Assembly (NCBI RefSeq): GCF_016756745.1
Contig: NZ_JAESIH010000044.1
Span: 1-64,000 of the forward strand
From: Aminivibrio sp.
GTDB lineage: Bacteria; Synergistota; Synergistia; Synergistales; Aminobacteriaceae
Direction of reading: 5' to 3'
DNA: 64,000 bases
Positions 1 through 64,000 of the stretch are shown here, in pieces. Position 1 is the stretch's first letter. Each line of letters opens with the position of its first letter. A program made the translations under genes and the position numbers. The notes beneath the pieces are model-generated. The model searched no databases and had not been told where the DNA came from. It saw only the letters and a program-made list of their open reading frames with translations.

Positions 1-65
1 TTTCTTCTTTCTAAGACGGGAAAGAGAGGGTGCGTGTTTGCGCTTAAGTAGTTTATCGCAATAAC

Positions 66-323
66 CCTAAATCCGCTAATTTTTCAGGCAGAGGGAGTGT
101 CGCCGGGCATACGGTGAATTCGCCCTCCCCAGGGGCGAAGAGATTATCCCCTGGGAGGGGCGCCTGAGGTGAGAGAAACCGACACGGATGTCGGTTTCAC
201 AAGCAGGCAATCGGCGAACGCAGGGAGCCGCGGGACTCGCTTGGGCAGTTGTCACGAACGACAATCTGCACCCCCCGCCCAAGCGAGTTCCGGTGACACT
301 CCCCGCTGAGGTGCGGATTTAGG
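66..323. repeat. Long structured intergenic repeat element, copy 1 (complete)
   Basis: A region of about 258 bp is closed by a perfect 11-bp inverted repeat (CCTAAATCCGC at 66-76, GCGGATTTAGG at 313-323). Inside, GGGAGTGTCGCCGG near 92-105 pairs with CCGGTGACACTCCC near 290-303. A 10-bp stem GAAACCGACA/TGTCGGTTTC with a 4-nt loop lies near 176-199, and CGCTTGGGC near 238-246 pairs with GCCCAAGCG further on. A closely similar sequence occurs at 47065-47286. Short reading frames across it look spurious because the DNA is organised as nested stems. It may be a structured RNA or a mobile palindromic repeat; the sequence does not decide which. Confidence 0.7.
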
Positions 324-413
324 ATAACAAACGGACATTGACAAAACGAACCGGTCCTCGCAGACTTTCAACGATCAGTCTCTTGACCATCGGATCGGCT
401 CGTCAGGACAATT

Positions 414-990
414 TCACCTTTTCAAAAGGCAAAGCGGAGCTTCAGCGTGAAGAAATGCGCGAGCATCACGAACCCATGTGAAGGCGCACCCTTTGTAGGA
501 GCAGATTTCGTAATGCCCCCTCCCCGGATTTCTATACTCCTTGAAGCTCTCCTCTATCGCCGCCATCGCCGTCCCCTGGTATGTCCCTGTTGCGCCACCA
601 CTATCGGTCTTTGTAGCCGAAGAGCACCGCGGAGGACGCACTCGTCCAGGTGGCATCGAACCATATATCTGATTCGGGGACCGAACATCCGACCACGAGG
701 TAGCGGTATTTTTCGACAAGGCGGCTCCGGAGCCTGTCGCCGCATCCGGAATCGACGAGCACGACGCGGGGGCGGGGAACACCGAGCTTCGACAAGCAGA
801 TCCTCCCCCGAGATGTCCTCCTGCGGCATCGACGGCTCTTTCCTTCATCGGTCACGATCTATAGGCGGTACGAACACCTCGCCCCTCGGACTTATTACTG
901 AATTTTACATCGAATGGATAAGAATGTTCAGCTTCTTCTATTTTTATGGTGCGCTGTAGAATTAACTGCCTGCGAGTAGAGATTCAAACT
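414..990 (-). pseudogene. Possible decayed coding region, identity unknown
   Basis: The stretch between the repeat element and the hydroxylase operon (324-1120) has no intact gene. On the minus strand protein-like segments appear in different frames: one around 601-855 (containing VVLVDSGCGD and SDIWFDATW) and another around 414-560 (containing GHYEICSYKG and FTWVRDARAFL). A ribosome-binding-like GGGAGG precedes an ATG near 1000 that is followed by only 12 codons. This pattern fits a frameshifted remnant, but no family was recognised and the open frames could be chance in GC-rich DNA. A small hairpin GCTGTTC/GAACAGC lies at about 1053-1069. Confidence 0.22.
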
Positions 991-1120
991 TTTCAGTCAT
1001 AATGATCGCGCCTCCCAGGTGAAGGGCTGTGTGGTCGCAAACACTGCCTTGCCGCTGTTCTCCGAACAGCCCGGAGAGATTTTTCCGTCCACATCCGCGA
1101 AAAAGGCCGTGCCCTTTCGG

Positions 1121-2479
1121 TCAGTTCTCCCGGAGAGAGAGGAGAAATCTCCGTACAAGGTTTCCCGTCACCGTTTTTCTGAATTCTCCGGACGTCCTTG
1201 GGTTTATCTCCCGGGAGGCCCTGTCCGCAGCATCATCTGCCAGTTCGGCCGAAAGTCTTTTGCCGGAAAGAAGCTCCTCGGTCTCCTGAAGGCGGACAGG
1301 AAAGGCGGACATGCTTCCTGCTGCTATGCGCACATCCTTCAGAGTTCCTTTCTCCAGGACGGCGGAACAGGCAACAGATATCCTGGAAAGGGTCAGTGCC
1401 GCCCTTGAACCCCGCTTGTAAAACGCCTGCCGCAGAGAGGTCCGGGGAAGGGGGAGAGAGACGCCGCGCAGGATTTCATCTTTTTTCATGACCGTCTGCC
1501 TGTAGCCGGTAAAGAATTCCTCCATGGGAATCCGCCGTTCTCCCCTGACGCTCGCCAGGATGACCGACGCCCCGAGAACCAGCAGGGGAACAGGAAGGTC
1601 GGCGGCGCCCGAGGCGGAAGCCAGGTTTCCGCCCAGAGTGGCCCTGTTCTGCACCGCCCGGGCACCGCTCAGTTCCGCTGCCCGGGCAAGGGCGGGAAAG
1701 AGAGCAAGCACGTCGGGATGTTCCATGATCATGCTGTCGCCGGCGCAGGCCCCCGCGAAAAGATCATCGCTGCGGAGGACTATTGTTTTGAGCTCTTCCA
1801 CTCTTGAGAGGTCGAGAACCTTCTTCACCTCAACTTTTCCGTTTTTCATGTCGGGATAGAAATCGGTCGTTCCCGCGAGAAAGGTTATTTCATCGCCGTA
1901 TTCGGCCCGTATTTCAAGGGCTTCATCGAGGGACGAAGGCTGAAAAAAGGATTTTCTTTCCTCTTCGGTAAATTCCGGCGGATAACAGCACACCGGTCCG
2001 CCGAAAGGCGGGATTTCCTCTCCGTACCCCATGTCCGCCGCCTTCTCCACTGCCCTGATGATTTTCTCGTAGCCGGTGCACCGGCACAGGTTTCCGGCGA
2101 GGGCCGTTCTGATCGCGGGTCGGTCCGGATGAGGATTTCGGGCGAGAAGAGCCCTGGAGGCAATCACCATCCCCGGGATGCAGAAACCGCACTGCACGGC
2201 CCCTTCGTCAGCATACGCTTTCTGTAAGATATCCGGGGTGTCCGGCGAACCCAGCCCTTCCGTGGTGAGTACTGTCCGCCCATGGATCTGCATAGCAGGG
2301 ATCATGCATGAATTGACAAGTTCTCCGTCGAGAAGGACGGCACAGGCGCCGCACTCCCCCTCCCCGCATCCTTCTTTCGTACCGGTGAGTCCAAGGCTCC
2401 GCAGCACGTCCAGAAGACGGTCCAAGGGACGGGTTTCCAACACCCGGAGCGTCCCGTTGATGACACAGGTTATTTTCAT
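1121..2479 (-). CDS. Molybdenum hydroxylase, fused [2Fe-2S] and FAD-binding subunit
   Basis: This 452-residue protein joins the two small electron-transfer parts of the xanthine dehydrogenase family. Residues 1-150 hold the plant-type and second [2Fe-2S] cysteine sets (GCGEGECGACAV, then QCGFCIPGMV and NLCRCTGY). Residues about 175-450 form the FAD domain of the CO-dehydrogenase flavoprotein type, with the flavin-binding FLAGTTDF and TLGGNLASASGAAD. Electrons would pass from the molybdopterin partner through the Fe-S clusters to FAD. The partner is the gene just upstream (2476-4785), whose stop overlaps this ATG by 4 bp, so the two are translationally coupled. It is the last gene of the operon. 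The substrate cannot be read from sequence; purine or a related N-heterocycle is likely from context. Confidence 0.9.
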   Translation of the reverse strand: MKITCVINGTLRVLETRPLDRLLDVLRSLGLTGTKEGCGEGECGACAVLLDGELVNSCMIPAMQIHGRTVLTTEGLGSPDTPDILQKAYADEGAVQCGFCIPGMVIASRALLARNPHPDRPAIRTALAGNLCRCTGYEKIIRAVEKAADMGYGEEIPPFGGPVCCYPPEFTEEERKSFFQPSSLDEALEIRAEYGDEITFLAGTTDFYPDMKNGKVEVKKVLDLSRVEELKTIVLRSDDLFAGACAGDSMIMEHPDVLALFPALARAAELSGARAVQNRATLGGNLASASGAADLPVPLLVLGASVILASVRGERRIPMEEFFTGYRQTVMKKDEILRGVSLPLPRTSLRQAFYKRGSRAALTLSRISVACSAVLEKGTLKDVRIAAGSMSAFPVRLQETEELLSGKRLSAELADDAADRASREINPRTSGEFRKTVTGNLVRRFLLSLREN

Positions 2480-4785
2480 TGTTCTCCTGCCTTCCGTTCC
2501 TGCTTTTTTCCCCGAAGAAGGGAATGCAGATATTCTCCTGTCACAGGAATCCTCTCGGGAAAGATTCCCGTCGCCTGCCCGACAGCGGCGACAAGCGCCG
2601 GAGCGCCTGAGTCCATGGGAAGCTCACCCAGCCCCTTCGCTCCGTAGGGTCCCCCCGAGAAGGGTACTTCCTGAAGATCCACGGAAAAATCCGGCGTGTC
2701 GAGGGTCGTCGGGATCAGGTACTGGTTGAGGTGTGCCGCGGTGTAGCTTCCGTTTTTCATCTCCACGTCCTCGAGGTAAGCGTAGCCGAAAGCCTGGAGG
2801 GATCCTCCTTCAATCTGGCCTGCGGCAAGGACGGGAGAAACAGCCTTCCCTATCTCGGCTGAGACATGGGCTTTCCGGGGCGAAATTTCGAAGGTTTCCA
2901 TGTCCACCTCGACCTCCACCACATTGGCGATCCAGGCGTAGGCCTTGTACGCGTCGCCGGTGTAGGATGCTTCATCCCAAGAAAATCCCGGATCCGGCCG
3001 ATAACGCGCTGTCGCGGAGAGAACTCCGGGGAAAGAAGCAAGCCTCTTCGCCATGTCGAAGAAAGGAATCCGCTCATTTTCGCCTGCTGAGAAAGCTCCC
3101 TTTTCAAATGAGACAGGCGTACCGGCGAACTCTTCAAGTTCGGCTGCCTTTTCCGCCATCTGCTCTACAAGGGAAAGGCAGGCGTCCTGGACCGTTTTTC
3201 CCACGTACATGGTTGTCCTTGATGCGACCGTGGGGCCGCTGTTCGGGACCACTGACGTATCGGGAATATGGTGAACCACTTTCGTGAAGTCCAGTCCGAG
3301 GGTCTCCGCCGCAATCATGGGAAGGACGGTGGATGCACCCTGGCCCATTTCAACGCTGCTCACAAGCACCTCAACCTTCTCGCCCCCTGCAACCCGGACG
3401 GATGCGGAGCCGTTGATATTTTCTTCCCCGCTTCCGGTAAAACCGCCGCCGTGAAGCCCGAGGGAGAGACCTATGCCCTTCTTGAAAAAAGGATTCTTTC
3501 TGTTTTCTTCGTCGAACAGGCGCCGTTTCTCCCGGTAACCGGACATTTCCACCACTTTGTCCAGGACCAGCTCAGCCGACATGCCTTCTCCAAGGACCTG
3601 TCCGTAGGGAAAGGAAAACCCGTTTTTCAGGAGGTTTTTCTTCCGGAGGTCCAAGGGGTCCATTCCAAGAACCTCTGCAATCCTGTCCATGTGCCGCTCG
3701 ACGGCGAAATTACTCTGGGGAACCCCGAATCCCCTGTAGGCGCCGTTTGGAGGTGTGTTCGTGGCCACCGCACGGGCCCTGACGGAGACGTCGGGAATGA
3801 AGTAGCACCCGGTGGCGTGGAGAATGGAGCGGGAGAGTACCACCTTGCTCATGGTGGTGAAGGCTCCTCCGTCAAGGATGATGTCGATTTCCGCAGCCAC
3901 CAGGGTTCCGTCCTTTTTGACCCCGGTCCGGTGCCTGATGATCGAAGGGTGCCGTTTGGTTGTGCACAGAAGGTCTTCTTTTCTGTCGTAGACCATTTTC
4001 ACCGGTCGTCCGCTCTTCAGGGCGAGAAGGGCCGCATGGAGTCCAAGAATGGACGGATAGTCCTCTTTCCCGCCGAAACCGCCCCCTGTCACGGTCTGGC
4101 GAACTCTGACCTTTTCGGGGAGAAAGCCCAGTCCCTTGACCAGGGCCGAGTGAACGTAATAGGGACACTGCATGGAACCGATGACCTCCATGGATCCGTC
4201 CTCTCCTGGAAGGGCTGCCATGCCCTGGGTTTCAAGATAGACGTGCTCCTGGTGTTTTGTCCTGTAGGTCCCTTCCACAATAAGGTCCGCCGAAGCAAAT
4301 GCCCCGGCCGCGTTCCCCGAGGCAACTGTATATTCGTCCATGACGTTGTTGTCCCCCCAGATGACCTGGGTACAGGCTATGGAGTCCTCCACGGTGAGGA
4401 CGGGGGGGAGCTCCTCCATGTCCACCGTAACTGCTGCAAGGGCCTCCATGAGGGTTTCCTGGTCCGGGGCAGCCACCAGGGCAACCGCCTGGGTCGGGAA
4501 GGAGATCAGGGAATCAGCCAGAGCAGGGTAATCGTCCCTGATCATGGAAACCGTGTTGACCCCGGGAATATCCCGCGCCGTCACCAGGACAGCCCGGCTC
4601 CAGTCAAAAGAGGGATCCTGCCGGATTCCCTTTATTCTTCCCCTGGGCACCTGGGCGCGCACCGTTCCGCCGACCCAGCATCCGTCGATGGTCAGGTCAT
4701 CCAGAAATTTGGCACTTCCGCACGCTTTTGCCAGGCCGTCGGTTCTCGGAAGCCGAGAACCGACGAGGACCGTTTTCTCGTTCAA
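2476..4785 (-). CDS. Molybdenum hydroxylase, molybdopterin-binding large subunit (set 1)
   Basis: A protein of about 769 residues of the xanthine/aldehyde oxidase large-subunit family. Recognisable elements are the small N-terminal a/b hammerhead domain, GGGFGGKEDY near residue 235, AYRGFGVPQ near 355, and the C-terminal GAKGLGELPMD, which carries the glutamate equivalent to the catalytic Glu of xanthine oxidase. The chosen start is the TTG at 4785 because AAGGGGGAG lies 6 bases before it; an in-frame GTG at 4812 would overlap the upstream gene and has no ribosome-binding site. It is coupled to the fused Fe-S/FAD gene downstream. It would hydroxylate a purine-like substrate at the Mo site in the cytoplasm; the substrate is inferred from the neighbouring genes only. 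Confidence 0.9.
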   Translation of the reverse strand: MNEKTVLVGSRLPRTDGLAKACGSAKFLDDLTIDGCWVGGTVRAQVPRGRIKGIRQDPSFDWSRAVLVTARDIPGVNTVSMIRDDYPALADSLISFPTQAVALVAAPDQETLMEALAAVTVDMEELPPVLTVEDSIACTQVIWGDNNVMDEYTVASGNAAGAFASADLIVEGTYRTKHQEHVYLETQGMAALPGEDGSMEVIGSMQCPYYVHSALVKGLGFLPEKVRVRQTVTGGGFGGKEDYPSILGLHAALLALKSGRPVKMVYDRKEDLLCTTKRHPSIIRHRTGVKKDGTLVAAEIDIILDGGAFTTMSKVVLSRSILHATGCYFIPDVSVRARAVATNTPPNGAYRGFGVPQSNFAVERHMDRIAEVLGMDPLDLRKKNLLKNGFSFPYGQVLGEGMSAELVLDKVVEMSGYREKRRLFDEENRKNPFFKKGIGLSLGLHGGGFTGSGEENINGSASVRVAGGEKVEVLVSSVEMGQGASTVLPMIAAETLGLDFTKVVHHIPDTSVVPNSGPTVASRTTMYVGKTVQDACLSLVEQMAEKAAELEEFAGTPVSFEKGAFSAGENERIPFFDMAKRLASFPGVLSATARYRPDPGFSWDEASYTGDAYKAYAWIANVVEVEVDMETFEISPRKAHVSAEIGKAVSPVLAAGQIEGGSLQAFGYAYLEDVEMKNGSYTAAHLNQYLIPTTLDTPDFSVDLQEVPFSGGPYGAKGLGELPMDSGAPALVAAVGQATGIFPERIPVTGEYLHSLLRGKKQERKAGEQ

Positions 4786-4801
4786 GCGCCGCTCCCCCTT
4801 C

Positions 4802-5725
4802 CTATTCCGCACCCGGTCGGGCGTTCCGGGCCATCACGTTTCTCATGTACAGGCCGCGGACGTCCTCAATGGAGGCATACCCCGACGAATCTAACCATTC
4901 TCCTATCTCCCGGGCCACTTTTCCGTATATTCCCGGCCCGTGCTGTATGGCTGCAGAACAGATCTGCACAAGGGACGCTCCGGCCATGAGGAACTGAAGG
5001 GCGTCCCTGCCGGTATAAACACCTCCCACGCCGATAACCGGCTTCGGCTGAACCGATGCTATCTGGTAGACAATGCGGAGGGCAATGGGGCGTATGGGAG
5101 GTCCGGAAAGCCATCCCTGGCCGTAGGTAGAGCCCAGCGGAGGCTTCGCCGTGTCAATGTCGAAATCCAGGGCCGGTCCGAAGGAGTTGATGGCGACAAA
5201 ACCATCCACGATGTCCGCCGCCCGCACCGCCAGTTCCTCGATATCCGGGGTGTTGGGAGAAATTTTCATCCATACGGGAACGGATACGGCCTCCCGGAGC
5301 GCCCTGGCCACGTCGAGGAGAGGATCGATGGACTTTCCGGTATAGTGGGTGGAAAACTCTATGATGTCGGGCCCGACTTCTTTTTCCAGCAATCTGCCCA
5401 AGGTCCTTACATCGTCCGGCGTGTAGCCTACGGAGACGATGAGGGGAACCCCGGCACGCTTGATATCCCGGTAGGCTTCCAGGTACTCCTCCACCGGCGT
5501 CTCGGCCCAGGTTTCGCAGTTGAGAAGACCGCCGCACGAGGCCTTCCGTATGGTGGGTCTCGGGTCCTTGGCAGGAACCACGGAGACCGTTTTTGTCACG
5601 ATTCCTCCGGCTCCGCCTGCCACGGCATCGTGCATCCTCGCCGCCGTTCCCACATTCGGCCCTGCGGCTGTCAGTACCGGATTTGAAAAAAAGACATCAT
5701 GTACCCGTAAGGAAAGATCTGCCAT
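4802..5725 (-). CDS. Dihydroorotate/dihydropyrimidine dehydrogenase-like flavoprotein (PreA-like)
   Basis: This 307-residue protein is an FMN TIM barrel of the dihydroorotate dehydrogenase family. Typical segments are NPVLTAAGPN at the N-terminus, GGIVTKTV, KISPNTPDI, and the phosphate-binding GVGGVYTGRDALQFLMAGA near residue 250. It ends soon after the barrel, so it lacks the C-terminal ferredoxin domain of E. coli PreA. It sits between the SsnA-like hydrolase and the second molybdenum hydroxylase, which suggests reductive handling of a pyrimidine or ring-opened purine intermediate rather than de novo pyrimidine synthesis. No pyrimidine biosynthesis genes are nearby. The exact reaction is inferred. 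Confidence 0.78.
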   Translation of the reverse strand: MADLSLRVHDVFFSNPVLTAAGPNVGTAARMHDAVAGGAGGIVTKTVSVVPAKDPRPTIRKASCGGLLNCETWAETPVEEYLEAYRDIKRAGVPLIVSVGYTPDDVRTLGRLLEKEVGPDIIEFSTHYTGKSIDPLLDVARALREAVSVPVWMKISPNTPDIEELAVRAADIVDGFVAINSFGPALDFDIDTAKPPLGSTYGQGWLSGPPIRPIALRIVYQIASVQPKPVIGVGGVYTGRDALQFLMAGASLVQICSAAIQHGPGIYGKVAREIGEWLDSSGYASIEDVRGLYMRNVMARNARPGAE

Positions 5726-5743
5726 GATTTTGCCTCCCTGAAC

Positions 5744-7057
5744 TCACAAATTTCGAAAGCGGAGCGATAGGGCCGATGCCGCCCTTTTGGCCCGAAACCG
5801 GAGAGAGTCCATGTCGTGACCGGGGAATTCTCCCTTCCGCCAGAGGATTTTCCCGTTGACCACCGTGAGATGGGCTTTCCCTCCCTTTGCTCCGAACAGG
5901 AGGTGCCCGAGTAGGTTTGTCTCCGAAACGGGAGAAAGGGGGATGTAATCGAGAACCGCAATATCAGCCGCTGCTCCCGGCCGGAAACCGGTCCGGACCG
6001 GAAGGCGTCTCTGAAGAACTTTTTCCGGGAAACGGAACATCATGTCCGCCATTCTGGAATAGGGTTCCCCGCCCCCGGCCCCGAGGAGCATGTAAGAGCG
6101 AAGAGCGGCCACCATGTCTCCCGACATCCCGTCCGTCCCCAAGAGATGCCCGGGAAGCCTGTCCCTGTCCGGTTTTCCGACCCGGTTGTTGGCGTTGGAT
6201 TCAGGATTCAGGACGACCACTGGCCTGATCTCCCCGAGAAGGGAATAGTCCGTCTCCGAGAGATGGACACAATGAATCAGGAAGCTGTCCCCGTCCAGGA
6301 GGCCGAAGGAGTTCAGTCGGTCCACCGGGCCCTGGTACCCCAGCTCCCGGCAGAATGCGAGATCCTCCGGAGCTTCCCCGCAATGAACATGAACGGCCAT
6401 TTCCGCCGGCTTTTCCGTCGAGATGAAAGCCAGCGTCTCCTCCGAAAGGGTCAGGTTGGCGTGAAGCCCGAACATTCCTCCAAGGAAGGGATCGCCGCGG
6501 TGCTTCTCCCAGAAGGAAACATTCTCCGCCACCTGGCGTTTCATCGCCTCTTTCCCCTGCCTGTCGGATGTCTCCAGGCAGAGCACCGCCCTTATCCCCG
6601 CGAGAGAGACGGCTTCCGCAGCCACGTCGAGGCTCTCGCGGTCGAAATTCATGGAGGCATGATGGTCGAAAATCGAGGTCACCCCGAAGGAAAGGGAATC
6701 CAGGGCTCCCATGAGCACTGAAAAATAGAGCGACTCCTCGTCGATCATCCTGTCCAGCCGCCACCAGAGATTTTCGAGAATCTCGGGAAAGGTCTCCGTC
6801 GGACCTGCCGGGGAGATTCCCGGGGCAAAGAAGGAGTACAGGTGGTGGTGGAAATTCACGAGTCCCGGAAGAATCAGCCGTCCTTCCACGTCGTAGAAGG
6901 GGATGTCATCTCTCCGGACGGTCTCCCAAGGACCGATCTCCACGATCCGGCCCCCGGAGACGAACAGCGCCCCGTCTTCGAGAAAAAGCCCCGCCCCGTC
7001 TGCCACGACACCCCGTCCAATGACAAAGTCCTGGCTGTCGCCGTATTTTCCGGTCAT
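5744..7057 (-). CDS. SsnA-like metal-dependent amidohydrolase
   Basis: A 437-residue amidohydrolase-superfamily protein related to SsnA, the hydrolase commonly encoded with selenium-dependent molybdenum hydroxylases. Metal-ligand motifs are GLVNFHHHLYSFFAPG near residue 65, AVHVHCGEAPED near 220, and LIHCVHLSETD near 258. NPESNANNRVG near 285 is an SsnA-type signature, followed by LGTDGMSGDM, whose Asp is the expected last ligand. It probably hydrolyses an amino group or ring bond of a purine-derived compound. Its start overlaps the stop of the upstream hydroxylase large subunit by 4 bp. No selenium-insertion gene is visible in this window, so selenium dependence is only a possibility. Confidence 0.82.
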   Translation of the reverse strand: MTGKYGDSQDFVIGRGVVADGAGLFLEDGALFVSGGRIVEIGPWETVRRDDIPFYDVEGRLILPGLVNFHHHLYSFFAPGISPAGPTETFPEILENLWWRLDRMIDEESLYFSVLMGALDSLSFGVTSIFDHHASMNFDRESLDVAAEAVSLAGIRAVLCLETSDRQGKEAMKRQVAENVSFWEKHRGDPFLGGMFGLHANLTLSEETLAFISTEKPAEMAVHVHCGEAPEDLAFCRELGYQGPVDRLNSFGLLDGDSFLIHCVHLSETDYSLLGEIRPVVVLNPESNANNRVGKPDRDRLPGHLLGTDGMSGDMVAALRSYMLLGAGGGEPYSRMADMMFRFPEKVLQRRLPVRTGFRPGAAADIAVLDYIPLSPVSETNLLGHLLFGAKGGKAHLTVVNGKILWRKGEFPGHDMDSLRFRAKRAASALSLRFRNL

Positions 7058-9375
7058 TTGACACCCTTGATCGCCGCGAGCACCTTCTCGGGAGTCAGGG
7101 GAAGATCAAAGATCCTCCTGCCCGTGGCGTCGAAAATGGCATTGGCAATGGCGGGGGCCGGTCCGTTGATCCCTATCTCCGAAATGGATTTCGCACCGTA
7201 GGGGCCCGTGGGCTCGTTCGATTCCGCCAGGATGGTCTTCATTTCCGGCATGTCCAGGGTACCGAAAATCTTGTAGTCCCAGAAGGAGTTGTTCGTCATC
7301 TTCCCCCTCGGGTCGAAGAGATACTGTTCCGTGAGGGCGTAGCTTATGCCGTTCATGGTGGCCCCCTCGATCTGTCCCTCGGTAAGAACGGGGTTGATCG
7401 GCCTCCCGCAGTCTCCGGCAGAGACGAACTTCACCAGGCGGACCTTTCCCGTTTCCAGGTCCACGTCCACTTCGGCAAAGTGAGCCATAAAGGGTGCAGG
7501 AGATTCATCACCCGTGAAAGAGGCGCCTGCCTGGATCTGGAACTGGTCGTGGCTGTACAGGGCGAAGCAGGCGATTTTTGAAAAGGACGCTTCCTCTCCG
7601 GTCTGCCTGTTCACTACAATCCCTCCGTCGCCGAGGAAGAGCGATTCAGCAGGGGCGCCCATGAGGACAGCTGCCGCGGACAGGATTTGGTCCCTGATCT
7701 TCCCGGCGCAGCGGAGTACCGCCTGGCCCGAGACATAGGTGGTGGAGGAAGCGTAGGCCCCGGTGTCGAAAGGGGTAAGATCAGTGTCGGAAGAAAGGAT
7801 GAGAATCATTTCCACGGGCACCTTCAGCGTTTCCGCGGCTATCTGGCTGAGGATGGTGTCCGACCCCGTGCCGATATCCGTGGCACCCACGTACAGGTTG
7901 AAGGAACCGTCGTCGTTCATCTTCATGGACGCGCTTCCCATGTCCACTTTCGGGATGCCCGAACCCTGCATGGAGACAGCGGCACCCACACCCTTGACCC
8001 ACGAGCCGGAGGTGATCCTCTTTCCCCGGAGCCTGCTCCAGCCGATTTCTTCCGCTCCGCGGTCCAGGCACTCGGAGAGTTTGCACGACTTGATGATCTG
8101 GCTTACCCCCTCGGTTCCTTCCCCGATCGCCTTGAAAACTTCGGAGGTTTCCCCCTCACGAATATGCCATTTCTTTATGTAATCGACAAAATCCATTCCA
8201 ATTTTTCTGCTTATGCCGTCCACATGCTGGTTGAAGGCGAAGTACCCCTGGGTGGCACCGTATCCCCGGTAGGCGCCCCCCACCGGAAGGGTGGTGTAGA
8301 CTGCTCTACCGGTGAAGGAGACATTGGGTATCTTGTTGAACATGGGCAGAACCTTCGACCCCGCGTTGGAGAGCACCGTGAGCGCATGAGCCCCGTAGGC
8401 GCCTGTATTCATGATATTGTTCATTTCCAGGGCGGTTATGGTGCCGTCCCTTTTTACGCCGGTCTTTATGCGGACCCTCATGGGGTGCCTCGTCCTGGCG
8501 GTGGTGAAGACTTCACGGCGCGTAAGCTCTGCTTTTACGCTCCTCTTGTATTTCCACGCCGCCAAGGCCACGTAAGGCTCGAGAATGATCTCCTGCTTGC
8601 TGCCGAAGCCTCCGCCGATCCTCGGCTTCACGACCCTGATCTTGTGGGCGGGAATACCCGTCACCCTGCTGACTGTCCGACGGGCATGGAAGGGGACCTG
8701 GGTCGAGGAATAAATAACCAGCCTGCCCTTTTCGTCGAAGGTGGCAGTGGCCGCATGGGGTTCCATGGCACAGTGGTTCGTGTAGTGGGTCCTGTAGGTT
8801 TCCTCCTCGATGAAATCGGCTTCGGCGAAGCCCTTTTCCACGTCGCCGAAGGAAAAAAGCACTTCCCCCGCCACATTCTCTTCCGGGCGGTACGGCACGG
8901 GAAGGGGAGCGAAAGCTCCGTCATCGTGGAGACAGGGGGCACCCGGATCCATGGATTTTTCCGGGTCAAAGAGGGGTTCGAGCTGACGGTACTCCACCCG
9001 AACGGCCCCCGCCGCCGCCCGGGCTGCCGCAGTGGATTCCGCCAGAACTGCACCGACGATATCGCCCACGTACCTCACCTTCTTGTTGAAGAGGGCGGTG
9101 TCGTAGGGCGAGGGTTCGGGATATCCCTGCCCGGCCGTGGTGTACAGTTCCGAAGGGGTGTTGCCCGAATGGAAGACATCCACCACCCCCTCCATGCTCC
9201 GGGCAGGATTGTCGTCGATGGACAGTATCTCCGCATGGGCGTGGGGGGAATAAAAGAAGACCAGATGAAGAGGATCCTTTACCTCGAAGTCTGCTGTATA
9301 CCTGGCAGTGCCGCAGGCGAGGGAAAGGGAATCCACCTTCAGGATCGGCTTTCCGACCACGGAAAGATCACTCAT
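7054..9375 (-). CDS. Molybdenum hydroxylase, molybdopterin-binding large subunit (set 2)
   Basis: A 773-residue large subunit of the xanthine dehydrogenase family, paralogous but clearly diverged from the one at 2476-4785. It has the N-terminal hammerhead domain (LACGTARYTADF), GGGFGSKQE near residue 255, AYRGYGATQG near 365, GATDIGTGSDT near 500, and GAKSISEIGING near the C-terminus with the expected catalytic glutamate. It overlaps the [2Fe-2S] gene upstream by 8 bp and the SsnA-like gene downstream by 4 bp. Together with the next two genes it forms a three-subunit enzyme, in contrast to the two-subunit set downstream. Substrate unknown; a purine or nicotinate-like ring is likely. Confidence 0.9.
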   Translation of the reverse strand: MSDLSVVGKPILKVDSLSLACGTARYTADFEVKDPLHLVFFYSPHAHAEILSIDDNPARSMEGVVDVFHSGNTPSELYTTAGQGYPEPSPYDTALFNKKVRYVGDIVGAVLAESTAAARAAAGAVRVEYRQLEPLFDPEKSMDPGAPCLHDDGAFAPLPVPYRPEENVAGEVLFSFGDVEKGFAEADFIEEETYRTHYTNHCAMEPHAATATFDEKGRLVIYSSTQVPFHARRTVSRVTGIPAHKIRVVKPRIGGGFGSKQEIILEPYVALAAWKYKRSVKAELTRREVFTTARTRHPMRVRIKTGVKRDGTITALEMNNIMNTGAYGAHALTVLSNAGSKVLPMFNKIPNVSFTGRAVYTTLPVGGAYRGYGATQGYFAFNQHVDGISRKIGMDFVDYIKKWHIREGETSEVFKAIGEGTEGVSQIIKSCKLSECLDRGAEEIGWSRLRGKRITSGSWVKGVGAAVSMQGSGIPKVDMGSASMKMNDDGSFNLYVGATDIGTGSDTILSQIAAETLKVPVEMILILSSDTDLTPFDTGAYASSTTYVSGQAVLRCAGKIRDQILSAAAVLMGAPAESLFLGDGGIVVNRQTGEEASFSKIACFALYSHDQFQIQAGASFTGDESPAPFMAHFAEVDVDLETGKVRLVKFVSAGDCGRPINPVLTEGQIEGATMNGISYALTEQYLFDPRGKMTNNSFWDYKIFGTLDMPEMKTILAESNEPTGPYGAKSISEIGINGPAPAIANAIFDATGRRIFDLPLTPEKVLAAIKGVK

Positions 9376-9835
9376 AACTGCTCATCCTCCTTGCGGCGAG
9401 ACGGACCGCCTCAATGATCTTGACGTACCCGGTACAGCGGCACAAATTTCCGTCAAGAGCCCTGCGGATCTCGTCATCCGTCGGGTTCGGCGTCTTTTTC
9501 AGAAGGCAGTAAGCGGCCAGAATCATGGCCGGAGTGCAAAAACCGCATTGGACGGCCCCTGTCTCGACAAAGGCGGTCTGCAGCGGATGGGGAGCATGAA
9601 TAGAACCTATCCCGGCCACCGTGAGAATCTCCTTCTCCCGGGCAGAGGCGGCGAAGACCTGGCAGGAATTTACCAAGGAACCATCGAGAACCACTGCACA
9701 GGTACCGCAGACTCCTTCCCCGCAGCCCCTGTGGACCTCGGTGCAGCCGTGCTCCCGGAGAACGTCCAGAAGGACGGCGTCAGGAGCGAAGGACCACTCC
9801 TCTTTCCGCCCGTTGATGAAAAATGTTCCATTCAT
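9368..9835 (-). CDS. Molybdenum hydroxylase [2Fe-2S] subunit
   Basis: A 155-residue protein with two [2Fe-2S] centres. The first cysteine set is GCGEGVCGTCAV near residues 38-49 plus NSCQVF, and the second is QCGFCTPAMI near 99-108 plus NLCRCTGYV near 134-142. Length and layout match the small subunit of three-subunit xanthine dehydrogenases. Its start overlaps the stop of the FAD subunit gene by 4 bp and its end overlaps the large subunit start by 8 bp, so the three are expected to be made together. It relays electrons from the Mo cofactor to FAD. Confidence 0.92.
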   Translation of the reverse strand: MNGTFFINGRKEEWSFAPDAVLLDVLREHGCTEVHRGCGEGVCGTCAVVLDGSLVNSCQVFAASAREKEILTVAGIGSIHAPHPLQTAFVETGAVQCGFCTPAMILAAYCLLKKTPNPTDDEIRRALDGNLCRCTGYVKIIEAVRLAARRMSSYE

Positions 9836-10653
9836 CGGGTTCCCTCCTCCCTGAAAAGGGCTGACTTCACGCAGCGTTCCACTTGGACGGCGGCTATTTC
9901 CGAGAGATATTCTGGGGAGCCCGCAGGCTTTCTTCCGAACCGGACAGCGGCCATCTTCCGTATGTCAAGGGATGAAACTTTCGCGAGGTCCGCGCCCTTC
10001 AGCGCCTCCTCAAGTTCCGCCAGCCTGACGACCCTGTCTGTCCCTCCCGAAAGGGCGACCCGTATCCTTTCCACCCTTGACCCGTTCGTGCGGGCAAGAA
10101 CGGAAACCGTAAAGGCCGGATAATCAAATCCTACCCTGACCTCCCGGTGATAGACCGATATCCAGTCGGACGGGTCGGGAAAAAGGAGTGAGGTGATCAG
10201 GGTTCCTTTCTGGAGTGAGCGGTCAGCCAGCCACGGAGCGAGATCATGGGTGCCTGCGTTCTGTCCTTCCGTACGGATTTTTCCCTCGAGGACAGCCATG
10301 GGCCCTATGAGGTCGGACCAGAGCGGAAAAAGGGACGCGCTGCCTCCCATGGTGATCCTGTTCCGCAGAGGCGTGGAGGCAGCCGCACCAAGGGCTGCGG
10401 CAAGAATGCAGCCAGGGTAAAGGTTCGAGAGATTATCGGCTGCGGACGCAAATGTCTGGTTCGCTCCGATTTCCAGAACGCCCCTGTCCGTTTTCAGGTA
10501 ATTCAGCGGAACCCTGGAAAGATCCACCACTCCGGCGAAAGAACCGATACCGCTTTTCACAAGGTTCGTTCCGCCTCCGTGGGGAACGAACCTTTCCCTT
10601 CCGAGAAGCGCTGCCGCTTCGTCGATCGTCTCCGGGAAATACCATTGCACCAT
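9832..10653 (-). CDS. Molybdenum hydroxylase FAD-binding subunit
   Basis: A 273-residue flavoprotein of the CO-dehydrogenase medium-subunit type. The FAD pyrophosphate-binding loop reads VPHGGGTNLVKSG near residue 23, and the second loop TMGGSASLFPLWSD near residue 101. The usual glycine-asparagine of the TLGGN motif is GGSAS here, a visible deviation. It is the first gene of the two-enzyme operon and overlaps the [2Fe-2S] gene. The roughly 97 bases before it hold a GC-rich partly palindromic hairpin around 10706-10726 and no obvious promoter, so the operon may be cotranscribed with the nucleotidyltransferase-HD gene upstream. Confidence 0.82.
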   Translation of the reverse strand: MVQWYFPETIDEAAALLGRERFVPHGGGTNLVKSGIGSFAGVVDLSRVPLNYLKTDRGVLEIGANQTFASAADNLSNLYPGCILAAALGAAASTPLRNRITMGGSASLFPLWSDLIGPMAVLEGKIRTEGQNAGTHDLAPWLADRSLQKGTLITSLLFPDPSDWISVYHREVRVGFDYPAFTVSVLARTNGSRVERIRVALSGGTDRVVRLAELEEALKGADLAKVSSLDIRKMAAVRFGRKPAGSPEYLSEIAAVQVERCVKSALFREEGTR

Positions 10654-10750
10654 ATCCCTATGTCTCCCCCTTTATCGAAACGCTCCAAGGTATATTCATT
10701 CATGCCGGCGGCCTGCAGGCCGGCCCTTTACACCCTTAACTTTACCTTAT

Positions 10751-11878
10751 TCAATGTGAGCCGTCCAGAGTATGGTTCTCTTCTCCAAGAATATCTGCGA
10801 TCTTTTTCCCTGCTTCCCTTTCGATCCAGCGGACAATTCGCCTCGCCCGGGCAAACCGTTTCCCGATGTTTGAGCGTGCATCGCGGTCGTCTCCGAATTT
10901 CTCCATGGCGAGCCTTTTTCTTTCGGCAAGGGGCACGACAAAACTTCCCCGGACCAGCTTGTCTGCCAGATAGAGAAGCTTCGCCTCCGGAGCTGCCCGG
11001 GGAGGAAGGTTCATGTGGCAGGAAGCAACGGCCGCCACGGCAGGAAAACCACAGACTTCGAGGAAAACCTTTCCTGCGGCGTCATGCTCGGGCAGTGCCT
11101 TGCAGATGTCGTGCAAAAGGCAGGCGCACTCAAGCAGATCCCTATCTGCCCCGGCTCGGCCCTTTAGAGCCCGGGCGAGCTTCAGGGCAACGGAGGCAAC
11201 CTTTTCCGAGTGGGCCAGAACCTCTTCAGGAGTGCCGGCAATGGTGAAAAGAGACTGTCGCTCAGCCGGAGAAGGGATGTGAATTCTTTTCGCCCTCAGG
11301 CGCATCCTTTCGAAATCCTCCGGCTCGTCCATGTCGAGCAGAACTCCCTCGTCGGCTACGGCCAGGTCGATGGCGCTTTTTTCTCTCATCTCGAGGAAAC
11401 GCCTGAACCCTCCTTCACCGGAGTAATTCAGGATATGGGGTATGAAGGAGGCTCCGATAAGGGGGGGATGCCCCCGTTCCCCACGAAAGAGAGGGTAGGT
11501 GATTCCCCGGAAAGACGCATATCTTGCGAGGAGCCGAACGGTTGCCGGCCGCACGGTGGGAATATCGGCAGGAAGAAGAAAAAAAGCTCTGGAAGAAGAC
11601 GAAAGGGAAGCCGCTCCCGTCTGCACGGAAGAGAACATCCCTTCAGAAAATCTCGGATTGAAAACGGGACGGGCTCCCGCTCGCGCTGCACAGTTTTCCG
11701 TTTCCTCCCTCCGGAATCCCGTCACCACCACGACGTCTCCTATGCCGGCCTCGGACATGGAGCGGACCGCCCATTCAAGGGCAGTTAGTCCGTCCAGTGC
11801 GGAAAGCGGCTTGAAGAAGCCCATTCTGCTGGAATAACCTGCGGCGAGAATAACGGCGGAAATTTCTGAGGGCTTCAT
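10751..11878 (-). CDS. MocA/MobA-like nucleotidyltransferase fused to an HD domain
   Basis: A 375-residue two-domain protein. Residues 1-190 are a MobA/MocA-type nucleotidyltransferase: AVILAAGYSSRMGFFKPL is the nucleotide-binding signature, LPADIPTVRP holds the metal-binding aspartate, and MDEPEDFERM ends the fold. Residues about 205-340 are an HD phosphohydrolase domain (AHSEKV, CLLHDICKALPEHD, LYLADKLVRGS). It most likely attaches CMP to molybdopterin for the hydroxylases encoded directly downstream. What the HD domain does is not evident; nucleotide or phosphate-ester hydrolysis is a guess. The position immediately upstream of the hydroxylase operon supports the cofactor role. Confidence 0.8.
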   Translation of the reverse strand: MKPSEISAVILAAGYSSRMGFFKPLSALDGLTALEWAVRSMSEAGIGDVVVVTGFRREETENCAARAGARPVFNPRFSEGMFSSVQTGAASLSSSSRAFFLLPADIPTVRPATVRLLARYASFRGITYPLFRGERGHPPLIGASFIPHILNYSGEGGFRRFLEMREKSAIDLAVADEGVLLDMDEPEDFERMRLRAKRIHIPSPAERQSLFTIAGTPEEVLAHSEKVASVALKLARALKGRAGADRDLLECACLLHDICKALPEHDAAGKVFLEVCGFPAVAAVASCHMNLPPRAAPEAKLLYLADKLVRGSFVVPLAERKRLAMEKFGDDRDARSNIGKRFARARRIVRWIEREAGKKIADILGEENHTLDGSH

Positions 11879-11887
11879 AAGAACTGC

Positions 11888-12490
11888 TTACGTCGTCGGC
11901 TGGAGCCGCCTGAATATCTGTGAGATGGCGATATAATGGCTGTGGATTGAGTTTCTGTAGGAAGCGAGGGATCTCCCCCTGTACCGGTCCAGCCCCAAGT
12001 CCACGTCTCCTTTGCATTTCTTTATGTTCTCGGCGAGGATGTGGGTTCCTATGCGCACATTGTTGGAGGGAATTATCAGATCGGCCTTCGAACGGACCGG
12101 GAAGGTCCTTATGATCCATGGCCTGTTGGCGTTCCAGTTGATCTGCATGAGACCGTAATTTCCTTTGCTGACCGCCTTTTCCTTTATGGTGGATTCCTTG
12201 ACCATAACGGAAGCCACAAGGAAGGGATCAAGATTATACTGGGCCGAATAATCCTCGATGAGCCGGGCGTAATAAGAAACATTCTTCGGGGGAACCTTGG
12301 GATTTTTCCTCATGAAGTAGGTCTCGATGGCCTTTATCCTGTTGCGCTGGTCCTTTTTGGAGCGAAAGCGCTGCATTGTATGGAATTCCTGGCTTGTGGA
12401 AAATGGAGCCGAGAAAGCGTACCTCACGTCCACGGTAAAAAACAGGAGAGCGGTCAGCAATAAAATACAAGGTGCAAGACGTATTCTCAT
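11888..12490 (-). CDS. Secreted lytic transglycosylase (SLT domain)
   Basis: A 200-residue protein with an N-terminal signal peptide (positively charged start, hydrophobic stretch to about residue 20, AFSA cleavage region near 25-28). Residues about 75-185 are a soluble lytic transglycosylase domain with the catalytic glutamate in VMVKESTIKEKAVS, then GNYGLMQIN. Such enzymes cleave the MurNAc-GlcNAc bond of peptidoglycan without water. It is shorter than full Slt70 and has no LysM or other wall-binding domain. It lies 9 bp downstream of the nucleotidyltransferase start side in opposite functional context, so it may be transcribed from its own promoter in the 12491-12594 gap. Confidence 0.85.
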   Translation of the reverse strand: MRIRLAPCILLLTALLFFTVDVRYAFSAPFSTSQEFHTMQRFRSKKDQRNRIKAIETYFMRKNPKVPPKNVSYYARLIEDYSAQYNLDPFLVASVMVKESTIKEKAVSKGNYGLMQINWNANRPWIIRTFPVRSKADLIIPSNNVRIGTHILAENIKKCKGDVDLGLDRYRGRSLASYRNSIHSHYIAISQIFRRLQPTT

Positions 12491-12630
12491 AATGATGCTC
12501 CTTTCTGCAGGCAGTTGCTCCTGCCGAAGAGGGTAAAAATTTTAGCCCATTATAGCAATTCTTCGATTTTTGGGCTATTGTTATCTGTGTCCCCATGGGA
12601 CTCAAAACACAAAAGGAGGCGACTCGCCAA

Positions 12631-13206
12631 ATGAACCCGGTGATGGAAACAATCAGGAACAGAAGGAGTGTCAGGAGGTTCCGGCAGGACCAGCTTCGAC
12701 GGGAAGACCTCGATGTCATCCTTGAGGCTGCGATCTGGGCCCCCAGCGGCCACAACGCCCAGCCATGGCATTTCCTCGTGATCCAGGACAGGGAAAAAAT
12801 CGACAAGATGAGCGAAAAGACCATCAGCCTCATGGCTGACTCCCCCATCGAATGGGTCAGGAAACTGGCGGGGAAAGAGGGGTACCATGTTTTCCACAGG
12901 GCCCCCACGGTAATCGTCGTCTCGGGGAAAGAGCCGGGCGAGAACCTTCTTTTCCCCCACGCCGACTGTTCCGCAGCCATACAAAACATGCTCCTCGCCG
13001 CAGAGTCCCTTGGCATCGGGAGCTGCTGGATCGGTCTTACCGTCTTTCTTTTCGGTATCCCCGAGGAAGTGAAATCCCTGGGGATTCCGGAAGACTACCG
13101 GCCTCTTTATTCCGTATGTTTCGGTTATAAGGACGATTCCTTCGTTCCGCCGGCTCCCCCCAGGAAAGAGGGGAAGGTTTCCTTCTACCAGGCGCAAAAA
13201 TCATAA
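12631..13206 (+). CDS. Nitroreductase family protein
   Basis: A 191-residue FMN-dependent nitroreductase-type oxidoreductase starting MNPVMETIRNRRSVRRF. The RRSVR segment is the FMN phosphate-binding motif. WAPSGHNAQPWHF near residue 36 and GIGSCWIG near residue 128 are other family signatures. The ATG at 12631 is preceded by AAGGAGG eleven bases upstream; an in-frame ATG at 12595 without a ribosome-binding site is less likely. The upstream gap holds a TAGCCCA...TGGGCTA inverted repeat around 12543-12582 that could be an operator for this gene. Physiological substrate unknown. It ends directly against the convergent tRNA-Leu gene. Confidence 0.88.
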   Translation: MNPVMETIRNRRSVRRFRQDQLRREDLDVILEAAIWAPSGHNAQPWHFLVIQDREKIDKMSEKTISLMADSPIEWVRKLAGKEGYHVFHRAPTVIVVSGKEPGENLLFPHADCSAAIQNMLLAAESLGIGSCWIGLTVFLFGIPEEVKSLGIPEDYRPLYSVCFGYKDDSFVPPAPPRKEGKVSFYQAQKS

Positions 13207-13290
13207 TGGTGCGAGAGGGGGGACTCGAACCCCCACGCCCTGAGGCATCAGATCCTAAGTCTGACGTGTCTGCCGTTCCACCACTCTCGC
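13207..13290 (-). tRNA. tRNA-Leu (anticodon TAG)
   Basis: The minus strand folds as a class II tRNA: acceptor GCGAGAG/CTCTCGC, anticodon stem TCAGA/TCTGA around loop CTTAGGA (anticodon TAG), a variable arm, T-arm GGGGGTTCGAGTCCCCC, discriminator A and an encoded CCA at 13209-13207. Confidence 0.95.
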
Positions 13291-13334
13291 TCCGGTGTTC
13301 CAATGCCGTGGCATAATAACATTATTGACCGTTT

Positions 13335-15008
13335 TTGGGAAGGCGTTTTCTTCCTCTCCCGAAAAGAGAAAGGCCCCGCATTTTTTCTTCCTGCTGCGGA
13401 ACGAAAGAAGGGTGCGCTGCTCTGAAAAGATCAAAAGGAACAGGATTTCTTCTTTTATTTCTCTTCGGCTTCGCCACCGCATATTTTCTCTTTTCCAGGT
13501 GGGACGAGCTGACGGCGACGGGAAGGCTCTTCTTCAGCGACGGAGAATCCTTCGGCAGTGCATTCGGGTATTTTTTAAACAGACTTCCGGACCTGATCCG
13601 TGAATATTCTTCCGCCTTTCTGTGGGCCTACGCACTGTTTATAGCGGGAGTCATTTTCCTCGAGGAAAAAAACCCCGACAGGACCATAGCCTGGATTCTT
13701 GTGCTCATTCTTCTTCCCGTGCTCGGATTCGTACTCTATCTCTTTTTCGGCCCCGATATCCGGGGCCGGGGATATTTTCGCCGGCTGAAAAGAAAGAAGA
13801 GGCGCATCCGGCAGGAAGGAACGCCCCCTCCCGGCGGAAACAGAGGGAACGTCATCGGTACCCCGGAACGGAAAACGGCCCTGCTTCTTTCAAAGAGCGC
13901 CGGAGCCCTTCTTACAACGGGGAATTCCGTCAGAATGCTCCTCAACGGAGAGGAAACCTTCTCCGCCATAACGGACGCCCTCTCGCTGGCCGAAAAATAC
14001 ATCCACGTGGAGTATTACTCCATAGCCAACGACACTATCGGGAACACCATAAAGGACATCCTCATCAGGAAAGCCCGTGAGGGCGTCCGGGTCAACGTCA
14101 TTTTCGACAGCGTTGGAAGCTGGGACCTCGGCGCCCGGTACATCGTTTCCCTGAAAAACGCGGGAGTCAGGGTCCACTCCTTTCTCCCCGTATCATTCCC
14201 AAGGCTCCGGAGAGAGCTCAACTTCAGAAACCACAGGAAAATCGTCGTGGTGGACGGCACCGTCGGATTCATGGGAGGTCTGAATATAGGAGACATGTAC
14301 ATTTCCGGCGATCCCGCCATCGGCTTCTGGAGAGACACCCACATCCGGCTGACCGGGCCGGCCGTTTCGTCCCTTGACGACATTTTTCGGGCAGACTGGG
14401 CTTTCTGTGACAAAAAACCCCTGGCGGAACTCACTCCCGCCGATTTTCCCCCTGCGGGAGAGGCCCCGGTACAGATTGTCGCAAGCGGCCCCGACAACAA
14501 CTGGAAATCCATCCTGCAGGGCTATTTTTCCCTCATCACCAACGCCGGGAAATCCATATGGCTGTGCACTCCCTATTTCGTCCCCGGCGACTCTCTGGCG
14601 ACAGCCCTCACCGTTGCCGCCATGAGCGGAGTCGACGTTCGGGTCATGATACCCCACAAAACGGACCATGCTCTCGTCTACTGGGCATCCCTCTCCCACG
14701 TAGAGGAACTCCTCAAGGCAGGAGTAAAAGTCTACCGGTACGAAAAGGGGTTCATTCACTCAAAAATCCTCATTGCTGATGGTTCCGCCGTCTCCGTGGG
14801 CACAGCGAACTTCGACGCCAGGAGTCTCGAGATCAATTTCGAAGTGCAGGCCTTCATTTATGACGCCTCCGTGGCCGGAGATTTTATCCGCGCCTATGAA
14901 AACGACCTGGAGGGAAGCTCCCAGTTCCGGCTCCATGAATGGCTCCGGCGCCCATTCAGGCAGAAAGTCCTGGAATCCGCAGGCCGCCTCTGGTCATCCC
15001 AGATCTGA
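13335..15008 (+). CDS. cls: Cardiolipin synthase
   Basis: A phospholipase-D superfamily membrane enzyme that joins phosphatidyl groups to make cardiolipin. Two hydrophobic helices occur around residues 95-145 and one near 35-55, followed by a basic cytoplasmic stretch. The two catalytic HKD motifs are FRNHRKIVVVDG near residue 300 and FIHSKILIADG near 475. The start is uncertain: the longest frame opens at TTG 13335 with no ribosome-binding site, while the hydrophobic N-terminus begins near residue 35, so the true start may be 80-90 bases downstream. A terminator hairpin follows the stop directly. Confidence 0.88.
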   Translation: MGRRFLPLPKRERPRIFSSCCGTKEGCAALKRSKGTGFLLLFLFGFATAYFLFSRWDELTATGRLFFSDGESFGSAFGYFLNRLPDLIREYSSAFLWAYALFIAGVIFLEEKNPDRTIAWILVLILLPVLGFVLYLFFGPDIRGRGYFRRLKRKKRRIRQEGTPPPGGNRGNVIGTPERKTALLLSKSAGALLTTGNSVRMLLNGEETFSAITDALSLAEKYIHVEYYSIANDTIGNTIKDILIRKAREGVRVNVIFDSVGSWDLGARYIVSLKNAGVRVHSFLPVSFPRLRRELNFRNHRKIVVVDGTVGFMGGLNIGDMYISGDPAIGFWRDTHIRLTGPAVSSLDDIFRADWAFCDKKPLAELTPADFPPAGEAPVQIVASGPDNNWKSILQGYFSLITNAGKSIWLCTPYFVPGDSLATALTVAAMSGVDVRVMIPHKTDHALVYWASLSHVEELLKAGVKVYRYEKGFIHSKILIADGSAVSVGTANFDARSLEINFEVQAFIYDASVAGDFIRAYENDLEGSSQFRLHEWLRRPFRQKVLESAGRLWSSQI

Positions 15009-15023
15009 AAGGAAACAGACAAA

Positions 15024-15056
15024 AAGGACCCGGAAAAAATCCGGGCCCTTCTCTCT
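15024..15056 (+). terminator. Rho-independent terminator after cardiolipin synthase
   Basis: AAGGACCCGGA and TCCGGGCCCTT flank a short A-rich loop, forming a stem of about ten pairs just downstream of the stop at 15008. The following CTCTCTAT tract is only weakly T-rich. Confidence 0.6.
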
Positions 15057-15082
15057 ATGGAAATCGTACTGCATATTTTCAA

Positions 15083-15100
15083 TGGTGGACTGTGAGGGAC
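15083..15100. other. att site, distal copy (attL)
   Basis: An 18-bp exact copy of the tRNA-Lys 3' end lies in non-tRNA sequence just after the cardiolipin synthase terminator, marking the far end of the island. Confidence 0.85.
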
Positions 15101-15253
15101 ACTCAACTGGATTGCATCTTGAGATAGAATATCACTGAATTATGGCTTTGACAAGAAAAATCCTTTGTACCAGTTTTGTACCAGTTTGTTCCATGAGAGG
15201 GAACGACACCAGTTAGAAGGAGACCATTAATCTAATCACATAGCCAAAAGAAA

Positions 15254-15272
15254 AGCCCCCTTCCAGGGGCCA
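15254..15272 (-). terminator. Rho-independent terminator, minus strand
   Basis: Read on the minus strand, GGCCCCTGGAAGGGGGC is followed by TTTTCTTTT. It is the second of two terminators downstream of the 44-codon gene. Confidence 0.6.
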
Positions 15273-15362
15273 AAGAAAAAATAAGGTCTAAGAAACAAAT
15301 GTGCGGAAAAATATTGACACTACCTGAAAAAATGGAGATCCGCATTTTTTTGTGTTCTGTAA

Positions 15363-15387
15363 AAAAGAAAATGGGGCCTTTCGGCCC
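15363..15387 (-). terminator. Rho-independent terminator, minus strand
   Basis: On the minus strand GGGGCC-GAAA-GGCCCC is followed by ATTTTCTTTTTT, 8 bases after the stop codon of the 44-codon gene. Confidence 0.75.
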
Positions 15388-15394
15388 CAAATTA

Positions 15395-15529
15395 CTATCC
15401 TCTTACGAGGAATGCCCAACACTCATGTCCGTAATCATGAGCATCCAGATAGCGCTGGGAGTTTTTTACCCTTCTGTAGCGGCAGAAAACCCATTTGAAA
15501 CCACGTGGTGCTTTTTTACTAGAAGGCAT
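15395..15529 (-). CDS. Small conserved mobile-element protein, 44 residues
   Basis: A short gene beginning MPSSKKAPRGFKWVFCRYRR and ending in CWAFLVRG. It has GAGGGGG 8 bases before its ATG and a strong terminator right after its stop. The FKWVFCRYRR and WAFLVR segments resemble very small proteins I recall from integrative elements and prophages near integration sites, but that recollection cannot be checked here. Function unknown; the basic, aromatic composition would suit nucleic-acid binding. It is transcribed alone toward the island end. Confidence 0.6.
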   Translation of the reverse strand: MPSSKKAPRGFKWVFCRYRRVKNSQRYLDAHDYGHECWAFLVRG

Positions 15530-15639
15530 GTGCAAGCCCCCTCTCTGGAGGGAGAGTGCTGCCTATCCGAAATTGGGGGGATGAGACGAAAACTGTGCAA
15601 CTACGTAACATTACCGAGAACCAAAGGCCTGATTAATGT

Positions 15640-15768
15640 TATAATTCTTTTTCACGTAAGGTCCTTTGATTTTCAGTTCCCGCTTTTCGAACAGGACGGT
15701 AGCCCTTCCACTACCATCGCAGAGGCCTAAACAAGTTGCAGCTTGTTTAGACCTCTGCGCATTTTTTA
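15640..15768 (+). ncRNA. Candidate small RNA ending in a strong terminator
   Basis: A TATAAT hexamer at 15640-15645 is followed about 75 bases later by a GGTAG/CTACC hairpin (near 15698-15715). Next comes a 17-bp stem with one mismatch (15719-15758, 6-nt loop) and then GCGCATTTTTT. The T tract makes it a plus-strand terminator, yet no plus-strand gene precedes it; the genes here are on the minus strand. No convincing -35 box is visible. The hairpin overlaps the last codons of the ImmA-like gene. A short stable or antisense RNA is the simplest reading. Confidence 0.35.
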
Positions 15769-16289
15769 CTCAACGCTTTCAGTTGCGCTCTTGCGGCCGC
15801 AAAAGAAACGCCGAACTCTTCTTCAACCTCAAAGATTGTTTTTCTAGAAATCAAACGAATCGGTGCTAGTAATTCACCACCAAAAACATCGCTTTGCCAT
15901 TCGGAATTCTCGTAGGTTTTTACAGATGTAGATTCAAATTGCTTTGCGAAAGAAACCGCAGGATGCATAAAGAGATGCCCCAGTTCGTGAGCTAACGTTG
16001 TTCGATCCATGCCGCATCCGGCAAGTGCACCTAAATATACGGATTCTTCTACCATGATGATGTGTTCGTTGGGAAAAGTTAGGGCACGAGCTTTCCCTTC
16101 CAGGCTACCATCCGGCTCTATATGGAGCTCGAAATCAGGTATCAATTCTTGAATGCGTTTTTCCAAAACATCCATGATAGGGAAGAACGGTTCAGTTTCG
16201 CTACAGAAGTATTTTCGTACCAAAGAGGCGATATACTCAATATCCCTTCGGCTCTTAGGTCGCACTCGATATCCCTTGTCCTTTGTCAC
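15747..16289 (-). CDS. ImmA/IrrE-family metallopeptidase
   Basis: A 180-residue protein with the zinc-peptidase motif TTLAHELGHLFMHP near residue 97 and a downstream Glu in SEWQSDVFGGELLAP, the layout of ImmA/IrrE. Such enzymes cleave XRE-type repressors to switch on mobile elements. Its ATG overlaps the stop of the XRE regulator by 4 bp, so the two form the usual repressor and antirepressor pair. The likely target is that partner; which promoter is controlled is not shown, but the promoter at 16676-16704 is the obvious candidate. Confidence 0.85.
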   Translation of the reverse strand: MTKDKGYRVRPKSRRDIEYIASLVRKYFCSETEPFFPIMDVLEKRIQELIPDFELHIEPDGSLEGKARALTFPNEHIIMVEESVYLGALAGCGMDRTTLAHELGHLFMHPAVSFAKQFESTSVKTYENSEWQSDVFGGELLAPIRLISRKTIFEVEEEFGVSFAAARAQLKALSKKCAEV

Positions 16290-16645
16290 TTCCGAGTTTC
16301 TCCTGATGCAAGCACGGAAATCAATCGTTTCTGTTCTTCACTGTTCATACTTGGAAAACGTTTTGCAAATGCTTCTACTAAATGGCGTTCTTGACTATTT
16401 TTCACACGTATACTTATTTCCCCGATTGAGTCGTGAGCCGCTTTTTCCAAATTTTTACTTTCCTCATTGTTGAGCTGATAGGCCTCACAGATTCGAACCA
16501 CTAAGTTAGCCGGTGCCTTCTTTGACCCTGTTTCTACAGCAGACAAGAAGGCAGAACTCACCCCAATTTCTTCAGCCATATCTCTTAAATACAGATTCCG
16601 CTCAATCCGCAACATCCGGAGAGCTTTTCCCAGCGCCGTGAGCAT
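16286..16645 (-). CDS. XRE-family transcriptional regulator
   Basis: A 119-residue protein with an N-terminal helix-turn-helix (residues about 5-62; YLRDMAEEIGVSSAFLSAVE is the recognition part) and a C-terminal helical tail. It is cotranscribed and translationally coupled with the ImmA-like peptidase downstream. AGGTTAA-like sequences are repeated around its own promoter, consistent with autorepression. It probably keeps island functions silent until cleaved. Confidence 0.85.
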   Translation of the reverse strand: MLTALGKALRMLRIERNLYLRDMAEEIGVSSAFLSAVETGSKKAPANLVVRICEAYQLNNEESKNLEKAAHDSIGEISIRVKNSQERHLVEAFAKRFPSMNSEEQKRLISVLASGETRK

Positions 16646-16675
16646 GCTATCCCCTCCTTAACACAGGTTAAATGA

Positions 16676-16704
16676 AGGATAACAGAATGAATCTGTTTTG
16701 TCAA
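16676..16704 (-). promoter_or_regulatory. Promoter of the XRE/ImmA pair
   Basis: On the minus strand TTGACA (16704-16699), a 17-base spacer and TATCCT (16681-16676) lie 31 bases before the XRE start. TTAACC/GGTTAA repeats sit next to both boxes and may be repressor half-sites. Confidence 0.7.
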
Positions 16705-16924
16705 CCTCCAATTAACCTGCGTGTTGCGAGGCTGTGGTAATGTCACCCTTGGAACGGGGCAGGGATCGCGCCCCCGGAGGGGGAATATCATTCGTAATTC
16801 TATACGGATGATGAGGCGCGATGTTTTCTTGAGCCTGAAAGAAGCGTCGAGGTCAGCGGTGTAGCAGCTGTAGAATCCCCTCCGATCGTTATTTTAAAAA
16901 AATAGGCTCCGACTTCATTTGTAC

Positions 16925-17422
16925 TTAATGAACATCATCGTCGGAGTCCGCCACAGTCTCTGCTTCTTTCTGAGACACATTGCTGTCTACAGCTGAAGGA
17001 ACAGGAGTTAGCTTGCTATTCATCCGAACGTCATCCGACGCGATCCCGAAGTGCAGCAGTCGCTCGTGGTGAAGGATCGAGAGCGCCTGGTCGAGGTCTT
17101 GTCTCAGGACTGCGTTTTCGCGGCGGATCGCTGTCATCTCGTTTTCATAGGACAGATCGGAAGCCGCGGCGAAGGAGTAGTAAATTAGGATGGCGGCCGT
17201 CACTCCGGCCAGGATGCTTTCGACAAGGAAAAGCCAAGCCCAGTATCGGACGAGGTACCTATGTGAAAAGAGGATAGCCTCCCCGATCCTTGTGTTTCTT
17301 GCCTGTTCGTCGTGCGTCATGAGCCATATAATCAAGAATGATTCCAGCAGGAGTATCGAGAAAAACAGAGTCACAGATAACAATAAAAAACCGGCCGCTC
17401 TGAAAAATGAGGCCTCGGGCAT
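16925..17422 (-). CDS. Membrane protein of unknown function with a coiled-coil tail; possible 5' nonsense mutation
   Basis: A 165-residue reading with hydrophobic helices around residues 9-33 and 60-85, then a likely coiled coil (residues about 90-120) and an acidic tail ending DSDDDVH. No family recognised. The frame is open further upstream and encodes another hydrophobic helix (about LTLGYGFLFSGLVWIYGK). The best ribosome-binding site, GGAGGTGAGAAA, precedes an ATG at 17518 in the same frame, but the third codon there is TAG. Either the gene carries an early amber mutation or translation begins lower down at the weakly supported ATG 17422. It follows a transposase remnant, so its promoter region may have been replaced. 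Confidence 0.5.
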   Translation of the reverse strand: MPEASFFRAAGFLLLSVTLFFSILLLESFLIIWLMTHDEQARNTRIGEAILFSHRYLVRYWAWLFLVESILAGVTAAILIYYSFAAASDLSYENEMTAIRRENAVLRQDLDQALSILHHERLLHFGIASDDVRMNSKLTPVPSAVDSNVSQKEAETVADSDDDVH

Positions 17423-17538
17423 CTTCCCATAGATCCAGACGAGCCCGGAGAAGAGGAAACCGTATCCAAGGGTCAGGGAGAGGGTGTTTTGCCACGAGTA
17501 CCTCTCGTTCTAATCCATTTTCTCACCTCCGGCGTCTG

Positions 17539-17800
17539 TCAACCGACTTGTCGCTTTTCCGGGGTTAAAGTTTCCCGTGCTCTTTCATCCTTCTCAGGAT
17601 TGAGCCACACCACTTTCTCCTCCTCCAGGTTTCTCACCGGACGGGTATTCCATCGTTCCGGGAATTTTCGCTTCGCTTCTTCAAACACCTGCTTCCTCGC
17701 CGCCAGAATCGCCGCAGAATTTCCCTGTACTGCGTTGTCGTTGGATAACCTCCCTGATTCGAATTCGCACGCAATAATCCAGCATGCGTTCGAATTGTAG
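17539..17800 (-). pseudogene. Transposase C-terminal remnant (IS3-type tail), copy 1
   Basis: A minus-strand frame with no start codon encodes AAILAARKQVFEEAKRKFP, then ERWNTRPVRN and VVWLNPEKDE, and stops at 17539. This matches the style of IS3-family transposase C-termini (a Lys/Arg helix, then PERW and LNPEK). The last roughly 105 bp recur at 27510-27617 with about five differences. The rest of the transposase and the IS ends are absent. Confidence 0.5.
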
Positions 17801-17904
17801 GGATAACGGCTCTCAGGGGGGAGAAGGGCCAGCTCTCTCCAGGGGGATTCGCCGGCTCTATTTCAGGACACAAGTGGCTCTGCTTTTGGAGACAGGCGGC
17901 CCTT

Positions 17905-18233
17905 TCACAGTGCAATAATCAGCTGTCTCTCTTCTTCTCCCGCCACCCCGACGCCCTGGACCACCCCAGGGAGCGGACCATGGAATTCCTGTCGGGATAC
18001 GAGAATCCGTCATCCTACAATATCCGCTTCCAGAATCTCAAGGTGTTTTGGGACTGGACCGCGAGGGAAGGATATTTCCGGGGTGACCGCCATCCCCTGG
18101 ACGGACTGAAGAAGCGCAGGCCGCGCGGAAGGATCGTCCAGCTAGAGGAAAAAGAAGTCCATGCCCTGCTCCAACAGCCGGACAAAAACACCTACGCCGG
18201 ATTCCGTGATTACTGCCTCCTGCTTCTTCAGAT
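17905..18233 (+). pseudogene. Tyrosine recombinase, N-terminal fragment (split by IS21-family element)
   Basis: The plus-strand frame encodes an N-terminal SAM-like core-binding domain (FFSRHPDALDHPRERTMEF, YNIRFQNLKVFWDW) and the start of the catalytic domain (AGFRDYCLLLLQ). It breaks at the IS boundary. The continuation IDTGIRPGEALQL is found 2.6 kb later at 20816. Read together they give a XerC/D-like recombinase of roughly 230 residues or more. The start of the fragment is not clear because no good ATG with a ribosome-binding site is seen. Confidence 0.7.
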
Positions 18234-18350
18234 TGGATATTACGGTCTCTGAGAGCCACTGTTCCGATTCTGACGGAGCCATCTCTCCGGCGGAATTGAG
18301 CCGGTATTCCGGAGAGGGGGCCACCCTCCCCGGAAAGAGAAGATTCGTTT

Positions 18351-19100
18351 CTACCCGGCAGCCGCCAGGCCCTTCTTCTTTCTCATCGACTCTTTGCCCT
18401 GGATCCGGATCATGTGCGCGTTGTGGACTATCCTGTCCAGGATGGCATCGGCGACGACTCCTTCACCGATCTTCGAGTGCCATCCTTCAGGAGTGAACTG
18501 GGAGCTGAAGATGGTGGACGATACCCCGAGCCTCCGCTCCACTATTTCCAGCAGGTCTCTCGCCTCCGTGGGGTTCAGGGGAAACAGAAGCCATTCGTCC
18601 AGGATCAGCAGGCGAATCCTTCTGTACCCTTCGAGGACGTCTTCAAACACTCCCATGCCGCGGGCTACGGCGAGTTCGTTCAGCAGCTCGGGGAGGCGGA
18701 TGTACCGGACGGAGTAGAATCGTCTGCAGGCGGCCACTCCAAGGGCACAGGAGAGGAAGGACTTCCCGCACCCCGAGGCTCCGATGAGTATTACATTCTG
18801 GCCGCTGTCGATATAGGAGCACGACGCCAGCCGCGTTATCTGTCCCCTGTCCAGCCTGCGGTCGTCGTGGTATTCGATGTTCTCCACGCAGGCGCCGCTG
18901 TCGTGAAAATCCGCCTTGCGTATCAGGTTCTCGACACGGGTGCTCCGCCGCCGCGCCCACTCGGAATCCACCATCATACCGAACCGTTCCTCGAATCCGA
19001 GGGAGCCGAAGGAGGGGTCCTCCATCTGCCTTCTGTAGTTTTCCGCCATGGCGTGAAGGCGAAGTTCATGGAGCTTGTTCAGCGTCGTCATGTCCAGCAT
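18351..19100 (-). CDS. istB: IS21-family helper ATPase IstB
   Basis: A 249-residue AAA+ ATPase with Walker A GASGCGKS near residue 109, Walker B LLILDEW near 170, and the N-terminal helical region typical of IstB. In this family the ATPase selects target DNA and activates the IstA transposase. Its ATG overlaps the stop of istA by one base, giving coupled translation. Confidence 0.93.
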   Translation of the reverse strand: MLDMTTLNKLHELRLHAMAENYRRQMEDPSFGSLGFEERFGMMVDSEWARRRSTRVENLIRKADFHDSGACVENIEYHDDRRLDRGQITRLASCSYIDSGQNVILIGASGCGKSFLSCALGVAACRRFYSVRYIRLPELLNELAVARGMGVFEDVLEGYRRIRLLILDEWLLFPLNPTEARDLLEIVERRLGVSSTIFSSQFTPEGWHSKIGEGVVADAILDRIVHNAHMIRIQGKESMRKKKGLAAAG

Positions 19101-20653
19101 TATTTCTTTCCCCCGTAGTACTCGGCACCTCTGACCAGTCCGTAGCTTTCACTGTCTTTGTCCTGCCGTGCCGTTTCCGGGACGGCAGGGGATGTCTTCA
19201 CTCTGTCCTGTCCGGTGGTCAGGATGGTCTTGACGTTCCTGTACCCCGGCCGGGGGGTGTAGAGCAGCGCCTTTTCACAGGCGGCTTCCAGTCTTTCGAA
19301 GGAGCAGGTGTCCCCGAGCCTGACGAGGCCGTAGCAGCTTCTGTAGCTTTGCTGCTCGACTGCGTGGGCGGAGAGGATTCCCCGCATGACGACCGCTGTG
19401 TGGGGTCCCACGTCTTCGGCCCACGAGACGAAGCGGCTGCCGTCCCAGAGACTGTACTTCCTGTGCTCCGGCGGCATGTGGGACGGTACGGTGGAGCACT
19501 GGCCGGGACGGCCCCTCAGCCGGGTGTGGGAGCATACCCTCTGGCCGTCGAAGAAGATTTCCACGACGTTCCGGGTCAGCCGGATCTCCATTTCGTGGCC
19601 GATGTATTCGTACGGGACGCTGTAGAGCATCTTTTCGACAGAGACATGGTACGACTTGTCCGCTACGGCCTTCTTCCACGAAGAGAGCTCGTAGGGGATT
19701 TCCGGCAGGGGCAGAAGAGCTACCTTCTCCTCTGCGAGAAAGGCGTCGAGCCTGCTGCCTTCCTTTTTCTGGAAGGGTTTGGCGTTGAACCGCTCGAGCT
19801 TCTCGGCTATTCCTTCGTTCAGTTCACGGATACTGAAGAACACCCGGTCCCGGAGCGCCGCCAGGATCCACGTGGTGACGATTCCGACCGTTCCTTCGGC
19901 ATTCGGCTTGTCCCGGGGTTTCCTGACCCTTGCCGGAATGACCGCCGTGCCGTAGTGTTCCGCCAGTTCTCGGTAGACCCGGTTGATGACGGGGTCGTAC
20001 CTGTCCGCCCTGGTGATTCCGGTCTTGAGGTTGTCGGGAACCAGGATGCGGGGCACGCCGCCGAAGTACCGGAACATGTTCACGTGCGCGGTCAGCCAGC
20101 TCTCCTGGTCCTGGTCGGAGAAGGCCTCCACGTACGCATACCGGCTGCTGGAGAGTACACTGACGAATACCGGCGCTTCCATTCGCTCTCCCGTATCCGG
20201 GTCAAGCCAGAGGGCCTTCTGCCCCGCCCAGTCCACTTCGGCGCTTTCTCCCGGTCTGCGGACCAGTCTCATGGTGGCTTCCGCGCTCTGCGCGTATTTC
20301 TGGTAGCACAGGCAGAACTGGGAGTACATGAGGGGAATGTCGCCGTTTGTTCGGCACTTCTCGCAGTACTCCTGCCACAGGAGCGTGAGCGTCACACCGC
20401 TTTTGCCCATTTCCCTGTGGATGTACTCGCAGTCAGGCCTGGTGCGGGAAAACGGCGCCGGAACACCGGGGAAAAAGAGGTCCCGGAGGTCTCCGTTGGT
20501 CTTTTCCTCGGCACTCTGCCACGTCATCCCGTGTTCCCGAGCCTTGCCGAGCACTCTCGCCACGGTGTTGCGCGAGCAGCCGCAGCTTTTCGCGGTGTCT
20601 CTGCCGCTTATTCCCTGATGGTTCAGCCGAAGTATCTCCCGATAGTCTGTCAT
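19100..20653 (-). CDS. istA: IS21-family transposase IstA
   Basis: A 517-residue DDE transposase. The N-terminus has a helix-turn-helix (LNHQGISGRDTAKSCGCSRN, near residue 10). The catalytic core shows AEVDWAGQKALW (first Asp, near 138), LVPDNLKTGI (second Asp, near 206) and PNAEGTVG (Glu, near 251), followed by a C-terminal beta-rich domain. Length is normal for the family and no break is visible. Confidence 0.93.
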   Translation of the reverse strand: MTDYREILRLNHQGISGRDTAKSCGCSRNTVARVLGKAREHGMTWQSAEEKTNGDLRDLFFPGVPAPFSRTRPDCEYIHREMGKSGVTLTLLWQEYCEKCRTNGDIPLMYSQFCLCYQKYAQSAEATMRLVRRPGESAEVDWAGQKALWLDPDTGERMEAPVFVSVLSSSRYAYVEAFSDQDQESWLTAHVNMFRYFGGVPRILVPDNLKTGITRADRYDPVINRVYRELAEHYGTAVIPARVRKPRDKPNAEGTVGIVTTWILAALRDRVFFSIRELNEGIAEKLERFNAKPFQKKEGSRLDAFLAEEKVALLPLPEIPYELSSWKKAVADKSYHVSVEKMLYSVPYEYIGHEMEIRLTRNVVEIFFDGQRVCSHTRLRGRPGQCSTVPSHMPPEHRKYSLWDGSRFVSWAEDVGPHTAVVMRGILSAHAVEQQSYRSCYGLVRLGDTCSFERLEAACEKALLYTPRPGYRNVKTILTTGQDRVKTSPAVPETARQDKDSESYGLVRGAEYYGGKK

Positions 20654-20815
20654 GACTACCTCCTGTAGATGGATTCACGTCCAAGATGCAACGTGTTCAT
20701 CCATCTTATGAGAAGGTTCTGAATATGGCTCTCCCGTCGGAACGCCGGCTCAGTTTGGTCGGAACACCGGCTCCACTTCATCGGAACGGTGGCTCAATTT
20801 ACTCCGGTGTACCCA

Positions 20816-21230
20816 TTCAGATTGATACAGGCATTCGTCCGGGGGAAGCCCTGCAGCTCGTGTCCGATGATTTCCACCGCGAGAAGGGGGAAGTGGTTGT
20901 GCGCGCCGAAGTCGCCAAGACCCGGACGCCGAGGATTCTTCCCCTTGCGGCTCCCACCGTGGCGGCAATAGGGAAACTGCTGACCCACCGGCCCGACTCC
21001 TGGACCGATGCCCCGATCTTCGCCACGGAGACAGGGACCAGGCTTCAAGTAATGTCCTGGACGCGGCGAGTATCGAAATACGGCAAGCGGTGCGGTCTGG
21101 ACATAACCGCCTATTCCCTGCGCCACGCAGCCGCCCTGCTCCTTCTCCGCAAGGGAGCGGATGCCTTCACCGTACAGAACATCCTAGGGCACAGCACCAT
21201 GACCATGACGCAGCGCGGGTGGCTCAATTT
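20816..21230 (+). pseudogene. Tyrosine recombinase, C-terminal fragment, truncated before the catalytic Tyr
   Basis: This frame continues the catalytic domain of the split recombinase: TGIRPGEALQL holds the first Arg, AKTRTPRILPL the beta-hairpin Lys, TAYSLRHAAALLLL the second Arg region, and ILGHSTMTMTQR the last His region. The expected tyrosine a few residues later is missing. At that point the DNA changes to GGTGGCTCAATTTA (about 21219-21232), 14 bases identical to the right end of the IS21 element. The gene was therefore broken twice, and the product cannot be active. Confidence 0.75.
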
Positions 21231-21442
21231 AGGCGCGTTTTGCATGTTAATTAATAATTTGTTTTCTGCTCCACTCCGCAGGTAAATTAAAGGCAGGTTC
21301 TAAAAATTTAGGGGAGGTGTGGTGCGTCAGAGATTAAGCGGTCATTTTTTTGCGCAAATATCTAAATCTTCGAAGACAGGGAGATTCCGCAATATGCAGT
21401 ATCACTGCATAAATCATATGAAACAGACAAAAGGAGAAAATA

Positions 21443-22138
21443 ATGAAGAAAATATATGATTATTTTAAAAGAGTGGCAGAAGATTATGATACTGAAAACG
21501 ACGATTATGCTTATCCAGTATGTATGGAATGCGCTGGCGATGAGTCCGAATTGGTCCAGCTAATGGTTGTGCTCTTTCGTGAAGTATTAACCTATGAACG
21601 AGATTTTTCCGAGTGGTCAACAAAAGAGTTTTTTTTACCTCCGGACGTTGTTATTGCAAATGAGATCCAGTTTCGACTTGACCATGGTTTTTCAGGAGAC
21701 GTCGACTATTCCGCATCGGGGGTATGGGAATCGCCTCTCATGGAATGGCGCAAGAATACAGACGACTTATTCACGGAACCATTTGGTGTTGAGGCCTACC
21801 TGAGAGACCACGGTCCGGATGGTCCGGTACTCACTGTAACGTTCTTCGTTTATAACAACTATCGCCCATGGGTTGAGTATATAGCAGAGGCGTTCCCTTC
21901 CCTTCGTATCGATTATTATGACTTTCTATATTTATCCAATTTATTCGCTCCAAAGGGTGAGCAAATGATGCTAAAAGAGTCGTATAGGCATGGTAAATTA
22001 GCAGAAAAGAAACTAATAGAAGAAGAATCCGAACTTGAAGAAATTAAAAAATGCATTCCCGCATTTAATGTTATCGAATATACGCCAGAGGAACGCAAAA
22101 TATTTTTTGCCCAATTTATTGATTCCCTATCTTTGTAA
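21443..22138 (+). CDS. Acidic protein of unknown function, 231 residues
   Basis: A well-formed gene with AAAGGAG 6 bases before ATG and a strong terminator at its stop. The product is rich in Asp, Glu and aromatic residues (YDTENDDYAYPVCMECAGDE near the N-terminus, then FFVYNNYRPWVEYI near 140), with a charged helix near residues 180-210. No signal peptide or membrane segment. I do not recognise the family. It is convergent with the paralogous gene array at 22252-25199, and could be an immunity-like or accessory protein of that locus; this is a guess from composition and position. Confidence 0.75.
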   Translation: MKKIYDYFKRVAEDYDTENDDYAYPVCMECAGDESELVQLMVVLFREVLTYERDFSEWSTKEFFLPPDVVIANEIQFRLDHGFSGDVDYSASGVWESPLMEWRKNTDDLFTEPFGVEAYLRDHGPDGPVLTVTFFVYNNYRPWVEYIAEAFPSLRIDYYDFLYLSNLFAPKGEQMMLKESYRHGKLAEKKLIEEESELEEIKKCIPAFNVIEYTPEERKIFFAQFIDSLSL

Positions 22139-22171
22139 AACATGCCGGGAGATTTGTCTCCCGGCATGTTT
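22138..22171. terminator. Terminator hairpin between convergent genes
   Basis: ACATGCCGGGAGA and TCTCCCGGCATGT form a perfect 13-bp stem with a TTTG loop, flanked by AAA and TTT. It serves the 231-residue gene and could also act on minus-strand transcripts from the paralog array. Confidence 0.85.
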
Positions 22172-22230
22172 CTATTCCATTTTTCCACCAGACCGTATAT
22201 ATCGCCCTCTTTCCTTGCTTTCCCTGTCAT
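22150..22230 (-). pseudogene. N-terminal remnant of a fourth paralog of the array
   Basis: A minus-strand start with AGGAGG 7 bases upstream (ATG at 22230) encodes MTGKARKEGDIYGLVEKWN. The IYGLV block matches the N-termini of the next two genes (KKIYGLVVRHN and GQIYGLVVKIW). Homology ends at the terminator hairpin, so only about 25 codons remain of a once longer copy. Confidence 0.5.
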
Positions 22231-22251
22231 CGCACAGCCTCCTGCAGTTTT

Positions 22252-23322
22252 CTATAGAATCTCTATATCCATAAGACCAGAAGATCTATTTTCCCTGTAG
22301 TTATCCCGTATTGACTGGATGTATTGTTTATACGTATCCGGATACTCCAGCTGAAAAAAAATTTCTGCCGCGTGGATCTTTTCATCGTCATACTCGTTCA
22401 GGAGCAGCCATACTATGGCCACCGATTCGTCCTCAGGGAATTTATCTGCCTCTGCGAAAGTGACCCTCAAAGGTTTTGTTTCCCCCTGTACCTCCAGGAC
22501 AATTTCATTTCCGTCAGCATCCCTTGCCCCCATCAGCTCAACAGTCAGCAGATTCATAGGGAATCCCCTGATGTAACCAGGGTCATTTTCCAGAAAGGCC
22601 TGCAGTACCGGACAAGGGGGCTTATTGGGATCAAACTTCGCCACATAAGTAAGTATGTCAGTATCATATTTGTATGCATCAGGGAGGACCCTCTGCAAAA
22701 AAGCGGCGGAAATCAGGATGAAATTCGATTCTTCATCCTGATACGAATGCATCAGCCGCTCTTTCGTGAGCACTTCATCGAAAAAAACTTTCCCCAGGTG
22801 TTTGTTGCAATAAATGAGATAGCGCAGTATATTCGGATCTAAATCAATTAATTCACCTGCCTCCGGAGGAAATACCCCTGCCTCAGCCATCAGCAGTGCG
22901 ACTGATTTTCCCCTACTTTCTTTCGCAAGCAGGATATCCCGAGAGAACAGATGGAAAGGAATTTCTTTTCTCTCATCTTCTTCCAAATAATTAGATTTAC
23001 TTACCAGAAAATGCGCAAAGGTATCTCCGTAATCATCTTTGTCATCTGCTGATGCCTTTCTGTTCCAGGAGAGCATTTCCGGCGATATCTGCACGGATGT
23101 TTTGTTGGTGATGAATTCCGTTAAACTGCCATCCGCCCGCTCAAGACGAAAGCTGTTCACATCATCAGGCAGACAAAGGAATATACACTCCTCATCATCA
23201 TAGTCGTCCACGACTGTCTGATTTAAAACAGTATTGCGGTCTCCTGTAAATACAGGAGAAGCATAGAAGGAATGCCCGTAATTATGACGAACCACCAGGC
23301 CATAGATTTTTTTCTCTCTCAT
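22252..23322 (-). CDS. Unknown acidic protein, paralog A of tandem array
   Basis: A 356-residue protein, no family recognised, clearly homologous to its neighbour at 23341-24567. Shared blocks are IYGLVV (N-terminus), IFLCLPDD, FRLE, ITNKTSVQI, FAHFLV, IPFHLFSRDILL, LTKERLM, AIVWLLLNEYDDEK and FFQLEYPDTYKQYIQSIRD (C-terminus). AGGAG lies 8 bases before the ATG. No signal peptide, membrane segment or catalytic signature is visible. The gene is 18 bp from paralog B and probably cotranscribed. Tandem acidic paralogs in a mobile island resemble immunity-gene arrays, but no toxin gene is adjacent. Confidence 0.78.
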   Translation of the reverse strand: MREKKIYGLVVRHNYGHSFYASPVFTGDRNTVLNQTVVDDYDDEECIFLCLPDDVNSFRLERADGSLTEFITNKTSVQISPEMLSWNRKASADDKDDYGDTFAHFLVSKSNYLEEDERKEIPFHLFSRDILLAKESRGKSVALLMAEAGVFPPEAGELIDLDPNILRYLIYCNKHLGKVFFDEVLTKERLMHSYQDEESNFILISAAFLQRVLPDAYKYDTDILTYVAKFDPNKPPCPVLQAFLENDPGYIRGFPMNLLTVELMGARDADGNEIVLEVQGETKPLRVTFAEADKFPEDESVAIVWLLLNEYDDEKIHAAEIFFQLEYPDTYKQYIQSIRDNYRENRSSGLMDIEIL

Positions 23323-23340
23323 TCTGTAGTCTCCTGCCTC

Positions 23341-24567
23341 CTAAAGTATGGAAGGTCCTGTAAAACCTGCCTGACCTGAGCATTTTTCTCTGTAGGCATC
23401 CCGTATTGACTGGATAATTCCCTCATACTGATCCGGATATTCCAGCTGGTAAAAAAGTTCCGCCGCGCGGACCTTTTCGTCGTCTTCACTGACGAAGGTG
23501 AGCCATAGTATCGCCTCCGGCTCATTCTCGGGAAATCTCCCCGCATCCACGAGAGCGTCTCTCAGGGATATAGTCCCGTATTCCCGCCTCGATTTTATGT
23601 ACATATTGATTTCTGTCTTCAGCAGTTTGGGAATCATCGAGCAGGCCGGGAATCTCTTTGTATAATCCGGAATGTCGGACATAAGGATTCCCAATATTGA
23701 TAATCCCTTCGTTACCATTAGAATATCCGGATCATACCGTAATCGCTCCGGGAGCCTTTTGTTTAGAGCCGCTATGACGGCAAGGTTGGCTCCCTGCAAT
23801 ACATCGTCAACATTGCAATTTATAAGTCGCTCCTTCGTCAGGATTCTATCCTCGAGATCACTGTAATCCCTGTAATAACTTTCATCATCACAATCATCAG
23901 TAATTCTGTCGTAAAAAAGAAGGTAATAAGGCACCATCGGATCGGTATCTATATTCTCGTCATTCAGCATCTCCGGCGGAAAGGTTTTGTTGGCTGCCAT
24001 CACTACAGCAACCGAGCATCCGGCACTGCCCTTAAGTGCGAGAATCTCCGGGGAAAAAAGATGGAAAGGAATTTTTTTACGTTTTTTCTCACAGACGAAA
24101 AGAGCTGTTTCAGCGATGAAGTGGGCGAAGGTCTCCCCGTCTTTTGGACGGCAATCAAATTCACGGTGGGTAAAAAAGAACCCTTTACCCCCCTTCTGTC
24201 TCCAAAGAAGGTTCTCCCGGTTTATTTTTACCGATGTATCGTTGGTGATCAGCTTTTTCCAGTCACCTTCCACAGGTTCGAGCCGGAAGCCTTTTTTATC
24301 GTCCGGCAGACAAAGAAAGATTTCAGCTTCATCGTTTTTCTTGGCTTGCTCAATAACAGCGTCGTGGTTTCCGTCAAAAGAGGAAGAAGTATAAAAATGG
24401 CAGTGGCTCGGCCAGATTTTAACCACCAGGCCGTATATCTGACCGACGGCAGCCGCACCTTCTGCGGGATGGACAGATAGCACAACCGATGCTTTCCCGG
24501 TTGTTGTCAGTCGCCCGGAATCCTCATCAACCGATGAAGATTCTGTTTCCGCTGTCTTTCCCATCAT
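23341..24567 (-). CDS. Unknown acidic protein, paralog B of tandem array
   Basis: A protein of about 408 residues, homologous along most of its length to paralog A, with an extra N-terminal segment of about 40 residues rich in Ser, Thr and Glu before GQIYGLVVKIW. Conserved blocks are EIFLCLPDDKKGFRLEP, TFAHFIAET, IPFHLFSPEILALKGSAG, RLRYDPDIL, AILWLTFVSEDDEKVRAAE and LFYQLEYPDQY. The ATG at 24567 is chosen because GGAGG lies 7 bases upstream. The repeated C-terminal motif (DDEK, then AAE, then QLEYP and QSIRD) suggests a common fold or partner. Function unknown. Confidence 0.78.
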   Translation of the reverse strand: MMGKTAETESSSVDEDSGRLTTTGKASVVLSVHPAEGAAAVGQIYGLVVKIWPSHCHFYTSSSFDGNHDAVIEQAKKNDEAEIFLCLPDDKKGFRLEPVEGDWKKLITNDTSVKINRENLLWRQKGGKGFFFTHREFDCRPKDGETFAHFIAETALFVCEKKRKKIPFHLFSPEILALKGSAGCSVAVVMAANKTFPPEMLNDENIDTDPMVPYYLLFYDRITDDCDDESYYRDYSDLEDRILTKERLINCNVDDVLQGANLAVIAALNKRLPERLRYDPDILMVTKGLSILGILMSDIPDYTKRFPACSMIPKLLKTEINMYIKSRREYGTISLRDALVDAGRFPENEPEAILWLTFVSEDDEKVRAAELFYQLEYPDQYEGIIQSIRDAYREKCSGQAGFTGPSIL

Positions 24568-24588
24568 CCCCAAACCTCCGGTTGGAAC

Positions 24589-25199
24589 TTACAGTATGTC
24601 CCCAGGCTCCAGAAATAAACATTCGTTTTTAAAGTAATTCAAGTGAACTTCCCGTATTGCCTGAACATCCTCCCTGGACAGCTTAGGAAACTCGATTTCG
24701 TAATAAAGCTCCGCTACCCGTCGTTTTTGATCATCTTTTTTTTAAGCCAGAAGATCGCTGTTATCTCGTCTTTGGGATACTTGTCACTCGCTACGAGAAC
24801 ACCCTTGAGGGGTTCCTTGTTTCCGTTCCAGTTTATTTTCGTGTTCATCAGATCTTCCAGTTGTTCTTCCGTCATGGATTCCACCGGGAAGTTCCTTACA
24901 AAGTCGGGCTTGTTTGCTATAATAGCGTTCAGTAGCGTATCACCATGACTGCTGTATTTTCCCAGTATTTCCGGCTCATACGTATATTCTTCCGGAAGAG
25001 TCCCATCCGCGACGGTCCAATAAGCAAGATCGTCCCCCCATCCGTTGACGGAATTTATCAGCCGTTCCCTCGTGAGAAAATTTCTGACAATATATTCTTT
25101 ATGATCCTCGTCACCATAGGTATAGGACAGTATCCGTCCGTCAGGGTCGATATCAATAGCTTTCTCATTTATCATCTCCAGAGAGAAGACGCCTTCCAC
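24589..25199 (-). pseudogene. Paralog C of tandem array, 5'-truncated and frameshifted
   Basis: The frame opening at 25199 encodes the C-terminal half of the same family (EMINEKAIDIDPDGRILSYT, LTRERLINSV, EITAIFWLKKK) but ends at 24714. After a run of eight A on the coding strand (about 24740-24748) the family sequence resumes in another frame (DDQKRRVAELYYEIEFP, then QAIREVHLNYF) and stops at 24589. A stop lies just before the first in-frame GTG, and the N-terminal IYGLV half is missing. The frameshift could be a sequencing error in the homopolymer, but the 5' loss is real. Confidence 0.75.
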
Positions 25200-25424
25200 T
25201 TTTCATCCCCATTGTTTTAATTCACTATTTTTGTTCGAGCTACCTTTCCCCTGGTGTTCATGAATGCCCGCATAGGAGACAGGGGATGAGGATTTTATTG
25301 CTTCCGATAAAACCTCCCGGCAATCCAATGGTGCCAAATACCATGTTGCCGACGATCGCTTTTTCCTGGGACATACTCTTTTGTGTTTGAAGTGAGTATG
25401 AGGTGTTTTCCCTTCCGCTCAGTT

Positions 25425-26513
25425 TTATAAGGGAAATTCAAGTTTAAGTCGGTAGAGAGCGATTTCATTCCAACCTATACGTTTTTCTTTGGCAAGTCGT
25501 CCCCAAACGATACCTGGATGAATTTGAATTTCCTCAGAAAAAGCTTCTACGGCTTGATAGGAAAAGTTGTTTTTCCGAAGGAAGGAATCGAAAGGAGCCG
25601 GAGGAATCAGGGCATCCCTAGCGTACTCGTCTGCTTCGTCTTCTAGCCTGCATTGACCAGGGGATTGAGAGTACGAAATAAAGGGTTCGCTTTTTTGATG
25701 TCCTTTGATGATATGCCCCAATTCGTGGAAGAAAGAGAACCAAAAAATATCCGCGTACGCATTTCGTAAAGATAACGAAACGAGAGCTTTCTTTGGAGAG
25801 AGCCACCTCACTGCTCCATTGATGGGGGCACCTTTTATGTGCGGGATGAAGGAGACCGCTATTCCGCATTTGGCACATATGGTAGTTATTTTTTCCCAAA
25901 ATCCCTTGTGGCATAGGGAGAGCGCCCGAAGATCGGGGATGGCGGCGCGAAGTCTGTCAAGGGAGAAGGGTGCGGTTTTAATATCAACCGCCATCCGTTC
26001 ACCCTGTCGCAGCCATGCCATGATCGCAAAGAAAGATGTTTTGGAGTATTCTTTGAGTCTAAAGTTTGCGGCATAAGGGAGGGACTGTATGTTCTCCAGG
26101 GATGCGACCCCAAAGAAGCTGCGCAGGGCTTCGACCTTTTTCCCCTTTTCGCGTGTCGGGACTACCCATCCGTGTCTGCTCATGTCGGCATAACAAAGGA
26201 ATTCACTCGCGATACTGTGTTCAAGAGCTATCCTTTTCTGATTTTCCAGCCGGGCTAAATCCGTGCGATAATTCGCTTCCATGGTTGTCCAAAAGTTAGC
26301 GCTTATTCCAAGCACAGTGTCCAGTTTGATTGCCGTTTCTGCAGTGATGGGTGCTTTCCCCTTGATTATTTCATTGATGGTTTTAGGAGCCATGCCCATA
26401 CGATCAGCAAATTCCTTTTGGGTCATGTCAAGATACTCTAGAGTTTCTTGCAATGTACTTCCCGGAGGGACAGCATAATCACTTTTCCCAGCGGGTACTT
26501 TTCTAATCGCCAT
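25425..26513 (-). CDS. higA: HigA-type antitoxin fused to an ImmA/IrrE peptidase domain
   Basis: A 362-residue protein. Residues about 15-85 are a HigA/XRE helix-turn-helix (LDMTQKEFADRMGMAPKTIN, KLDTVLGISANFW). Residues about 170-330 contain an ImmA/IrrE-type domain with FFHELGHIIKGH near 263 and the downstream acidic DEADEYARDALIP. It is the partner of the HigB toxin upstream, whose stop it overlaps by 11 bp. The N-terminal part should bind toxin and operator DNA, and the C-terminal part may process the antitoxin. This long, peptidase-fused antitoxin architecture is known but less common than small HigA. Confidence 0.85.
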   Translation of the reverse strand: MAIRKVPAGKSDYAVPPGSTLQETLEYLDMTQKEFADRMGMAPKTINEIIKGKAPITAETAIKLDTVLGISANFWTTMEANYRTDLARLENQKRIALEHSIASEFLCYADMSRHGWVVPTREKGKKVEALRSFFGVASLENIQSLPYAANFRLKEYSKTSFFAIMAWLRQGERMAVDIKTAPFSLDRLRAAIPDLRALSLCHKGFWEKITTICAKCGIAVSFIPHIKGAPINGAVRWLSPKKALVSLSLRNAYADIFWFSFFHELGHIIKGHQKSEPFISYSQSPGQCRLEDEADEYARDALIPPAPFDSFLRKNNFSYQAVEAFSEEIQIHPGIVWGRLAKEKRIGWNEIALYRLKLEFPL

Positions 26514-26844
26514 GGTAATCTGTCACCTCCATAATGATGATTTTCGTTACGGCACTCCAGTCGAGTCCTCCTGTTGGAAGAAGTGAGATAGGTGTGTGAT
26601 CCGGCACGAAAACAAGACGCATATTATCAGTCAGGTCCACAGCTAAACTTCCTTTCCTGTTACCTTTCAGTTCATGGCAACGTGCCGGCGGAAGTTTGCT
26701 AATGACTTGCAGAGAAGAAGCGGCTTCGAATTCTTTCAATCGCTGACGGATTTTCCCCGCCAATTTCGAGCCAAACGCCTTATTCCCCAACGATTCTTTA
26801 TTACACTGCTTTTCTAGCTTCTTCGTTGAGTAGTATATAATCAA
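26503..26844 (-). CDS. higB: HigB-type toxin (RelE superfamily ribosome-dependent RNase)
   Basis: A 113-residue basic protein of the HigB/RelE fold, with LPPARCHELKGNRKGSLAVD and NMRLVFVPDH as characteristic core strands and IIIMEVTDYHGD at the C-terminus. Such toxins cut mRNA at the ribosome. The start is TTG at 26844, with GGAGG 7 bases before it; the overlapping ATG in another frame runs only 16 codons. It precedes its antitoxin gene, the typical higBA order. Confidence 0.85.
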   Translation of the reverse strand: MIIYYSTKKLEKQCNKESLGNKAFGSKLAGKIRQRLKEFEAASSLQVISKLPPARCHELKGNRKGSLAVDLTDNMRLVFVPDHTPISLLPTGGLDWSAVTKIIIMEVTDYHGD

Positions 26845-26863
26845 CAGTCATCCTCCGTCAACG

Positions 26864-26890
26864 TTTGATTTACGTATTACGTTAATCAAA
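26864..26890. promoter_or_regulatory. Probable HigA operator
   Basis: TTTGATT and AATCAAA form a perfect 7-bp inverted repeat around TACGTATTACGTT, about 20 bases before the higB start. Position and symmetry suit autoregulation by the antitoxin. Confidence 0.6.
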
Positions 26891-27294
26891 TTTACTGTTA
26901 TTCGCCGGGATTGATGTAAGGCGGAAAAATTCTTATCGAATCAACAAAACACCGGCAGAAAAAAATTTTTCATGCAGTTTTCTTCCATTGTCATTCATTC
27001 GGTGTCGACAAAAAGTCCCTCAGTTTTTTCGGCGGGGAATATTATCGATTGATTATTCGCCAATTTAACCGGGGGCAAAAAATGTTCTGAACGTTCGTTG
27101 TACCAAAATGATTTTGGCGCTTACTAATTACCTGTTGGTACACCTGGATCAAACAAGAAAAAACAGAACGCTGAGTTTTTTTGACCGTGGCTTCTTCTCT
27201 CGGAAAGGTCGGGGAACGGGACCTCGTTTACTGTTGCCGGTTCTCGAAATTAGGTGGGAGACTCTCTGCTCTCTTCGAAAAGTATAACTCAATA
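26891..27294. other. AT-rich gap without recognised genes
   Basis: No coding sequence with a plausible start is seen. The stretch is AT-rich, contains the palindrome CCAAAATGATTTTGG near 27104-27118, and appears to be leftover island sequence between the toxin module and a transposase remnant. Confidence 0.5.
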
Positions 27295-27459
27295 TCAGAA
27301 AATTAGGAGGGTTAGCCTTAACAGGGTTAGTCTTTGGAATGTCCCATAAATCTGCATTTCCATTTGCACGTATCCCAAAAGAAATTTGGATTTTTTATGA
27401 TTAGGGGCTTTTCTAGCTGTAAAACTAACGACTGATGTGCCAGCCTGTTTCGGTTTCAT
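27295..27459 (-). CDS. Possible small basic protein, 54 residues
   Basis: The frame starts MKPKQAGTSVVSFTARKAPN with AAGGAG four bases before the ATG and ends with the repetitive LTLLRLTLLIF. Nothing is recognised. It follows the transposase tail copy 2 directly and may be chance. Confidence 0.25.
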   Translation of the reverse strand: MKPKQAGTSVVSFTARKAPNHKKSKFLLGYVQMEMQIYGTFQRLTLLRLTLLIF

Positions 27460-27509
27460 ACTCTCCTTCTCCAGCCGATTTTTGAAGAACACACGCCTTT
27501 CGGTGTCTG

Positions 27510-27634
27510 TCAACCCACTTGTCGCTTTTCCGGGGTTAAAGTTTCCCGCGCTCTTTCATCCTTCTCAGGATTGAGCCAGACCACTTTCTCCTCCTCCAGG
27601 TTCCTCACCGGACCGGGGCTTTCGCCATTTTAAG
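27510..27634 (-). pseudogene. Transposase C-terminal remnant (IS3-type tail), copy 2
   Basis: It encodes PVRNLEEEKVVWLNPEKDER and the following residues to the same stop as copy 1 at 17539. Similarity ends at about 27617, beyond which the frame meets a stop. With copy 1 it forms direct repeats of about 105 bp, 10 kb apart. Confidence 0.5.
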
Positions 27635-27727
27635 CTCCCTGATTTTATTCCCGTGTTTTTGTTTTCATACCATGCACACCGCTATGGTAATTGCGTATAC
27701 CAAAATTTCTCTTTGGAGGCGGTCAGC

Positions 27728-28129
27728 GTGGGCAGCAAAAAAGTCCGTATAGTAATCACCGGAGACAGCAAGATGAAGGCCCTGGAAGAAGCAAGGAAAT
27801 GGGTTCTGCAGCTTGAAAAGGAAGTACTGGAGCAACGGCGCAACTGCAGGACACGGGGTCTGATCCTTCTCGGAACCGTTCTTCTCGGCGCTATTTCCGA
27901 CGAGGATGTGAAGTTCCAGATTTACGAACAGTTCATTGAAATCGACGCCCTGCAGAAAAGCAAAAATTCAACGGTGGAGTCGAAAAAGGCGGCAAAGGAA
28001 AAGGCAGGAAAAACTGTCATTGGTCTGGCGAAAGCGCTTTCGGAAAAACTGAAAAAAGAGGCGGCGCCTGCCGGCCAGGATGCCTCTCAGGGCGGCACGG
28101 TTCCCCCGTCAGAGACAAATCAATCATAA
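27728..28129 (+). CDS. Small helical protein upstream of the relaxase, possible mobilisation accessory protein
   Basis: A protein of about 133 residues starting at GTG 27728, with GGAGG 8 bases upstream; an in-frame ATG at 27653 lacks a ribosome-binding site. It begins MGSKKVRIVITGDSKMKALE, continues as a long charged helix (ARKWVLQLEKEVLEQRR), then a short hydrophobic helix and a Lys/Ala-rich tail. It ends 2 bases before the relaxase-like gene, so the two are coupled. Small coiled-coil proteins in this position often assist relaxases; that role is inferred. Confidence 0.6.
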   Translation: MGSKKVRIVITGDSKMKALEEARKWVLQLEKEVLEQRRNCRTRGLILLGTVLLGAISDEDVKFQIYEQFIEIDALQKSKNSTVESKKAAKEKAGKTVIGLAKALSEKLKKEAAPAGQDASQGGTVPPSETNQS

Positions 28130-28131
28130 TC

Positions 28132-29184
28132 ATGTGGAAACCCTACGTGAGGTTTTCGTCCTTCTGCTCCGGGATGCGGGCGGTACAGTCGGCACCCGCT
28201 CATGCTTCATACCTCACGAGGGAAAAGGAGTGCCTTCTCTGGAGTATGGAAAGCAGAAATAGAGAAATATCCGACCGCAGGGAAGCCGCCAGTCGATGGA
28301 AAGAAATAGCAAAAATGGAAACCGGGCTCTCCCCTCTCGACACTCCTGCGGGGAGAGCCCGGTCGGATGCGTGCGTCCAGGTGCGCCTGTTTCTGCCCCT
28401 GCCAAATCTGGTCTTCGACGGAATGACGAAAGCCGAAACTAGGGATGCACTCACTGCCCTCGTCCGGAAACTGGAGCTGGATTCCACGGATGTGATGTGG
28501 TCTCTCCACAAAGGAGTGCCGGGTGGTTCCGAAAAATATCAACGGGACCAGAATCTCCACCTTCATATTTCCTACCGTCCAAGAAACGATGAAGGACACA
28601 AACACAGGATTTCCATCCGCAGAGAGGTGATTTCCCTGCGGGAGGCCCTGGGAGGGTGGCTCCAGGAGAGAGGGTTCCCAATCGACTGGAAGTCCGTCAC
28701 ACAACCCGGAAAACGGCGGCATATTTCCCCGGAGAAAATCGCCATGGCCGAACGGGGGGAACTCCTCCACTCTCCGAAAGAGCAACTCCAGGCGGACCTG
28801 ACCCTGGCAAAACGGTTTGTGGCGAAGCTGACCCGGGAAGAAGCGCGGCGAATTCTTCTTGAACTCCTTCGCTCGGAAGAAGCCGCCTTTTCCCGGCTTG
28901 AAGAAGAAATGGCGTCGCAGGGCTGGTCGATTTCAAGAACCCGGAGGGGAAAACGGGATACCTGGATTCTGAAGGACGAGTCCGGAAAAGAGCTCGCTCT
29001 TCGCAGAATCCTGAACTGCAAGGAAGATGAAGTTCATCGTCTTTTTATGGCCCTTCAAGCAAGAGACGCAGAGAAAGCCCCTTCAAAAGAGCCCTCCGGA
29101 ATGCTTCAGCAGCAGTCAGAAGAAAGGGCTGAACCGGATAAGAACGGATCGGAAGAGACCACTCCAGAAATCTCACGAAATTAA
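28132..29184 (+). CDS. MobA/MobL-like (MobQ-type) relaxase, divergent
   Basis: A 350-residue protein resembling MobA/MobL relaxases. AHASYLTREKE near residue 25 recalls their AHxxYITRE segment. QNLHLHISYRPRND near 145 supplies the His-hydrophobic-His metal motif of HUH nucleases. LREALGGWLQERGFPIDW is also family-like. The C-terminal 130 residues are charged helices with a DNA-binding look. A relaxase nicks oriT and stays attached to the transferred strand through a tyrosine near the N-terminus; Tyr5 and Tyr27 are candidates. It would make the island mobilisable, although no type IV secretion or coupling gene is present here. The match is by motif only. Confidence 0.55.
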   Translation: MWKPYVRFSSFCSGMRAVQSAPAHASYLTREKECLLWSMESRNREISDRREAASRWKEIAKMETGLSPLDTPAGRARSDACVQVRLFLPLPNLVFDGMTKAETRDALTALVRKLELDSTDVMWSLHKGVPGGSEKYQRDQNLHLHISYRPRNDEGHKHRISIRREVISLREALGGWLQERGFPIDWKSVTQPGKRRHISPEKIAMAERGELLHSPKEQLQADLTLAKRFVAKLTREEARRILLELLRSEEAAFSRLEEEMASQGWSISRTRRGKRDTWILKDESGKELALRRILNCKEDEVHRLFMALQARDAEKAPSKEPSGMLQQQSEERAEPDKNGSEETTPEISRN

Positions 29185-29440
29185 ACCGGCGGCCGTTTCC
29201 GTGGCAATTGCCGGCAAATAGAGAATGCCCGTTTCCCACCCCTGAAACAACCCCGCAAGCATTTCCGTTGTCTCTAAAATTCTCCCCCGCTCTTCCCCGA
29301 ACCGCAAAGCGAAATGAAAGGCCTTGCAGGGAGTCCTGCCTGCGTTCCGATCACCTTTTTCGCCGCGCAGCTCGTGTGTTCCTTGAAGTCCACTGATCTT
29401 TTCCCGTGATTCGCTTTTCGTTGTTTGCCCCTGCAAGGCT

Positions 29441-29498
29441 CAAGGGTGCGTTGGCTGGCGCCAACACTCCCTTTCGGCAGGGGGCCTTCGCCCCCTTG
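29441..29498. other. Candidate origin of transfer (oriT)
   Basis: CAAGGGTGCG is followed by the perfect hairpin GTTGGC-TGGC-GCCAAC (29450-29465) and then a second hairpin GGGGGC-CTTC-GCCCCC (29480-29495). An AAGGG(C/T)GC block beside an inverted repeat is reminiscent of MobQ-type oriT sites, and the relaxase-like gene ends 257 bases away. The second hairpin could instead be a terminator. The rest of 29185-29529 holds no gene that can be supported; a weak minus-strand frame (29173-29436) has no ribosome-binding site. Confidence 0.35.
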
Positions 29499-29529
29499 CA
29501 TCCCCCAAAAGCAAAGGCGGAAAGGTGGG

Positions 29530-29724
29530 TCAGTCTTTCTCTTCCGGGGTCGCTCCGTTGTCCAGAGCCCATTCAAGAAGCCAGCGGATCGCCTGCGCCC
29601 GGGATTGGAACCGATGTTCGAAACGGAAATCGTCGGGTCTTTCCAGAAATTCTTGGTCATAAACAAAATTTTCCAATGGCTTGTTCCCTGGCCCATTCAA
29701 AATTGCAAAACCTACCTTGTACAA
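29530..29724 (-). CDS. Small ribbon-helix-helix-like DNA-binding protein
   Basis: A 64-residue protein starting at TTG 29724. Its C-terminal half, FEHRFQSRAQAIRWLLEWAL, has the strand, SRAxAIRWLL helix and turn pattern of ribbon-helix-helix repressors. An alternative start lies near residue 16. Its 5' end overlaps a 32-bp palindrome, as expected for autoregulation. Copy-control and mobilisation regulators of this kind are common next to relaxases. No better family assignment is possible. Confidence 0.5.
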   Translation of the reverse strand: MYKVGFAILNGPGNKPLENFVYDQEFLERPDDFRFEHRFQSRAQAIRWLLEWALDNGATPEEKD

Positions 29725-29736
29725 GACAGGTTTTGC
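29705..29736. promoter_or_regulatory. 32-bp palindrome, likely operator
   Basis: GCAAAACCT and AGGTTTTGC flank the central palindrome CTTGTACAAG, leaving only two 2-base interruptions. It sits at the 5' end of the ribbon-helix-helix-like gene and could bind the dimeric product. Confidence 0.6.
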
Positions 29737-29876
29737 GGTTAGTGCGGTTGGTTTTATGGATGTTTATTTTGTGGTGAGGGTAAAAAGATAAAACCAGACT
29801 CTTTCATCATATTTTCAATTCGTTTCCTATGGGCATTTCGTATCAATAGGCACACTAAATATATAGAACGCCAAAA

Positions 29877-30332
29877 TCAATCCGCTAAGGCAGTATTTCT
29901 CCGTAAATATTGGTGGTGATAATTTGTCCATAGTGATGCGAGTTTTTTATTCAGGATGGCACTGTTCTTTTTTTTCAGTTCGCACTCCCAAATACGCAAC
30001 ACCGTCCATCTCCTGGCTTTAAACATCTCGGTGACAGCTTTATCACGGGCAATATTTCGCTCTCGCTTCGCCATCCAAAATTCTTCGTTTTGTTTCGGAC
30101 GTGTATTCCGGCAATCGTGCCCGTGCCAGAAACATCCGTCTACGAAGACAACTATTCGCTCTTTTAAGAATACAAAATCGGGATGTCCCTTCGCTGGGTA
30201 GTTGCGTCTCCAACCCTTTATGCCTTTCGAACGGAAGACTTCAATCAATTTCAGTTCCGTGGACTTATTGTATTTGGAGCGCACCTTGCTCATAATTGCC
30301 GACCGCGTACCCTTATCAAAAACGTCGGGCAT
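29877..30332 (-). CDS. vsr: Very short patch repair endonuclease Vsr
   Basis: A protein of about 151 residues beginning MPDVFDKGTRSAIMSKVRSK. It has the Vsr core: GWRRNYPAKGHPDFVFLKER with the catalytic Asp, then VVFVDGCFWHGHDC with the Zn-site Cys and His. Vsr nicks next to T:G mismatches made by deamination of 5-methylcytosine, protecting sites methylated by a cytosine methyltransferase. ATG 30332 has GAGGTG just upstream. It is the last gene of the defence operon, consistent with repair at sites modified by the two cytosine methyltransferases. Confidence 0.93.
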   Translation of the reverse strand: MPDVFDKGTRSAIMSKVRSKYNKSTELKLIEVFRSKGIKGWRRNYPAKGHPDFVFLKERIVVFVDGCFWHGHDCRNTRPKQNEEFWMAKRERNIARDKAVTEMFKARRWTVLRIWECELKKKNSAILNKKLASLWTNYHHQYLRRNTALAD

Positions 30333-30356
30333 ACAAAACACCTCAATCGAATTAAT

Positions 30357-31556
30357 CTATATCTTTATAATCATCCCCAAATCTGGGTTATAACGGTAAT
30401 GCTCAATCTCTTTCTTTACAATAAGGCTAATCGCCTCCTCTAAAGCGGGCAGCGGTACGACAAACCACTCTCTCGGATAGTGCATTTTTCCCTGATCATC
30501 TATTATTTCGAAAAAAATATTACACTGTTCGAAAAATCGGTGGATGTTCGCCTCAAGGTAAGAAACATCCAAATTGAAACAACGAACGGAAAGGATTACT
30601 TCCACTCCACTCATTAGATACGTTGGATTATTTTCGGCATTTTTTATTCGGCTGGTAATATCCCCAGTACAGTAGCCTATTTTGTAGAGGTTGCGAATAC
30701 CGCGGACTTCCTGTGAATGACTTAAGCTCCGCAACACATAAATGTATCCATTTTGGACATCATTCGGTTCGATTTTTGGAGTCCCGTCATCAATCATTTG
30801 AAGGTCACTGATACCAAAGCCATCGATACGCATCGCGTTAACGAGAGAACGGAACAGCATGGTGGACTCTGTGCCGTTGTCAAATATACAGCGCGTTCTT
30901 CCGTCTCTCCTGCGGTAGACTTCTCCTTGATAGGTTTTCTCGGTCAGCTCCGTTTTATCTGTTTCCAAGTAGAATGTCACTCCGCGCAACACGAAATATC
31001 GTCCCTCAATCAAGTCTTCTTGACCGTTGAATACAAGTAATTTTCGACGTCCGCTTGAAAGGTCTTTTTGTATACGCTTGAACGCGTCTTCGTACATATC
31101 GAAGTCTTTACAGACCTTACGCCTCGCGATATAGTCGGGGCGCAGTCTGTCGGATGGTTTGACGTGAGATAAATTGAAGATGCTGTTTCCTTCCTCTTCG
31201 GACGCAAGTAAATCGAGCGGGTCTTCCTTAATAAGGTCTTCCAGCGATATCGTCTTGGTTTCCTCTGACTGAAGCAGATTATACATATCGTACGACAATA
31301 AAACCTTGACCTTTTTGGGGTCGGATTTTATTGCTGATAGCCTTGAGGCAAGCATGAACTCTCTGATATCACTACCATCAGAATTAGGCAGACGCTGGTT
31401 ATCCTCATAGAATTGGGATATTTCTTGAAACTGATCTATGAGTCGCCAATCTTCTTCTCGACGGTACTGTTTCGGAATCTCAGGGACGTTTAGCAGTCCA
31501 AGAGTATCGCTTTCTATTATCTCGTCCAGCTTCGATTGGCGTGCCTTTTCATCCAT
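30357..31556 (-). CDS. GIY-YIG (T5orf172-like) nuclease-domain protein of the R-M operon
   Basis: A 399-residue protein. Residues about 1-190 are a charged helical region without recognised domain, and about 190-270 a beta-rich segment (GRRKLLVFNGQEDLIEGRYF). Residues about 290-375 form a GIY-YIG-type domain: GYIYVLRSLS, NLYKIGYCTGDITSRIKNAE and YLEANIHRFFEQ supply the Tyr, Tyr-Lys-Ile-Gly, Arg and Glu expected of the T5orf172/MUG113 group. It overlaps the helicase gene by 8 bp. No other nuclease domain is obvious in the operon apart from Vsr, so this protein is the best candidate for the cutting subunit. That role is inferred. Confidence 0.7.
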   Translation of the reverse strand: MDEKARQSKLDEIIESDTLGLLNVPEIPKQYRREEDWRLIDQFQEISQFYEDNQRLPNSDGSDIREFMLASRLSAIKSDPKKVKVLLSYDMYNLLQSEETKTISLEDLIKEDPLDLLASEEEGNSIFNLSHVKPSDRLRPDYIARRKVCKDFDMYEDAFKRIQKDLSSGRRKLLVFNGQEDLIEGRYFVLRGVTFYLETDKTELTEKTYQGEVYRRRDGRTRCIFDNGTESTMLFRSLVNAMRIDGFGISDLQMIDDGTPKIEPNDVQNGYIYVLRSLSHSQEVRGIRNLYKIGYCTGDITSRIKNAENNPTYLMSGVEVILSVRCFNLDVSYLEANIHRFFEQCNIFFEIIDDQGKMHYPREWFVVPLPALEEAISLIVKKEIEHYRYNPDLGMIIKI

Positions 31557-33483
31557 TTTGTTGAACTCGATTCAGTTGTCTGATATAGGCTAAAGCCTCA
31601 GCCAGGCGGCGCTCGAGTGGATCAAACGCATCCAGCGATGGTTCACGCCTCATTGACTTTACAAACTCGTTTATCTTCGGCCACAGGAAGAAGGCTTCAT
31701 CGTCCGTCATACTCACCTTGAATGCGGTTATGCAATCCTGAATCGATTTCAACACCTTCGGAGTAATCGACTTGGAGAGCACTTCGAAAGCCTGTTGGAA
31801 CGGATTTATCGAATCGATAAGATCAATGTTCAATTCTTCGATGTTGATAAACTTGCCACTCATATTGATGAAGCGGCGGTCTCCAACTTGGCTTAAGGAC
31901 GTGTGGCGTATGACCATATCCGTTACCAAATGCTGACGGACTTCTTCGACCTCGTCACCCGAAAGATCTGGATATTTGGTCATAATGATTTTAGGTATCA
32001 TAACTTTATTTACAACGCCCGGATCAATTTCTCCGCTGACAGATTTTATTACGTCTGGATCTTGGAGTATATTTGCCTTTAATTCAGTCAAGTCCGACTC
32101 GATGATATTCTTAACCTGTGGGGTAGACGGCTCGCGCAAACCGCCGACGCTTATAGTACGAGCGTCGTTACCACTTTTATCCTCATCCGGTTTCTTGGGT
32201 TTGAAATTAAAGTTAGGCGCAAGAACCTGCTCCATAAGCAATGACGCCGTTATCGCTTTCAGCATATTGTTGACCGATTCCACAACTTCCTCGTTGTCGG
32301 CGTCAGGCTCCGCTATAAGGTTGGTAAACTGCGAGTGGGTCTTGTTCGCGCTGTCCCTCGTGCAACGCCCGATTATTTGAATAATTTCTGTTAAAGAACC
32401 ACGGTATCCGACAGTCAATGCATGTTCGCAAAAAGGCCAGTCGAAACCCTCCTTCGCCATACCAAGAGCGATAATTAAATCCACATCATCCAAGTTCTTA
32501 ATACCGCGAAGGTACTCGACCACCTTTTCCCGCTCGGAACCGTCGTTAACCAAGTCCGCGACTTTAATTTTCTTTCCGTCTGACCGTCTCTTGACGTGGA
32601 CAATGTTCGTTTTGGGGTCAACAAATTCTACATCACCAACGGCATCGATAATTGTATCGACTTCAATGTATTTATCCTTTGTCGATTCGCCGGAAGTTAC
32701 ACTCGGTATATGAAGAATAGTTTTCTGGTTTGTATCCAAAACTTCCATTATCGCCGAGGTGTATTTCCCTGCATAGAAGTGAAAACCAATGCCCAAAGAT
32801 TTTAGAAACGTATATCCGTTAAGCTGTTCGTAGTAGTTATAGGTCACCTTGAAAAACTTCGCCTCGTCCACACCCGTAAGGACTGGTATGCCGTCACCGC
32901 GAAAATAAGAGCCGGTCATCGCCAGGATATGGACGTTCCCTTGAACCATGAAAGCTCGCACCAGTTCGCCCAACTTGCTTTCATAGTCTGCGGAGACGTG
33001 ATGGAACTCGTCGACCGCTACCAAGCAATTCTTGAACTTTTCCTCACCCGCTCTATCAAAGGCAAACCGAAGCGTGGCATGGGTGCAGAGCAAGATGGTA
33101 TCTTCCTCTGAATCGAGAAAACTTAAAAAGGTGTTCACCTTGCTATCGTTTGTTTCAGCACCGGGAACACAGAGGTTGTATTTGTCCGAAAGCGTCCAAT
33201 CACTGTGGAAGCCATTTGTAGTCAAGTTTGTCGACAAAAACGACTTGCCGATCGCTCTTTCTGGTACGGCTACAATCACCTTTTTAACCTGACCAGTATT
33301 CAGCTTATCCAAAGCGATGAACATCAACGCCCTTGACTTTCCCGACGCCGGCGGGGCTTTTATAAGAAGATATTGGGCGTTACGAGCGGTGTATGCACGA
33401 GCTTGCATTTCACGCATGCCCAAAGCATCGACTTGTGTGCTTTTTCCCGTGGCCTCATAGTTGATTTTTACAATGTTCTCCAT
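31549..33483 (-). CDS. SF2 DEAD/DEAH-type helicase of the R-M operon
   Basis: A 644-residue superfamily 2 ATPase. Walker A is LIKAPPASGKSRALMF near residue 40, motif II is AVDEFHHVSADYE near 155 (a DEFH variant of DEAH), motif III resembles AMTGSYFRGDG, and motif VI is IIQIIGRCTRDS near 368. It lacks the large extra domains of type I HsdR and type III Res subunits, and no PD-(D/E)xK nuclease signature is seen in the C-terminal 230 residues. It follows the adenine methyltransferase by 5 bp and overlaps the GIY-YIG gene, so it probably provides ATP-driven translocation in the same complex. Confidence 0.85.
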   Translation of the reverse strand: MENIVKINYEATGKSTQVDALGMREMQARAYTARNAQYLLIKAPPASGKSRALMFIALDKLNTGQVKKVIVAVPERAIGKSFLSTNLTTNGFHSDWTLSDKYNLCVPGAETNDSKVNTFLSFLDSEEDTILLCTHATLRFAFDRAGEEKFKNCLVAVDEFHHVSADYESKLGELVRAFMVQGNVHILAMTGSYFRGDGIPVLTGVDEAKFFKVTYNYYEQLNGYTFLKSLGIGFHFYAGKYTSAIMEVLDTNQKTILHIPSVTSGESTKDKYIEVDTIIDAVGDVEFVDPKTNIVHVKRRSDGKKIKVADLVNDGSEREKVVEYLRGIKNLDDVDLIIALGMAKEGFDWPFCEHALTVGYRGSLTEIIQIIGRCTRDSANKTHSQFTNLIAEPDADNEEVVESVNNMLKAITASLLMEQVLAPNFNFKPKKPDEDKSGNDARTISVGGLREPSTPQVKNIIESDLTELKANILQDPDVIKSVSGEIDPGVVNKVMIPKIIMTKYPDLSGDEVEEVRQHLVTDMVIRHTSLSQVGDRRFINMSGKFINIEELNIDLIDSINPFQQAFEVLSKSITPKVLKSIQDCITAFKVSMTDDEAFFLWPKINEFVKSMRREPSLDAFDPLERRLAEALAYIRQLNRVQQNG

Positions 33484-33488
33484 ATCTA

Positions 33489-36164
33489 TTAACCTCTCAG
33501 TTGAGTGTATAAATCAAACAAAACTTCTAATCGCTCCTTATCGGAAACAAAAGGTGCGTCACGATAACAGCTGTCTATGACCAAATCCAAGAGGTGATGC
33601 GCGAAACGCAGATCGGGGGGCATATCTCCAGGGTCATACAATTGAGCGAATGTAAGTCCGGGAAACTTCTCCCTCGCCTCAATCACGTCGAAAACTCTCC
33701 GCGTTATTTCGGTTTTCCGCGCTTCGCTAACGTCAGGGAAGGGGAAAGTGTTGTACCCTAACTCCGAGGAATATCTGATCCGCGTCTCTAAAGCTCCACA
33801 TACAGTCCTAATCCAGACGTTATGCATCTTCGAAGCGATGACGCCAAATATCCACGGCTCGCAGTCATAAATCAAAAAAGCAAGGTTTGTGACCACGACG
33901 TTCTTATCGACGAAGCCAATGGGAATGTACTCTCGATTCTCCGAGGAAACCGACGGAATGACGAGAGAATTTTTTGTAGTTTCACGATTTTCACGGAACC
34001 TATGCGGATGAGCAGCGTGAGCGCGGGCAGAGTTGTCGGAACTGGCAAGCCGTCTCCGCCGCACACATTCTATTCGTTCCGTAATATACGGTATGTCCTT
34101 AGCCTCCTCTAAGTCTTCATCGTGTATCCAGAAACACCAACGCTCGATTCCGTTTATGAATTCGTCAGCCCCTACTATTTTCTTAAGAAACTTCCGTACT
34201 CCCGGTTCACGGGACACAAGATCTACCTTTTCTTCATGGTTTAGAAAATAATCGCTCCAATAGAGGGGCATATTACCCTTTACCATCTTCGGTATTTGAC
34301 TTATCGGCAAACGTTTTCTTTCCACGATGGTCTCCCCTGCAGTCAGGTATGGGCTGATGTTATTTGGCGAGTATACGGTAGTCGGTGTATATAACTCGCA
34401 AGGTTTGTGAGTTGTTATAGGAGTGACGCCAATAATCACCACTGTTACCGCCGTTCGGTTTCGAGCGTCGTTCTTCCATTTGAAAGACGTATGGGCAAAA
34501 CTAATGCGAACGCCTTTCTCAAAAAGCTTCGGCCATAGTAATTGCACCTGCTGGCCTTGCGTGAGGGAATTTGTGGTCACAAAAGCGAATCCCCCCCCGT
34601 GAGCGCAGATGTACTTTGTTGCGAGCATAAACCAACAGGCGACATAATCAAGGTCCGATATTTTGGTGTATCCTGCGAAAACGTGACGAAGGTCGCCTTT
34701 CTGCGCTTGGTTTTGTTTCCGCGCACCTATATAAGGTGGATTGCCGATCAGATATGTTTCGTCTTTTCCCCCGCATACCGTTTCCCAATCAATCCGAGTG
34801 GCGTTACCCGTCACTATGTTGTTCGAGAAAAGTGAATTTACAGCCTCGCCAAAAACGGATTTGATATCTGGACTCTTTCTTGCTTCCTGACATACAACAA
34901 ACACGAATCCCAAACGAGCGATGGCGCAGGAAAAAGGGTCATCATCGATCCCGTAAAAGTTGCCTAATGGAATAAGCGAGAACGTACCTTGGGAGTGAAA
35001 ATTATGGTCTGAAGGCAATGAGGATGACTGACACCCCAAAACTGCCGCCTTGTCGGTAGTTTTTATCGTATCGATAATTTTGCCCGCTAGTTTATTCAAC
35101 TCCTTATATGCCGTGAGCAGAAAATTTCCGGCGCCACATGACGGGTCGAATACGGAAATGAGTCGAACGCGTTTTAGCAATGTGGCACACTCTTCGCGGC
35201 TCGCCTTCACACGGTCGAATGCACGGTACAAATCTTCCATAAACAAGGGGCCAATTACCTTTTGAATATTGGCGGTGGAAGTATAGTTGCCGCCTGAGCT
35301 TCTAGAATCGGGACGGATTATGGATTGGATTAGAGCACCAAGAATCTCGGCGGTAATTTCAGACCAGTCCAGACCCAATAAATCAAGCATAAGGTTTCTT
35401 GCTGCTTGGTTAAAATCCAATAGGGGGGAAGCATTACTGAACAAGCGGGCATCAATATATCTCACATTGGAGAAGTATCCGGGCAGACCAATAGGCGATT
35501 TTGATTTCATCGCCTCAAATAAATAACAAAAGAAAGTACTGGTGTCCGAACCCGACACATCCGTATAGTTCGCTAACAAAGGTCGCAGACCTCCGTTCGT
35601 CAGGACGCCAATGCTGTCTGCAAAGCAACAAAACAAAAAGCGACAAAGAAACTCGGCGATTTCATCACTGTGATTGTGATTTTCCAAACTCAGTGCGTTA
35701 TATAGTTCAGCGAACTTCACGGCGGTTTTTATGTCCGCCGACCTCATCTCGTCATTCGCCGTTTCAGGCATAATACCCAATAACGGAAAAAAGAACTCGA
35801 TGTATCTAAAGAGTTCGACCTTGCTTGTCTCCAGTACATCGCCGGAATCTCGTTCATAAGCAAGCAGATCGGTCTCGTTTACAATAATGATAAAAGCTTC
35901 CCTAATCTTTGATAGGTCGTTCTTTTTCAAGATATTGAATTCCGAGTTCAAATTTTCTGCAATCGAAGCCAGAAAAAAAATATTGCCGTTTCCTTGAATA
36001 CGTACCCCTTGATTGACACTGTTTTTCGTTTCGACTTCCAGGCGGGCAAACGTAGCCTTCGGGAAATTAAACGCGGAAAGGAACCCCTCCAAGAAGGCGT
36101 TGTTGTCGGCAATATATCCTAATTCCTTAACATCGCTTTGGACTTTATCGTAATCTATCGTCAT
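33489..36164 (-). CDS. MmeI-like class I N6-adenine DNA methyltransferase
   Basis: An 891-residue protein with a methyltransferase core: motif I VFDPSCGAGNFLLTAYKEL near residue 340, motif IV LIGNPPYIGARKQ near 474, and a C-terminal target-recognition region (WIRTVCGALETRIRYSSELG near 800) of the kind seen in MmeI-family enzymes. The N-terminal 300 residues are helical and show no PD-(D/E)xK motif, so unlike true type IIG enzymes it seems to lack a fused nuclease. It overlaps the upstream cytosine methyltransferase by 4 bp. It should methylate adenine; recognition sequence unknown. Confidence 0.85.
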   Translation of the reverse strand: MTIDYDKVQSDVKELGYIADNNAFLEGFLSAFNFPKATFARLEVETKNSVNQGVRIQGNGNIFFLASIAENLNSEFNILKKNDLSKIREAFIIIVNETDLLAYERDSGDVLETSKVELFRYIEFFFPLLGIMPETANDEMRSADIKTAVKFAELYNALSLENHNHSDEIAEFLCRFLFCCFADSIGVLTNGGLRPLLANYTDVSGSDTSTFFCYLFEAMKSKSPIGLPGYFSNVRYIDARLFSNASPLLDFNQAARNLMLDLLGLDWSEITAEILGALIQSIIRPDSRSSGGNYTSTANIQKVIGPLFMEDLYRAFDRVKASREECATLLKRVRLISVFDPSCGAGNFLLTAYKELNKLAGKIIDTIKTTDKAAVLGCQSSSLPSDHNFHSQGTFSLIPLGNFYGIDDDPFSCAIARLGFVFVVCQEARKSPDIKSVFGEAVNSLFSNNIVTGNATRIDWETVCGGKDETYLIGNPPYIGARKQNQAQKGDLRHVFAGYTKISDLDYVACWFMLATKYICAHGGGFAFVTTNSLTQGQQVQLLWPKLFEKGVRISFAHTSFKWKNDARNRTAVTVVIIGVTPITTHKPCELYTPTTVYSPNNISPYLTAGETIVERKRLPISQIPKMVKGNMPLYWSDYFLNHEEKVDLVSREPGVRKFLKKIVGADEFINGIERWCFWIHDEDLEEAKDIPYITERIECVRRRRLASSDNSARAHAAHPHRFRENRETTKNSLVIPSVSSENREYIPIGFVDKNVVVTNLAFLIYDCEPWIFGVIASKMHNVWIRTVCGALETRIRYSSELGYNTFPFPDVSEARKTEITRRVFDVIEAREKFPGLTFAQLYDPGDMPPDLRFAHHLLDLVIDSCYRDAPFVSDKERLEVLFDLYTQLRG

Positions 36165-37069
36165 TCGCCCTTCTCGCTTTTCCGCTGCGAATACTCGACG
36201 ATCTGCCGTGCCACAAACTCTGCCAACTTTACGGGCACGGCATTCCCGATAGCCTGCTCAACATCGGTTTTCTTTCCCTTAAGAATGAATTTCTCCGGAA
36301 AGGTCTGAATATAGCTGCGCTCCTTCGTAGTTAATTCACGAACTCCTCCATCGCCTACATCGGCTTTGTCACCATGATGTTTTTTGTAGTTTTGAGGGAT
36401 CGGTCTATTTACGCCTCTAATTGTCGCGCTAGGTTCGTTGACGCTAAATACGGCTCTTCGATTGTAGCTACGTGGATGCATATAGTAAAAATCTGTTTGG
36501 AGCATGTCTCCCAAATAGTCTCGCACCGTCATCGGGTTCTTAGATTGTGCCGTGTCCAACATCACTCCAAGAAAATCATCTTTCGCACCCAACAAACCGA
36601 TCATAAAGAACCGTCTGCGAGCTTGCGGCACTCCGCAGTGGCTTGCGTTCAATACTCGAATTGTGAGGCCGTACCCCGCCTCCTTAAAAATGATTTGTGC
36701 TTTCGGCAGTATTGGCATACGTTCTATATTGTACACGTTTTCCATAACAAACCATGTCGGTCTGATTTCTTTTACGATCTTCGCAAATCGGATGGTAAGA
36801 TTGGCCCGTTCGCCCATATTCCTACTTGCAGCTATGGAAAAGTCCTGGCAAGGCGGACCGCCAATTATCAAATCCGGGTTGAACATTTTGATACGGTCAA
36901 TCACGCTTTCTGAGTTTAAGTCATAATCATAAACAGGGTGTTTAAAGTTATCACTGTAGATATTGATTGCCGGTTTCCAATTATCAAACGCAGCGATAAT
37001 GTCAAATCCCGCATTCATAAACCCCAGAGACATGCCTCCACAACCGCAAAACAAATCCACAGTCTTCAT
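36161..37069 (-). CDS. DNA cytosine-5 methyltransferase (second of two)
   Basis: A protein of about 302 residues, with ATG 37069 preferred because AGGAAGG precedes it and upstream extension would overlap the other methyltransferase. Motifs in order: I VDLFCGCGGMSLGF, IV GGPPCQDFS with the catalytic Cys, VI FVMENV, VIII QARRRFF, and X EQAIGNAVPVKLAE. The variable region between VIII and IX is short. It is a sister of the enzyme encoded just upstream. The pair probably methylates the two strands of an asymmetric site. A 77-bp near-identical patch at its 5' end indicates exchange with the sister gene. Confidence 0.93.
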   Translation of the reverse strand: MKTVDLFCGCGGMSLGFMNAGFDIIAAFDNWKPAINIYSDNFKHPVYDYDLNSESVIDRIKMFNPDLIIGGPPCQDFSIAASRNMGERANLTIRFAKIVKEIRPTWFVMENVYNIERMPILPKAQIIFKEAGYGLTIRVLNASHCGVPQARRRFFMIGLLGAKDDFLGVMLDTAQSKNPMTVRDYLGDMLQTDFYYMHPRSYNRRAVFSVNEPSATIRGVNRPIPQNYKKHHGDKADVGDGGVRELTTKERSYIQTFPEKFILKGKKTDVEQAIGNAVPVKLAEFVARQIVEYSQRKSEKGE

Positions 37070-37079
37070 TAGACCTTCC

Positions 37080-38060
37080 TCATTCCCCCCGCGTCTTATC
37101 GTATGCGATGATGGCGAGGCCAATGTGTTCCGCCAGTTTCACGGGAACCGCGTTTCCAATCATCTGGTTTAAATTTGATTTTGTTCCTTCAAATACAAAG
37201 GTCTTTGGGAAAGTCTGGACGTAGCTTCTCTCAAGTATCGTTAATGCTCTAACCTTGGGGCCTATCTCGACGGGGTCTGATGGATGCCCCTTATATCCGC
37301 TCGGAATGGGTCTATCAACTCCTCTTATTGTCTGACAAGGTTCGTAAATACTGAAAACCCCTCGTCGGTTATAGCTTCTCGGAACGCGGAAGTAACACTC
37401 TACCCCAAGGCTGTCTCCCAAATAGTCAAACATCGTCATGGGTTTCTCGGCCAAATTTGCTTCCAGGTATTTCTGGAGGAATCCATCAGCGGCTCCAAGA
37501 CAACCAACCAGTACATAGCGCTTACGAGATTGCGGAACTCCGCACAGGCTAGCGTCCAATATCATTGACGTCAATCCATACCCAGTTTTAGAAAACCTTT
37601 CGAGAATTTTGCCGAGGATTTCGCTTTTCGTGATTTCCGGCACATTCTCCATTACGAAATATTCCGGCATAACTCTTGTGATAATATCGCAGTAGGTAGC
37701 GGTCAAAACCGCTCGCCCCAAGTTCACATTGCGGTGACCAGCCGATGAGAAGTCTTGACAAGGGGGACCGCCAATGATGATATTTGGTGACAACCCTTTA
37801 ATTTTGGCTTGTGTGGTTTCGTCAGTTAAGTCTTCCTGGTAGATTGGATGATTAAAGTTTTTTCGATACACATCCACGGCCGGTTTCCAATTATCAAACG
37901 CAGCGATAACGTCAAATCCCGCATTCATAAAACCCAGAGACATGCCTCCACAACCACTGAATAAGTCAACCGTCTTGAATCTCTTTATTGGTAGTTCGCT
38001 TTTCTTTCCATCGTACTCTCGATTATACGATTCTGATAGTGAGTTATTTCTTTGTTTCAT
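37080..38060 (-). CDS. DNA cytosine-5 methyltransferase (first of two)
   Basis: A protein of about 326 residues starting MKQRNNSLSESYNREYDG. Motifs: I VDLFSGCGGMSLGF, IV GGPPCQDFSSAG, VI FVMENVPEI, VIII QSRKRYVLVG, and X NQMIGNAVPVKLAEH. Its start overlaps the controller gene by 17 bp and it is followed within 11 bp by its sister. Two tandem cytosine methyltransferases in one locus generally mean a non-palindromic recognition site needing separate enzymes for each strand. Confidence 0.93.
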   Translation of the reverse strand: MKQRNNSLSESYNREYDGKKSELPIKRFKTVDLFSGCGGMSLGFMNAGFDVIAAFDNWKPAVDVYRKNFNHPIYQEDLTDETTQAKIKGLSPNIIIGGPPCQDFSSAGHRNVNLGRAVLTATYCDIITRVMPEYFVMENVPEITKSEILGKILERFSKTGYGLTSMILDASLCGVPQSRKRYVLVGCLGAADGFLQKYLEANLAEKPMTMFDYLGDSLGVECYFRVPRSYNRRGVFSIYEPCQTIRGVDRPIPSGYKGHPSDPVEIGPKVRALTILERSYVQTFPKTFVFEGTKSNLNQMIGNAVPVKLAEHIGLAIIAYDKTRGE

Positions 38061-38256
38061 TTTCCATCTCCATAATGTCACAAACATCACAATGCAAAGC
38101 TGAGCATATTTTTTGAAGCATCTTGGTATTTACGTTTTCATTGCGTCCCAACTTGGCTACCGAAGACGAACTTATTCCGGAAATCTTCTGAAGGTCCTTC
38201 TTTCTCATCTTCTTATCAATTAGTAACTTCCACAGCTTGTTGTAGTTAATGGTCAT
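38044..38256 (-). CDS. Controller-type XRE regulator of the R-M operon
   Basis: A 70-residue helix-turn-helix protein (KKDLQKISGISSSSVAKLGR is the recognition region), the size of restriction-modification controller proteins and small Cro-like regulators. GGAGG lies 7 bases before the ATG. It is the first gene of the operon and overlaps the first methyltransferase. A perfect inverted repeat overlapping the promoter upstream (38328-38355) is the likely binding site, which would time expression after the island enters a new host. Confidence 0.8.
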   Translation of the reverse strand: MTINYNKLWKLLIDKKMRKKDLQKISGISSSSVAKLGRNENVNTKMLQKICSALHCDVCDIMEMENETKK

Positions 38257-38306
38257 TTTGCTACCTCCAGTAACCTATATCTTCATGTAGAAGAGCAAGT
38301 ATTGAG

Positions 38307-38335
38307 AGTTTATCAAATAAATAATTTGAGTTCAA
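38307..38335 (-). promoter_or_regulatory. Promoter of the R-M operon
   Basis: On the minus strand TTGAAC (38335-38330), 17 bases, then TAAACT (38312-38307), about 50 bases before the controller start. The -35 box lies inside one arm of the inverted repeat at 38328-38355. Confidence 0.65.
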
Positions 38336-38355
38336 ATAATTAAATGCTTGAACTC
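38328..38355. promoter_or_regulatory. Probable controller-protein operator
   Basis: GAGTTCAA and TTGAACTC form a perfect 8-bp inverted repeat with a 12-base spacer. One arm contains the -35 box, so binding should directly modulate transcription of the operon. Confidence 0.65.
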
Positions 38356-38436
38356 CCGTTTTGTCCTTGAGCTTCGAATTTGCTAGATGCAAAACCAATT
38401 TATAACCGGATTATTCACGGCCTCAAATAGAGTATG

Positions 38437-38492
38437 ACCTTCCCCGGAATTGGCGGACACTAATGAAAGCGCGTCAATTTCGGGGAAGACCA
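38437..38492. repeat. Imperfect inverted repeat between R-M operon and integrase
   Basis: CCTTCCCCGGAATT and AATTTCGGGGAAGACC pair over about 12 bases with one mismatch around a 25-base loop. It separates the R-M promoter from the integrase 3' end and may act as a terminator for the integrase, or be the end of a lost insertion sequence. Confidence 0.45.
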
Positions 38493-38501
38493 GTTCATCT
38501 T

Positions 38502-39881
38502 TTAAAAGAAGGTCACTTTTTTCAATACCGGAAGCATCATATCGGGGGGATAATCATCCGTAATGTAATGCCTCGCCATTACAGCAAGCGTTGATGATGG
38601 AATTCCCTGTACCTCAACTCTTCGCCCGCTGATGCGCGCCGCAATTCTTTTCTCGTGGTCGGATAGCGGGAGTAAGCTGACTTTAGTTTCCCAGGTGTGG
38701 CGTAAATCCGATAGAGCAAGTCCGCTAACCTTGATTTCCGGGAAACACGATTCGCGGAACCAGCGAGATACACTCTGTGCACAGCCGTTAACGGGATGCC
38801 AGCCAACATCAAAGAGCCGGTGAGGATGGTTGCAGCATTGTCCGGCAGACAAGCGTGATTTCCTGTCCATGCAATATTCCAGGAAACCCTGTTCTAACAC
38901 AAATGGGTGGACAGGAATCAAACGTTTGGATTCCCGGTTTTTGACGCTTTTCTCGAACCCCTCCGTGATCGATATGCAGGGGATTTTTTCGTAAATAAGT
39001 ATATCGTCATGATGCAGCTGTGCGGCTTCTCCGACACGGCAACCCTGGAAAAGGCACATCAGAAACATCCAGTATCGCCACCTCAGGTCACTGCCCTTCC
39101 AGCTATCATTGAATGCCTTAAACTGACTTATATGTTTTGTTACTGATCTGATTTGGTCAACAGAAAAGGATTTGCCCTGCTTTTTCGCCGAGGCTTTCTT
39201 TCCGGGGAAAATCGAAAATATCTTTTCCAGGTGCTGTGTATTGTATTCAAATGTATCCAGCCAGGAGAAAAACTGAGATACCCACATGATCTTGTTTCTC
39301 TTGGTCTTATCAGCGAGTTGCGATTGCTTCAGCCAATCGGCATAAACAGCAACATCAGTACGAGTTATTTCCTTCACCGGTCGTGAACCATGATTTCCCA
39401 TGACGTTCAGAAACTCTCTGAGTATTCCTGCCATGTTTTTGAGCGCGCTCGGCCCCTTGTTCCCAGGAGGAGACTGAAGATACTCCTCGACGGTTTCCCC
39501 GAGTGTCTTCTGCCTTTCATTTTCTTTATTAAAAACTTTTGCAATGGCTTCCATTACGGCTTTTCTGGCAGGATTAATATTTTCCGGGGGGTCGCGATAA
39601 AGTGTACCGGCAAGGGTATCCCAAGATTCGGTGACCATGTGGACCAAAACTTCTTCATTTCTCTTTTGCCTGTCATTTCGGGTCTTCAAGGCAAAAGCCT
39701 CCTCCAAGGACATGATAGCCACGCGTTGAAGCTTCGGCAGCATTTGAGAAAATAAGTCTGCAGAGCAGAGCGAGAATTTAATCTCACGGCATTTGTAGCG
39801 ATGGCGAAGCGACTGGGGAACCCCCCGGCGATAGTAGATTTTATTGTTGCGTCGGACGATATGAGGTAGAGAAATAAGCAA
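38502..39881 (-). CDS. Tyrosine site-specific integrase of the island
   Basis: A protein of about 459 residues. An N-terminal domain (HIVRRNNKIYYRRGVPQSLR) is followed by a core-binding domain (TLGETVEEYL, ITRTDVAVYADWL) and the catalytic domain: GCRVGEAAQL with Arg I, LALSDLRHTWETKV with Arg II (the usual first His is Ser here), and VMARHYITDDYPP with the likely Tyr nucleophile. TTG 39881 is chosen because AGGGAG lies 8 bases before it; the frame stays open through the tRNA genes but that part is not coding. Location beside the tRNA-Lys att site identifies it as the island's own integrase. Confidence 0.85.
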   Translation of the reverse strand: MLISLPHIVRRNNKIYYRRGVPQSLRHRYKCREIKFSLCSADLFSQMLPKLQRVAIMSLEEAFALKTRNDRQKRNEEVLVHMVTESWDTLAGTLYRDPPENINPARKAVMEAIAKVFNKENERQKTLGETVEEYLQSPPGNKGPSALKNMAGILREFLNVMGNHGSRPVKEITRTDVAVYADWLKQSQLADKTKRNKIMWVSQFFSWLDTFEYNTQHLEKIFSIFPGKKASAKKQGKSFSVDQIRSVTKHISQFKAFNDSWKGSDLRWRYWMFLMCLFQGCRVGEAAQLHHDDILIYEKIPCISITEGFEKSVKNRESKRLIPVHPFVLEQGFLEYCMDRKSRLSAGQCCNHPHRLFDVGWHPVNGCAQSVSRWFRESCFPEIKVSGLALSDLRHTWETKVSLLPLSDHEKRIAARISGRRVEVQGIPSSTLAVMARHYITDDYPPDMMLPVLKKVTFF

Positions 39882-39991
39882 AAGGAACACTCCCTGGTGT
39901 ACCAATTTTGTACCAGTAAGTGTCCCTTTATATTTTGAAGCAATCTCGTAAAGGCTTGCAATCACTAATCCTATACGGTTGCTAAAATTTC

Positions 39992-40067
<76 letters not shown>

Positions 40068-40089
40068 ATATTTTGTGTGCTGTCTATAG

Positions 40090-40165
40090 TGGCGCGCCCG
40101 GCAGGATTCGAACCCGCGACCAACAGATCCGAAGTCTGTGACTCTATCCACTGAGCTACGGGCGC
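40090..40165 (-). tRNA. tRNA-Arg (anticodon TCG)
   Basis: Acceptor GCGCCCG/CGGGCGC, anticodon loop CTTCGGA (TCG) in stem ACAGA/TCTGT, T-arm GCGGGTTCGAATCCTGC, CCA encoded. TCG should correspond to ICG after editing only if the wobble base were A, so it reads CGA/CGG. Confidence 0.93.
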
Positions 40166-40176
40166 TCATTATTAAA

Positions 40177-40254
40177 TGGGGTGAGCGAGGGGACTCGAAC
40201 CCCCAACATCTGGAGCCACAGTCCAGTGCTCTAACCGATTGAACTACGCTCACC
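40177..40254 (-). tRNA. tRNA-His (anticodon GTG)
   Basis: Anticodon loop CTGTGGC (GTG) in stem CTGGA/TCCAG, with an encoded extra 5' G opposite C73, the identity feature of tRNA-His; CCA encoded. Confidence 0.95.
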
Positions 40255-40264
40255 ATGCTATCAC

Positions 40265-40341
40265 TGGCGCGCCCGGCAGGATTCGAACCCGCGACCCACG
40301 GCTTAGAAGGCCGTTGCTCTGTCCGGCTGAGCTACAGGCGC
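40265..40341 (-). tRNA. tRNA-Arg (anticodon TCT)
   Basis: Anticodon loop CTTCTAA (TCT) in stem ACGGC/GCCGT; acceptor GCGCCTG/CGGGCGC with one G-T pair; CCA encoded. Confidence 0.95.
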
Positions 40342-40349
40342 TTGAATAG

Positions 40350-40426
40350 TGGAGCGGGAAACGGGATTCGAACCCGCGACCTACGGCTTGGAAGGCCATC
40401 GCTCTAGCCAACTGAGCTATTCCCGC
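40350..40426 (-). tRNA. tRNA-Gly (anticodon TCC)
   Basis: Anticodon loop CTTCCAA (TCC); acceptor GCGGGAA/TTCCCGC; discriminator T and CCA encoded. Confidence 0.95.
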
Positions 40427-40438
40427 ACCTTTGCGTCT

Positions 40439-40516
40439 TGGTCGGGGCGAAAGGATTCGAACCTTCGACCCCCTGCTCCCAAAGCAGGTGCGCTAACCAG
40501 ACTGCGCTACGCCCCG
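40439..40516 (-). tRNA. tRNA-Pro (anticodon TGG)
   Basis: Anticodon loop TTTGGGA (TGG) in stem CCTGC/GCAGG; acceptor CGGGGCG/CGCCCCG; CCA encoded. Confidence 0.95.
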
Positions 40517-40557
40517 ATATTCTAACCAACTTTTACCGAAACCGCAACAGCAAAATC

Positions 40558-40632
40558 TGGTGGAGCTGGGGGGATTCGAACCCCCGGCCTCTTCCGTGCG
40601 AAGGAAGCGCGCTCCCTCTGCGCTACAGCCCC
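40558..40632 (-). tRNA. tRNA-Ala (anticodon CGC)
   Basis: Anticodon loop TTCGCAC (CGC) in stem CTTCC/GGAAG; acceptor GGGGCTG/CAGCTCC with the G3-T70 pair that marks alanine tRNAs; CCA encoded. It is the first tRNA of the minus-strand cluster. Confidence 0.95.
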
Positions 40633-40741
40633 GGCAGACCAACGGCGATTATTGTAATGAGCGGAAGCCGACTTGTCAAGCGCCGTAAGGTGAGATAATC
40701 TAAGATTTTCAAATCAAAACAGTCGGGATAGGTGATGCACA

Positions 40742-42430
40742 GTGTCCTTCGGACCGGAACTTTTTACGGCCATGACGCGCTCCTTTGAAGAAACGGTCCT
40801 TCCGTGCCGGATCGGAAAAATAGAAACAGGGGATACATGGGCCGCGTTCCGGCTCTCCTCCGGAAAGGACCGGTGGCTTCTCTTCTCGTGGAATTCCGGG
40901 AGCTACGGCTGTGGGCTCGTTGGAGATGAAGGCGTCGCCTCCCTGAAAAAAACGAGGGGATCCCGGTCTTCCTTCGGCGAGGCCCTGAGAAGAAACTTCC
41001 AGAACGCCACGATTTTGTCGGTACACCAGTTGAACGGTGACCGTGTCCTCATATTCCGCGCAGAACGCATTGTGGGGGCAGGATTTCCAGTCCGGCTGTC
41101 CCTTGTCTTCGAAGGAACGGAGCGAAACAGCAACCTGATCATCCTGGACGAAAAGGATACCATCCTTGAACCGGCAAAGCATATTCACGGAGACATGAAC
41201 CGGTACAGGATGATTCTTCCCGGCATTGTCTACACTCCCCCTCCGCCCCTGAAAGGAAAAAGCCTTGAGGAAAACGGGGAACTTAAGGGACCTGAAGATC
41301 TGAGGGGACTCAGGGGCATAGGGAAAGGACTTTCCGGACTCCTGGCCCGTTGCTGGGACAGCCGACCGGCGATCTGCTGGAACGGAATGCTGGCACGGCT
41401 TCTCAGCGGGGAGGAACGGGGTCTCCTTCTTCAGCGGCATGGAACTCTTCTTACCGTTTTTCCCGAACCGCTCCCTTCCTGCGAGGTGCTTTCAGGGCCT
41501 CTTCTGGAACGGTGCGGGGAGGAAGTGCTCTTTTCCTATTTTCTCGGACAGAGGGAACGGATTCTCTCGCAAGTGAAAAAGGCCCTTGAAAAGGAAATCA
41601 GGAGCCGAAAACGGCACAAGGAAGGGTTGGAGAACCAGATTCGCCTTTCCGAACGGGGAAGCGAATTCCTGAAGATGGGCAATCTACTTCTTGCAGCAGG
41701 CGACCTGGTGCCTCCTCGGGCTGCGGAAATTGAACTGCAGGACTGGGAAACGGGAGAACCCATCCTGGTTCCCCTCGATGAAAAGCTCACGGCCTCCCAG
41801 AACGCCGAGAGGTATTTCAGGAAATACAAGAAGGGGAAAGTTGACAGGGAAGCCGTGAAGAAGGCCATCGTGGCCATCGACGAGGGTATCCGCGAGCTTG
41901 AAGAACAGCTGGAGGCACTGGAATCCATCGATGATCCGGACCTTCTTTCGGTATCGGCCCGGGACATCCTCGAGTGGCTCGCCCCGAAAAGATCAACGGG
42001 AGGCAGGAAGCAAAAGACGCCCCCCCCGCCCCATATCCGGCTGGAAAACGGGGAAGATCTCATTTATATCGGCCTGAACGCACGGGGGAACCGGCACGTC
42101 ACCTTCAAAATTGCCGCTCCGGCCGATCTCTGGTTCCACGTCCACGAAATACCGGGGGCCCACGTCATTCTCAAGACGGCTGGGAAGGAGACAGTACCGG
42201 CAGATTCCTCGGTGGAAATAGCCGCTTCCCTCGCAGCGTGGTTCAGCAGGGCGAAGAATTCGGGAAAAGTCCAGGTGGACTATACGGAAAAGAAAAACGT
42301 CCGGTCCATCCCTGGAAGCGCCATCGCCCACGTGACGTATGTCCACCCGAGGACGATCATGGTCAGTCCTGACAGGTGGAAAGAATTTCCCGAAGCTGCC
42401 CGGTCAAGGCAGCTGGAAGACAGGATCTGA
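40742..42430 (+). CDS. rqcH: NFACT-family ribosome quality control factor RqcH
   Basis: A 562-residue protein of the NFACT/FbpA family. The N-terminal half is the NFACT-N nucleic-acid-binding fold (FGEALRRNFQNATILSV, NSNLIILDE). Residues about 270-430 are a helical and coiled-coil region (KKALEKEIRSRKRHKEGLE). The C-terminal NFACT-R domain shows NARGNRHVTF, ADLWFHVHEIPGAHVIL and VDYTEKKNVRSIPG. The family binds stalled 50S subunits and recruits tRNA-Ala to add alanine tails. Start is GTG 40742 with GGTGAT upstream. Its 3' end overlaps the convergent pseudouridine synthase gene by 68 bp. Confidence 0.88.
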   Translation: MSFGPELFTAMTRSFEETVLPCRIGKIETGDTWAAFRLSSGKDRWLLFSWNSGSYGCGLVGDEGVASLKKTRGSRSSFGEALRRNFQNATILSVHQLNGDRVLIFRAERIVGAGFPVRLSLVFEGTERNSNLIILDEKDTILEPAKHIHGDMNRYRMILPGIVYTPPPPLKGKSLEENGELKGPEDLRGLRGIGKGLSGLLARCWDSRPAICWNGMLARLLSGEERGLLLQRHGTLLTVFPEPLPSCEVLSGPLLERCGEEVLFSYFLGQRERILSQVKKALEKEIRSRKRHKEGLENQIRLSERGSEFLKMGNLLLAAGDLVPPRAAEIELQDWETGEPILVPLDEKLTASQNAERYFRKYKKGKVDREAVKKAIVAIDEGIRELEEQLEALESIDDPDLLSVSARDILEWLAPKRSTGGRKQKTPPPPHIRLENGEDLIYIGLNARGNRHVTFKIAAPADLWFHVHEIPGAHVILKTAGKETVPADSSVEIAASLAAWFSRAKNSGKVQVDYTEKKNVRSIPGSAIAHVTYVHPRTIMVSPDRWKEFPEAARSRQLEDRI

Positions 42431-43358
42431 AGTAGAGCCGATTCCCTGTCTTCGGATGAAGAAAAGAGAGCTTCCAGGAGTGAAGGAAAACCCTGCCTGC
42501 GGAAGCTGCCTGTTTTTTGTCGGCACCGTAAAGCGCATCACCTACGATGGGGTGCCCCATGGAACTCAGGTGGACCCGGATCTGGTGCGTTCTGCCCGTG
42601 GCGATGATACACTCCAGAAAGGAAAACCCGTTGTGGACCCACAGCCTTCGAAATTCGGTGAGTGCAGGCTTTCCGTCCTCTACCACAGCCATGCGGAGCC
42701 TGTTTGACGGGCTTCGTCCTATGGGGGCCTCAATTCGCCCCGACGGGGTTTTTACCCTGCCGTGCACGAGGGTAAGGTACTGTTTCCGGACTTCCCTCAG
42801 GCGAAACTGTGTTTGCAGGTTCTCGAGAATTTCCTGCTCCCTGGCGACCACCAGCAGTCCTGACGTGGATGCGTCAAGCCGGTGCACTATCCCCGGGCGG
42901 AGGACATTGTTGAAGGAACCGAAATGGCGGAAACGGTGAAGCAGCCCATGCACAAGGGTTCCGTGACGGTTTCCCGGGGCGGGATGGACCACCACCCCGC
43001 TCGGCTTGTCGATCACGATCAGCCATTGATCCTCGTAGACCACATCGAAAGGTACCTCCTCCGGCTCCAGATCGAGAGACTCCGGAGGCGGAAGCGTTAC
43101 TTCCGCCGTTATCCCCGGGACCAATTTCATCCCCGGCTTGGCTTTCTTTTCCGGAAGAAGCCGGACATTTCCGTCTTCCACGAGCTTTCTGGCGAAATTC
43201 CTGGTAATCCCCAGTCTGGAGGAAAGAAAGACATCAAGACGAATACCCCGGTATTCCTCTCCGGCAGTAATGGTTTCCGTTACGTTTCCGGCACTTTCGG
43301 AAAATTCCCCGCCGTCTTCCGGTAAAGAAGAAGCGGCGGGAAAAAGATCCTCCATCAT
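42363..43358 (-). CDS. rluD: RluA/RluD-family 23S rRNA pseudouridine synthase
   Basis: A 331-residue protein. An S4 RNA-binding domain occupies residues about 36-95 (RLDVFLSSRLGITRNFARKL) and the RluA catalytic domain about 105-320. VHRLDASTSGLLVVA near 160 carries the catalytic Asp; IATGRTHQIRVHLSSMGHPI near 257 is the other hallmark. By analogy it converts uridines in 23S rRNA helix 69. Domain order matches RluD, though the exact target cannot be set from sequence. It lies just downstream of ileS and could share its transcript. Confidence 0.88.
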   Translation of the reverse strand: MMEDLFPAASSLPEDGGEFSESAGNVTETITAGEEYRGIRLDVFLSSRLGITRNFARKLVEDGNVRLLPEKKAKPGMKLVPGITAEVTLPPPESLDLEPEEVPFDVVYEDQWLIVIDKPSGVVVHPAPGNRHGTLVHGLLHRFRHFGSFNNVLRPGIVHRLDASTSGLLVVAREQEILENLQTQFRLREVRKQYLTLVHGRVKTPSGRIEAPIGRSPSNRLRMAVVEDGKPALTEFRRLWVHNGFSFLECIIATGRTHQIRVHLSSMGHPIVGDALYGADKKQAASAGRVFLHSWKLSFLHPKTGNRLYFRSCLPAALTGQLREILSTCQD

Positions 43359-43376
43359 AAAGAACGACCGGCAGCC

Positions 43377-46160
43377 TCAGGCGGAAAGGACTGCCGCACA
43401 CCTCGGACAAAGCCCGTTTTCGTCGCCTTCATCGGTATACTGCCAGCACCTGGGGCATTTTTCTCCTGCGGCTTTATCCACGCCGACACGGATACCTGTT
43501 TCTTCATCTTCACGGACCACCGCCATGTCACCGATCGTATCAACCCAGCGAAAGCCTGAGACTATGGAAAAGACCCGGAGATCTTCGTCGGAGAAAAGGG
43601 CGGCGGCATCGGGAGCTCCTTTCCGCTCAACCTCCACTCGTGCGTCCAGCGAATGGCCGATGATGCCCGCGCTTCTCGCCTGTTCCAGAATACGGCTCAC
43701 GGCCGCCCGTACGGAGAGAACTTTCCTCCATTTTTCCTCGAGCTGTTTCCCTTCGGCCACGGCAAAAGTCGCCGGCCAATCGGAGAGGAAAATACTTTCA
43801 GGAAGCCCGGGGGCTATTTTCCGCATTTCCTGCCAGACTTCCTCGGCGGTAAAACTGAGGACCGGGGCCAGCATACGGATAACTGCGGAAAGGACAAGCC
43901 ACATGGCCGTCTGGCCGCTTCTCCTCGATAGGGAATCGGTTCCGTCGGCATACATCCTGTCCTTGCTTGAATCCAGGTAAAAGGCGCTGAGCTCGTTTAC
44001 GCAGAACTGGTGGATGGCGAAGGTCGGTACGTGGAATTCGTAGTCGTCGTAGGCCAGGCTTGCCTTCTCGATGATGCCGTTGAGCTTCTGCAAGATCCAT
44101 CGGTCCATCTCCGTCATCTTTTCAAGGGGAACAGAGTGCCGCTCCGGGTCAAACCCCTTCAGGTTGGCGAGGAGGTACCGGGCAGTGTTCCGGATTCTCC
44201 GGTAGGATTCGCTCAAATTCTTGATGATTCCCTTGGAGATGCGGATATCGTTCCGGTAGTCCGTGGAGGCCACCCACAGCCTCAGGATGTCCGCCCCGTA
44301 CTCGTTGATAACCTCCTGGGGGCTGACCACGTTCCCCACGGATTTCGACATTTTCTTTCCGTCTCCGTCCACAATGAATCCGTGGGTGAGCACCTGCTCG
44401 TAGGGCGGCCTGCCATACATCCCCACGGAAGTGAGAAGTGATGTCTGGAACCAGCCGCGGTGCTGGTCGCTTCCCTCAAGGTACATGTCGGCGGGCCATT
44501 TGAGTTCCGGCCTGACCTTGAGCACGGCAGCGTGGCTCGAGCCTGAATCGAACCACACGTCCATGATGTCCTTCTCCTTGGTAAGGTCCTTGCCGCCGCA
44601 ATGAGGACAGAAGCAGAGGTCGCCGAGGAGCTCTTCCGGAGTCTTGCTCCACCAGGCGGAGCAGCCTTCCTTCTCCACGTGCTTCTGTACCGCAAGAATC
44701 CGGTCCTCAGTGAGGACGGGCTTCCCACAGCCGTTGCAGTAAAATGCAGGTATGGGAACGCCCCAGATCCTCTGTCGGCTGATGCACCAGTCCGACCGGT
44801 CGCGAACCATATTGTAGATTCTCTCCTTGCCCCATTCAGGAATCCAGCGCACGTCTTCCTCTATGCACCGGAGGGCTTCGGCGCGAAAATCCGACACGGA
44901 CACGAACCACTGGTCGGTAGAACGGAAGATGACGGGCTTCTTGCACCTCCAGCAGTGCGGGTAGGAGTGGGAAATGGAGCCCCGGCCGAGAAGTCTTCCG
45001 CTCTCCGTCAGGATCTCAAAGATCTTTTCCGATCCCTCCTCGATCGAGAGGCCGTCCACCAGCCCTGTTCCCTGCTTGAAATACCCCTTGTCGTCCACGG
45101 GATTGTAGATTTCAATGCCGTATTTCACGCCGGATTCGTAGTCCTCCACGCCGTGGCCGGGAGCGGTGTGGACGCATCCCGTTCCCATGTCGAGAAGGAC
45201 GTAATCAGCGAGAAGAATGAGTATTTCTCTTTCGGGATAGAAAGGGTGGACCGCTTTCTTCCCTTCGAGCTCCCGTCCCCTGAGCGTCAGGATTTCCTCC
45301 CCGAAGGAAAGCCCCGTCTCTTTTTCCACGCTCTCCCGAAGAGCTTTTGCGAAGAGGTATACTTTATCTCCTGAGCGAAAGAAGGAGTACTCATGTTCTC
45401 CGCCGACGGCCACCGCCATGCTTGCAGGAAGCGTCCAGGGCGTGGTGGTCCAGACAATGACATTCACGTCCAGCCCCGAGAGGGAGGGGTGAATCTCACC
45501 GGCCCCGGGGAGAGAATAGGCGACAAAGATGGACGGAGAGGTCTCGTCCCAGTATTCGATTTCCGCTGCGGCGAGGGCCGTCTGGCAGTCGATGCACCAG
45601 TATACGGGCTTCTGCCCCTTGTAGACGAACCCTTTCTTTACCAGTTCCGCGAAGGCCCCGAGCTGGGCCGCCTCGTACTGGGGCTTGAGGGTCATGTAGG
45701 GGTTTTCCCAGTCTCCAAGGACACCGAGGCGGATGAACTCCTCCCTTTGCACGTCCCGGAACTTGAGGGCGTATTCAGTGCACTTCTCCCTCAGGAAAAC
45801 GGGGTCCACGGTATCCTTGTTCACATTCAGCGTCTTGAGAACGTGAAGCTCGATGGGAAGGCCGTGGGTATCCCAGCCGGGAACGTAGGGAGCATAATAC
45901 CCCTTCATGGCCTTGAACTTGGGGATAAAATCCTTCAGTATCTTGTTGAAGGCGGTGCCGATATGAATATGGCCGTTGGCGTACGGGGGGCCGTCATGAA
46001 GCACAAAAGATGGAGCGCCTTCCCTGTTTTTCAGCACTTGTCCAAAAATATCCCGTTCTTTCCAGAATTCAAGGAACCCAGGTTCTCTTTTCGCGAGATT
46101 CGCCCTCATGGGAAAATCAGTCTCAGGAAGGTTCAGCGTCTTTTTGTAATCCGTATTCAT
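43377..46160 (-). CDS. ileS: Isoleucyl-tRNA synthetase
   Basis: A 927-residue class I synthetase starting MNTDYKKTLNLPETDFPMR at ATG 46160, with AGGGGGT 6-8 bases upstream. HIGH-type motif is ANGHIHIGTAFNKILKD near residue 60, the editing domain spans about 200-400 (WTTTPWTLPA near 227), and the KMSKS motif GKKMSKSVGN is near 597. The C-terminus has the zinc-binding CPRCWQYTDEGD and GLCPRCAAVL. All hallmarks are present and length is normal for the bacterial type. Confidence 0.97.
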   Translation of the reverse strand: MNTDYKKTLNLPETDFPMRANLAKREPGFLEFWKERDIFGQVLKNREGAPSFVLHDGPPYANGHIHIGTAFNKILKDFIPKFKAMKGYYAPYVPGWDTHGLPIELHVLKTLNVNKDTVDPVFLREKCTEYALKFRDVQREEFIRLGVLGDWENPYMTLKPQYEAAQLGAFAELVKKGFVYKGQKPVYWCIDCQTALAAAEIEYWDETSPSIFVAYSLPGAGEIHPSLSGLDVNVIVWTTTPWTLPASMAVAVGGEHEYSFFRSGDKVYLFAKALRESVEKETGLSFGEEILTLRGRELEGKKAVHPFYPEREILILLADYVLLDMGTGCVHTAPGHGVEDYESGVKYGIEIYNPVDDKGYFKQGTGLVDGLSIEEGSEKIFEILTESGRLLGRGSISHSYPHCWRCKKPVIFRSTDQWFVSVSDFRAEALRCIEEDVRWIPEWGKERIYNMVRDRSDWCISRQRIWGVPIPAFYCNGCGKPVLTEDRILAVQKHVEKEGCSAWWSKTPEELLGDLCFCPHCGGKDLTKEKDIMDVWFDSGSSHAAVLKVRPELKWPADMYLEGSDQHRGWFQTSLLTSVGMYGRPPYEQVLTHGFIVDGDGKKMSKSVGNVVSPQEVINEYGADILRLWVASTDYRNDIRISKGIIKNLSESYRRIRNTARYLLANLKGFDPERHSVPLEKMTEMDRWILQKLNGIIEKASLAYDDYEFHVPTFAIHQFCVNELSAFYLDSSKDRMYADGTDSLSRRSGQTAMWLVLSAVIRMLAPVLSFTAEEVWQEMRKIAPGLPESIFLSDWPATFAVAEGKQLEEKWRKVLSVRAAVSRILEQARSAGIIGHSLDARVEVERKGAPDAAALFSDEDLRVFSIVSGFRWVDTIGDMAVVREDEETGIRVGVDKAAGEKCPRCWQYTDEGDENGLCPRCAAVLSA

Positions 46161-46188
46161 GCAGCTACCCCCTTGTGTAATAGGCGAA

Positions 46189-46214
46189 ACCGTCCCCTTG
46201 TGCCAAGAGGACGG
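46189..46214 (-). promoter_or_regulatory. Leader hairpin upstream of ileS
   Basis: On the minus strand CCGTCCTCTTG and CAAGGGGACGG form an 11-bp stem with a GCA loop, about 30 bases before the ileS start codon. There is no T run after it and no T-box antiterminator bulge sequence is visible, so it is not a plain terminator or an obvious T-box. Its role is unknown. Confidence 0.5.
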
Positions 46215-46339
46215 CATAAAAGTCGAGGTTATTTTAGCATAATGGGGAAAAAATCCCCACAAAAGCATTGCCCAAGTTCTTTCCGTGGCAAAGCTCCGGC
46301 AAAGCATCGAGAAAGCCCCGTGCAGCGGAATCGGGAGAC

Positions 46340-46843
46340 TCAGAAAAACCCGGACAGCAGCCTGCCGGCGATGCTCATCCTTTCAGCCCGAATCAGCAGA
46401 ACCCTGCCTGGGAAAAGTCTGAATAATTCTAGCTCTTCGCCGTCTATGATGAGAATATTTCTGCCCGAGGAACTGTCCCCGACACGGTACCGTATAGAGA
46501 GAAAGAACGCTCCGCCGCCCTGAACCGTCATCCAGTCCTTGCCAGGAATAAAGCGGCCGTTCTCTGGTGCGGCAGCGGGCAGACCGGCGTTATGTGACCG
46601 GATGCGCTCTTCCCACTGGCGAATTCGTCCCCCCATCACCATGTACTCTCCTTCCACGGGAGTTTGCTCTACCGAGTGAATGAACCTGAGAATAAAGGGA
46701 AACCCGGGAGGGACGTCCTTGCAGAAGACATCTTCGCCTCTGTCCAGGGAAATCTTCAGAAGGTAGGAGGGAGCCGCCAGGAGGTACAGGAGAAACAACA
46801 AAAGAAAGACCACGAGAATCCTTTTGAAAAAGGTTTTCTTCAT
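46340..46843 (-). CDS. DUF1850 membrane-anchored protein
   Basis: A 167-residue protein with one N-terminal hydrophobic helix (residues about 8-30), then a single extracytoplasmic domain. FILRFIHSVEQTPVEGEYMV near residue 50 and RSHNAGLP near 83 are DUF1850 signatures. Genes of this family usually sit beside fused TRAP-transporter membrane subunits, but none is present here. The anchor and basic start place it on the outer face of the membrane. Function unknown. Confidence 0.72.
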   Translation of the reverse strand: MKKTFFKRILVVFLLLFLLYLLAAPSYLLKISLDRGEDVFCKDVPPGFPFILRFIHSVEQTPVEGEYMVMGGRIRQWEERIRSHNAGLPAAAPENGRFIPGKDWMTVQGGGAFFLSIRYRVGDSSSGRNILIIDGEELELFRLFPGRVLLIRAERMSIAGRLLSGFF

Positions 46844-46885
46844 GGGCTTTCACTCCGTCTCCCTTTCATGATGAAGGGGGGAAAA

Positions 46886-46961
46886 TGGCGAGCCTGGGCC
46901 GATTCGAACGGCCGACCTACAGCTTAGGAGGCTGTCGCTCTATCCTCTGAGCTACAGGCCC
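46886..46961 (-). tRNA. tRNA-Arg (anticodon CCT)
   Basis: Acceptor GGGCCTG/CAGGCTC (one G-T pair), anticodon loop CTCCTAA (CCT) in stem ACAGC/GCTGT, T-arm GGCCGTTCGAATCGGCC, CCA encoded. Confidence 0.95.
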
Positions 46962-47064
46962 GCATTCATTCCTTCAGGGCAAAAAAGCCTGCCGCATGCC
47001 CCTGTTCCGTGAACAGGGGAAATAGTACCATCCCTCCGGCAAAAATTCAAGCCGAAGGGAAACC

Positions 47065-47286
47065 AATCCGCAAATTTTTCAGGCAGAGGGAGTGTCGCCG
47101 GGCATAAGGTGAATTCGCCCTCCCCGGGGGCGAAGAGATCTCGCTCCGCGCTCCTTGCGGATGAATCCCCTGGGGAAGGGCGCCTGAGGTGAGAGAAACC
47201 GACACGGATGTCGGTTTCACAGCCAGGCAACCGGTGAACGCAGGGAGCCGCGGGACTTGCCTGGGCAGTTGTCACGAACAACAATC
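47065..47286. repeat. Long structured intergenic repeat element, copy 2 (3'-truncated)
   Basis: Similar to 71-276 over most of its length, in the same orientation, including the GAAACCGACA/TGTCGGTTTC stem and GGGAGTGTCGCCGGGCAT. It carries about 25 extra bases near 47139-47165. It lacks the closing 3' arms (GCCCAAGCG, GACACTCCC, GCGGATTTAGG), ending soon after GTTGTCACGAACAACAAT. It lies between tRNA-Arg(CCT) and the ribF 3' end. Confidence 0.75.
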
Positions 47287-47329
47287 CCTGCTGTTCTTTG
47301 CGGGCACCGCTCTTCCCGCGGTGTCTTTC

Positions 47330-48274
47330 TCAGCCTCGAAGAACCTTCCCAAGCTGCTCGTAAATATCGTTCCCTTCATGTGCAGCTTCACTGAAAAACC
47401 TTCCGGACAGGAGGACATCCTCTTTCATTCTGGTAACGAGCTGCTCCGGCGAATCAAACTTTTCCTCGTCCCGGAGAAACTCCTCGAAAAAAACAGCAAT
47501 TTTTTTGCCGTACAGTGACCCGTTGTAGCCGATAATGTGCGTTTCCGCCCGTATTCCCCGGTCTTCATGGATGAAGGTGGGGTTCACTCCCACGTTGAGG
47601 GCCCCGGGCATCCATCTGGAGTCCACAAACACCGATACGCAGTACACCCCTCTCCTCGGCATCACTTTTTCAGGGGGATAATGAACGTTTGCCGTGGGGA
47701 ACCCGAGTTTCGCCCCTCTCCCGTCTCCCGGCACCACCGTTCCTTCGAAGAAAAAAGGGTACCCCAGAAGACGCCTCGCCAAGGCAACGGATCCGTGGGC
47801 CACATGGCTCCGTATCGAGCTGCTTCCTACCTTCTCCCCGTCGATGAAGAGAGGTTCGGCTTCCTCGAAGAGCCATCCCCTCGTCCGCGACCTTTCCCGG
47901 AGGAAGGCTGTATCGCCTTCCCTGTTTCTACCGAAACGGAAGTCCTTCCCCACCACGATGCCCGTAACCGGAAGCAACTCTTCCAGATAGTCCAGAAAAT
48001 CCGACGGGGGCATCCCGGCAATTTCAGGGGTAAAGGGTATTTTTACCGTTCTCGGTATATGGAGGAAGCGGGCAAGGACATCCCGCTCCGGCTCGGTGAA
48101 AAGAACCGGAATTTCCCTGTTTTTAATCACGGTTCTCGGGTGAGGGGAAAAGGTGACCACGCTCCAGTCATCGGCATTTCCCGGTGATATCCGCCCGGCC
48201 ATGGCTGCCGCAATCTCGAGAAGGCGGCGATGACCAAGGTGAAAACCGTCAAAAGCGCCGAGGATCAGGATCAT
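47330..48274 (-). CDS. ribF: Bifunctional riboflavin kinase/FAD synthetase
   Basis: A 314-residue protein. The N-terminal adenylyltransferase shows LGAFDGFHLGHRRLL, VVTFSPHPR and GKDFRFGRNREGD, then SSSIRSH. The C-terminal riboflavin kinase domain shows LGFPTANVHYP near 200 and GALNVGVNPTF near 238. It converts riboflavin to FMN and then FAD, needed for the several flavoenzymes in this window. Its start overlaps the truB stop by 4 bp; the order truB-ribF is common in bacteria. Confidence 0.93.
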   Translation of the reverse strand: MILILGAFDGFHLGHRRLLEIAAAMAGRISPGNADDWSVVTFSPHPRTVIKNREIPVLFTEPERDVLARFLHIPRTVKIPFTPEIAGMPPSDFLDYLEELLPVTGIVVGKDFRFGRNREGDTAFLRERSRTRGWLFEEAEPLFIDGEKVGSSSIRSHVAHGSVALARRLLGYPFFFEGTVVPGDGRGAKLGFPTANVHYPPEKVMPRRGVYCVSVFVDSRWMPGALNVGVNPTFIHEDRGIRAETHIIGYNGSLYGKKIAVFFEEFLRDEEKFDSPEQLVTRMKEDVLLSGRFFSEAAHEGNDIYEQLGKVLRG

Positions 48275-49188
48275 CGATTCCCCTCCAGCGGAATGTTCAT
48301 CTTGGGTTCATACAGTCCGCCGGGCAGCAGGGTTCCCCAACTGAACACCCTCTCTCCCAGGACGATGGCCTTCCCCCCGGGGTCGCCGTCTCCCGGAGAA
48401 AGAGGTACAAGGCATGAAAGGGGAACGGTCTTCCCCGCAAGTAGGGCGATGTCCGTTCCGGAATCACATGAAAAAGAATAATACTGGACTGCCAGTTCGG
48501 AAAGGGACCTGATGTCCCTCGGGAAATCCGTTTCTCCCGACTCCAGCCTGCCAAAGGTAAGGGCATCTTCCTGCCGGAAGCGCCCTATGGAACGTCGTGT
48601 GAGGGAGAGGACATATGCCCCGCATTCCAGCGCCCTGCCGATATCCCGGACGATGCTCCGTACGTAGGTCCCCTTACGGCACCGTATGCGAAGGGCGAAG
48701 GTGCGGCCGTCGCCGTCTTCCCCGGTGAGGCGGATGGACGAGATGTGCACCGGCCTGGACGAAATAGCCGGGCTTTCACCGGAGCGGGCGATTCTGTGAG
48801 CCCTTTCCCCGTTGACCCGGACTGCTGAAATATCGGGAGGTGTCTGGAGGCGGGTTCCGAGAAAGGAAGGAAGAAGGGCGGTCAGCCTGTCGCCGGCATC
48901 CGGCGGAACGGGCCCCAAAAAAACAGTGTCCCCGGAAAAGTCGTCGGTGGTCCGTTCTTCTCCCAGCCGGAAACGAACATCGTAGACCTTCGGAAGCCCC
49001 ATAACAAGGCTGCTTGTCCGGGTCGCCCCTCCAACAAGGAGGACCAGGAGACCTCCAGCCGTGGAATCCAGGGTTCCTCCGTGCCCGACCTTAATCCCTT
49101 TTCCAAGGCGCCTGCGAACCGACGCCACGCAGGCCGTGCTGCGGATTCCCTCCGGCTTATCGATCAGAAGCACTCCGCAGAGCGTCAT
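48271..49188 (-). CDS. truB: tRNA pseudouridine-55 synthase
   Basis: A 305-residue TruB protein. VLLIDKPEGIRST near residue 6, VGHGGTLDSTAGGLLVLLVG near 35 with the catalytic Asp, and a C-terminal RNA-binding segment. It makes pseudouridine 55 in the T-loop of tRNAs. GGAGG lies 5 bases before the ATG. Its 5' end overlaps the nrnA-like gene by 32 bp and its stop overlaps ribF, so it is translated within a tight operon. Confidence 0.93.
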   Translation of the reverse strand: MTLCGVLLIDKPEGIRSTACVASVRRRLGKGIKVGHGGTLDSTAGGLLVLLVGGATRTSSLVMGLPKVYDVRFRLGEERTTDDFSGDTVFLGPVPPDAGDRLTALLPSFLGTRLQTPPDISAVRVNGERAHRIARSGESPAISSRPVHISSIRLTGEDGDGRTFALRIRCRKGTYVRSIVRDIGRALECGAYVLSLTRRSIGRFRQEDALTFGRLESGETDFPRDIRSLSELAVQYYSFSCDSGTDIALLAGKTVPLSCLVPLSPGDGDPGGKAIVLGERVFSWGTLLPGGLYEPKMNIPLEGNR

Positions 49189-50182
49189 TTTTTTCCTCCA
49201 AAAGGGTGGTGAGTGTTTTGACGGCTTCAGACAGGGGAAGAGGAAGCCTGCATCCCGCCGCCTGGGGATGCCCGCCGCCGCCGAAGGCGTGGGCTATTTC
49301 CGAGGCGGAAAGGGCACCCCTCGAACGGAGGCTCACCCTGACGCAATCGTCATCCTCCACAAAGAGAACGGCAAAGGAGACGGACCTGACGGTGAGAAGC
49401 TCGTTCACCAGGAATTCCGTCTCGGAGGAACTGCTGCCGGTATCCCGAAAATCGGTTTTTTCGATCCAGGTTAGCGCAGCGAAAGAATCGACGGACAGCA
49501 CTCTTTCAAGGGCCCGTCCTCGAAGACGGAGCCCTCCCATGGTCCGGCTGCATCGAATCAGCTGGTCGATCTTTTCAGGAGCGACGCCGAGCGAAAGAAG
49601 GTCCGCAGCGACCTGGTGCGTCCTCGGCGTGGTGCAGGAGAACGCGAAGCTGCCGCAGTCGGTGACTATGGCCGTGTACAGGGCTTCCGCCGCTTCGGAA
49701 GGAATAGGAACCCCCCAGCTCCGGAGGAGCAGCCAGCACATTTCCCCCACGGAGGACGACGAAGGATCCACCCATACGGCAGTTCCGAAACCTTCGTTGT
49801 CCTGGTGATGGTCGATATTTACAACAGGAACGTCGCCGGAAAGGCCGGAAATGTCTGCGACCGAACGGGCAGCCGTGGACGTGTCAAGAACCACCACCGC
49901 GCTGTCCCGGTCGGGACACAGGTCACCCACCAACAGCCCGGGAATGAAACTGTCAGTCCCTGCAAGAAACATGTAACTCTCCGGCACCGGGTCCGGACCT
50001 CCCCAGACAACATCCTTTCCCAGGGAGCGGGCCACGGACCACAGGGCGCTCCCGCATCCGAGAGTATCGCCGTCGGGCTTGGTGTGCGAAAGCAGAATCC
50101 AGCGGGAAGCACCCGCAAGAAGCGGAATTATTTTTGACGTCTCTTCACACCGGTAAAGGGGAACAGTCCCTTCCATGGTCAT
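49157..50182 (-). CDS. nrnA: DHH-family phosphoesterase (NrnA-like oligoribonuclease/pAp phosphatase)
   Basis: A 341-residue DHH/DHHA1 protein. Catalytic motifs are LLSHTKPDGDTLG near 30, AVVVLDTSTAARS near 95 (with the metal Asp), NIDHHQDNEG near 118, and the DHHA1 loop HAFGGGGHPQAAGCR near 305. NrnA-type enzymes degrade short RNA oligonucleotides and 3'-phosphoadenosine phosphate. Location between rbfA and truB is the typical context of nrnA. Its start overlaps the rbfA stop by 4 bp. Confidence 0.9.
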   Translation of the reverse strand: MTMEGTVPLYRCEETSKIIPLLAGASRWILLSHTKPDGDTLGCGSALWSVARSLGKDVVWGGPDPVPESYMFLAGTDSFIPGLLVGDLCPDRDSAVVVLDTSTAARSVADISGLSGDVPVVNIDHHQDNEGFGTAVWVDPSSSSVGEMCWLLLRSWGVPIPSEAAEALYTAIVTDCGSFAFSCTTPRTHQVAADLLSLGVAPEKIDQLIRCSRTMGGLRLRGRALERVLSVDSFAALTWIEKTDFRDTGSSSSETEFLVNELLTVRSVSFAVLFVEDDDCVRVSLRSRGALSASEIAHAFGGGGHPQAAGCRLPLPLSEAVKTLTTLLEEKNDALRSASDR

Positions 50183-50580
50183 TCCTCGCTTTCCGGATAG
50201 TCCTCTTTTTCGTCGTCCCTTTCCTCCGGTTCATCCGGCTCGTCGGTCTTCAGCGAGTCCAGCAGCCGGTCCATCATCCTGCCGTACTCCTCGCTGGTGT
50301 CCACGTGGAATGAAAGGGCGGGGGTCTGCCTCAGGCCGAGCTGCCTGCCCAGCATCGTCCGCAGAGCCCCTGCCGCGGAGTCCAGGGATTTTTTCACATC
50401 GTCCCGGATGGACGGATCCACCGTGGTGAAATACACCCTGGCGTTCTCCAGGTCACGGGAACAGTCCACTTCAGTAATAACGGCATGCTTTGCCGTTTCA
50501 TTCTTCACCCGCAGTTCCAGAAGAAGCGAAATCTCTCTCTGCATCTGCTTGTTGATTCTTTGCATCCGAAAGCTCGTCAT
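50179..50580 (-). CDS. rbfA: Ribosome-binding factor A
   Basis: A 133-residue KH-fold protein (MQRINKQMQREISLLLEL at the N-terminus, VDCSRDLENARVYFT near 40) with an acidic C-terminal tail. RbfA assists 30S maturation at the 5' end of 16S rRNA. It follows infB and the DUF503 gene, overlapping the latter by 83 bp. GAGGT lies about 8 bases before the ATG. Confidence 0.92.
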   Translation of the reverse strand: MTSFRMQRINKQMQREISLLLELRVKNETAKHAVITEVDCSRDLENARVYFTTVDPSIRDDVKKSLDSAAGALRTMLGRQLGLRQTPALSFHVDTSEEYGRMMDRLLDSLKTDEPDEPEERDDEKEDYPESEE

Positions 50581-50872
50581 AGCAGGTTACCTCGCGCCAG
50601 TGATGAATTATGGAAAACTCCCCGGATTCCTCCTCGCCGCACAGAAAAGAGAAGACCGCTTCAAGCCGTTCTTCCGCCATGGAAGCACCCGATGCAACGG
50701 CGGAAACACCAAGAAAGACGTCGGACCTGCTGCCGTCAGGCCCGAGGTCCATGGCCGAAACGTTCCAGCGGCCCCGAATCCGGTCCAGAAGTGACTTCGT
50801 CACCCTTCTCCGGTCCTTGACGCTTCTGCTCCCAAGAACAACGAGCGAGACGAAGAGCACCCCCGTGAACAA
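50498..50872 (-). CDS. DUF503 family protein
   Basis: A protein of about 124 residues in the infB-rbfA position typical of DUF503. The core reads VLFVSLVVLGSRSVKDRRRV and WNVSAMDLGPDGSRSDVFLG, matching the family pattern of a hydrophobic strand, a KDRR helix and an xVSVAE-like strand. TTG 50872 is taken as the start; GTG 50860 is an alternative. Its C-terminus extends 83 bp into rbfA and is unusually polar. Function unknown; association with translation is inferred from neighbours. Confidence 0.7.
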   Translation of the reverse strand: MFTGVLFVSLVVLGSRSVKDRRRVTKSLLDRIRGRWNVSAMDLGPDGSRSDVFLGVSAVASGASMAEERLEAVFSFLCGEEESGEFSIIHHWREVTCYDELSDAKNQQADAERDFASSGTAGEE

Positions 50873-50888
50873 AGCCGTTTTCTTCCGG

Positions 50889-52877
50889 CTACGAGAGATG
50901 GCGCTTCTCCTCCACGATTTCGTAGGCTTCGAGAATGTCTCCTTCCTCGAAATCCTGATAGTTGGACAGGCTGATCCCGCACTCGTAGCCCGCCGCCACT
51001 TCTTTTGCGTCGTCTTTGAACCGTCTGAGATTTGACAGGGAACCGTCCCAGAGGACGATGCCGCTCCGAATGAGCCGAACTTTTGCATTCCGCCGGATAA
51101 CGCCTTCCAGCACGTAACTTCCCGCGATCTTTCCCGCCTTGGGGACCTTGATGACCTGCCGGATTTCCGCCTGGCCGATGGTGTTCTCCTTTATGGTGGG
51201 TTTGAGCATGCCCTCGAGAGCTGCCTTCACGTCGTCAATGGCATCGTAGATGATATTGTAAAGCCGTATCTGGACGCCCTCGGCCTCGGCAATTTTTTTC
51301 GCGTTCGCATCGGGACGGACGTTGAAGCCGATGATGACTGCATTGGAAGCTGAGGCGAGCATTACGTCAGATTCCGCGATGCGGCCGACGCCCCTGTGCA
51401 CAATATTGATGCCGACCTCGTTGGTGGCCATTTTCTCCAGGGAAGCCGCAAGGGCTTCGCTCGATCCCTGGACGTCGCACTTGAGAACCAGATTGAGCTG
51501 GGGAATATCCCCTTCCTTGAGCTGGGAATAAAGGTCCTCCAGGCTGAGCTTCCTGGGCACCCCCTGCAGGGCATTTCTCAGTACCTGCTCCCTGGAGCTC
51601 AGGGCGTCCCGGGCTATCCTCTCGTTCTCCACGGAGGTGAAAAGCTCACCGGGCTGAGGTACCGTTGCGAGGCCGAGAATCTCCACGGGGGTGCTCGGTC
51701 CGGCGCAGTCGATCATTTTTCCTTCCGAGTCGATCATGGCACGAATTTTCCCGCAGGCAGTGTCAAAAAGGAGGATATCACCCTTGCAGAGGGTGCCTTC
51801 CTGTACAAGGACAGTCGCCACAGGCCCCTTGCCCTTGTCAAGCTTGGCTTCAACGACCACTCCCCGGGGCTTCACGGTGGGGTCGGCCTTGAGCTCTTCC
51901 ATCTCCGCCACAAGGAGAATCATCTCGAGGAGCTGAGGTATTCCCTGACCGCTCTTTGCCGATACTTCCACCATGATGGTGTTTCCGCCCCATTCCTCGG
52001 GAACGAGACCGATGTCGGAGAGCTGCTGCCGGACCCTGTCCGGCTTGGCGGCAGGCTTATCGATCTTGTTGATGGCCACAATGATGGGAACTCCCGCCGC
52101 CTTCGCGTGGTTTATGGCCTCCCTCGTCTGGGGCATCACGCCGTCGTCCGCCGCCACCACAAGAATGGCAATGTCCGTCGCCTGGGCTCCCCTGGCCCGC
52201 ATGGAGGTGAACGCCTCGTGGCCGGGAGTGTCAAGGAAGACGATTTCCTTTCCGTCGTGCATGACGGTGGAAGCTCCGATGTGCTGGGTGATGCCGCCGG
52301 CTTCCCTGGCGGTGATGTTCGTCTTCCGTATGAAGTCGAGCAGGGTGGTTTTGCCGTGGTCGACGTGTCCCATGACGGTGACTATGGGGGGGCGGGGTTC
52401 CAAGTGGTCCCCTTGAGACCGGGGTCTCTTGATGACGGTGCAGGTTCCGTCGGCGCCTTCTTTTTCAGTATTGTCTTCGCATGCCATGGTGAGAACCACG
52501 TTATAGGCGTCCTGCAGCACTTTCAGGCACTTTTCGTCCACCGGGCTGTCCGCCGGGACCATCAGGCCGGCGGAGATGAGACACTTCACCGCTTCCGCAG
52601 GGGAGATACCGATAAGCTGGGCAACCGCCTTGACGGTGGATCCCTTTGAAACCTCGCAAGATTCTGTTTTTATCACGCTGCGCTCCTCTTCCTTTTTTCC
52701 AGGCCCTTCCGTGCCGGGAGCTCCCCGGAGGGAATCCTCCACCAGCTGGGCGATATCGTTGTCAATGGAACTCATATGACTCTTTACGTCGACCCCAAGG
52801 TCGATCAGAATATTAAGCAGTTCCCTGTTACTTTTGCCGAGCAGTTTGGCCAGCTCATATACCCGGATTTTACTCAT
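50889..52877 (-). CDS. infB: Translation initiation factor IF-2
   Basis: A 662-residue GTPase. The N-terminus ([20 protein letters not shown]) is the IF2-N domain, followed by a short linker and a second IF2-N-like segment near 75-130. The G domain holds [13 protein letters not shown] near 172, DTPGHEAF near 218 and NKIDKP near 272. Domains II-IV follow to the C-terminus. The N-terminal region is short compared with enteric IF-2. It overlaps the upstream ylxQ-like gene by 8 bp. Confidence 0.96.
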
Positions 52878-53208
52878 TTACGTCTCCCCCTTCCGCAAGC
52901 AGTTGCGAAATAGAACGTGCAAAGCCGCTGCGTAACGGTAAAGCAACAACCTTCACATTACCTGAACCGATAGCCGCAGAAAGTTCGCTTCCGGAAATAT
53001 CCGGCAGAACAGTGATCGTGCTTTTTTCTGCAAACCTCCCATTCTGCAGGGATCGGTAGAAAGACGATTCTCCTTCCGCTGCGAAAAACACCATGAGCGT
53101 TTCTCCTCGGGCCAAGGAAGATTTTACTATATCCTGACCAATTTGCAGGACGTTCGCTCTTCGTGCCATGCCGAGAACCGAAAGCAGGGCTTCCTTGCGG
53201 TTTTTCAC
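52870..53208 (-). CDS. L7Ae-like ribosomal-associated protein (YlxQ type)
   Basis: A 112-residue protein of the L7Ae/L30e fold (LSVLGMARRANVLQIGQDIV at the N-terminus), placed between ylxR and infB as YlxQ is. Members bind kink-turn RNA; the role of bacterial YlxQ is not settled. It overlaps the genes on both sides by 4 and 8 bp. Confidence 0.85.
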   Translation of the reverse strand: MKNRKEALLSVLGMARRANVLQIGQDIVKSSLARGETLMVFFAAEGESSFYRSLQNGRFAEKSTITVLPDISGSELSAAIGSGNVKVVALPLRSGFARSISQLLAEGGDVNE

Positions 53209-53489
53209 TGCTCCTTTTCCCCCTTGCTTTCAGCTCCGGCAGCCATTTCAAGAAGGGTGTCGTACACACCGGCATCTACTTTCACCCTGAGGGCTTTTGA
53301 GAGAGCATCCCTTTTCCTGGCGCTGAGAATGCATTCTTCCTTGAGGCACACGTAAGCTCCCCTCCCGGGAAGCCTGCCGGAAGGGTCTACGGAAACATCT
53401 CCCGCAGCGTTGCGGGCTATTCTCAGCATTTCCCTCTTGGGGGACTCCTGCCTGCACCCGACGCAGGTCCTTGGTCGCCGCCGCATCAT
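53205..53489 (-). CDS. ylxR: YlxR (DUF448) RNA-binding protein
   Basis: A protein of about 94 residues starting MMRRRPRTCVGCRQESPKRE, with GRLPGRGAYVCLKEECI in the middle; both are DUF448 hallmarks. GAGGGA precedes the ATG at 53489. It sits between nusA and ylxQ, the conserved context. YlxR binds RNA and has been reported to influence RNase P in some bacteria; the role here is inferred by family. Confidence 0.9.
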   Translation of the reverse strand: MMRRRPRTCVGCRQESPKREMLRIARNAAGDVSVDPSGRLPGRGAYVCLKEECILSARKRDALSKALRVKVDAGVYDTLLEMAAGAESKGEKEQ

Positions 53490-53499
53490 GGGCGTCCCT

Positions 53500-54603
53500 C
53501 TATTCAGCGCCGCTGTCGTCGATGATGTCCTGGAAAATATCGTGGAGCGTCGGCATTCTCTCCGGTTCCAGGGCATTGATGTCAATTTTCCATCCCGTGA
53601 GCCTCGCGGCCAGGCGAACGTTCTGCCCCGCCTTCCCGATGGCGAGGGAAAGCTGGTCAGGCCGCGAAAAAACGGTGACGGCTTTTTCCTGTTCGAGAAC
53701 GGGCTCGATCTTGACGATCTTCGCGGGGGAAAGGGAGTTCCGGATGTACTGGAGGGGATCGCTGCTCCAGATGATCACGTCCACCTTTTCGCCGCAGAGC
53801 TCCTTGCTGACGGACTTGATCCTGGCCCCGCCGTTCCCCACGCAGGCTCCCACGGGATCCACGTTCATGTCGAGAGTCTGGACCGCCACCTTGGCTCTCG
53901 CCCCGGCCTCGCGGACGATGTTCTTTATTTCGATAACCCCTTCCTGGATCTCGGGTACTTCCAGCTCAAGAAGCTTTCTCAGCAGGCCGGGATGGGTCCG
54001 GGAAACAACGATTCTCGGTCCGCGGGTGGTCTGCCGCACGTCAAGAAGGTAAAACTTGAGCCTTTCGCCTGGGATATACTTCTCGTTCACGATGCGCTCT
54101 TCCCTAGGAAGAATCGCTTCGGTGCGGTCGTTGAGGCGGATGAGCACCTGGTCGTTTTCCGATTTGAAGACGACACCGGTGACGAGGTCCCCCACCCGGT
54201 CGGAGAACTCCTCGAAAATGATCTGCCGCTCGGCATCCTTCAGCCTCTGCATGATAACCTGCCGGGCGGTCTGGGCCGCAATTCTGCCGAAATTCTCGGG
54301 GTTTTTCTCTATGCGGATAAAATCGCCCTCGGCCACGTCCACGAATCCCATGGCCTGGGCATCGGCAAGGGAGATTTCCGTATCCGGCGACACGACGTCC
54401 GCCACGATGTGCTTCACTTCACAGATGGAGATATCGCCGTTCTCCGTATCGATATGGACTTCCACATCCTGGTTTCCGCCCTGGTGTTTTTTATATGCCG
54501 ATATAAGGGCCGCGGTCAGGCTGGAAGCGATAACCTCCTGGGACAGTCCCCTCTCCTTCGTGATCTGGGCCAAAGCGCGGACGAAATCACGCCCAAGCTG
54601 CAT
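53500..54603 (-). CDS. nusA: Transcription elongation factor NusA
   Basis: A 367-residue protein with the N-terminal RNA-polymerase-binding domain (residues 1-125), an S1 domain (about 130-200; GDLVTGVVFKSENDQVLIRL), and two KH domains (DPVGACVGNGGARIKSV near 232, LAIGKAGQNVRLAARLTGW near 325). It lacks the C-terminal acidic repeats of E. coli NusA. It regulates pausing, termination and antitermination. One base separates it from the rimP stop. Confidence 0.95.
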   Translation of the reverse strand: MQLGRDFVRALAQITKERGLSQEVIASSLTAALISAYKKHQGGNQDVEVHIDTENGDISICEVKHIVADVVSPDTEISLADAQAMGFVDVAEGDFIRIEKNPENFGRIAAQTARQVIMQRLKDAERQIIFEEFSDRVGDLVTGVVFKSENDQVLIRLNDRTEAILPREERIVNEKYIPGERLKFYLLDVRQTTRGPRIVVSRTHPGLLRKLLELEVPEIQEGVIEIKNIVREAGARAKVAVQTLDMNVDPVGACVGNGGARIKSVSKELCGEKVDVIIWSSDPLQYIRNSLSPAKIVKIEPVLEQEKAVTVFSRPDQLSLAIGKAGQNVRLAARLTGWKIDINALEPERMPTLHDIFQDIIDDSGAE

Positions 54604-55119
54604 TTATGAACTCCTCCTTTTGTCCTGCTTCTCCTGTTCCTCAAATACAAGATTGCCTTTTGTTATTGTTTCAAAGGGGATACGGACCGCTTCATCCTCA
54701 TCCGCCCCTCTGCCTGTCTCGAGCCGCAGAAGAACCGTCCCATCCTCCTCCGCGCCCAGGAGGATGCCGGTAAATCGCTTCTGTCCGCCGATTTCCTGCC
54801 TGGTCCTGACCCTGATTTTCTTTCCGGTGAATTTCCGGTAGTCCTCAAGGGTAAAGAGAGGCCGCTCGATCCCGGGGGAACTCACCTCCAGGTAGAACTG
54901 GCCCCGGACATAGTCCTCGTTTTCGTCCAGGAAGCGGTTGAGTGCCCTGGAGACCGTTTCGCAGTCCTTGACAAGAATGCCTCCGAGGGAATCAATGTAG
55001 ACCCTCAGAATTGCCCGTTTCTCTTCATTTCCGAGGGTAACGCCCACACATTCGTAACCGAGCCCCTCGACTATTTTCCTCAGGGCACCGAATTTCTCTT
55101 TCCCTCTGTCTTCGTCCAT
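54604..55119 (-). CDS. rimP: Ribosome maturation factor RimP
   Basis: A protein of about 171 residues starting MDEDRGKEKFGALRKIVEGL at ATG 55119, with GGGAGAG 6 bases before. LRVYIDSLGGILVKDCETVS and YLEVSSPGIERPLFTLEDY are the RimP signatures. It is needed for 30S maturation. Upstream frame extension is not coding because a terminator hairpin (55145-55176) lies there. Confidence 0.93.
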   Translation of the reverse strand: MDEDRGKEKFGALRKIVEGLGYECVGVTLGNEEKRAILRVYIDSLGGILVKDCETVSRALNRFLDENEDYVRGQFYLEVSSPGIERPLFTLEDYRKFTGKKIRVRTRQEIGGQKRFTGILLGAEEDGTVLLRLETGRGADEDEAVRIPFETITKGNLVFEEQEKQDKRRSS

Positions 55120-55144
55120 GCCGATCTCTCCCTGCAGGCCTATT

Positions 55145-55176
55145 AAAAAACAAAGAGTGGGGGAACCCACTCTTTG
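55145..55176 (-). terminator. Rho-independent terminator before rimP
   Basis: On the minus strand CAAAGAGTGGG and CCCACTCTTTG form a perfect 11-bp stem followed by TTTTTT. It ends the upstream transcript, or could attenuate the rimP-nusA-infB operon, which starts 26 bases later. Confidence 0.85.
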
Positions 55177-55243
55177 AAAAGTCTCTCCGAAGAAACACCA
55201 CATTGAAGTATAGCACATCATTGGGAACAAATACAAATTTCCG

Positions 55244-55432
55244 CTACAGGCAAAAATCAGAGATGAACTCAGGCCACCACTCATCAATGTTCGCTTTGAA
55301 ATCCATGGGGTCGTAAGTCGAAAAAATATCCTCCGCGATCGTTTCTTCAACGAGCCCCTGAAGATCGAGCACTCCCATCCACGCATACTCGTCCTGGAAG
55401 GTGTTCCGTTCAAAAACCTTCGCTCCCCGCAC
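55244..55432 (-). CDS. Small acidic protein of unknown function, 62 residues
   Basis: A GTG start with AGGAGG 9 bases upstream and a terminator after it support expression. The sequence (FQDEYAWMGVLDLQGLVEET, IFSTYDPMDF) is acidic and aromatic-rich, without membrane segment or known domain. It sits 29 bp after guaB on the same strand and is probably cotranscribed with it. Function unknown. Confidence 0.55.
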   Translation of the reverse strand: MRGAKVFERNTFQDEYAWMGVLDLQGLVEETIAEDIFSTYDPMDFKANIDEWWPEFISDFCL

Positions 55433-55461
55433 GGAAGGACCCCTCCTTTCCGGCCGCGGGT

Positions 55462-58282
<2,821 letters not shown>

Positions 58283-58283
<1 letters not shown>

Positions 58284-59470
58284 CAGGACCGGACTTCCTT
58301 CCTGACCCGCCCGAAGACCATCCTCCCGGCGGAGGTCTGAAGCATGGATGTGACCACCACCTCCACCCGCTTGCCGATAAAGTTTTCTCCGTCCTCGACG
58401 ACAAACATGGTTCCGTCGTCCAGGTATCCCACGCCCTGGTGGGGTTCCTTGCCTTCCCTGATCACATCGATGATGATGGTTTCGCCTGGAAGAAGCATCG
58501 GTTTCAGTGCGTTGGCAAGATCGTTCACGTTGAGCACCCTGATGCCCTGAATCTGGGCGAGCTTGTTCAGGTTGTAGTCCGTGGTGAGAATCTGTCCGCC
58601 GAGCTTGTCCGCGAGGGCTACGAGGCCGCTGTCCACCGACTCGGCCCTGAGGGTCTTCAGGGACGTGTCGGCTATTTCGACCTGAAGGTCGCCCAGCTGC
58701 TGGAGTTCGTTCACCACGTCAAGACCCCGCCTCCCTCTCGTTCTTCTCGCCGGGTCGGTGGAGTCCGCCACCGCCTGAAGCTCCAGGAGAACGAACTGGG
58801 GAATGACGATCACTCCCTCGAGAAAGCCCGTCCTGGCGACGTCCAGAATCCTCCCGTCTATGATGACGCTCGTGTCGAGGATCTTTCGGCCCGCACACCA
58901 CTGCCGTTCTTCAGCGGAAAGTTGCATCCCGCCCTCATCGCGCCTCTCCCGCTGCCCCCGGATCATGGAGATTTTCTCCTTCAGCCCCTGTATGGGGCCC
59001 AGGACATGGTGCAGGTCGCTCTGGCGCTTCAGCAGTATCCTCGCTCCGAGATACCCCAGAACAATGTTCAGTATCACCGCGAGATAGCTTCCGAAGGGGA
59101 AATCGGAAAAGGGGAGCGCCAAGAGATTCGCGATGATGAGGCCGACGATCATGCCTATGGTGGCTGCGGTGATCTCGGACCAGCTGGTGTTCTTCAGGTG
59201 TGTTTCGAAAAATGCTCCCATAAGACCGAACAGCCGCAAAAAAACGGGTGAAAGGATCAAGCCGAGAAAGGCGAATAAAACCACTGAAATAATCGTAATG
59301 AAGATTTTACCCGGAAGCCACAGGGGCAACCACGATTTCCCCGCCATGAACCATTCTTCCGGAACAAGGGGGAAAATGAGATGGGCCGCCTGGGCTCCGA
59401 TCATGCCGCCCAGCAGAAGAACCAGCCCGGAGAAGATCATCCTGACAATCTTCCCAAAACCCTCCGTCAT
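58283..59470 (-). CDS. PIN-TRAM domain membrane protein
   Basis: A protein of about 395 residues starting at ATG 59470 (AGAGGTG upstream). Residues 1-140 contain four hydrophobic helices (LVLLLGGMIGAQAAHLIF, IFITIISVVLFAFLGLIL and others). A PIN nuclease domain follows (ILDTSVIIDGRILDVARTGF near 190; VDSGLVALADKLG; ILTTDYNLNKLA) with the acidic metal-binding residues in place. A C-terminal TRAM domain (near 325-385) suggests RNA binding. This is the YacL architecture of Bacillus, where it sits next to ispD as here. Substrate unknown. Confidence 0.88.
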
Positions 59471-59562
59471 AGTTTCACCTCTCTTGCAGTCGGTTGTTCT
59501 CCTTCCCACCTGGGAAGGGGCTTGTAAAAAAGGAGCTCGCTTGTTTCCTCCCGACAGAGGAC

Positions 59563-60171
59563 TTATCCTTTCCGCTTTACCGTCACCCTGGATTCGAGGG
59601 AGGCGAGAAGGGTCGTCCTGTCGGCAAACTCGATGCTCCCTCCAACGGGAAGGCCGTAGGCCAGCCGCGAAATGGAGACGTCGGTTTCTGCAAGCCGGTC
59701 CACAATGGCATGGTAGGTAAGGTCTCCTTCGATCCTCGGGTTCGTGGCGATAATCACCTCCCTTATGTTGTCTTCATCTATGCGGCGTTCTAGCCCGGAG
59801 AGGCACTCCTCGTCGAGATCCTCCCCGTCGAGGGGAGAGACCCTCCCCCCCAGAACATGGTACAGTCCCGAATAAACTCCTGCCTGTTCGATGCTGATAA
59901 GATCCTCCACAGATTCGACCACGCAGAGGGTCGACCTGTCCCGCAGAAGGTCGCTGCAGACGGCACAGGGTTCCCTGTCGGTGATGTTTCCGCACCGGGA
60001 ACAGGTGAATATGCGGTCTTTCAGCCCTGAAAGGCAGGCCGCAAGCTCCTCGGCGTAGGAAACGGGCTGCTGGAGAACAAAAAAAGCCATCCTCCGGGCC
60101 GTTTTCGCCCCGACACCCGGAAACTTACGAAAAAGGACAGTAAGCCTTTCGAAGGAATCAGGCAGTGACAC
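59563..60171 (-). CDS. recR: Recombination mediator RecR
   Basis: A 202-residue protein with the helix-hairpin-helix (KFPGVGAKTARRMAFFVL), a four-cysteine zinc finger (CSRCGNITDREPCAVC near 57-72) and a Toprim domain (TLCVVESVEDLISIEQAG, IIATNPRIEGD). RecR with RecO and RecF loads RecA at gaps. GTG start with TAGGAG upstream. It follows ybaB by 9 bp, the common ybaB-recR pair. Confidence 0.95.
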   Translation of the reverse strand: MSLPDSFERLTVLFRKFPGVGAKTARRMAFFVLQQPVSYAEELAACLSGLKDRIFTCSRCGNITDREPCAVCSDLLRDRSTLCVVESVEDLISIEQAGVYSGLYHVLGGRVSPLDGEDLDEECLSGLERRIDEDNIREVIIATNPRIEGDLTYHAIVDRLAETDVSISRLAYGLPVGGSIEFADRTTLLASLESRVTVKRKG

Positions 60172-60180
60172 GGAGAACTC

Positions 60181-60489
60181 CTAGAACAGCCCCATGGAAC
60201 CCAGGCCGCCGGTAATCCGTCCCATTCTCTCGGCGGCAAGCTCCTTGCTGCGGCGCAGAGCTTCGTTCACCGCCGCAAGCACCAGGTCCTCGAGCATTTC
60301 CACGTCGTCGCCCTTCATAACCTCCGGGTCGATACGGACACCGACCACGTCCCCCTGGCCGTTCGCCGTCACGGTGACCATTCCGCCCCCGGCGCTTCCC
60401 TCCACCTTTTCTCCCGCAAGCTCCTCCTGGACCTTTGCCATCTGGGCCTGCATCTTCTGCGCCTGTTTCATGATCTTGTCCATGTTCAA
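60181..60489 (-). CDS. YbaB/EbfC nucleoid-associated protein
   Basis: A protein of about 102 residues, MNMDKIMKQAQKMQAQMAKV at the N-terminus. TTG 60489 is taken as start because AAGGAG lies 10 bases before it; ATG 60483 is the alternative. GGGMVTVTANGQGDVVGVRI and the EDLVLAAVNEAL helix are family features. It binds DNA as a dimer. Confidence 0.9.
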   Translation of the reverse strand: MNMDKIMKQAQKMQAQMAKVQEELAGEKVEGSAGGGMVTVTANGQGDVVGVRIDPEVMKGDDVEMLEDLVLAAVNEALRRSKELAAERMGRITGGLGSMGLF

Positions 60490-60521
60490 GCAAACCACAC
60501 TCCTTTTCCCTGATAAAAATC

Positions 60522-60983
60522 TCAGTGAGAGTAGTCCACCCCCCTGAGAATGGTACATGCCCTGTAGAGCTGCTCCGCAAGGAATACGCGGCATAATTCG
60601 TGGGGCATGGTCATCTTCGACAAGGAAAGGGAATGATCCGCCCTCTCCTTTACTTCTCCTGCGAGGCCGAAGGCACCACCGATGACGAACACGATCCTGC
60701 CCCCCGACTCGTCGAGCTTCGCCGAGAGCCACCGGGCAAAAGAGAAGCTGTCCGTTTCCTCGCCTCCCTCGTCAAGAATGACCACGTAATCCCGTTCCCG
60801 AATCTTCTTCAGAATCTCCTTTCCCTCCCGCTCGACCTTCCGGGCGGCATTGCCGTCCTTCGACTCAGGCGCAACTTCAATACCTGCTTTCAGGAAAGGA
60901 GAGATCCGCTCAAAATAACGGTCAGCCAGGGCGGCAAAATGACCGTCCCTTGTTTTTCCGACACTAAGAATAATGATTTTCAT
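60522..60983 (-). CDS. rlmH: 23S rRNA (pseudouridine-1915-N3) methyltransferase RlmH
   Basis: A 153-residue SPOUT methyltransferase. MKIIILSVGKTRDGHFAALA at the N-terminus, VILDEGGEETDSFSFA near 77, FVIGGAFGLAGEV near 103 for the SAM-binding knot, and LSLSKMTMPHELCRVFLAEQ near 125. It methylates pseudouridine 1915 in helix 69, the region also targeted by RluD-type enzymes. Confidence 0.94.
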   Translation of the reverse strand: MKIIILSVGKTRDGHFAALADRYFERISPFLKAGIEVAPESKDGNAARKVEREGKEILKKIRERDYVVILDEGGEETDSFSFARWLSAKLDESGGRIVFVIGGAFGLAGEVKERADHSLSLSKMTMPHELCRVFLAEQLYRACTILRGVDYSH

Positions 60984-61002
60984 AGTTTGTGTCCAGTATA
61001 TT

Positions 61003-61656
61003 TCACCTATTTCCCGCCGGGGCCGACCGTTTCTTCTTCCCCACCCTTTTCGCCACGAATTTTTCCTGCCGTTCCCTTTCGGCGAGTAGATCCTCTATCC
61101 GTTTCACCTCTTTCACCAGGGAGGGAAGAACCACGTGTTCAAGGGTGTTTATTTTCAGGGTGGTCCGGGAAAGTTCCCGTTCGATGGCCCCTATCTTCGT
61201 CTTCAGGTTGATGTACCTCCAGACGCAGTCTTCGCTTTCTCCAAGGGCTTTCAGGAGGTCCTCAACCGCGAGGGAAGTCACGGCGGGGTCGAAGGGAAGC
61301 TTCCAGGAAAGCCGGTCCTTCCCTTCCGGCGAAGGGGAAAAGAAGGAATACCGGCATCCCATAACGGATTTCTTGTCCACCCCTATCGGAAGGGGCACAT
61401 TTCCGGCGGACAGGTAACGGACGGCGCCGTCGCCCTCGAAGAGCCTCACCAGGGAATACAGGAAGGTAATCCTCCCTGCGGCGAGAAGAAAGGCTTTTTC
61501 CGTCTCCCTGTAGAGCCGGCGCTCTTCGTCCACGGCCCGCACAAGGGCATCCCGTTTCCTTTCGAGAAGCCTCTTGCCGTGACTTACCGCATTGATTCGC
61601 CGCCGGGTTGACAGGAGGTGTTCCCTGGTGGGAGGGCCGGAAGATCTGCCGTTCAT
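61003..61656 (-). CDS. atpD: V-type ATP synthase subunit D
   Basis: A 217-residue protein forming the central rotor stalk: two long helices (STRRRINAVSHGKRLLERKR at the N-terminus, and EDLLAERERQEKFVAKRVGK at the C-terminus) with a globular middle. Its ATG overlaps the stop of subunit B by 4 bp, the usual A-B-D order. It is the last gene of the operon seen here. Confidence 0.9.
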   Translation of the reverse strand: MNGRSSGPPTREHLLSTRRRINAVSHGKRLLERKRDALVRAVDEERRLYRETEKAFLLAAGRITFLYSLVRLFEGDGAVRYLSAGNVPLPIGVDKKSVMGCRYSFFSPSPEGKDRLSWKLPFDPAVTSLAVEDLLKALGESEDCVWRYINLKTKIGAIERELSRTTLKINTLEHVVLPSLVKEVKRIEDLLAERERQEKFVAKRVGKKKRSAPAGNR

Positions 61657-63050
61657 GACTCCGGGGAAGCGGCCGAATAACCGAGGCTTTCGACCACGTA
61701 GCTTTCAGGCAGCCTGAAAAGTTCGCTTCTCGGGAGGGTTTCAAGACATTTCCAGGCGCACCGTTCAGACTCGGACAGGGTTCTTCGTGCGCTTCCCTGA
61801 CCGAGGAACGTTTTCTCAAAGGCCGTGCCGAACCCGAGATACTGTTTTTCCACGGCAGTGAGCCCGTCGTCACCCACGATCAGCCGCATCCGCTCCACTT
61901 CCCTGGCCCTGGCGTAGGAGGCGTAGAGCTGGTCGGCGAGGGCTCTGTGCACCGGGAAGGTTTTCCCTCTTCCTATCCCCTTGTTCATCAGTCTGCTCAG
62001 ACAGGGAAGCACATCGACGGGAGGATAGATTCCCTTATCCTGGATTCTCCGGTCGAGCACGATCTGCCCCTCGGTGATATAGCCCGAAAGGTCCACCACC
62101 GGGTGGGTAATGTCGTCGTCCGGCATGGTGATGATGGGTATCTGGGTCACGCTTCCCGGCGCTCCCGAGATGCAGCCTGCCCGTTCGTACAGCTCGGCCA
62201 GGTCGGAGTACATGTACCCGGGGTAGCCCCTTCTCCCCGGCACCTCTTCCCTGGCGGCGGCCACTTCCCTCAGGGCGTCGCAGTAGGCAAGCATGTCGGT
62301 CATCACCACGAGGACGTTGTATCCCCTGGAAAAGGCGAAGTATTCCGCCGCCGCAAGGGCGACCCTCGGCGTAAGCAGCCGCTCCACCGTGGAATCACCG
62401 GCGAGGTTCAGGAAGAAGACGCCGTTCCGCAGGGCCCCCGACTCCCGGAAAGAATTCATGAAAAACTGGGCTTCCCTGCGGGTAATGCCCATGGCGGCGA
62501 AGACCACGAGGAAGGGTTCTTCCGAGCCGGGAATCCTGGCTCCGCTCACGATCTGGACGGCCAGTTCGTTGGCGGGCAGGCCCGCCCCGGAGAAGACGGG
62601 CAGTTTCTGCCCTCGGACGAGGGTGTTCATGAGGTCCAGGGCGGAAACCCCCGTTTCAACGAAAGTATCCGGGCTGCTCCTCCTCACCGGGTTGATGGGA
62701 GAGCCACCCACGGCAATAAATTCATCGGCGAAACCGGCAGGCAGCCCGTCGAGGGGGTTCCCTCTCCCGTCGAACACCCGTCCGATCAGACCGTCTCCGG
62801 CGGGAATCCTGAGGACGTCCCGTTCGAGCCACACCGTGACGCTCCCGGGGGCGAGCCCCATGGTCCCCTCGAACACCTGGATGACCGAAAGGTCCCCATC
62901 GATCTGGAGAATCCGGCCCGTTCGTCTTTCCCTACCCGACTCCACGGCGACAAGTTCGCCGCAGGCGGGCCGGGCGATCCCCCTCACGAAAAGAAGGGGG
63001 CCGCTTATGCCTTCAATCCTCCGGAATCCTTCACGGTACAGAACCGTCAT
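61653..63050 (-). CDS. atpB: V-type ATP synthase subunit B
   Basis: A protein of about 465 residues starting [20 protein letters not shown]. The non-catalytic nucleotide-binding subunit shows [20 protein letters not shown] near 150 (in place of a classic P-loop), [40 protein letters not shown] near 320 and [15 protein letters not shown] 63050 overlaps the subunit A stop. It assembles in the hexameric head with subunit A. Confidence 0.93.
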
Positions 63051-64000
63051 TGGGGCATCACCTCGATCTTTTCGAGCTCCGCCGCCAGGCGGTTCCTCCA
63101 CTTCTCTCCCCGTGCGGCCATTTCTTCCCTTCCTAGGACCCTCAGCGCCAGGAGTTCCGACCTGAGGGGCAGCGCGGCTGCCTGGTCGAAGAGGATTCCC
63201 CGCGACAGGGCCGACCGGACGGTCCTGTCGCATTCCCTCAACTGAAGGAGGTACAATTTCTGGAGTTCCGGGGCGAATGAGGCGTCTTCAGGAACGAAGG
63301 CATTCTGCTGCAAAAAAAGCACCCTGGCCAGTTCGGCCATGAACAGAGTCCACTTGTCTTCTTCGGAGAGCCCGTCCCTGCCCACCAGCTGCACCAGTTC
63401 CAGGAGGGACTGTTCCCGTTCCAGCAAATCCCTGAGGTACTCCCGGAGGGCGAACCATTCCTCCCCGAGGTTCTCCCGGAACCACGGGGCGAGCATCCCC
63501 TCGTAGAGGGTATAGCTCTGGCTCCAGTTGATCGCCGGGAAATGACGCTGCTGGGCCAGCGCTTTGTCCAGGGCCCAGAAGGCCCCGGACATGCGGAGGC
63601 TCGCCTGGGTCACCGGTTCCGAGAAATCCCCCCCGGCGGGAGAAACGGCGTTCACCACCGTGATGGAGCCGTTTCTTGACGGGGACCCCAGGGCTTCCGC
63701 CCTCCCCGCCCGTTCGTAATACTGGGCGAGCCGAGACCCGAGGTAGGCGGGGTATCCCTCTTCGCCGGGCATCTCTTCAAGCCTGCCCCCGATCTCCCTG
63801 AGGGCCTCCGCCCACCGGGACGTTGAATCGGCCATGATAGCCACGTTATAGCCCATGTCACGGAAATATTCTCCCATGGTCATTCCGAGGTAGATGCTCG
63901 CCTCCCTGGCCGCCACGGGCATGTTGGAGGTGTTGGCCACGAGGATCGTCCTGTCCATGAGAGGACCGCCGCTCACGGGGTCCACCAGTCCCGGGAATTC
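63047..64000 (-). CDS. atpA: V-type ATP synthase subunit A, C-terminal part (runs off the window)
   Basis: At least 317 residues of the catalytic subunit. Visible are [40 protein letters not shown] and [19 protein letters not shown], then the helical C-terminal domain. The P-loop half lies beyond position 64000. It couples ATP hydrolysis or synthesis to H+ or Na+ movement; the membrane ring genes are outside the window. Confidence 0.93.

Follow-up and report, generated by a model that had tools for sequence, protein, structure and literature searches.

A composite operon linking a paired 5mC methyltransferase module to a dnmA-yeeB-yeeC cluster, and a putative reader subunit derived from an adenine methyltransferase

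The dnmA(yeeA)-yeeB-yeeC cluster has been described in B. subtilis and V. crassostreae (PMC9973331). DnmA of B. subtilis makes m6A, and the B. subtilis cluster conferred no phage protection and showed no restriction (PMC9973331); the V. crassostreae trio affects phage sensitivity according to work cited in that paper. We analyzed a 64,000-nucleotide stretch of an Aminivibrio sp. contig (NZ_JAESIH010000044.1, positions 1 to 64,000; the window), in which the three genes are likewise found in identical order, consecutive and co-oriented. As in the known cluster, they encode an MmeI-like methyltransferase without a nuclease motif, an SF2 helicase and a T5orf172 protein. The sequence-only reading had regarded this core gene set as unknown and had proposed looking for an existing named set; for the trio part, such a set is the published cluster (PMC9973331). 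The trio is already known, and its composite with a 5mC methyltransferase pair is a distinct variant.

The operon comprises seven ORFs, and all features given below lie on the minus strand. An ORF check of the window re-found every gene in the order first read, and domain searches agreed, with gene assignments backed by Pfam, PADLOC and NCBIfam. A 70-aa Cro/C1-type HTH protein (C, putative controller; 38044..38256; Pfam HTH_26, E=6.5e-17) with a good Shine-Dalgarno sequence, GGAGG, is followed by two C5-cytosine methyltransferases, M1 (37080..38060; Pfam DNA_methylase, E=1.2e-63) and M2 (36161..37069; Pfam DNA_methylase, E=8.9e-68), members 1 and 2 of an LlaJI/HgaI-type pair. Both start with ATG, and the M1 reading frame is open up to 38090. 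Then come a DnmA-like adenine methyltransferase of the MmeI family, the proposed reader subunit (33489..36164; MmeI 5hr4, E=6.4e-144), a YeeB-like SF2 helicase/translocase (31549..33483; Pfam DEAD, ResIII and Helicase_C), a YeeC-like T5orf172 GIY-YIG protein, the putative nuclease (30357..31556; Pfam T5orf172, E=1.5e-9, and MUG113, E=1.9e-8), and a Vsr mismatch endonuclease (29877..30332; TIGR00632, 101 bits against a cut-off of 97.85). The tight spacing reported earlier was confirmed, with two corrections: the 17 nt between C and M1 are an overlap and not a gap, and the M1/M2 gap is 10 nt and not 11. The remaining junctions are an overlap of 4 nt (M2/methyltransferase), a gap of 5 (methyltransferase/helicase), an overlap of 8 (helicase/GIY-YIG) and a gap of 24 (GIY-YIG/Vsr). 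A single promoter had also been proposed, and this was not borne out, as a sigma-70 scan of the minus strand gave no site upstream of C. Downstream of vsr lies a terminator-like hairpin of 14 pairs (29705..29736), a pattern match only. No direct-repeat att site for an island was found, and the tRNA-Lys end is present once within the window. Since the seven genes recur in identical order in an Oscillibacter MAG (L011), their grouping is not due to chance.

The first three genes resemble known cassettes. MhoVI is arranged XRE-M1-M2-R, likewise with a 70-aa XRE gene (PMC12376442), and homologues of C were found upstream of M1 in five further loci (L011, L012, L017, L039 and L042). M1 and M2 are 55% identical to each other; the PCQ, ENV and QxRxR motifs of M1 and the catalytic motifs of M2 are intact. 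The nearest relatives of M2 lie in composite loci and in LlaJI-type cassettes, and sequence comparison showed that the TRDs of both proteins resemble those of LlaJI-type pairs. By analogy with LlaJI and HgaI, the pair probably targets the CpG core of GACGC/GCGTC on both strands. Other family matches of M1-M2 bear the name HindV. Four M1-M2 pairs with 54-67% identity to the window pair (L013-L016) stand beside LlaJI-type or similar R genes; because this kind of pair can accompany LlaJI R1/R2, the writer pair is modular. Pfam and PADLOC, which detected cognate LlaJI/HgaI-type R genes in L013, L014 and L009, found neither RE_LlaJI with an McrB-like gene nor an HgaI R gene among the window operon genes. 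A Vsr copy with 62% identity occupies the equivalent place in L011. Vsr repairs T:G mismatches left by 5mC deamination.

The helicase and the GIY-YIG protein both have conserved motifs. In YeeB, the GKS, DEFHH and GRxTRD motifs are conserved among 41 homologues, and its predicted structure is similar to SF2 motors, HsdR and type ISP LlaBIII among them (Foldseek). The possibility that the helicase hides a nuclease domain was rejected: the model and Foldseek indicated an SF2 motor with a mostly helical C-terminal part (moderate confidence) and no nuclease match. The MmeI N-terminal nuclease domain of the methyltransferase is a remnant without D..ExK. These results uphold the earlier view that neither protein carries a PD-(D/E)xK site and that the GIY-YIG protein is the probable cutter. 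Its T5orf172/GIY-YIG domain (residues 270-379; 30420..30749; Pfam) retains the GIY-YIG residues, with G270, Y273, K292, G294, R303 and E335 invariant in all 39 aligned YeeC homologues. Foldseek gave no significant match for the YeeC model, so its assignment is based on the Pfam hits and on the conserved residues.

The trio was found linked to a tandem LlaJI/HgaI-type 5mC pair in 12 loci, covering four phyla and two viral contigs; nine of these loci were found via M2. The window gene order is kept in 10 of the 12, and M1-M2-DnmA-YeeB-YeeC is present in the window genome and in Bacillota, Campylobacterota and Bacteroidota loci. In the two viral contigs M1 and M2 are fused and convergent. All 12 loci form a single clade in the YeeB tree (support 100/99), and M1, M2, DnmA, YeeB and YeeC co-diverge: the distances of the other four track those of YeeB (r=0.80-0.94), with none of 5000 permutations as high. 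The seven-gene composite operon is rare but real. Scans for YeeB phylum-wide and for YeeC in 151 near genomes found no copy in the relatives of the window genome, so the operon there is probably a recent acquisition. An M1 scan of viral contigs gave nothing, and repeated scans of these contigs with YeeB reached saturation at an identical set of 41. Plasmids commonly carry the trio as a stand-alone unit and yielded no closer composite relative.

The DnmA-like protein has the Pfam domains MmeI_Mtase, MmeI_TRD, MmeI_C and MmeI_hel, with MmeI_N weak. The catalytic residues considered here (motif I, NPPY, His314 and Trp570) were described as "absolutely conserved" in 341 members of the MmeI family, His314 being invariant (PMC4833311). 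Stand-alone DnmA proteins follow this rule, with DPACGSGNF, NPP[YFW], His314 and Trp570 kept in 38 of 38. The composite proteins depart from it. Motif I deviates in all 12 and is lost in those of Bacteroidota and of L039/L042; motif IV reads NPSY, NPTY, SPxF or NTQY in 10 of the 12; His314 is gone in seven, including the window protein, and Trp570 in two. The window protein itself shows only a mild motif I change (DPSCGAGNF; 35121..35147) together with H314N (Asn codon at the adenine-box position, 35286..35288, aligned to MmeI 5hr4), and its motif IV NPPY (34731..34742) is intact; L017 likewise keeps NPPY and a recognisable motif I. The window protein may thus still methylate adenine. Across the composite clade, the catalytic residues of the adenine methyltransferase are decaying, and those of the 5mC pair remain intact, an association that rests on one clade in which the pairing arose once, with no independent replicate. 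D..ExK is absent from the window, composite and stand-alone DnmA proteins and present in L019, L026 and L028. At these three loci M1-M2 adjoin complete type IIL enzymes, a candidate third partnership of the pair; the TRD residues of these enzymes read differently.

Recognition residues show the opposite tendency. The MmeI-type target recognition domain of the window protein (33732..34334; Pfam MmeI_TRD, E=5.1e-78) has the specificity residues KMNLERR, and only two specificity-residue haplotypes occur in the 12 composite proteins versus 35 in the 38 stand-alone ones. Even stand-alone systems with 96-98% identical YeeB differ in their DnmA specificity residues. Mean pairwise identity is higher for the TRD than for the methyltransferase domain in composite proteins (0.50 and 0.33) and lower in stand-alone ones (0.37 and 0.50). 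Read by the MmeI code, which was established on MmeI and not on DnmA, the composite TRD gives xRCGxC; of the 1024 possible five-mers, 16 agree with it at each of the four specified positions, GACGC being one of them. This reading is compatible with GACGC/GCGTC. The MmeI variant A774L refuses 5mC at position 4 (PMC4833311); the window protein has Leu at that position (L761), and its recognition is predicted to be blocked by 5mC.

We propose that the locus is one restriction-modification system made of two joined known modules, a reading to which we give a probability of roughly 0.55 and which agrees with the earlier interpretation as one composite operon. The writer module would be HTH-M1-M2 (plus Vsr), of LlaJI/HgaI/MhoVI type, and the restriction module DnmA-YeeB-YeeC. 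By marking host DNA, M1-M2 would have freed the DnmA-like protein from adenine methylation, so that its catalysis could decay while its recognition domain was kept and frozen on the M1-M2 site. 5mC in the site would block this reader; on unmodified foreign DNA it would bind and engage the YeeB translocase, and YeeC would then cut. Whether the mark is written and read by members of different enzyme families, with a former adenine methyltransferase that has lost or is losing catalysis acting as a 5mC-sensitive specificity subunit for a helicase and GIY-YIG restriction complex, is in our judgement evenly poised. The proposal builds on what the sequences show: which genes are present, their recurrence and co-divergence, the catalytic decay within the clade, the frozen recognition residues, and the conserved motifs of the motor, the nuclease and the 5mC pair. 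Beyond this, we infer the exact site, the formation of a complex, cleavage and a role in defence against phages.

The locus might instead carry a dual mark, with the DnmA-like protein methylating adenine on one strand, M1-M2 adding 5mC, and self-recognition needing both. Stand-alone relatives look active, B. subtilis DnmA makes m6A, and NPPY with a recognisable motif I persists in the window and L017; however, the loss of motif IV in most of the clade, of motif I in several members and of His314 in the window makes this unlikely, as a mark critical for survival should not vanish repeatedly while the locus stays intact. Given this decay beside an intact 5mC pair, the use of both chemistries assumed in the sequence-only reading is doubtful. 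Somewhat less probable still are two independent systems on one transcript, in which HTH-M1-M2-Vsr, either the remnant of a restriction-modification system or a writer with an anti-restriction role against LlaJI/HgaI-type enzymes, lies upstream of an ordinary trio. Each module does exist alone, the trio on plasmids and M1-M2 with LlaJI R genes, but a single ancient pairing has been kept in four phyla and co-diverges, and independence predicts neither the catalytic decay nor the frozen recognition residues confined to the paired clade.

The lack of a phage phenotype in B. subtilis deletions would also fit a defunct restriction relic retained for epigenetic regulation, as proposed for B. subtilis dnmA. 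We consider this improbable, the least favored of the three: conservation of the helicase is strong, with homologues from different phyla 47-80% identical to that of the window, and the catalytic residues of YeeC do not vary. If marks alone mattered, decay would be expected to begin with YeeB and YeeC; instead, it is the adenine methyltransferase that decays.

If the joined-module reading is true, an enzyme is becoming a sensor: once a foreign methyltransferase pair had taken over marking from a bifunctional and freely diversifying methyltransferase, the active site of the latter decayed and its specificity became frozen as a result. This would make testable an old idea of restriction-modification evolution, that specificity is able to drift only if a single domain is used for marking as well as for cutting. 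It would also give a candidate function to the poorly understood, widespread dnmA-yeeB-yeeC cluster.

Other described systems share parts of this arrangement. DISARM, BREX and Druantia were rejected: PADLOC found no DrmA, DrmB (DUF1998), PglZ, BrxC or DruE among the seven proteins, only generic methyltransferase overlaps with DrmM, PglX and DruM. Type ISP (LlaBIII, LlaGI) and type I enzymes couple methyltransferase-type recognition to an SF2 motor, and the window system probably works alike. An assignment to type ISP was nevertheless rejected, as nuclease, helicase, methyltransferase and TRD are not in one polypeptide but in separate ORFs; unlike both types, the operon has no PD-(D/E)xK site, and its presumed self mark is 5mC and not m6A. 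Type IIL MmeI shares its Mtase, TRD, spacer and C-terminal domains with the fourth gene product, which differs in lacking His314 and the N-terminal PD..ExK nuclease, so that type IIL was also rejected, and in being accompanied by a helicase and a separate nuclease gene. LlaJI (M1, M2, R1, R2) and HgaI/MhoVI (XRE, M1, M2, R), with GACGC/GCGTC sites, likewise have tandem 5mC methyltransferases in an operon, but the operon described here has DnmA-YeeB-YeeC in place of the R gene(s) and no McrB-like or HgaI-like nuclease. The known dnmA-yeeB-yeeC cluster lacks a linked 5mC pair in the loci sampled, and has an intact m6A site and fast-changing specificity residues, whereas in the composite a 5mC pair is present, the active site is apparently decaying and the specificity residues are frozen.

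All seven genes that the sequence-only reading had placed on one strand were present in the window in the claimed order, at 29877-38256 on the reverse strand and each with profile matches: the HTH protein C, the C5-cytosine (5mC) methyltransferases M1 and M2, a DnmA-like adenine methyltransferase of the MmeI family, a YeeB-like SF2 helicase, a YeeC-like T5orf172 GIY-YIG protein and Vsr. Adjacent genes overlap by up to 17 nt or are separated by up to 24 nt, and a sigma-70 scan showed no promoter site upstream of C on this strand. The operon lies in a low-GC stretch (~21-40 kb of the window) that ends at a tyrosine-recombinase gene (38502-40067, reverse strand) beside tRNA-Lys, within a seven-tRNA array, and the region is therefore most likely a genomic island. 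As listed, the recombinase ORF extends into tRNA genes, which places its true start further downstream. A 350-aa protein without a Pfam match (28132-29184, forward strand) carries an HLHISY stretch that, read by eye, resembles the metal-binding part of relaxases; if it is a relaxase, the island would be mobilisable. Tandem proteins of 356, 410 and 161 aa (22252-25199, reverse strand), with no Pfam match or assigned function, resemble paralogues, an IYGLVV stretch being common to two of them. A HigB-like toxin and an antitoxin-like protein with HTH and M78 peptidase are encoded at 25425-26844 (reverse strand), and another HTH/M78 pair at 15747-16645.

The idea that the core gene set was unknown was not borne out. 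The window's MmeI-like methyltransferase, SF2 helicase and T5orf172 GIY-YIG genes together make up the dnmA-yeeB-yeeC cluster, whose synteny across bacteria has been described (PMC9973331) and which also occurs on plasmids as a stand-alone trio, that is, without the 5mC pair. In B. subtilis the cluster gave neither restriction nor phage protection, and a phage phenotype of the Vibrio crassostreae cluster is cited in the same paper (PMC9973331). YeeB homologues were found in 263 plasmid records, and the stand-alone trio was seen on plasmids of Providencia, Arthrobacter, Pediococcus, Klebsiella and Ligilactobacillus, the trio being the only annotated content of the 7.7-kb Pediococcus plasmid. 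In several stand-alone loci, dnmA and yeeB are separated by an additional gene, of the RhuM family or with an FRG, Schlafen/AlbA_2 or Bro-N domain (L058 5955-6968; L037 4716-5585; L075 7091-8725 and L077 8006-8878, both reverse strand), whose product may act in the system as an accessory toxin or regulator. Another locus (L076 2035-10480) has yeeB-yeeC without any dnmA, adjoining genes for a SIR2-like protein, a HerA-like ATPase and an AlbA_2 protein, from which the motor-nuclease pair may also work with other recognition modules. On a 77-kb Acinetobacter baumannii plasmid (L006 8489-12956), the yeeB homologue is disrupted by rearrangement near ISAba1 copies.

With M2 as query and one genome per species, 19 loci were recovered, nine of which (L011, L012, L017, L018, L020, L021, L022, L023 and L025) have M1-M2-DnmA-YeeB-YeeC in the window's order. 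Their hosts are an Oscillibacter MAG, Anaerovirgula, Anaerocaecibacter, Sulfurospirillum, Muribaculum, two Porphyromonas, a Muribaculaceae isolate and Palleniella; adding the locus of the window brings the composite to four phyla. All seven genes of the window operon are present in L011. A YeeB search of viral contigs revealed two further composite loci, in which M1 and M2 are joined in one ORF that runs convergently with the trio (L039 10151-11950 and L042 10150-12018, both reverse strand); an M1-M2 fusion is likewise reported for MhoVII (PMC12898733). A tree built from 65 YeeB proteins placed the 12 composite loci in one clade (support 100/99), with no member lacking the 5mC pair among those sampled. 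Distances tracked those of YeeB for M1 (r = 0.85), M2 (0.80), DnmA (0.90) and YeeC (0.94), values as high occurring in 0 of 5000 permutations. The composite system is passed on as a unit, by inheritance or transfer.

Stand-alone DnmA proteins all had motif I DPACGSGNF and motif IV NPP[YFW] (38/38), and a YeeB-guided search added two stand-alone loci with matching motifs. Motif I deviates in all 12 composite proteins, and their motif IV reads NPSY (2), NPTY (1), SPQF (1), SPDF (3), SPTF (1), NTQY (2) or NPPY (2), requiring at least three changes on the YeeB tree. The adenine box of MmeI (His314, Asn481-Phe484 and Trp570) is described as invariant across 341 members of the family (PMC4833311). 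His314 is lost in 7/12 composite proteins, including that of the window (Asn), and Trp570 in two; both are kept in 38/38 stand-alone proteins. Fisher tests are descriptive only here, because the composite clade has a single origin. Judging from these residues, adenine-methyltransferase catalysis is decaying in the composite clade; with its NPPY unbroken, the window protein may still methylate adenine to some extent. D..ExK, the nuclease motif of MmeI, is absent from stand-alone and composite DnmA and present in complete type IIL MmeI enzymes (L019 10916-13624, L026 6300-9095 and L028 6314-9091), which also adjoin an M1-M2 pair. The YeeB motifs GKS, DEFHH and GRxTRD are kept over 41 homologues, and the YeeB model (pLDDT 78) resembles SF2 motors, EcoR124I HsdR and LlaBIII among them. 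The GIY-YIG tyrosine, arginine and glutamate of YeeC are kept in 39/39 homologues; its 399-aa model (pLDDT 84) had no significant match in the PDB.

Specificity was compared at MmeI positions 642, 645, 773, 774, 806, 808 and 810. The 12 composite proteins share two haplotypes (KMNLERR and KMNNERR) across YeeB identities down to ~50%, whereas the 38 stand-alone proteins have 35, differing even between pairs with 96-98% identical YeeB. Conservation is higher in the TRD than in the methyltransferase domain of composite proteins (0.50 and 0.33) and lower in stand-alone ones (0.37 and 0.50). Such a pattern is expected if a stand-alone TRD serves marking as well as cutting, and is free to drift, and a composite TRD is tied to a separate writer. 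Applied to the composite residues, the published MmeI code specifies R, C, G and C at positions 2, 3, 4 and 6, respectively. GACGC/GCGTC agrees with this in register; of the 1024 five-mers, 16 match at all four specified positions, this one included. In MmeI, Leu at position 774 leads to rejection of 5mC at base pair 4; this Leu is present in the composite, and base pair 4 is where the CpG mark would fall. We predict GACGC/GCGTC as the composite target. The best explanation, to which we give a probability of about 0.55, is a split system in which M1-M2 would write 5mC, the DnmA-like protein would read, YeeB would move and YeeC would cut.

M1 and M2 are tandem 5mC methyltransferases, 55% identical and with catalytic motifs intact in both; Vsr suits a genome carrying 5mC. 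In Coriobacteriia, M1/M2 relatives (54-67% identical) adjoin an AAA protein and a RE_LlaJI-type nuclease. LlaJI has two 5mC methyltransferases and the site GACGC/GCGTC (PMC1459862), and the HgaI-like MhoVI cassette, with the same site, has a 70-aa XRE gene ahead of M1, M2 and R (PMC12376442). The window's C protein is likewise 70 aa. HTH-M1-M2 thus belongs to an established, LlaJI/MhoVI-type kind of writer module. The trio, too, is known already; for the two combined, we found no description in the open-access literature searched or in PADLOC, and no case among the plasmids searched. The combination differs from LlaJI and MhoVI in that the window's HTH-M1-M2 has no R gene, and dnmA-yeeB-yeeC stands in its place.
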